Below the pieces are notes generated by a model, which saw only the letters and a program-made list of their open reading frames with translations, did no database searches and was not told where the DNA came from. A program made the translations under genes and the position numbers. A stretch of 19,814 nucleotides of DNA from Anaerolineae bacterium. GTDB taxonomy: Bacteria; Chloroflexota; Anaerolineae; 4572-78; J111. The stretch spans positions 1-19,814 of the forward strand of contig JAGRCC010000130.1 in assembly GCA_020433785.1 (NCBI GenBank). The letters are read 5' to 3'. This document shows positions 1 to 19,814 of this stretch, one piece after another; the stretch's first letter is position 1; each line of letters opens with the position of its first letter.

Positions 1-1664
1 CGCAGGATATTGCGCTTAAAGGCGCCGGGCAGCGGCTTAAAGTAAAGGTCGAGCGGCTGCTTCGTCATGAGCAAGTTGCCGTAGGTGGCGGCCAGGAAGC
101 ACAACTCCATCGAGTGATAGCCGCTCATCGAGTGGCTGCCCTTGAAGCGTTCCGTACCCATCAAATAAGGCAAACCGTTGGCTAATACGTTGAAGAAGAC
201 CGCGCCGTCGTCGTGATCTAAGAAAAAGGCGTTGTAAAAGGCGGATGACTCGCGGGCTAATTTCTGGTACTCAGCGTCGCCCAAAATGCCGTTTAAGATC
301 ATATAGGCTAGAATACCCTGTTCTTGCTGCCACCAGGCTTTGCGGTCGTGGAAAGCAAAGCGGTTGACCTCTTCACTGCCCCGTAATTTCCGCTCCATCA
401 CATCATACCAGCCGCCGCGCTGATTGTCCATGCCCACTTTGGGCATCTCGACGGCAATACGGCGGGCCAGAGTTTCATACTCCTCTTTGGGCTTCAGACC
501 GTACATGCGCATTAAGTTCCAGGCAATTTTGAGGTTATGGCCAACCACCCCCCGGTTTTGCTGCCACATATGGGTGGTGTCGTGCGACCAATCCTCATAA
601 AATTTTTCCTGAACAAAGGGGCTGTTGTTATAGTCCGGGAAATACTGTTGAATGGTGTCAAAGGTGTATTCCAGGAATTCAGCGTAGCGATTTTCGCCGG
701 TCGCCAGATAGAGGTTAATCAGGTAGGCTGGGGCATGGTCGCCGACAGAGTTCCAGTTCTTTTTGCCTTTGTTCTCGCCCAGAGAAGCGCTGTTGGGGTC
801 GAGGGTAATCGGGTCAAGGTGGGAGTAATAGCCCCCCTTGAATTTATCGAGGAAAAAGCGATCAAACAGGTCAACCGTTAGCTCCGCGTCTTGCAGAATG
901 CGGGGGTCGCCGGTGATGCGGTAATTTTGAATGGGACCGGCCAGAGCGTAAATCTGCTCGTAGGCCGGGATACCGTCGAAGTCATCGCCAAATTCCGAGG
1001 CAAACACTTTCGTCTCGCGCTGGCCGTGGATATCGATGCCGTGATACCAGTAGACGACTTTTTCATCGGTATCATAAAAACGCATATGTTCCCGCAGGTA
1101 TTCGGTGCCTTTTTCGGCCCCTTCCAGGTAACGGTCGTCACCCGTGAGCAAATAAGCCGAGGAAAAGCCGTAAACCAGGCGGGAAATGGTGTCGGTTTCC
1201 TGGCGATAGTTGTCGCCGGCCTTCTCGCCGTTTAGGGTGATGGTCGTGCGGTAATCTTTATAATCAACTGGTTGACCCTGAAACTGGGCTTGCAGATAAA
1301 AGTCGGCAATGGCGGCGATCTGCTTCACCCACCAATCCTGCCGTTCAAAGACGAAGTTATCGTCTTTGCGACCGGGGAAGATCATAAATTGGGCTTCAAA
1401 AGTGAAGCTAGAATGTTCGGGGTAGTAAATGCCATACACAAATAAATAGCGACCCGGCGTTAGCATTGCCTTCATCTGGTCTTGGCTGGTCCAGGTGCGC
1501 GGTTCGTTCAGGTTGTTGGCAATCCAGCCATAAGTGCCCGACGCGAATTTGACCTGATATTCTCGCCCATCGGTTGTTTTGAGGCCAAAGGTATCGGACC
1601 CATCAAAATCGGTCACATACCCGGCAATCGTATCTGAGAAAGTGAAATTTATGTCATTAGTCAT
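1..1664 (-). CDS. AGE-family (N-acylglucosamine 2-epimerase-like) protein, 3' end beyond window
   Basis: The frame is open from the ATG at 1664 to the left edge, giving at least 554 residues with the C-terminus missing. The start is supported by an AGGAGAG ribosome binding site six bases upstream. Residues 1 to about 100 look like a small beta-rich domain. From about residue 120 the sequence is helical with aromatic repeats typical of an (alpha/alpha)6 barrel. The segment read from about 546 to 517 contains VGHNLKIAW, matching the conserved GH-x-x-E/K-x-AW stretch of AGE enzymes, and RGGWYD and KAWWQQEQG follow, also family-like. Family members isomerise sugars or N-acyl-hexosamines in the cytoplasm. 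The substrate cannot be read from sequence, and a glycoside-hydrolase-like role with the same fold is possible. It lies last in the encapsulin-associated array, 216 bases after the CMD-like gene, so membership in that operon is uncertain. Confidence 0.7.
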   Translation of the reverse strand, partial: MTNDINFTFSDTIAGYVTDFDGSDTFGLKTTDGREYQVKFASGTYGWIANNLNEPRTWTSQDQMKAMLTPGRYLFVYGIYYPEHSSFTFEAQFMIFPGRKDDNFVFERQDWWVKQIAAIADFYLQAQFQGQPVDYKDYRTTITLNGEKAGDNYRQETDTISRLVYGFSSAYLLTGDDRYLEGAEKGTEYLREHMRFYDTDEKVVYWYHGIDIHGQRETKVFASEFGDDFDGIPAYEQIYALAGPIQNYRITGDPRILQDAELTVDLFDRFFLDKFKGGYYSHLDPITLDPNSASLGENKGKKNWNSVGDHAPAYLINLYLATGENRYAEFLEYTFDTIQQYFPDYNNSPFVQEKFYEDWSHDTTHMWQQNRGVVGHNLKIAWNLMRMYGLKPKEEYETLARRIAVEMPKVGMDNQRGGWYDVMERKLRGSEEVNRFAFHDRKAWWQQEQGILAYMILNGILGDAEYQKLARESSAFYNAFFLDHDDGAVFFNVLANGLPYLMGTERFKGSHSMSGYHSMELCFLAATYGNLLMTKQPLDLYFKPLPGAFKRNIL

Positions 1665-1880
1665 GTTTAACTCTCCTGACGTAAAAATAGCTTCAATAAT
1701 TCTGTAAAAAACAACCGGCATGGACGTACTTCAGCCCATCCCCAACCTCAAGGAAGCAGCGTACGATCCTGAAAATCGTCCCGGTGTGGCTTCCAGCCAC
1801 CGTTGACAGACGTCATGGTATCCTGACGGGGCAATTCGATTAATTTGGCGGCGCCGACTGATAGCTGGCGCTAACCCAGA

Positions 1881-2321
1881 TTAGGCCGGGCCAAAAACCT
1901 CGTCCAGGACGCTAAAGCAGGCCGCTGCTTTATTGAAGCCGGCGTAGACGCACATAAATAGCAAAAGTTCTTCAATTTCGGCGCGGGTGGCCCCTTGTTT
2001 GCGAGCCATATCGACGTGAACGACCATTGGGCCGCCCGCTCGCTCTTGATTGACCACATCAACGGCGATGGTGATCAGCGCTTTGGTTTTTTGGTCAATC
2101 AACGGTCGGCCCCAGGCCTCACCAGCGACGCGGGTACAAAAATCGCCAAACTTGGGGTTGACCCCGCTTAACCCGGCTTGAAGTTCATAATCATCTAACA
2201 CAGCGTTTCTGTATTTTGGGACAGAACCATTGCTTGACCCATTCCCATTGCTGAACGAGGACGATGATCCCCCGTTACCGGATCGTTTACGGGCATTAAA
2301 TTCCGAATAATCAGTTGCCAT
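1881..2321 (-). CDS. Carboxymuconolactone decarboxylase-like protein with N-terminal motif and flexible linker
   Basis: 146 residues from an ATG preceded by CAGGAG. Residues 1-13 hold a TDYS motif (3-6). Residues 14-33 are almost only Ser, Gly and Asn, a flexible linker. Residues 45-146 form an all-alpha CMD/AhpD-like domain: RPLIDQKTKALITIAVDVVNQ, a conserved His at about 102, GATRAEIEE, then VYAGFNKAAACFSVLDEVF. The AhpD peroxidase CXXC motif is absent (Cys124 and Cys135 are too far apart), so a decarboxylase- or hydratase-like activity fits better than peroxide reduction. Tag plus linker plus catalytic domain is the arrangement expected of an encapsulin cargo; that is inference. It sits 86 bases downstream of the EthD/NTF2 fusion, separated by a strong hairpin. 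Confidence 0.85.
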   Translation of the reverse strand: MATDYSEFNARKRSGNGGSSSSFSNGNGSSNGSVPKYRNAVLDDYELQAGLSGVNPKFGDFCTRVAGEAWGRPLIDQKTKALITIAVDVVNQERAGGPMVVHVDMARKQGATRAEIEELLLFMCVYAGFNKAAACFSVLDEVFGPA

Positions 2322-2348
2322 AAGCTTTTAACTCCTGTCAAATAGGAT

Positions 2349-2383
2349 AAAGTGGCCGGGATGGTTGACCCGCCGGTCACTTT
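2349..2383 (-). other. Intercistronic hairpin (11-bp stem)
   Basis: AAAGTGGCCGG (2349-2359) and CCGGTCACTTT (2373-2383) pair over 11 bases with one G-U type position and a 13-base loop. It lies between the EthD/NTF2 fusion stop and the ribosome binding site of the CMD-like gene. Only TTTATCC follows on the transcribed strand, so it is not a classical terminator. An RNA processing, stabilising or partial attenuation element is more likely. Confidence 0.45.
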
Positions 2384-2407
2384 GTTTAATGGCTTTTTAG
2401 TAGCCTC

Positions 2408-3001
2408 TCAAGTCGTAATTAATCTTAACAGATCGGGCGAAGCAAACACGTCGCGGTAGAACGTTAGCTGTTCGCCCTTGAAGTAGCACCCGCCTCGATG
2501 ACCGCGCCGCACCCAGGCGACGCTACCTTTGGCGATGGTCTCGCGGGTGTTGTCATCCATACAGGCCCACTCGAACCAGACAAATTCGCCATGGAACATC
2601 ACAATAGGCCAGGTCATGGTGACGCCGGGTTGGGCAATCAAAGCCCACCAGTGCTTCTCGCGTTCTTTCTGTTCATCCAGGCCGTAATAAGGGCCATCCT
2701 GGCAGAAATAAACCAGATTTTCGTGATATTCATCGGTTAATAAATCGCCCCGGCCGCGTCTTAGGGCTTCGCAGTGGCTGGGCCACCACTCTTTGTTTTC
2801 CCGTTCAATTTGCTCCAGGCTGTACCGCGATGAAAGTTCCGGCAAGTTCCGTTCTTTCATCGTAATGTATCTTTCAGCATCGGCGATCAATTTATCGCCG
2901 ATATGTTTGGGTACAGGTTCTGGGGTAGAGTAATCTGCTGATAAATCTCGGTAATAGTTAATTCGCCGTCTCACTGGAGATGACCCATTATTACTTGCCA
3001 T
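2408..3001 (-). CDS. Possible internal start: stand-alone NTF2-like product of the fusion gene
   Basis: Codon 352 of the fusion is an ATG (2999-3001). GGAGGA lies at 3008-3013, exactly six bases before it, as good a ribosome binding site as any in the window. Translation from here would give a 197-residue protein: a short Ser/Asn leader, the RINYYRDLSADYS motif at about residues 13-25, then the NTF2-like domain. Either the gene makes two products, or two once-separate genes were joined in frame and the old start signals remain. The sequence does not show which. Confidence 0.4.
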   Translation of the reverse strand: MASNNGSSPVRRRINYYRDLSADYSTPEPVPKHIGDKLIADAERYITMKERNLPELSSRYSLEQIERENKEWWPSHCEALRRGRGDLLTDEYHENLVYFCQDGPYYGLDEQKEREKHWWALIAQPGVTMTWPIVMFHGEFVWFEWACMDDNTRETIAKGSVAWVRRGHRGGCYFKGEQLTFYRDVFASPDLLRLITT

Positions 3002-4054
3002 TGCTGATCCTCCGTTATTAGTCAGTCTTGCTGATTGGCCGGTATTGTTAGCGGCCCCTGAGGTATTTCTTCTGGCGGCGGCGACCGGCGCGCTTCTGCC
3101 GACGGCTGCCACCGACGTACTATTATTGGCCATTGGTAGGCTATGGGTAATCCGGCCAACCACAAGGTCGTGAATATCGGCCTTGAGTTGATTAGTTGCC
3201 CCAAGGGTAGTGATCAATTGAGCCGTTCTGGAGCCTCGCTGTCCGGCCAGGGTCATCACACCGTTGTACACAAATGTGTACGGGTCTCGCTCCGGGAAGG
3301 GGCAAACCTGTTTGACGTACCGGGCCTGATCGCTGACTGCATCGGCATATTGCGGCGAGGCAAAGAAAAGCTCCATATCGAGTTTATTACTAAATGCAAT
3401 TTCATAAGCAGCTTGATACTGCTTTTCCGGTGGTTCATAATGTACAACCCCGGCCGCATCGGGACGGGACACATCAGGCGGCTCAAACAGGTGGAGCCGG
3501 AACTTGAGCACCCGGTCGCTGCGCTCGACATTGGCGGCAAACGTATCGGTCATATACTGGCGGAAGCTGGCCACACTACTTCCCGGCGCTTGTCTGACCA
3601 TCACATGAAACTTGATGACGGGCAGGTTGCCGTTGGGCGCTCCCTCGGCAATACCATCGACGTAGGTGATGGAGTTGCCTTCTTCAGTAACGTAGCCGAT
3701 GGCTTTGCTGAAGATATTGTGCTCATCGTCCATCAAGATGCCGGCGGCGTCGAACCAGATCTGCCGGTCGGCCACCGACTTGAAGGTTAACTCAGCAATA
3801 CCATCGAACTGGTCTTCTTCGGCGGTGCTATAATCGACGCCGTCAACTACCGGGAAGATACCACCGACATTATGACCGACATGGAACTGCCAATATTGAA
3901 ACTGACCGGGTAGTCGGGCGCAAACCGGGCCATGCACGTCCCGCCAATAGTCGTCAAACGCGGTCAGGGTAATCCCTTTGCGTTTCCATAGCGGCACGTA
4001 AAATGTAACTCTGGCCTCGTTATCGCGCCCTGCATAGTCAGTTTTGAAGGCCAT
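2408..4054 (-). CDS. Tandem EthD-like domain / NTF2-like (SnoaL-type) fusion protein
   Basis: 548 residues, ATG with GAGGAAAG upstream. Residues 12-135 are an EthD-like dimeric alpha/beta barrel (VTFYVPLWKRKG, FDDYWRDVHGPVCARLPG). Residues 145-300 look like a second, diverged copy (IKFHVMV, RSDRVLKFRLHLFEPPD). Residues 308-360 are an Asn/Ser/Ala-rich linker. Residues 364-376 carry the RINYYRDLSADYS motif, and 415-548 look like an NTF2/SnoaL-like cone fold (ENLVYFCQDGPYYG, TMTWPIVMFHGEFVWFEW). EthD and SnoaL folds serve in ring cyclisation, oxygenation or decarboxylation; no reaction can be assigned. The EthD part is nearly identical to that of the fusion at 4641-6545, so the two arose by duplication. 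Inside the linker a perfect GGAGGA and an ATG (3001) could start the NTF2-like half separately. Confidence 0.85.
   Translation of the reverse strand: MAFKTDYAGRDNEARVTFYVPLWKRKGITLTAFDDYWRDVHGPVCARLPGQFQYWQFHVGHNVGGIFPVVDGVDYSTAEEDQFDGIAELTFKSVADRQIWFDAAGILMDDEHNIFSKAIGYVTEEGNSITYVDGIAEGAPNGNLPVIKFHVMVRQAPGSSVASFRQYMTDTFAANVERSDRVLKFRLHLFEPPDVSRPDAAGVVHYEPPEKQYQAAYEIAFSNKLDMELFFASPQYADAVSDQARYVKQVCPFPERDPYTFVYNGVMTLAGQRGSRTAQLITTLGATNQLKADIHDLVVGRITHSLPMANNSTSVAAVGRSAPVAAARRNTSGAANNTGQSARLTNNGGSAMASNNGSSPVRRRINYYRDLSADYSTPEPVPKHIGDKLIADAERYITMKERNLPELSSRYSLEQIERENKEWWPSHCEALRRGRGDLLTDEYHENLVYFCQDGPYYGLDEQKEREKHWWALIAQPGVTMTWPIVMFHGEFVWFEWACMDDNTRETIAKGSVAWVRRGHRGGCYFKGEQLTFYRDVFASPDLLRLITT
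3008..3013 (-). promoter_or_regulatory. Internal Shine-Dalgarno GGAGGA inside the EthD/NTF2 fusion
   Basis: TCCTCC on the plus strand gives GGAGGA on the coding strand, six bases before an in-frame ATG. It codes Gly-Gly in the low-complexity linker, so it could also arise from linker composition. The exact spacing to ATG argues for a working or relict start site. Confidence 0.45.
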
Positions 4055-4070
4055 TAATTTCTTTCCTCAT

Positions 4071-4553
4071 TCATGCTTTAGGCTTAGCTGGACTAATTTC
4101 TATCCCGTAGTTAGGAGCGGCCGCTCGAAGCTGCTCAACATATTCTGGCGTCATTGGCTCTGGCGGCGCGGTGCGGTCGATGACCGGCCGGCCGGTTTCG
4201 TACAAGAACTTTTCCATCCCAGCGGGGGCGATCAAGTCCAGCATTCGGGCCGGGGTCGATCCCTCATTTTTGAAGGAGTGCAATACACCTTTTGGAATAT
4301 GAATGAAACAGCCGGTATCTAACCAGATACGTTCGTCGTTGACATAGAATGTCAGTTCACCTTCCAAAACGTAAATTGCTTCTACTTCCCGGCGGTGAAG
4401 ATGCGGCGGCGGTCCGGCACCCGGCGGCACAACCCCTTCAAACAAGGTGTAGGTTCCTTCGGTTTCGTCACCTACAGCCTGAAAGGTGTAATGATTACCG
4501 GCGACCCAGATACACTCGCCTTCACCTGGCCTTACAACTTTAACGCCTTGCAA
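4071..4553 (-). CDS. Single-domain cupin protein
   Basis: No ATG fits. A TTG at 4553 has CAGGAG eight bases upstream, giving 160 residues that begin just before the cupin fold; the frame stays open to another TTG at 4577 without a clear binding site. Cupin motif 1 is complete: GAGPPPHLH then E (His51, His53, Glu58 from the 4553 start). Motif 2 is IPKGVLHSFKN (His92). The four metal ligands are therefore all present, so a mononuclear metal site (Fe, Mn, Ni or similar) is expected. The C-terminal APNYGIEI resembles SPDYGLEY at the end of the cupin half of the neighbouring fusion, which suggests the two cupins are paralogues. The role may be a dioxygenase, isomerase or decarboxylase, or small-molecule binding. 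Confidence 0.85.
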   Translation of the reverse strand: MQGVKVVRPGEGECIWVAGNHYTFQAVGDETEGTYTLFEGVVPPGAGPPPHLHRREVEAIYVLEGELTFYVNDERIWLDTGCFIHIPKGVLHSFKNEGSTPARMLDLIAPAGMEKFLYETGRPVIDRTAPPEPMTPEYVEQLRAAAPNYGIEISPAKPKA

Positions 4554-4621
4554 TACGTTCGCTCCTGAAGCCAACAAATGAACTTGTGGCTTGTTACCAA
4601 AAACATGTGACCGTCTGTCTC

Positions 4622-4641
4622 AGACCTTAAATTCAAGGTCT
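4622..4641 (-). other. Hairpin at the stop codon of the EthD/cupin fusion gene
   Basis: AGACCTT (4622-4628) and AAGGTCT (4635-4641) form a perfect 7-bp stem with a six-base loop, overlapping the stop codon at 4641. No T-run follows on the transcribed strand, so it is more likely an mRNA-end stabiliser or partial attenuator than a terminator. Confidence 0.35.
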
Positions 4642-6545
4642 TACTCAAGGGTACCGCCCTTGTAATACTCCTGATCTTCAGCCAGGGCATATTCCAGGCC
4701 GTAATCAGGCGAAAGGGTTAGGTATTTTTCAACATCCTCTTCCGTCGTCGGCGGCAAAGGTGCATTGACATCACTTATTTGGTGACCGACGGCCAGTAGA
4801 TAATATTCTTCGACTGAAGGTGACATAATCACCAAGATGCGCGCCTTTTTGTTGGTTTTATTGGTAAAACTATGCACGACTTCTTTGGGCACATTCACAA
4901 AATCGCCCTCGCGCAACACAACTTCTTCACCGTCAACCACAAAGGTTAGCTCACCCTCGGCAATGTAAAAGCCTTCTTCATTCCAGTGCTGAATGTGAGG
5001 CGGCGGCCCACCCCCCGGCGGAATAAGCGATTCCATAAAGCCGTAGGCGTTGTCCGTTTCCTCGCCCAGCGCCATGAAGGAGCAAATGTCGCCGGAAGTT
5101 TCGATGATCCGTCTGTCTTTCGGTCTGATAACTTTGGCAACGGGCCTTTTCTTGAAGGTTTGGAAAAAGTCCGGTTTGCCGTACCGATTGAAAGGCGAGA
5201 AGATTTGGGCCATATTGGGTTTAGCGCCAGTAGCCACCGGTCCGGGCAAACTGCCGTTACCGTTACCGTTGCCGCCATTGGCCTGGGCCGAACTGTGCGA
5301 AAAGGCCCCCACCACTAACTGGTGAATGTCGCTTCTGAGTTGATTGGTAGCACCCAATTCAGTGATCAGTCCGGCTGTTCTTGAGCCGCGCTGACCGGTT
5401 AAGGTCATCTGGCCATTGTACACGAACGTGTAAGCATCGCGTTCCGGCAAAGGACTGACTTGTTTGATATACCGAGCCTGGTCGGCAATGGCGTTAGCAT
5501 AGTCGGACGAAGCAAAGAAAAGCTCCATATCCAGCTTATTTCTAAACGCAATTTCAAAGGCGGCCTGGTACTGTTTTTCCGGCGGCTCATAGTGAACAAC
5601 CCCAGCCGCATCGGGACGGGACACATCGGGCGGCTCAAACAGGTGGAGCCGGAATTTGAGAACCCGGTCGCTGCGCTTGACATTAGCGGCAAAGGTGTCG
5701 GTCATGTACCGGCGAAAATCGGCGTTGCCGACCCACGGCGTTTGACTGACCATGACGTGAAATTTGATGATATCCAGATCGCCGTTGGGGTCGCCGTTTG
5801 AGATACCATCAACATAAGTGATGGAGTTCCCCTGTTCGGTGACGTAGCCAATGGCTTTGCTGAAGATATTATGCTCGTCATCCATCAGGATGCCGGCGGC
5901 GTCAAACCAAGTTTGTCGATCAGCGACCGATCTGAACGTTAATTCAGCGATACCATCAAATTGGTCTTCTTCATCCGTAGTATAATCGACCCCATCGACA
6001 ACGGGAAAAATCCCGCCTTCGTTGTGGCCTACGTGAAATTGCCAATATTGAAACTGGCCGGGCAGCCGGGCGCAAACCGGGCCATGCACATCCCGCCAGT
6101 AATCGTCGAATGCTTCTAAAGTGATGCCTTTGCGTTTCCACAATAGCACATAGAACGTAACTCTGGCCTCATTGTCGCGGGCTGAGTAGTCCGTGAGACC
6201 GGCTGAGTTACTGGGGCGGCGTTCCGGCGGGCGAGATGGGCTGGCTCCCGCGCCATTGGTGGACCCATTGGTCGCAGGGGGGCTGGCCGCTGCACGGCTT
6301 GATGACGCACCGTTACCGGCCACAGACGGCCCTTGTAAGGCCACAGTGGTGGGTACATCCATCACCCCTGACACTTTTAGGCCATACTTCCGTTGGAATG
6401 CGGTGAGAGCCTCTCGAGTTCCCGGCCCGAAAAATTCACGATCGACCTCAGACGCCGGCAGGTCAAACCCGTGCTGTCGGAGTTTACTGTGAATATTTCG
6501 TACCTCGTCGCCAAACGCGCCTACTGAAAGATTGCCTATAGGCAT
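4641..6545 (-). CDS. Peptidoglycan-binding-like / tandem EthD / cupin fusion protein
   Basis: 634 residues from the ATG at 6545, chosen because GAGGAGG lies five bases upstream; a TTG six codons earlier lies upstream of that binding site. Residues 3-72 match the PG_binding_1 three-helix fold (LSVGAFGDEVRNIHSKL, FFGPGTREALTAFQRKYGLKVSGVMD). Residues 74-116 are a Ser/Ala/Asn/Pro linker, followed by TDYS (118-121). Residues 123-415 are two EthD-like domains nearly identical to those of the gene at 2408. Residues 422-440 are a Gly/Asn linker and 450-634 a cupin. There is no signal peptide, so the peptidoglycan-binding-like domain is probably a protein-interaction module in the cytoplasm. In cupin motif 1 the second His is Gln (HIQH, residues 517-520), while Glu524 and His558 remain, so metal binding may be altered. 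Confidence 0.88.
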   Translation of the reverse strand: MPIGNLSVGAFGDEVRNIHSKLRQHGFDLPASEVDREFFGPGTREALTAFQRKYGLKVSGVMDVPTTVALQGPSVAGNGASSSRAAASPPATNGSTNGAGASPSRPPERRPSNSAGLTDYSARDNEARVTFYVLLWKRKGITLEAFDDYWRDVHGPVCARLPGQFQYWQFHVGHNEGGIFPVVDGVDYTTDEEDQFDGIAELTFRSVADRQTWFDAAGILMDDEHNIFSKAIGYVTEQGNSITYVDGISNGDPNGDLDIIKFHVMVSQTPWVGNADFRRYMTDTFAANVKRSDRVLKFRLHLFEPPDVSRPDAAGVVHYEPPEKQYQAAFEIAFRNKLDMELFFASSDYANAIADQARYIKQVSPLPERDAYTFVYNGQMTLTGQRGSRTAGLITELGATNQLRSDIHQLVVGAFSHSSAQANGGNGNGNGSLPGPVATGAKPNMAQIFSPFNRYGKPDFFQTFKKRPVAKVIRPKDRRIIETSGDICSFMALGEETDNAYGFMESLIPPGGGPPPHIQHWNEEGFYIAEGELTFVVDGEEVVLREGDFVNVPKEVVHSFTNKTNKKARILVIMSPSVEEYYLLAVGHQISDVNAPLPPTTEEDVEKYLTLSPDYGLEYALAEDQEYYKGGTLE

Positions 6546-6550
6546 GTTAG

Positions 6551-6557
6551 CCTCCTC
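6551..6557 (-). promoter_or_regulatory. Ribosome binding site GAGGAGG deciding the fusion start
   Basis: GAGGAGG on the coding strand ends five bases before the ATG at 6545. It rules in this start over the upstream in-frame TTG at 6563. Confidence 0.75.
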
Positions 6558-6609
6558 GTGCAATATACTTGTCTGTCATTCAATCGGACCTGTGTCTTCG
6601 TTGTCGGAG

Positions 6610-7482
6610 CTATTTCTTGGCTTTGGACCCTTGAAACTGGAGCTTGACAAAAGCCTGCGGCTCACGTACCACCACTTGCACGCGCTCTAACACGCGGAAG
6701 CGATGATTGCCGAAGGGGTCTTCCGAATTGTAGACGGTAATTGCATCTTGGGCGATGTGAACGGCGGTTGGGCTACCACCTAAAGAAACGAGCAAGCCGG
6801 TATATTCCGGGAGTGTCCCTGTGCCGTAAAAACGGCCATCAACCAACGGATTAATCCGGTCAGAGGTGGTGACCAACGTGTTAGGAACCGGGGCGTGGGT
6901 ATCGGCGAATATGCTTGTTTCAAGCACCAGCGCGTAGGGGCCGGGGTGACCGGCCGCGATAAGCTGACCAATGCCTTTGCTAACGGCGGTGAAGGTGTTC
7001 TCGCCAAAGCCGCCGCTGGCTAACGGTTCCACGGTAATGGGGGTCTGCATCCCGGCAAGGTTCAGCAAGCCGGTCCAGTCGGAGCGCATATTGGCAACTG
7101 CAACTCCTTGGGGTAAGGGCGCTTGCGTACCCTGGAAAAAGAGCAAGTCTTCGGCCAGAGCCACTTTTCTGCCGCTTAACTGAGCCAGCGTTTTCGCGGT
7201 GCTTAGCGTGGCTTCGTTGTTGACTTGGCTTTGGGTTAGGGCAAACTTGGCTGAGATTTCAAGAAACGGTAAGGTGACGCCTTCCTTAATCATCAGCGGG
7301 TCGCCGGGCGTTTCACCTAAGGTTAGGATATCCGCCTGTACATTGTCTTGGCCGGGCTTTTGCTGCGACGGGAAGATTTTCTGCGCCACGCGCACCCGCC
7401 CGACATCTGCCATAACTTCTTTGTCGATATCACTCCAGATTTGTGAAGTCCATACAGACCCTCGTCCAAAATTGTTAGCCAT
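6610..7482 (-). CDS. Encapsulin shell protein (Family-1-like, HK97 fold)
   Basis: 290 residues from the ATG at 7482. TAAGGAGG lies five bases upstream, so the open frame extending to 7569 is not used. I recall the Thermotoga encapsulin sequence, and this protein follows it throughout: an N-terminal helix with W-x-x-ID (residues 16-20), an E-loop region at about 48-72, LPFLEISAKFAL (71-82) matching LPLIELRATFTL, ALAEDLLFFQG (108-118) matching the EDEVIFRG helix end, GPYALVLE (181-188) matching GPYTLVIN, and a C-terminal stretch (RFRVLERVQVVVREPQAFVKLQF, 261-283) matching [21 protein letters not shown]. The length is that of encapsulins, which self-assemble into protein shells that hold cargo enzymes. 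The N-terminal helix is characteristic of Family 1 and helps bind cargo peptides. No phage genes (portal, terminase, protease) lie nearby, which argues against a prophage capsid. Confidence 0.87.
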   Translation of the reverse strand: MANNFGRGSVWTSQIWSDIDKEVMADVGRVRVAQKIFPSQQKPGQDNVQADILTLGETPGDPLMIKEGVTLPFLEISAKFALTQSQVNNEATLSTAKTLAQLSGRKVALAEDLLFFQGTQAPLPQGVAVANMRSDWTGLLNLAGMQTPITVEPLASGGFGENTFTAVSKGIGQLIAAGHPGPYALVLETSIFADTHAPVPNTLVTTSDRINPLVDGRFYGTGTLPEYTGLLVSLGGSPTAVHIAQDAITVYNSEDPFGNHRFRVLERVQVVVREPQAFVKLQFQGSKAKK

Positions 7483-7487
7483 TATAG

Positions 7488-7495
7488 CCTCCTTA
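7488..7495 (-). promoter_or_regulatory. Strong ribosome binding site of the encapsulin gene
   Basis: TAAGGAGG on the coding strand lies five bases before the ATG at 7482. It is among the best Shine-Dalgarno matches in the window, fitting the high expression a multi-subunit shell needs. It sets the start 29 codons inside the longer open frame. Confidence 0.8.
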
Positions 7496-7527
7496 GTTTC
7501 AATCAGGACTTGTTTGATGCGATACTT

Positions 7528-7587
7528 AAGTAGGGGCGCACCCTGGTGATCGCCCTGTAGGGCAGGCACCAGGCCATGCCCCTACTT
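7528..7587. repeat. Nested palindromic repeat element (MITE/REP-like)
   Basis: A 60-bp element with three nested perfect stems: AAGTAGGGGC (7528-7537) with GCCCCTACTT (7578-7587), CCTGGTG (7542-7548) with CACCAGG (7567-7573), and GCCCT (7552-7556) with AGGGC (7559-7563). It fills the gap between the encapsulin gene and the upstream NTF2/VOC gene. From memory, similar GTAGGGGC-armed palindromes are scattered through Chloroflexota and some cyanobacterial genomes. Transcribed, it would fold into a long hairpin that could separate expression of the shell gene from the genes before it. Confidence 0.8.
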
Positions 7588-7616
7588 CCAGCAAGCATGA
7601 TGTTTAGAAATAAATA

Positions 7617-8621
7617 TTAAAAATCGCCTTCCAGCAGTTCAACAAAGGTGCCGTCCGGGTCTTTGAAACAAACAATACTAACGGATGTCCCCGGCAAAAG
7701 CTTGGGTTCCGATAGGAACTCAACCCCTTGCCCTCGCAGATAATCATACATCTGCCAAATGTCGGTTGTTTTCAAACACATACGGGCAATGCCGGTATGG
7801 TACAGATGGGGATACGGGGTTCCGGTGGGCGGCGGATCTTGAAACTCAAGCAAATCGATCCGGGTCGCGTCCGGGCCATCGCCCAGGCGCAGGTGAGCGC
7901 CTTTGATATTGGCCCGATCCATCCCAAAGGCGTCGGCCATCTCCTGGCTTTCCATCCCATCGCCAAAATCCATAATGACTTTGAAGCCCAGCATTTGATA
8001 AAATGGTATGGTCCGCGTGAGATCGGTACAGTTAATGTTGAAATGGAAAATGCGGTCGATAGGCAGCTGCGCCACTAGTGGCCATTTTGGCCCGGCTATC
8101 GACCACTTGGGAGCGTAGCCATTGCTTGCCCGGTAAATGCCTTCCTCGTGCTCGGTGAAATACTTGCGCATCAGGCCGGGCTGCACTGCTCGTCCGCCGC
8201 GACTAACGGTATAGACTGACGCTTTTTCGCCGATCGGCAGCGACGGGTCGAAGATGGGGTTGGCGTCCATATAAATGCGTAGTTCATCGATCTTATCGCC
8301 ATCGAAGCGGAAGATGTCAGAACAGGGCAGGACGACGGAGGTGCCGTCTTTGCGCCAATACATCACATCCATTTCGACAAACACCGTGTCGCCTTTTTCC
8401 CACACGTTCCTAATGTCGTGATAAAGCGCGGCCACGGCGCCAAAGAAATTTTCAACCGAGTCGTAAATTTCCCCATGGTTTAAGCACGGTTCGGCGTTGC
8501 CAAAATGGTACACCGGGTCGTCGGTAAAAAAGCTGGCAAACCCGGCCGAGTCAAAGGCTTCACCCCGGCCAAATAAGCGTACACATGTGTCTGCCATTAC
8601 TCCTGGAATTCTATCCGTCAT
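7617..8621 (-). CDS. NTF2-like (SnoaL-type) / VOC (glyoxalase-fold) fusion protein
   Basis: 334 residues, ATG with AGAGGAGA upstream. Residues 8-125 look like an NTF2/SnoaL-like domain (FASFFTDDPVYHFGN, GDTVFVEMDVMYW, CSDIFRFDGDKIDELRIYMD). Residues 188-334 are a vicinal-oxygen-chelate domain. It shows the expected metal ligands: His193 (FHFNINC), Glu259 (LLEF), His275 (HTGIARM) and Glu328 (FVELLEGDF). VOC enzymes include extradiol dioxygenases, glyalase-type isomerases and epimerases that use one divalent metal. With both EthD fusions and the CMD-like protein nearby, a ring-cleaving or isomerising step is plausible but not shown. There is no recognisable DYS motif or low-complexity linker, so nothing marks it as cargo. 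Confidence 0.85.
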   Translation of the reverse strand: MTDRIPGVMADTCVRLFGRGEAFDSAGFASFFTDDPVYHFGNAEPCLNHGEIYDSVENFFGAVAALYHDIRNVWEKGDTVFVEMDVMYWRKDGTSVVLPCSDIFRFDGDKIDELRIYMDANPIFDPSLPIGEKASVYTVSRGGRAVQPGLMRKYFTEHEEGIYRASNGYAPKWSIAGPKWPLVAQLPIDRIFHFNINCTDLTRTIPFYQMLGFKVIMDFGDGMESQEMADAFGMDRANIKGAHLRLGDGPDATRIDLLEFQDPPPTGTPYPHLYHTGIARMCLKTTDIWQMYDYLRGQGVEFLSEPKLLPGTSVSIVCFKDPDGTFVELLEGDF

Positions 8622-8819
8622 AAGATGCGTCTCCTCTGAAAATAGGCAAATTTAAAAATTGCCAATTCAGTAACTTTTATTAGGTCGGGGTCTGGATTCG
8701 GCTCCCCACCTGATTCCGACTTAAGTTAACGAGATATTTGTAACTTTGCTGTTGTTGAACCGTAGTTCGGTTAAACTCCCTAATAGCCAGCGAAACGTGA
8801 TCTGACGCCTAACGCTTGA

Positions 8820-10163
8820 TTAATCTCCAAAACTGGCAGCTAAGGCCTTAGACCAAAACATACCATTGGGATCCATCTGTTGGCGGAGCGCGTTGAACTT
8901 GTCCCAGTTAGGATACATTCGCCGCAGATCGGCCGGGTCTAAATAGATGAGTTTACCCAGGTGAGGGCGACCACCATGGTTGAGCATTAGCCGTTCGATG
9001 CGCATCACCATATCTTTAACGTGAGAGGGTGTACCCTCAAATAGGTTATGATAGATGCCGCACTGCACGCACTGTTCATCGGCGGCGCTCAACCAGGCGG
9101 TTTCGGGGGCAACTTTCTTAAGCCAAACAATCGGCAGGTAGAAGTCGCCTTTGTCTATCTCCGCCTGCATATCGGCCAGCGCTGCCTCAAAGTTAGAGAC
9201 AGGTACAGACCACTCAGCCCCAGCGATGGGCACCGATTGAAAAGACATCAAAATCTCATGGGCCGGCCCTACTTTTTCGATATCTTGAAAGAAAACGTCC
9301 ATTAAGTAGCGATTTCGGGCCGGAAACGTGGAAGGCAGAATGTTGGCTAACTCGGCCACGGCGCCGATGTATTTTTCAACATCCAACCCCATACGTTCCA
9401 AGTCTTCCGGGTTATTGGGATCAAACCCGGTGGATGAGGCCGCTTCGGCCAAGTTTTTGGCTTCAGCCGCGTCTGAAATAATATCCACTGTCGCCAATAC
9501 CGCCCGGCCGGTGTGGGGAAACCATAACACATAGGACATTTCCCCTTCGGTTATATACCGTTGCCAATCTTCGACGGGGATTTGGGTGCGTTTCATCGAC
9601 ACATAAAAAGCATCGACCACTTTCAGAGTAATAGAAGATAAAATACCCAGCACACCCATGGACACACGTACAGCATCTAATCGTTCATCGGCTTCATCAA
9701 GTTCAAGCACATTCCCATCAGCCGTAACTAGGCGGCAACCAATCATGCTCGATGAGTTACTGGCCGGGCCGCTGCCGTGGCTGCCGGTGCTGACCGAGCC
9801 ACCAACCGTCACCCAATCTACGGCCGGTGCTGTGTCTAAGGTTAATCCCTTTTCCCAAAGTGCCTTGTGGACTTCTTCCAGGGTGACCCCGCTCTCGCAG
9901 GTAATCGTTTTATTCTCAACATCGATTTCGGTAATCTTGTTGAGATTCTTGGTGGTCATCATGACATCTTCACAATGCCACAACGTATTCCAGGAGGTTT
10001 GTAGGCCAATAACCCGGAGTTTCTTTTGATTATCGCGGCAAAATTGCACTAACTCTACAATTTCGGCTTCATTTTGGGGGGCGTAAACTTCGGCTGACCC
10101 GCCAAAATCAGTAAAACCTGACCAATCGGCCAATCGGATGGTTTCCATATGCAGGGGCTTCAT
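8820..10163 (-). CDS. FAD-linked oxidase (aldonolactone/alditol oxidase-like)
   Basis: 447 residues, ATG with TAGGAG seven bases upstream. That TAGGAG contains the stop codon of the DJ-1-like gene, so the two are translationally close. Residues 20-185 are the PCMH-type FAD-binding domain, including GGSVSTGSHGSG (121-132) that binds the cofactor. The C-terminus has RPHLGKLIYL and FNALRQQMDPNGMF, the HxGK and DP-x-GMF signatures of the D-arabinono-lactone/alditol oxidase family. Members oxidise sugars, lactones or polyols, often producing H2O2 with oxygen. Where relatives usually have GxGHS with a His that binds FAD covalently, this protein reads VIGLQTSW (51-58), with Thr in the His position, so FAD is probably bound non-covalently. 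It likely supplies an oxidation step for the cluster. Confidence 0.85.
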   Translation of the reverse strand: MKPLHMETIRLADWSGFTDFGGSAEVYAPQNEAEIVELVQFCRDNQKKLRVIGLQTSWNTLWHCEDVMMTTKNLNKITEIDVENKTITCESGVTLEEVHKALWEKGLTLDTAPAVDWVTVGGSVSTGSHGSGPASNSSSMIGCRLVTADGNVLELDEADERLDAVRVSMGVLGILSSITLKVVDAFYVSMKRTQIPVEDWQRYITEGEMSYVLWFPHTGRAVLATVDIISDAAEAKNLAEAASSTGFDPNNPEDLERMGLDVEKYIGAVAELANILPSTFPARNRYLMDVFFQDIEKVGPAHEILMSFQSVPIAGAEWSVPVSNFEAALADMQAEIDKGDFYLPIVWLKKVAPETAWLSAADEQCVQCGIYHNLFEGTPSHVKDMVMRIERLMLNHGGRPHLGKLIYLDPADLRRMYPNWDKFNALRQQMDPNGMFWSKALAASFGD

Positions 10164-10172
10164 ATGGCACTC

Positions 10173-10772
10173 CTAATTTTTCTCAATCTCTTGCACAAAA
10201 ACTTCCATAAATTGATCGACCATGCCGGGGTGCTTGCCTGAGATCAAGTTGCCATCTATCACCAGGTCGGCTGTTTCATCATCTTCGGTGTAAATTACTT
10301 CGCCCCCAGCATTTTCAACATCGCACACAATATTGTGAGCGCAGGTCACCTGGCGGCCCTTGAGTAAATCCGAATCGGCGCAGAGCAACCACATACTGTG
10401 GCAGATGGTACCAACCTTGGCCTGCTGCTCCATCGCTTTGCGTAAGAAGACGACGGCCGGAGCCTGATTTTTTTGACCTTTTTTGATTTTTACTTGATAG
10501 CGTAGGCGGTCTGTGGCATAGGCACCAATGAGGATGATGCCTGCATAATCAGAGGGGTTAATATCGTTGACTTCGGTAGATACAGTTACCCGCTCTTCAA
10601 CGATGTTATCTTCCGGATTGGAGCCAAAGTGGAGTTCCGGTTGGCCCCATAAATGAGAGATATACTCAACTTCATACCCTTGCGTTGGAAAATACTCATT
10701 GAATCGACGGTATTCGGTAGGGTCAAAATGGTCTTCAATAAGCACACCAATTTTCCCTTTGAGCTCTGCCAT
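10173..10772 (-). CDS. DJ-1/PfpI-family (class I glutamine amidotransferase-like) protein
   Basis: 199 residues, ATG preceded by GCGAGGT. The fold is read from an N-terminal KIGVLIEDHFDPTEY strand-turn with a conserved Glu13, the DYAGIILIGAY strand, and the nucleophile elbow GTICHSMWLL with Cys124 followed by His125. This matches the C-H pair of DJ-1/PfpI proteins, whose roles include deglycase/glyoxalase, protease, hydratase (isocyanide hydratase) and chaperone activities. The insertion around residues 90-105 is Lys-rich. The stop overlaps the ribosome binding site of the FAD oxidase, so both are in one transcript. Deglycation or detoxification of a reactive product is one possible role; the sequence cannot decide. 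Confidence 0.85.
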   Translation of the reverse strand: MAELKGKIGVLIEDHFDPTEYRRFNEYFPTQGYEVEYISHLWGQPELHFGSNPEDNIVEERVTVSTEVNDINPSDYAGIILIGAYATDRLRYQVKIKKGQKNQAPAVVFLRKAMEQQAKVGTICHSMWLLCADSDLLKGRQVTCAHNIVCDVENAGGEVIYTEDDETADLVIDGNLISGKHPGMVDQFMEVFVQEIEKN

Positions 10773-10924
10773 AAATATTACCTCGCTAAACTACAAGAAA
10801 GTTTTTACTATAACTACTTATGTCATCTGATCCGTACGGGCTGCCAAATCTCATAAGGTCATCATTCCTATGGGACGGGCAGGGCACAGGGATAACCACG
10901 CCTACGTTTTACAACAGAAACTAA

Positions 10925-11143
10925 TTAATCTAAAGGTGGAACAGCATCGGCGATGCACTTTTCAATCCACGCTTTAATTAAATCTGGGAGTTCATCTAGC
11001 TGCCGAAATTGACCTACAATCTTTTCATCCAGAGCAATTAAATTGCCGTGTTGTACGTTTCCATCTTTATCAACTAATAGACGGGTAACTAACGTAAAAT
11101 ACCGTCTATCAAGCAATTTGGTGGTTTCACTCTTTTTTGTCAA
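10925..11143 (-). CDS. Small hypothetical protein (72 aa)
   Basis: The start is a TTG at 11143 with AAGGG seven bases upstream; no ATG is available. I do not recognise the family. The N-terminus is basic (TKKSETTKLLDRR), a predicted beta-hairpin follows (YFTLVTRLLVDKDGNVQHGNLIAL), then an amphipathic helix to the end. It has no signal peptide or membrane segment. It sits between the BTAD regulator and the DJ-1-like gene on the same strand, 152 bases before the latter. A short open frame on the other strand at 11339 has a loosely similar hairpin (RFLIDSQGNRQ). Confidence 0.5.
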   Translation of the reverse strand: MTKKSETTKLLDRRYFTLVTRLLVDKDGNVQHGNLIALDEKIVGQFRQLDELPDLIKAWIEKCIADAVPPLD

Positions 11144-11338
11144 AGAAAAACCCTTAGAACTCGTCCATGAATAAGTTTTCGTTTTGAGGTATGATGCCTG
11201 TCACCAAAAAAGTAACAGAGAAGATACCGAGGCCAGGCAGAGTAATTTACTAAGGCAAATAGGCCAGTTGCCTGGAGGCCGAAGATGACCCGGATAATTT
11301 AGAAGCCGAACCTCGGCCTTTATCCAGGTGATATTCGG
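11144..11338. other. Non-coding stretch with two strong hairpins
   Basis: I see no protein gene here. Two paired structures stand out: CCAGGCA (11234-11240) with TGCCTGG (11270-11276), enclosing AGTAA-T-TTACT (11242-11252); and GGATAA (11292-11297) with TTATCC (11320-11325), enclosing GCCGA-ACC-TCGGC (11305-11317). This could be a structured leader, a small RNA or a remnant of a palindromic element. It lies directly before the small plus-strand frames at 11339. Confidence 0.35.
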
Positions 11339-11577
11339 TTGTCAAAATACAAAGTTATCTATGGACGATTCCTTATTGACAGCCAAGGTAATCGTCAAAT
11401 TAGGATTTGAAGATTTTTAGCGTGTGCAGTTGCTACATTAGTAAAGGGAAAAATGAGGACTTCCCCTTAATCCTCGACCCACAGGAATTATTCGACCCTA
11501 TTACGCAGGTCAATATATTGACGCAGGACCTTGAGGCTCGAGTGCCATTATCTCATCACAGGCTGATGTCTGTATGA
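11339..11577 (+). pseudogene. Two overlapping tiny frames, possible frameshifted small gene
   Basis: Frame 1 runs from a TTG at 11339 to TGA at 11410 (23 aa, with a YGRFLIDSQGNRQ hairpin), with AGGTGA about eight bases before it. Frame 2 begins at a TTG (11407) overlapping that stop and runs to TGA at 11577 (56 aa, containing DFPLILDPQELFDPITQ). One base change would join them into a single protein of about 80 residues. Either this is a decayed small gene, a coupled pair, or chance. I recognise no family, and the plus orientation is opposite to all neighbouring genes. Confidence 0.25.
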
Positions 11578-11693
11578 TAACGGTCTGAAATCACAATGAA
11601 TTTAGTCTGAAGTTCTTCTCAGAAATACCTGAAGTTGTTGTTGTCTTGATTGGGAAAAGGTTTGGTGGGCAAAATATAGCCAATCATTGAATA

Positions 11694-12494
11694 TTAGACG
11701 TTGGTCGGATCCAGCCGAATTTGGTCGAAAAGTTCCTGTGTAGCCAGTTCGGGTTTAATATCAAATTCTGCCGTCAGAACCTGGCAGCAAAGTTGATATT
11801 GGCGCAGCGCTTGCGCTCGTGTACCCAGGCGTACATAACAGCGCATCGCCTGTCGGTGGGCATCTTCCCGACAAGGGTCGTGTTTGAGCAAGCGGTGGAT
11901 GTAGGATAAGGTCTTGGTATAGTCGCCAAGAGAATAGGCGTAGTCTGACAGTGAGGCCAATAAGTCCAAAAATGCCGCGCGTAACCGTTCTCCCTCAATT
12001 ATAGTTTGAATGCTGGAGTCACCGCCCAAATCGCCTTTATAAAGGTTCAATGCCCCTTCATAAAAAGCGATGCCTTTTTCATGTTCGCCTTTGTTTAATA
12101 AGCGCATCCCCTCAGCTCGCCAGGCGTCGAAATAATCGATATCGATGCCGATCTCTTCCGACGTATCGAGGTAGTAATACCCATTATCGTGGTTAACCAA
12201 ACTATCCCGTTTGGAAAACTTCTTAGTCAGCTTATTGAGTTGATAAATCAGGCTGTTGAGCGATTGGCCGGCCAGAGTTGTATCACATCCCGGCCAGAGT
12301 TGTTCCAGGATCTGAGTTCGTTCCAGGCGATACTGCCGCGTTAAAGCCAGATGAGTCAGTAACAACTCAGATTTGCTGCCACTGCTGATTGGCACCTGTA
12401 TATCGTACATCATCAGCCTGAATGGTCCCAACAGAGAAATCATGATGGGCGCGAGATTTTCTTGATGAGATATTTGAACAAAAATGCTATTCAC
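11694..12494 (-). CDS. BTAD/SARP-type transcriptional regulator
   Basis: 266 residues from a GTG at 12494, which has GGAGGA seven bases upstream. An in-frame TTG at 12512 would lie upstream of that site and is less likely. Residues about 15-95 resemble the OmpR-like winged-helix domain of SARP regulators (ISLLGPFRLMMYD, QILEQLWPG, SLNSLIYQLNKL). Residues about 105-266 are the bacterial transcriptional activation domain with TPR-like helices (AFYEGALNLYKGDL, LLKHDPCREDAHRQAMRCYVRLGTRAQALRQYQLC). There is no ATPase or sensor domain. SARP-type proteins activate secondary-metabolite clusters by binding direct repeats next to promoters. Its place at the head of the same-strand array suggests it is the pathway-specific activator of the encapsulin cluster; that is inference. 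Confidence 0.85.
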   Translation of the reverse strand: MNSIFVQISHQENLAPIMISLLGPFRLMMYDIQVPISSGSKSELLLTHLALTRQYRLERTQILEQLWPGCDTTLAGQSLNSLIYQLNKLTKKFSKRDSLVNHDNGYYYLDTSEEIGIDIDYFDAWRAEGMRLLNKGEHEKGIAFYEGALNLYKGDLGGDSSIQTIIEGERLRAAFLDLLASLSDYAYSLGDYTKTLSYIHRLLKHDPCREDAHRQAMRCYVRLGTRAQALRQYQLCCQVLTAEFDIKPELATQELFDQIRLDPTNV

Positions 12495-12501
12495 AATTTG
12501 T

Positions 12502-12507
12502 TCCTCC
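12502..12507 (-). promoter_or_regulatory. Ribosome binding site deciding the GTG start of the BTAD regulator
   Basis: GGAGGA on the coding strand ends seven bases before GTG at 12494. A 17-codon frame (12540 to 12487) ends across this start, but it has no binding site of its own. Confidence 0.65.
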
Positions 12508-12710
12508 CTCAATTAGTCGCTGTAAATCATTTAACTTCATTGCTATATTCTTATGTGTAATTCTGGGAGATTAGTTCTTAGCGGTAAAAGTGTGTTGAGC
12601 CGAAAAATCCTTTGCTGGAGCATCTACTTATGAACTGCCGTTCAAGTCAATGCGGAGACGGCGTGAACTAGTATTTGAAATCGAAGTTGATCATGAAGTC
12701 TAAGCCTATG

Positions 12711-12845
12711 TTACCGGTTATAGCCGTAAACCCAATTTGCCCCCAGAGCTTTACAATGTAAGGGCCAATCTATCTCATTGGATATAGGGTGTGCCTTGGA
12801 GTAATCTGCGGCCGAATCTTTGTAATAGTGGATTCGGTTTTTCAT
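12711..12845 (-). CDS. 44-aa microprotein carrying the cluster's YY-[RK]-D-x-x-ADYS motif
   Basis: The ATG at 12845 follows AAAAGGAGG (12852-12860) with six bases between, an excellent ribosome binding site, and the frame stops with TAA at 12711. The product has 44 residues. Residues 4-16 read RIHYYKDSAADYS, identical at 9 of 13 positions to residues 364-376 of the EthD/NTF2 fusion (RINYYRDLSADYS). The rest (SNEIDWPLHCKALGANWVYGYNR) has no family I recognise. There is no membrane segment or signal peptide. It lies 216 bases upstream of the BTAD regulator on the same strand and may be co-transcribed. It may be a stand-alone motif-bearing peptide (a targeting or regulatory peptide) or the 5' remnant of a lost NTF2-like gene. 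Confidence 0.6.
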   Translation of the reverse strand: MKNRIHYYKDSAADYSKAHPISNEIDWPLHCKALGANWVYGYNR

Positions 12846-12851
12846 GTTTTA

Positions 12852-12860
12852 CCTCCTTTT
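12852..12860 (-). promoter_or_regulatory. Strong ribosome binding site of the 44-aa microORF
   Basis: AAAAGGAGG on the coding strand, six bases before ATG. A near-perfect match to the 16S rRNA anti-Shine-Dalgarno is the main reason to treat this short frame as a gene. Confidence 0.65.
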
Positions 12861-13261
12861 GCTGATAGGCTTATAACAATTAATAGCTGAGTTCTGAAGC
12901 AACAGTACAACTTGTCTCTCTCTCATTCAGGTTTAAGCGTTACAATTAACATATCTTAACCTTTGAATGACTGGCAGACACGGCTAAGTACGGAGATCTA
13001 TTTATAAGGTGGCTCCTTCCATGCAGAAAGTTTCAACGCAATTGAACTACTTTTGGTAGAATAGTTAAGAAGCACTATTTGTTATACAGTTATATGGGGG
13101 TAAACTATTAGCTGTTTGTTAAAAAGGAGTGAGAAAAGAAGGGTTGGTTGGTCTAAGCCGTTAGCAGTGTCTAAAAAGCACGAAGTTCATCAGCTGACCT
13201 AAAACTTCTGCCTTCAGGCGGCACACTTTTCCCCTTCCCCTATTTATTTTCTGTCAGCACC
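12861..13261. other. AT-rich leader/intergenic stretch without a gene
   Basis: No frame with a credible start and ribosome binding site was found on either strand. If the promoter at 13267-13295 serves the leftward cluster, this would be a leader of about 400 bases before the microORF. A small CCTTCAGG-centred hairpin at about 13210-13220 is the only structure noted. Confidence 0.4.
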
Positions 13262-13295
13262 TCTCAATTATTATATATATTGTGAGAACTGTCAA
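13262..13295 (-). promoter_or_regulatory. Sigma70-like promoter with operator-like inverted repeat, pointing into the cluster
   Basis: On the minus strand a perfect TTGACA (-35, 13290-13295) is followed after 17 bases by AATAAT (-10, 13267-13272); TATAAT at 13270-13275 is an alternative at 14-base spacing. TCTCA (13262-13266) and TGAGA (13283-13287) form an inverted repeat that covers the -10 and spacer, as a repressor or activator site would. The direction fits the microORF and BTAD gene. Confidence 0.5.
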
Positions 13296-13396
13296 GTGGT
13301 TTTCCTATTATAGGGGGGTGATTTTTGGTATTTGGGAGGTTAATGGCCAATGATTCCCCAAAAACAAGGCCAATTTTACCCGGTTTGTAGCAGCCG

Positions 13397-14377
13397 TTAA
13401 GGCTCTACCACAATATGCTCGATAACATCGCCAATTTCAATCGACCGGACAACATCCATCCCTTCCTCGACCTGCCCAAAGACGCTATATTGGCCGTCGA
13501 GGAATTCGGTGGGGGCCAGAGTGATGTAAAATTGGCTGCCGCTCGACTCGCGGTTGGGGTTGACCTGATCCGGTAGACGGGCCATAGCCAGCGCCCCTTC
13601 AGTGTGCTTAAGGTTGAACTCGCCGGGGATGGTATAACCGGGGCCACCGTTGCCGCTGCCCAGCGGATCGCCGCCTTGGATGACAAAGCCGGGTTCGACG
13701 CGATGGAACGTCAGCCCGTCGTAGAAGCCCTGCTTACTGAGAAATATGAAATTGTTGACGTGCTCAGGCGCTTCAGCCGCATTAAGCGAAACCACAATGT
13801 CGCCTTTGTTAGTTTGGATCGTGGCTCGATAAGTTTGATTGGGATCGATCGTCATCTCCGGCCTGGCGTCGTAATAGTCGGCTCGTTCAGCCGCAGGTAT
13901 ATCAGCCAGAGGGCCGGGTGCGGCGACCCCGGTTGTAGCGTCACTGGTGACGGACTCCGGTTCAGCCGTACCGTCCGAGTCATTGGTAGGCGGCTCTGGG
14001 CCAAAGGCTCCGCCGGCGGCATCGCTCTCCGGCTGTAATCCAACCACGGAGGGGGGAGCCTGTTCAGCCAGCTTGACTAAGATAGAGTCGCGCTGGTAAT
14101 TATCCGCTTCGACGATGACTTTGGCCCAGCCTTCGAGGTGTTCAGCATCGATACTCAACATGGCTACCCCATTTGAATCAGTAGTGGCTTCATAAACATC
14201 TTGGGTGCCGATTTCAGCTCTAACCAGCGCATTGGGGATGGGCCGCCCTGAATCGACGGCTTTGACCTCAATCTCCTGTTGAAAAGGGGGCTGGGTGGTA
14301 AAACAGCCGGTGAGGGCCACAATAACAATGAGTAAGATCAAACAATTTTTGGGTAAGGTTTTTTGGAATAGGTACAT
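13397..14377 (-). CDS. Cyclophilin-type peptidyl-prolyl isomerase lipoprotein
   Basis: 326 residues. The N-terminus has a basic start, a hydrophobic run and the lipobox LTGC (Cys at 25), so it is predicted to be a lipid-anchored extracytoplasmic protein. Residues about 35-105 resemble a carboxypeptidase-regulatory-like beta-sandwich ([30 protein letters not shown]). Residues about 110-165 are an acidic, Pro/Ser/Thr-rich linker. Residues about 180-326 are a cyclophilin domain with the [23 protein letters not shown] and [14 protein letters not shown] signatures, including the catalytic Arg in FHR. It should catalyse prolyl cis-trans isomerisation during folding of exported proteins. No clear Shine-Dalgarno precedes the ATG. 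It starts 21 bases after the sugar transferase gene and is probably co-transcribed with it. Confidence 0.9.
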
Positions 14378-14398
14378 AGTGAGTATTTGCTGAGAATG

Positions 14399-15799
14399 TT
14401 AATAACTGCCGCGCCGCTCGATGACCGCGCGCACGGTTCGCCATAGTATTTGGATGTCGAGCCAGATGGAGTAATTTTTGATGTAGTACAGGTCATCGGC
14501 GGTATTAAGATGCATGGGTTTATCGGCCCGGCCGTTGACCTGCCACCAGCCGGTTAACCCTTGCGGCACCTCGAATCGTTTACGCTGCCAAGGTTCGTAT
14601 TTATCGACCAACCAGGGAAGTTCAGGGCGCGGACCGACCAGACTCATCTCACCTTTGAGGATGTTGATAAATTGAGGCAGTTCGTCGAGGCTGGTTTTGC
14701 GTAAAAAGCGGCCAAATTTGGTCACCCGTGGATCGTCATAAAATTTATGAAACGGCTGACCGTCGATGATTTTGTATGAGATGTCATCGCTGGCCGTATC
14801 CGGATCGTGATACATCGTGCGAAATTTAAATATTTTGAACAATCGGCCGTTCTCGCCGACGCGCAGTTGGCTGAAAATGATCGGCCCCGGTGAGTCGAGT
14901 TTGATAGCGATCGTAATTAGCGCCATGAACGGCAAGGACAAAATCAGACTCACCGAGCCAACGATTAGGTCGAATCCACGTTTAATGGTGCGCTGGAGCG
15001 GATCGAGCGCCGGTTCCCGGAGGGTGACCATGTGAATATCGCCCAAATCTTCAACCGCCGAGCGCAAAAAAACCAGATCGAAAAAGTCGGGCACTACACG
15101 GACATTGACCTTTAAATGCTGTAAGCCAACCACCACATTGGCCAGCTTGGTGTGGGCGTAGCGAGGTAAGGCAAAGATAACTTCATTAATATTATGGGTA
15201 TGAACCATCTGGACTGTTTGCTGGACCGGACCAAAATTTGGATAGCCTAAGGTTTCTACGTTGGGGTTGTCGTCGATAAAACCGATGAGTCGCAGCCCGG
15301 TCCAGCGATTTTTAATGACCTTAGTGGCGACACTATGGCCCACTTTACCGGCCCCCACGATGAGTACGCGCCGTGTGCCGTACCGTTTATCGCCAAAGAA
15401 GCGGAGCAACAACCGAAACACGAGCCGGTAGCCAATCAACAACAGCAACCCGATTAAAGCAAATGTTACCATTTGAAGGCGGGACGTTTCGCGATAAGTG
15501 AAGTAGAGGAAGCCGGCAAACGCCAGCCAGGCGGTCAAATGAGCCGATATGACTCGCTGCAATTCGTCTATAAGACGCAAATTTTTTTGCAGATTATAGA
15601 CATCCATCAAGAGAAAGCCGCCGCCCCAAATGAGCAAGGCCATTATGTAGGCGGGCCAGGTTAGCCACACATTTTCAACGGGCATGGGTAAACCAAAGCT
15701 CAATTGAGGCCGCAGCCAACTAGCTATAAACAGGGCGAGGGCAATGATGGTGAGATCGCCCAGAAATAAGGCTGCCCGGATGCTAACTCGCCTGAACAT
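14399..15799 (-). CDS. Polyprenyl-phosphate sugar-phosphate transferase (initiating exopolysaccharide glycosyltransferase)
   Basis: 466 residues, ATG with AGGAGC upstream. The N-terminal half has about four membrane segments (residues 8-25, 45-66, 85-102, 110-130). A Rossmann-like CoA_binding_3-type domain follows (RRVLIVGAGKVGHSVA, about 143-157). The C-terminal bacterial sugar-transferase domain starts with KRGFDLIVGSVSLILSLPFMALI, a membrane hairpin. It continues with FKFRTMY, FLRKTSLDELPQFINILKGEMSLVGPRPELP and GLTGWWQVNGR, the catalytic core of PglC/WcaJ/WbaP-type enzymes with its Asp-Glu pair. It transfers a hexose-1-phosphate to undecaprenyl phosphate at the inner membrane, the first step of exopolysaccharide or O-antigen synthesis. 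The exact sugar is not readable. It heads the two-gene unit with the cyclophilin lipoprotein. Confidence 0.92.
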   Translation of the reverse strand: MFRRVSIRAALFLGDLTIIALALFIASWLRPQLSFGLPMPVENVWLTWPAYIMALLIWGGGFLLMDVYNLQKNLRLIDELQRVISAHLTAWLAFAGFLYFTYRETSRLQMVTFALIGLLLLIGYRLVFRLLLRFFGDKRYGTRRVLIVGAGKVGHSVATKVIKNRWTGLRLIGFIDDNPNVETLGYPNFGPVQQTVQMVHTHNINEVIFALPRYAHTKLANVVVGLQHLKVNVRVVPDFFDLVFLRSAVEDLGDIHMVTLREPALDPLQRTIKRGFDLIVGSVSLILSLPFMALITIAIKLDSPGPIIFSQLRVGENGRLFKIFKFRTMYHDPDTASDDISYKIIDGQPFHKFYDDPRVTKFGRFLRKTSLDELPQFINILKGEMSLVGPRPELPWLVDKYEPWQRKRFEVPQGLTGWWQVNGRADKPMHLNTADDLYYIKNYSIWLDIQILWRTVRAVIERRGSY

Positions 15800-15837
15800 G
15801 GTTAAGCTCCTAGTAAGAACAAGGACGAACTGGCTGT

Positions 15838-15867
15838 ATTATACTCACCTACTTTGGTTGACAGCAA
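15838..15867 (-). promoter_or_regulatory. Promoter of the sugar transferase / cyclophilin unit
   Basis: On the minus strand a perfect TATAAT (15838-15843) lies 18 bases from TTGCTG (15862-15867), a weak -35. It is about 40 bases upstream of the ATG at 15799. The perfect -10 and the position support it; the poor -35 limits confidence. Confidence 0.5.
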
Positions 15868-16018
15868 ATTAAGTTAGCAGAGAAAGAAGAAAGACGAGTT
15901 AAAAGTGAACTTGAGGAATTCTAGACCCGTAAAAATGGGCGGAGTTTATAAAAAATAAGCTCTACACCGTCGTAGTTGCTTTTCTTATTTTTTTGAAGAA
16001 GGGGATACCTACAATAGG

Positions 16019-16474
16019 TCAGTTAGCTGTTACAAAGCCTTTTCTAGAACCGGCAGATTGTCGGTTTTGCAGCCAGCCATCTAAAGACAAAGTACCAGGG
16101 CCGGCCAAAGCCAGCGCCACATTGGCCGCCAGCAGGGTCAAGACGAACTCATAGCCCCCATTGCCTACGGAGAATCCATTGGCCAGGTGAACGGTTAGCA
16201 TAGCCACCGCCATATCGATAGCTAACGGGATGGCTATCCAGCGACTGAAGAGGCCCAGGATTAAGGCTAAACCACCAAAGAACTCAAGCAAAGTAACCAC
16301 AATAGCGGCCACCAGCGGCAGTGGAATCCCTAAGCTGCCAAAAAAGCCGGCGACGCCATCGAAACCCATTAAAAACAGTTTCTGATAACCGTGAACCAGA
16401 AAAACAATACCAACGACAATCCGCAGAAAGGCCAGTCCCCATTCTGGTGACAAGGGCAAACCATTTGATTTCAA
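16019..16474 (-). CDS. DoxX-family membrane protein
   Basis: 151 residues. The start is TTG at 16474 with AAGGAG about nine bases upstream; no in-frame ATG fits. Four hydrophobic segments are visible (about 14-33, 54-76, 79-98, 106-126). The sequence ALNL-like opening is replaced by LAFLRIVVGIVFLVHGYQKLF, typical of the DoxX/DoxD family, followed by GIPLPLVAAIVVTLLEFFGGLALILGLFSRW. DoxX proteins are small inner-membrane proteins linked to quinone- or thiol-related redox stress, sometimes as part of a thiosulfate:quinone oxidoreductase. Alone, its role is uncertain. It is single and divergent from the operon at 16775, with a strongly patterned promoter region between. Confidence 0.88.
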   Translation of the reverse strand: MKSNGLPLSPEWGLAFLRIVVGIVFLVHGYQKLFLMGFDGVAGFFGSLGIPLPLVAAIVVTLLEFFGGLALILGLFSRWIAIPLAIDMAVAMLTVHLANGFSVGNGGYEFVLTLLAANVALALAGPGTLSLDGWLQNRQSAGSRKGFVTAN

Positions 16475-16512
16475 GATGAAATTCTCCTTTTGAAATAAAG
16501 AAATCGTTATGA

Positions 16513-16527
16513 GTAAGATTATCTTAC
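16513..16527. promoter_or_regulatory. Perfect 15-bp palindrome GTAAGAT-T-ATCTTAC (operator)
   Basis: Two perfect 7-bp arms around one base. It covers the predicted -10 box of the DoxX promoter, the position expected of a repressor operator. DoxX genes are often controlled by HxlR-, MarR- or TetR-type regulators, but none is encoded in this window. Confidence 0.65.
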
Positions 16528-16545
16528 GTGTTGTCAGTTTAACAA
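16518..16545 (-). promoter_or_regulatory. DoxX promoter
   Basis: On the minus strand GATAAT (-10, 16518-16523) and TTGTTA (-35, 16540-16545) are separated by 16 bases, about 45 bases upstream of the TTG start. Confidence 0.5.
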
Positions 16546-16549
16546 GGAG

Positions 16550-16579
16550 GTGTCCCTCTGAGTGTCCTTGGGAGTGTCC
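16550..16579. repeat. Three GTGTCC direct repeats at exact 12-bp period
   Basis: GTGTCC occurs at 16550-16555, 16562-16567 and 16574-16579; the first two units also share T at position 8 and GA at the end. They lie just upstream of the DoxX -35 box, where an activator binding direct repeats would sit, and before the promoter of the rightward operon. Confidence 0.6.
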
Positions 16580-16616
16580 GTTATCAAAAGGATTGCCCTA
16601 TTTTAACCTGACCGAG

Positions 16617-16646
16617 TTGTTTTTCTACCGACTATTACGGTAAAAT
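16617..16646 (+). promoter_or_regulatory. Candidate promoter of the rightward membrane operon
   Basis: TTGTTT (16617-16622) and TAAAAT (16641-16646) are 18 bases apart, about 130 bases before the ATG at 16775. Both boxes are near consensus, but the leader is long. Confidence 0.4.
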
Positions 16647-16774
16647 AGATTGAAGCCGTTCTATATCCTAATCTTTGGTAGCCCGCCACGAATATTTGTA
16701 GGCTGCTTCACAAAATATTAGCTGCTTGTCAACCCTCATTATTACAAGACAAGTCTACCCAGTTAGGAGAGAAG

Positions 16775-17872
16775 ATGACGACTACAACTGTACCCAAATT
16801 ACGCCCCCTGACGATTCCCCGACTCCTCGATGAAGCGGTTCGTTTATATCGCAATAACTTTCTTAAATTTATCGGCATCATTGCTATTGTTCAAATTCCC
16901 CTTACCCTCTTTCAGATGGTTGTATCGCTGATTGCGTTCGGAGATTTTTTCGCCACATTGGAGAGTGTTGGCGGGCCTGGTGGGGCTACTCCGGATGAAA
17001 TTTTTGGGCCGAGCTACTTTACCGGCATAGGTGCCAGCAGCTTGCTAGGCATCCTCGGTTTTATCTTAATTCAGGGTGTGGCCACCGCCGCTTTGACCCT
17101 GGCCATCGCCGGAAGTTACTTGGGGGAAGACATTGGTATTCTTGAGGCCTATCAACGCCTCGGCCGTTCGTGGCTGTCTTTAATTGGGGCCTTAATCTTG
17201 GCCGGGATTTTTGGGATTGCCCTATTTATCTGGTTTTTAATTCCTTGTGTTGGTTGGATTACAGGGTTGGGAATGTTGGCATTTTATTGGGCCATCGTGG
17301 TTCCGCTCATTCCACCGGTCATCGTTCTTGAAAAACAGGCGGCAACCCAATCTATCAGACGCGCTTGGGATTTGGCTCGTCGGAAATTTTGGTGGGTGAT
17401 CGGTTTTGTTCTGGCCCTATTTATGTTCAATCAAATCACGGTGACCGCGCCCACGACGCTGGTCACGTTTATCAGTCAGCTCATTTTTGGCGATCCGCTG
17501 GCCCCTACCTCTGCCCAATTGACCATCCAAACCATCATTCAATCGATAACGACCCTGCTTTTTAGCCTGATTTACCTGCCCCTCCAACTCACCGCGATCA
17601 CCTTGATGTATTTCGACCTCCGCATCCAGACTGAAGGATTTGATATGGATGTCCTTTCGATGGGGTTTATGGGGGAGCGAACCGACGTGGCTCAACTGGT
17701 GTCTCAAGCCCCTGGAGTTCAACAGGGCAATTGGTTTACAATAAACGAAATGGGTTACTTTGTTTTGCTTGAGCTGGGCGCGGTCGCTCTTCTGATGGCG
17801 TTCTATTTCTTACTTGCCTTGATTGGCTTCCTCTTTTTTGCGCTAATGGCCGCCAGCGGAGATTTTGGCTAG
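16775..17872 (+). CDS. Multi-pass membrane protein (GPDPase-membrane-domain-like)
   Basis: 365 residues, ATG with TAGGAGAG close upstream. After a short cytoplasmic N-terminus comes LLDEAVRLYRNNFLKFIGIIAIVQIP, typical of proteins with the glycerophosphoryl-diester-phosphodiesterase membrane domain. About six hydrophobic segments follow (28-55, 85-110, 135-160, 165-190, 205-225, 330-360), with the QSIRRAWDLARRKFWWVIGF turn common in this family. There is no phosphodiesterase catalytic domain. The function is unknown; such proteins occur with DUF4129 genes. The next gene begins within about 30 bases, so this is the first gene of an operon. Confidence 0.75.
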   Translation: MTTTTVPKLRPLTIPRLLDEAVRLYRNNFLKFIGIIAIVQIPLTLFQMVVSLIAFGDFFATLESVGGPGGATPDEIFGPSYFTGIGASSLLGILGFILIQGVATAALTLAIAGSYLGEDIGILEAYQRLGRSWLSLIGALILAGIFGIALFIWFLIPCVGWITGLGMLAFYWAIVVPLIPPVIVLEKQAATQSIRRAWDLARRKFWWVIGFVLALFMFNQITVTAPTTLVTFISQLIFGDPLAPTSAQLTIQTIIQSITTLLFSLIYLPLQLTAITLMYFDLRIQTEGFDMDVLSMGFMGERTDVAQLVSQAPGVQQGNWFTINEMGYFVLLELGAVALLMAFYFLLALIGFLFFALMAASGDFG

Positions 17873-17902
17873 GTTTACGAGTTGATAAATCGTTATCGTC
17901 CT

Positions 17903-18913
17903 ATGAAACCCCAATTACGTTTTGTTTTCACCTTGAGTATAGCGATGCTGTTACTCTCAATTTTTGTTCGGAGTAACGAGGTCTTGGCCGCTAATCCTCC
18001 CTTGCCGGTGGAGGAATATTGGTCGAAGCTCGCCGAAATCCACGATAAAGTCATGGGTTTGGAATCGGAGAACGTGGAAAGTAATCAAGCCCAACTACAA
18101 CAGTTAGCCGACGAGTGGCAGCAGATCACCGTGGTGATCCTGGCCGACCGCTCCACAATGGCCGTCGATCACAGTTATCTGGTCGCCCAACTGCGGGCCA
18201 CACCGCCTGATTTGCCTCGATTAAGGGCAATTGTCGAGACTCTTCGCGCTACGGCTCAAAACTGGCCCGCCACCCCGCACACGAGCGAGGATATTGCGGC
18301 GCTGACCCCAATTCTCGATCGGGCCGAATTTCAATGGCAGGTGGAACAACCCTCACTCTTTTGGCGATTAGTTAGTAGAGTCGTACGAGCCATCCTTAAC
18401 CTTTTCGCCCGGTTCTTGCCCGAAAATAGCGTTACATCCGTCCCCGACGGCGCGATCTCATTGAACGTTGAGTTGATAAGTTACATCATCACCACCTTGA
18501 GCGTTATCGCCTTGTTGATCATCCTGATTTATCTCTCGCGCAATATTATGGCCGAATTTGCCGGACAGGCCCAGTTGAATTTGGATCAGGGTAACGGTGA
18601 TGAACTTCTCACCGCCGATAGCGCCTTAGAACGGGCGCGGACCTTATCGTCCAGCGGCGACTATCGCACCGCCGTGCGTTATCTTTATCTCTCATCCCTC
18701 TTATTATTGGACGAGCGCGGTTTATTACGCTACGACCGCTCGCGCACCAATCGAGAATATCTGCGCAACGTCGCGCATTTACCGCAATTAGCCGGAATTC
18801 TACGCGAGGTCATCGAGATTTTTGATCGGGTGTGGTACGGCTTCCAAGAACTCGATGAAACCACTTATAACCGCTACGAAGCCCGCGTAGCCGAGTTGCG
18901 CAAACAAAAATGA
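17903..18913 (+). CDS. Secreted/membrane-anchored DUF4129 protein
   Basis: 336 residues from the ATG at 17903, which places a classic signal peptide at the N-terminus (MKPQ, hydrophobic run, cleavage likely after NEVLA). An in-frame TTG at 17882 would add seven residues and cannot be excluded, since neither start has a good ribosome binding site. The next 130 residues are a helical extracytoplasmic region. A membrane segment follows at about residues 192-214 (ELISYIITTLSVIALLIILIYL). The C-terminal cytoplasmic DUF4129 domain (about 245-336) has the DYRTAVRYLYLSSLLLLDERGLLRYDRSRTNREYL signature. The stop overlaps the next start by four bases (ATGA), so translation is coupled. These proteins accompany MoxR/DUF58 systems; their function is unknown. 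Confidence 0.85.
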   Translation: MKPQLRFVFTLSIAMLLLSIFVRSNEVLAANPPLPVEEYWSKLAEIHDKVMGLESENVESNQAQLQQLADEWQQITVVILADRSTMAVDHSYLVAQLRATPPDLPRLRAIVETLRATAQNWPATPHTSEDIAALTPILDRAEFQWQVEQPSLFWRLVSRVVRAILNLFARFLPENSVTSVPDGAISLNVELISYIITTLSVIALLIILIYLSRNIMAEFAGQAQLNLDQGNGDELLTADSALERARTLSSSGDYRTAVRYLYLSSLLLLDERGLLRYDRSRTNREYLRNVAHLPQLAGILREVIEIFDRVWYGFQELDETTYNRYEARVAELRKQK

Positions 18914-19814
18914 TCAAATTATCGCGCGACACCTGGTTAGCGATTGGGCTGCTGGCCTCCCTACTGGTCATCACCGCCATTGCGGCCAGCCAGAGTAACC
19001 AGCAAGAGGATGTCCCGCCGCTGGCCACCTTTTCCTCAACCCCGAATGGCGGGAAAGCGCTGAAGTTGTGGCTGGAGTCTCTCGATTACCCCTTACCTGA
19101 AGTCGCCGTTGCCGAATTTTTGCCGCCGGAAGAGACCGATCTCATCTTTATGCTGGAACCGTTGGCCGGGATCGCCGATGATGAGTGGGAGGTGCTCGAT
19201 GCTTGGGTTGAGGAGGGCGGGACATTGGCGGTTGTCGGCGATGAGTTGGGGGCGGTGTTCGCCTTCCGGCACTATAATTTCAACCTCACCTACCTCAATC
19301 CCCCCACCACCACGTTGGTGGCCCAAACGCCTCTGTGGCATTCGCCGCCTATGGAACCAGCCGACGTTCATCCCGAGGCCTTTTTCCAAACCAACCGGCG
19401 CGATTTTGTCACGTTCATCGCCGTGGATGGGAAACCGGTTATCGTCTCCTTTGCCCAGGGCGACGGTCAGGTGTTGTTGAGCGCCGCCCCCTTTCCCTTT
19501 TCGAATGCCGGTTTAAAGGCGGCGGGTAACCCGGCTCTGGTGCTGAACGTGGTCAGTGCGGCCCAGGCGACCGGAGGCATCTGGTTCGATGAATGGCACC
19601 ACGGCTTACGGGCCGGGCAAACCGGTCTGCTTGGCCCCTGGAACGGACTACGCTATACCGCGGTTGGGCGAGCCTTGCTGTTTATCGCCACGGTTATCTT
19701 TATCGGCTTGGTTTTACGGGGGCGTCGATTTGGCCGCCCGGTGCCGTTGGCTAAAGAGTTGGCTCGCCGCGCCCCGCTGGAATACATCACCGCGATTGCC
19801 AATCTGGGACGACG
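18910..19814 (+). CDS. DUF4350 membrane protein, 3' end beyond window
   Basis: 301 complete codons to the right edge, beginning at the ATG that overlaps the preceding stop. A signal-anchor segment spans about residues 8-27 (TWLAIGLLASLLVITAIAA). The DUF4350 domain follows (SSTPNGGKALKLWLESLDY, DAWVEEGGTLAVVGDE), a ThuA/GATase-like alpha/beta fold seen in this family. NPALVLNVV and WFDEWHHG are also typical, then a second membrane segment at about 255-275 (ALLFIATVIFIGLVL) and a cytoplasmic tail starting RRAPLEYI. With DUF4129 directly upstream this fits the conserved cluster that usually continues with MoxR AAA-ATPase and DUF58 genes. The cellular role is not established. Confidence 0.87.
   Translation, partial: MIKLSRDTWLAIGLLASLLVITAIAASQSNQQEDVPPLATFSSTPNGGKALKLWLESLDYPLPEVAVAEFLPPEETDLIFMLEPLAGIADDEWEVLDAWVEEGGTLAVVGDELGAVFAFRHYNFNLTYLNPPTTTLVAQTPLWHSPPMEPADVHPEAFFQTNRRDFVTFIAVDGKPVIVSFAQGDGQVLLSAAPFPFSNAGLKAAGNPALVLNVVSAAQATGGIWFDEWHHGLRAGQTGLLGPWNGLRYTAVGRALLFIATVIFIGLVLRGRRFGRPVPLAKELARRAPLEYITAIANLGR

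Follow-up and report, generated by a model that had tools for sequence, protein, structure and literature searches.

A divergent Family-1-like encapsulin gene in an operon-like array with a small-molecule enzyme cassette

The described encapsulins of Family 1 mostly hold iron- or peroxide-handling enzymes (PMC8346489), and their cargo is loaded by means of a short peptide (PMC8346489; PMC10960027). In the encapsulin of Klebsiella, the residues in contact with the targeting peptide include Arg34 and Asp38 (PMC10960027). Cupin genes are known as accessories beside the DyP encapsulins of mycobacteria (PMC8346489), so that the presence of a cupin alone would not be new. Nothing was found in the open-licence PMC literature that joins an encapsulin with EthD or with peptidoglycan-binding, and the available portions of the encapsulin, linocin and nanocompartment papers there contained no EthD, SnoaL or gulonolactone oxidase. 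In the portions of that literature covered, a search for encapsulin with Chloroflexota led only to work on an enzyme filament, and one for the EthD domain with cyanobacteria only to work on fumagillin.

The window, which is the whole stretch of 19,814 nucleotides analysed here, carries an array of genes on one strand, extending from a DJ-1 gene to an AGE-epimerase-like gene at the window edge, with a BTAD gene, a possible further member, set apart from the rest (Table 1). Every ORF named in an earlier note on this DNA is present on that strand, with the domains stated there as assigned by Pfam. The AGE-like gene is a further member of the array that had been missed, as had the PG_binding_1 domain (PGBD) that starts the fusion next to the shell gene, where the EthD and cupin domains were correctly recognised. 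Promoter-like and terminator-like sequences occur in the window at about the level of shuffled sequence, so the limits of the operon rest on spacing only. At gathering scores there is no Rfam element, and PADLOC gave no match for nine window proteins; an RNA element and anti-phage defence were rejected on these grounds.

Table 1. Features of the encapsulin array, with positions in the window
Feature	Position	Strand	Basis
AGE/GlcNAc 2-epimerase-like protein, cut by window edge	3..1721	-	PF07221
CMD-family protein, N-terminal extension of about 36 aa (MATDY peptide and Gly/Ser/Asn linker)	1881..2321	-	Pfam CMD
Tandem EthD - SnoaL fusion, 548 aa	2408..4054	-	Pfam EthD (2 stretches); sub-cutoff SnoaL_2 match
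Free cupin, 168 aa, TTG start	4071..4577	-	Pfam Cupin_2
PGBD - tandem EthD - cupin fusion, 634 aa, or longer if read from the TTG at 6563	4641..6545	-	Pfam PG_binding_1, EthD (2 stretches), Cupin_2
PNMAQIFS peptide (residues 443-450) of fusion, after low-complexity linker; alternative candidate docking peptide	5196..5219	-	Motif count
N-terminal PG_binding_1-like domain (residues 5-77) of fusion; candidate shell-docking domain	6315..6533	-	Plasmid-record match
Family-1-like encapsulin shell protein, 290 aa	6610..7482 (ORF 6610-7569, ATG at 7482)	-	Linocin_M18, Pfam
SnoaL (NTF2-like) - VOC fusion, 334 aa	7617..8621	-	Pfam SnoaL_2 and Glyoxalase/VOC
FAD enzyme, aldonolactone-oxidase fold, 447 aa	8820..10163	-	Pfam FAD_binding_4 and ALO
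DJ-1/PfpI family protein, 9 bases upstream of FAD gene	10173..10772	-	Pfam
BTAD/SARP-type regulator, possible member	11694..12512	-	Pfam BTAD; 921-base gap to array

The shell protein matches Linocin_M18 of Pfam at 79.1 bits (cutoff 24.3) and encap_f1 of NCBIfam at 90.9 bits, which is below the equivalog cutoff of 100; encap_f1 is the sole NCBIfam match at 0.001 for all 42 alignment members (42/42). The AF2 model (pLDDT 89.9) has an encapsulin-type HK97 fold by Foldseek. Among the best 50 of 909 PDB matches, 46 are titled encapsulin or EncA, and the remaining four comprise an engineered nanocage and the particle of P. furiosus, itself an encapsulin according to PMC8346489. By its sequence and predicted fold, the product belongs with the encapsulins, which agrees with its earlier description as a Family-1-like encapsulin and not a phage capsid. 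That it is instead the major capsid protein of a prophage, or a domesticated one, with no connection to enzyme encapsulation is very improbable: the HK97 fold is common to encapsulins and phage capsids, there is a weak Phage_capsid match (16.0 bits, cutoff 24.2), and the PGBD encoded next door has matches among the PHROG endolysins, but a prophage capsid was rejected because the shell protein has no match in PHROG or, by tblastn, in 50,697 phage records, the scan of viral contigs gave no related locus, and the structural matches listed are encapsulins. Nor did Pfam find a terminase, portal or tail family among 18 window ORFs.

With classical Family 1 encapsulins (for example, M. xanthus EncA and the shells of Q. 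thermotolerans and B. methanolicus), the window shell shares the Linocin_M18 family and the same fold over most of its length (TM about 0.70-0.77 by query), but identity in the structural alignments is only about 20-24%, and the encap_f1 score is, as given above, under its cutoff. The site that contacts the classical peptide also differs. With positions 34 and 38 (Klebsiella numbering) equated through the 9i8e alignment and not a Klebsiella alignment, the window shell has Gln34 and Pro38 in place of Arg34 and Asp38. Gln34 is present in 117/117 readable rows (the window and the best 120 of 560 relatives make 121 rows, of which 4 have gaps) and in the encapsulin of a Nitrosospira plasmid, while eight of nine comparison loci have Arg; Pro38 is present in 37/37 of the closest rows, and seven of the nine comparison loci have Asp or Glu. 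In a simple pattern scan of nine window proteins, there was no C-terminal targeting-peptide match, the sole matches being LSVGAF at the N-terminus of the PGBD and an internal SLPIG in SnoaL-VOC. The LSVGAF start resembles classical targeting peptides; it is also in keeping with the usual pattern of PGBDs. Since no C-terminal peptide was found and Arg is replaced by Gln, classical Family 1 loading does not, as judged from sequence, fit the window shell. When genome contigs were scanned with two peptide patterns, one distant locus only was found, in a Myxococcota MAG at 30% identity. Encapsulin-profile matches are present in 7/377 genomes of the Myxococcota sample, and one sequence from each of the seven (two from G001) lies outside the encapsulin clade of the window.

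Relatives were taken to share a contig where their contigs are of equal size (at least 5 kb) and from the same source, a match of sizes and not a reading of the contigs themselves. By this measure, of the 14 close relatives of the encapsulin whose contigs reach 7 kb or more, 10 are paired with a relative of the EthD fusion or of the FAD enzyme, with seven encapsulin-EthD pairs on six contigs (0.022 expected) and six encapsulin-FAD pairs on six contigs (0.029 expected). That equal sizes place these relatives together on 10 other contigs, of 258,599 and 22,565 bases among others, argues that the array is more than chance. All 10 linked encapsulins are within one clade of 26 rows (support 100/100), in which the linkage of shell and cassette persists down to 63% shell identity. 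The other four of the 14 have no partner among the relatives listed, and the same is true of all 24 of the more distant encapsulins on long contigs (0/24). Among the rows listed whose contigs reach 5 kb or more, 6/71 for the FAD enzyme and 7/86 for EthD are size-matched to an encapsulin, and two contigs (30,278 and 64,191 bases) pair EthD with FAD with no encapsulin among those listed. The neighbourhood looks conserved in related DNA; the lack of conservation that the earlier note had set as grounds for abandoning its reading was not found by this indirect route.

Other clusters listed with the PGBD-EthD-cupin architecture are size-matched to an encapsulin relative in five out of seven cases (P0122, P0124, P0137, P0138, P0142, but not P0123 or P0139), as are two EthD-SnoaL relatives (P0143 and P0145). 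In the Myxococcota sample, a threshold of 1e-3 yields matches to the fusion in 41/187 genomes, none of these matches being a close EthD relative; the best (E 1.2e-15) has 35% identity over the cupin part.

By Pfam, the array holds none of the cargo classes given in section 7 of PMC8346489. Five of its genes have relatives, 53-75% identical, on plasmid pNOS3756_1 of Nostoc sp. NIES-3756. These are CMD (74%, the match beginning at residue 3 of the Nostoc protein), EthD-SnoaL (61% over 545 aa), SnoaL-VOC (each half about 54% identical to a separate Nostoc protein), DJ-1 (75%) and AGE (67%). At 1e-5, neither an encapsulin nor an FAD-enzyme, cupin or PGBD match is present in the 30.9-kb Nostoc stretch, which differs further in carrying NHL genes and genes for aldose epimerase and glucose dehydrogenase; part of a cluster of the Nostoc type is carried by Gloeothece verrucosa. 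Among the relatives, CMD, EthD, SnoaL, VOC and cupin domains occur in natural fusions with one another, and FAD-SnoaL fusions occur as well. These fusions and the Nostoc cluster are sequence evidence for the unity of the cassette. Because the plasmid has the five relatives with no encapsulin match, the enzyme set is not specific to the shell.

In 72,556 plasmid records, the PGBD has its best match (E 1e-9, the next best being 2e-4) at the start of the protein whose gene adjoins that of the encapsulin on the plasmid of Nitrosospira sp. NRS527. This encapsulin is the closest of three plasmid matches to the window shell (38.6%) and likewise has Gln34 and Pro38. The PGBD is all of the window fusion that is matched at this locus, and the neighbours of the encapsulin there are large proteins annotated as SpvB/TcaC N-terminal and neuraminidase-like, so that a PGBD adjoins an encapsulin in two unlike settings. 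Outside the clade of the window, the link between PGBD and encapsulin comes from this single plasmid. Endolysins often carry PGBDs, as the PHROG matches indicate. The window fusion has no hydrophobic N-terminal stretch, so that, on hydropathy only, it is probably cytoplasmic.

A second candidate is a LAQIFS-type motif, present in 19/20 of the PGBD-bearing EthD rows (the window included) and in 1/100 of the rows with no recognised PGBD; in forms that lack the cupin and look complete, it is 3-5 residues from the C-terminus. Either the PGBD or this peptide can be read as the docking element. PGBD-EthD proteins lacking a cupin are also found on long contigs (for example, of 416,228 and 75,426 bases) size-matched to none of the 120 encapsulins listed, which together with the EthD-FAD contigs described above indicates that neither the PGBD nor the LAQIFS motif is strictly linked to the shell.

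The reading we prefer, at a probability of about 0.5, is that this operon-like array encodes a divergent Family-1-like encapsulin that would house part of a conserved cassette of small-molecule enzymes (EthD, SnoaL, VOC, CMD, cupin, the FAD enzyme of lactone-oxidase fold, DJ-1 and the AGE-epimerase-like protein), with docking through the PGBD or LAQIFS. Encapsulation of any enzyme at the locus is inferred, and the best candidate for the main cargo is the PGBD-EthD-cupin fusion, whose gene is the immediate neighbour of the shell gene. The fusion may dock to the lumen of the shell by its N-terminal PGBD, the LAQIFS peptide or both, and its partners may be recruited by linkers and common domains. 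The FAD enzyme would then hand on a reactive intermediate, perhaps resembling a quinone, a lactone or an enediol, to the EthD, cupin and SnoaL domains, and the shell would confine this intermediate. A further step, which we consider tentative and would not yet bet on, is that the PGBD serves as a folded domain for docking to encapsulins and represents a new class of cargo-loading element for Family-1-like shells with a remodelled peptide site. Cargos as unlike as an EthD-cupin enzyme and a very large Nitrosospira protein would have been recruited by gaining a PGBD, and the clade would have turned a widespread, free-standing cassette into a multi-enzyme nanoreactor. If true, a clade of shells tied to a cassette of several enzymes, with an altered peptide site and a folded docking candidate, would widen both the roles and the loading modes of encapsulins. 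Related cassettes, some accompanied by a shell and others not, provide a natural comparison.

It is rather doubtful, if somewhat less so than the remaining alternative, that the shell is tied to the cassette but holds a different cargo (the FAD enzyme, SnoaL-VOC, or CMD by way of its MATDY extension), the PGBD serving otherwise, for instance in EthD oligomerisation. The SnoaL-VOC gene flanks the shell gene on the other side, six contigs with FAD relatives are size-matched to encapsulins, and the CMD peptide with its flexible linker, which the Nostoc CMD lacks, has the anatomy of a targeting peptide; yet no peptide common to the candidate cargo proteins was seen by the simple pattern scan or by eye, and the PGBD recurs beside the Nitrosospira encapsulin. 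An unlikely reading is that this is a Family 1 shell with its true cargo encoded elsewhere, as already proposed for BfrB in M. tuberculosis (PMC8346489), and that the cassette is merely a stable neighbour. The array's lack of a classical cargo domain and of a C-terminal targeting-peptide pattern would agree with this, but the persistence of linkage across 10 contigs of one clade and the altered peptide-contacting positions of the window shell speak against it.

Taken as a whole, the earlier interpretation holds for the encapsulin and the conserved neighbourhood, but not, as worded, for a shell-specific enzyme set, for H2O2 from the FAD oxidase or for the link with DyP. The FAD protein has the FAD_binding_4 and ALO domains and the S-H-G-S-G and H-x-G-K type motifs in common with aldonolactone/alditol oxidases of the ALO family. 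It differs from them in that, in 75/75 aligned close members, Thr replaces the His of G-x-G-H-S and W/F/Y-x-K replaces E-x-R. The His is the usual covalent-flavin residue, and E-x-R an active-site motif of the family. With neither this His nor the Glu of the second motif present, production of H2O2 is doubtful, and its formation by a standard lactone oxidase was rejected. The cupin part of the fusion model has a mean pLDDT of 62 and its structure was therefore left out of the analysis. For the EthD part, Pfam gives EthD and not DyP, and a DyP-like EthD was rejected, the likeness going no further than the dimeric alpha/beta-barrel superfamily. Among the best 50 Foldseek matches listed, DyP chains first come up at rank 41, after monooxygenases, chalcone isomerase, an anthrone-oxidase-like protein and sulfur oxygenase reductase.

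The window is a single contig of 19.8 kb. The array around the shell gene comprises nine genes on the minus strand, separated by 9 to 198 bases; a BTAD gene, possibly a further member, lies 921 bases further upstream. There is also a DoxX gene at 16019-16474 of the window, and one in the Nostoc cluster discussed below, but the two do not match each other at 1e-5.

Genes of the array, in order of transcription
Order	Gene	Position	Strand	Remark
1	DJ-1	10772-10173	minus	
2	FAD enzyme	10163-8820	minus	
3	SnoaL-VOC	8621-7617	minus	
4	encapsulin	7482-6610	minus	
5	PGBD-EthD-EthD-cupin	6545-4641	minus	
6	cupin	4577-4071	minus	
7	EthD-EthD-SnoaL	4054-2408	minus	
8	CMD	2321-1881	minus	
9	AGE-epimerase-like	1721-3	minus	truncated at window edge

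The shell protein is a real Family-1-like encapsulin, as the earlier note had claimed, with a Linocin_M18 match of 79.1 bits (cutoff 24.3). Its encap_f1 score of 90.9 bits is below the cutoff of 100, and encap_f1 is the sole NCBIfam family found at 0.001 for the alignment members, all 42 of which match. The predicted structure has a pLDDT of 89.9, and 46 of its best 50 Foldseek matches (of 909) bear the title encapsulin or EncA, with Myxococcus xanthus EncA and the B. methanolicus shell at the top. An engineered nanocage and the P. furiosus particle make up the remaining four; the latter is described as an encapsulin in PMC8346489, section 7. The protein does not look like a phage capsid: the Phage_capsid match stays under that family's cutoff, and no relatives were found in PHROG, phage records or viral contigs.

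Conservation of the neighbourhood, also raised in the earlier note, was assessed indirectly by counting clusters whose longest contigs, of at least 5 kb, share identical length and source; same-length matches on short contigs, some evidently due to chance, were disregarded. The best 120 of 560 encapsulin relatives were compared with 119 EthD-fusion and 119 FAD relatives. Each of these sets started from 120 listed rows, out of 266 and 122 respectively, and lost one: the row of the window itself in the first and a contig-less row in the second. Among these rows there are 7 encapsulin-EthD pairs on 6 contigs and 6 encapsulin-FAD pairs on 6 contigs, where shifting the lengths by 1 to 1000 bases both ways gives means of 0.022 and 0.029, respectively, and a maximum of 2. 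When contigs of 7 kb or more are considered, 10 of the 14 close encapsulins (P0001-P0045) have a link to EthD, to FAD or to both, and none of the 24 more distant ones (P0046-P0120) has one to any EthD or FAD relative listed. A tree built from 77 rows, a thinned version of the list plus 10 outside rows among them, places all ten linked encapsulins in a single 26-row clade (support 100/100). The array around the encapsulin is thus apparently conserved.

Relatives of the array are also gathered in one stretch of the Nostoc sp. NIES-3756 plasmid pNOS3756_1, with identities to the window of 74% for CMD, 75% for DJ-1, 67% for AGE, 53–54% for SnoaL, 54% for VOC and 61% over 545 aa for an EthD-SnoaL protein. 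The encapsulin and the FAD enzyme have no tblastn match in this stretch at 1e-5, and, in this comparison at plasmid level, pNOS3756_1 is not one of the three plasmid records matching the encapsulin. CMD, EthD, VOC and SnoaL are joined in a single chain in cyanobacterial proteins. Judging by this shell-less cluster and the natural fusions, the enzymes probably act together, and what the window adds relative to Nostoc is the shell, FAD enzyme, cupins and PGBD. There are also FAD-SnoaL fusions, two of which (P0254, P0256) have longest contigs of the same length as encapsulin rows.

Structural matches listed for the fusion model fall on its EthD part, with moderate scores, and include putative monooxygenases, chalcone isomerase, an anthrone-oxidase-like protein, sulfur oxygenase reductase, methylmuconolactone isomerase, coproheme decarboxylase and chlorite dismutase, with DyP at rank 41. 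All 75 close members of the FAD family have Thr where G-x-G-H-S has the usual covalent-flavin His, and W/F/Y-x-K at the E-x-R site; of 17 ordinary ALO relatives, 16 keep the His and 13 the Glu. It is proposed, with low confidence, that the cassette oxidises and rearranges a quinone-, lactone- or enediol-like compound. The window CMD is unlikely to be an AhpD-type peroxidase, because it lacks the C-x-x-C pair of that enzyme.

Family 1 cargo usually carries a short C-terminal peptide, contacted in the Klebsiella shell by Arg34 and Asp38 (PMC10960027). In the alignment with 9i8e, an Arg and an Asp fall at positions 34 and 38 of the window shell. In the window and its best 120 of 560 relatives, position 34 is Gln in all 117 lettered rows (4 of the 121 have gaps), as in the Nitrosospira encapsulin. 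Nine comparison loci were used, 8 from Myxococcota and 1 from Ruegeria, and 8 of them have Arg there. At position 38, Pro occupies 37/37 of the closest rows and 60/80 of the remaining lettered rows among the relatives listed; 7 comparison loci carry Asp or Glu. Gln34 is present in all 80 lettered rows of the listed distant encapsulins P0037-P0120. A simple scan of nine window proteins for known targeting-peptide patterns matched only LSVGAF, at the PGBD N-terminus, which may simply be part of the PGBD pattern, and SLPIG, internal to SnoaL-VOC. Judged from sequence, cargo loading here does not look classical.

One candidate docking domain is the PGBD, the peptidoglycan-binding-like N-terminus of the EthD-cupin fusion. 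As a 93-aa query it hits 4 of the 72,556 plasmid records with an E of 1e-3 or below. By far the strongest hit (1e-9; next 2e-4) is the N-terminus of the gene directly after the Nitrosospira sp. NRS527 encapsulin, which separately ranks first among just three plasmid matches to the window shell (38.6%). No other part of the window fusion matches the Nitrosospira stretch, so a common link with the shell is the simplest reading, from a single case. Used as a query, the Nitrosospira PGBD has no plasmid match better than 4e-3 apart from itself, and matches 5 of 50,697 phage records at 1e-3 or weaker, all Burkholderia phages, four of them annotated endolysin. Peptidoglycan binding is unlikely for the window protein, in which no hydrophobic N-terminal stretch was found. 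In the Nitrosospira locus (L002:10758-22480) the encapsulin is flanked by large genes whose annotations read SpvB/TcaC N-terminal and neuraminidase-like; the interval also holds a small hypothetical gene, and the PGBD opens the neuraminidase-like gene.

The other candidate is a LAQIFS-type peptide. Of the 20 EthD rows that bear a PGBD, the window counted, 19 contain the motif P[NT][LIM][AT]Q[IL][YF]S, preceded by a flexible linker; among the 100 rows lacking a recognised PGBD, 1 contains it (P0141, whose N-terminus is shortened). Where there is no cupin, the motif stops 3–5 residues short of the C-terminus; otherwise it precedes the added cupin. Two unlike cupin sequences follow it in the fusions P0137, P0138, P0139 and P0142 and in P0121-P0124, which suggests two separate fusion events. 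Against both candidates, cupin-less PGBD-EthD proteins are on long contigs without a listed shell of the clade, and EthD and FAD are paired on two contigs without a listed shell. This absence is weak evidence, since it is seen among listed rows, some apparently frame-shifted (the tails of P0146 and P0152 look so). Encapsulation of the enzymes is putative and a new docking module for shell loading is a testable proposal; no encapsulin with such a partner set was reported in the literature searched.

The N-terminus of CMD (window 1881-2321) is a MATDY peptide followed by a Gly/Ser/Asn linker, a possible further targeting peptide. A similar peptide opens the EthD-CMD fusions P0147, P0148 and P0153, but CMD in P0155, P0188, P0202 and on the Nostoc plasmid does not have it. 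CMD-EthD-SnoaL type fusions (P0202, from Nostoc sp. NIES-4103, and P0226) terminate in a linker and YVSSVGLR or YSSSVNLN, an ending that resembles a C-terminal tag.
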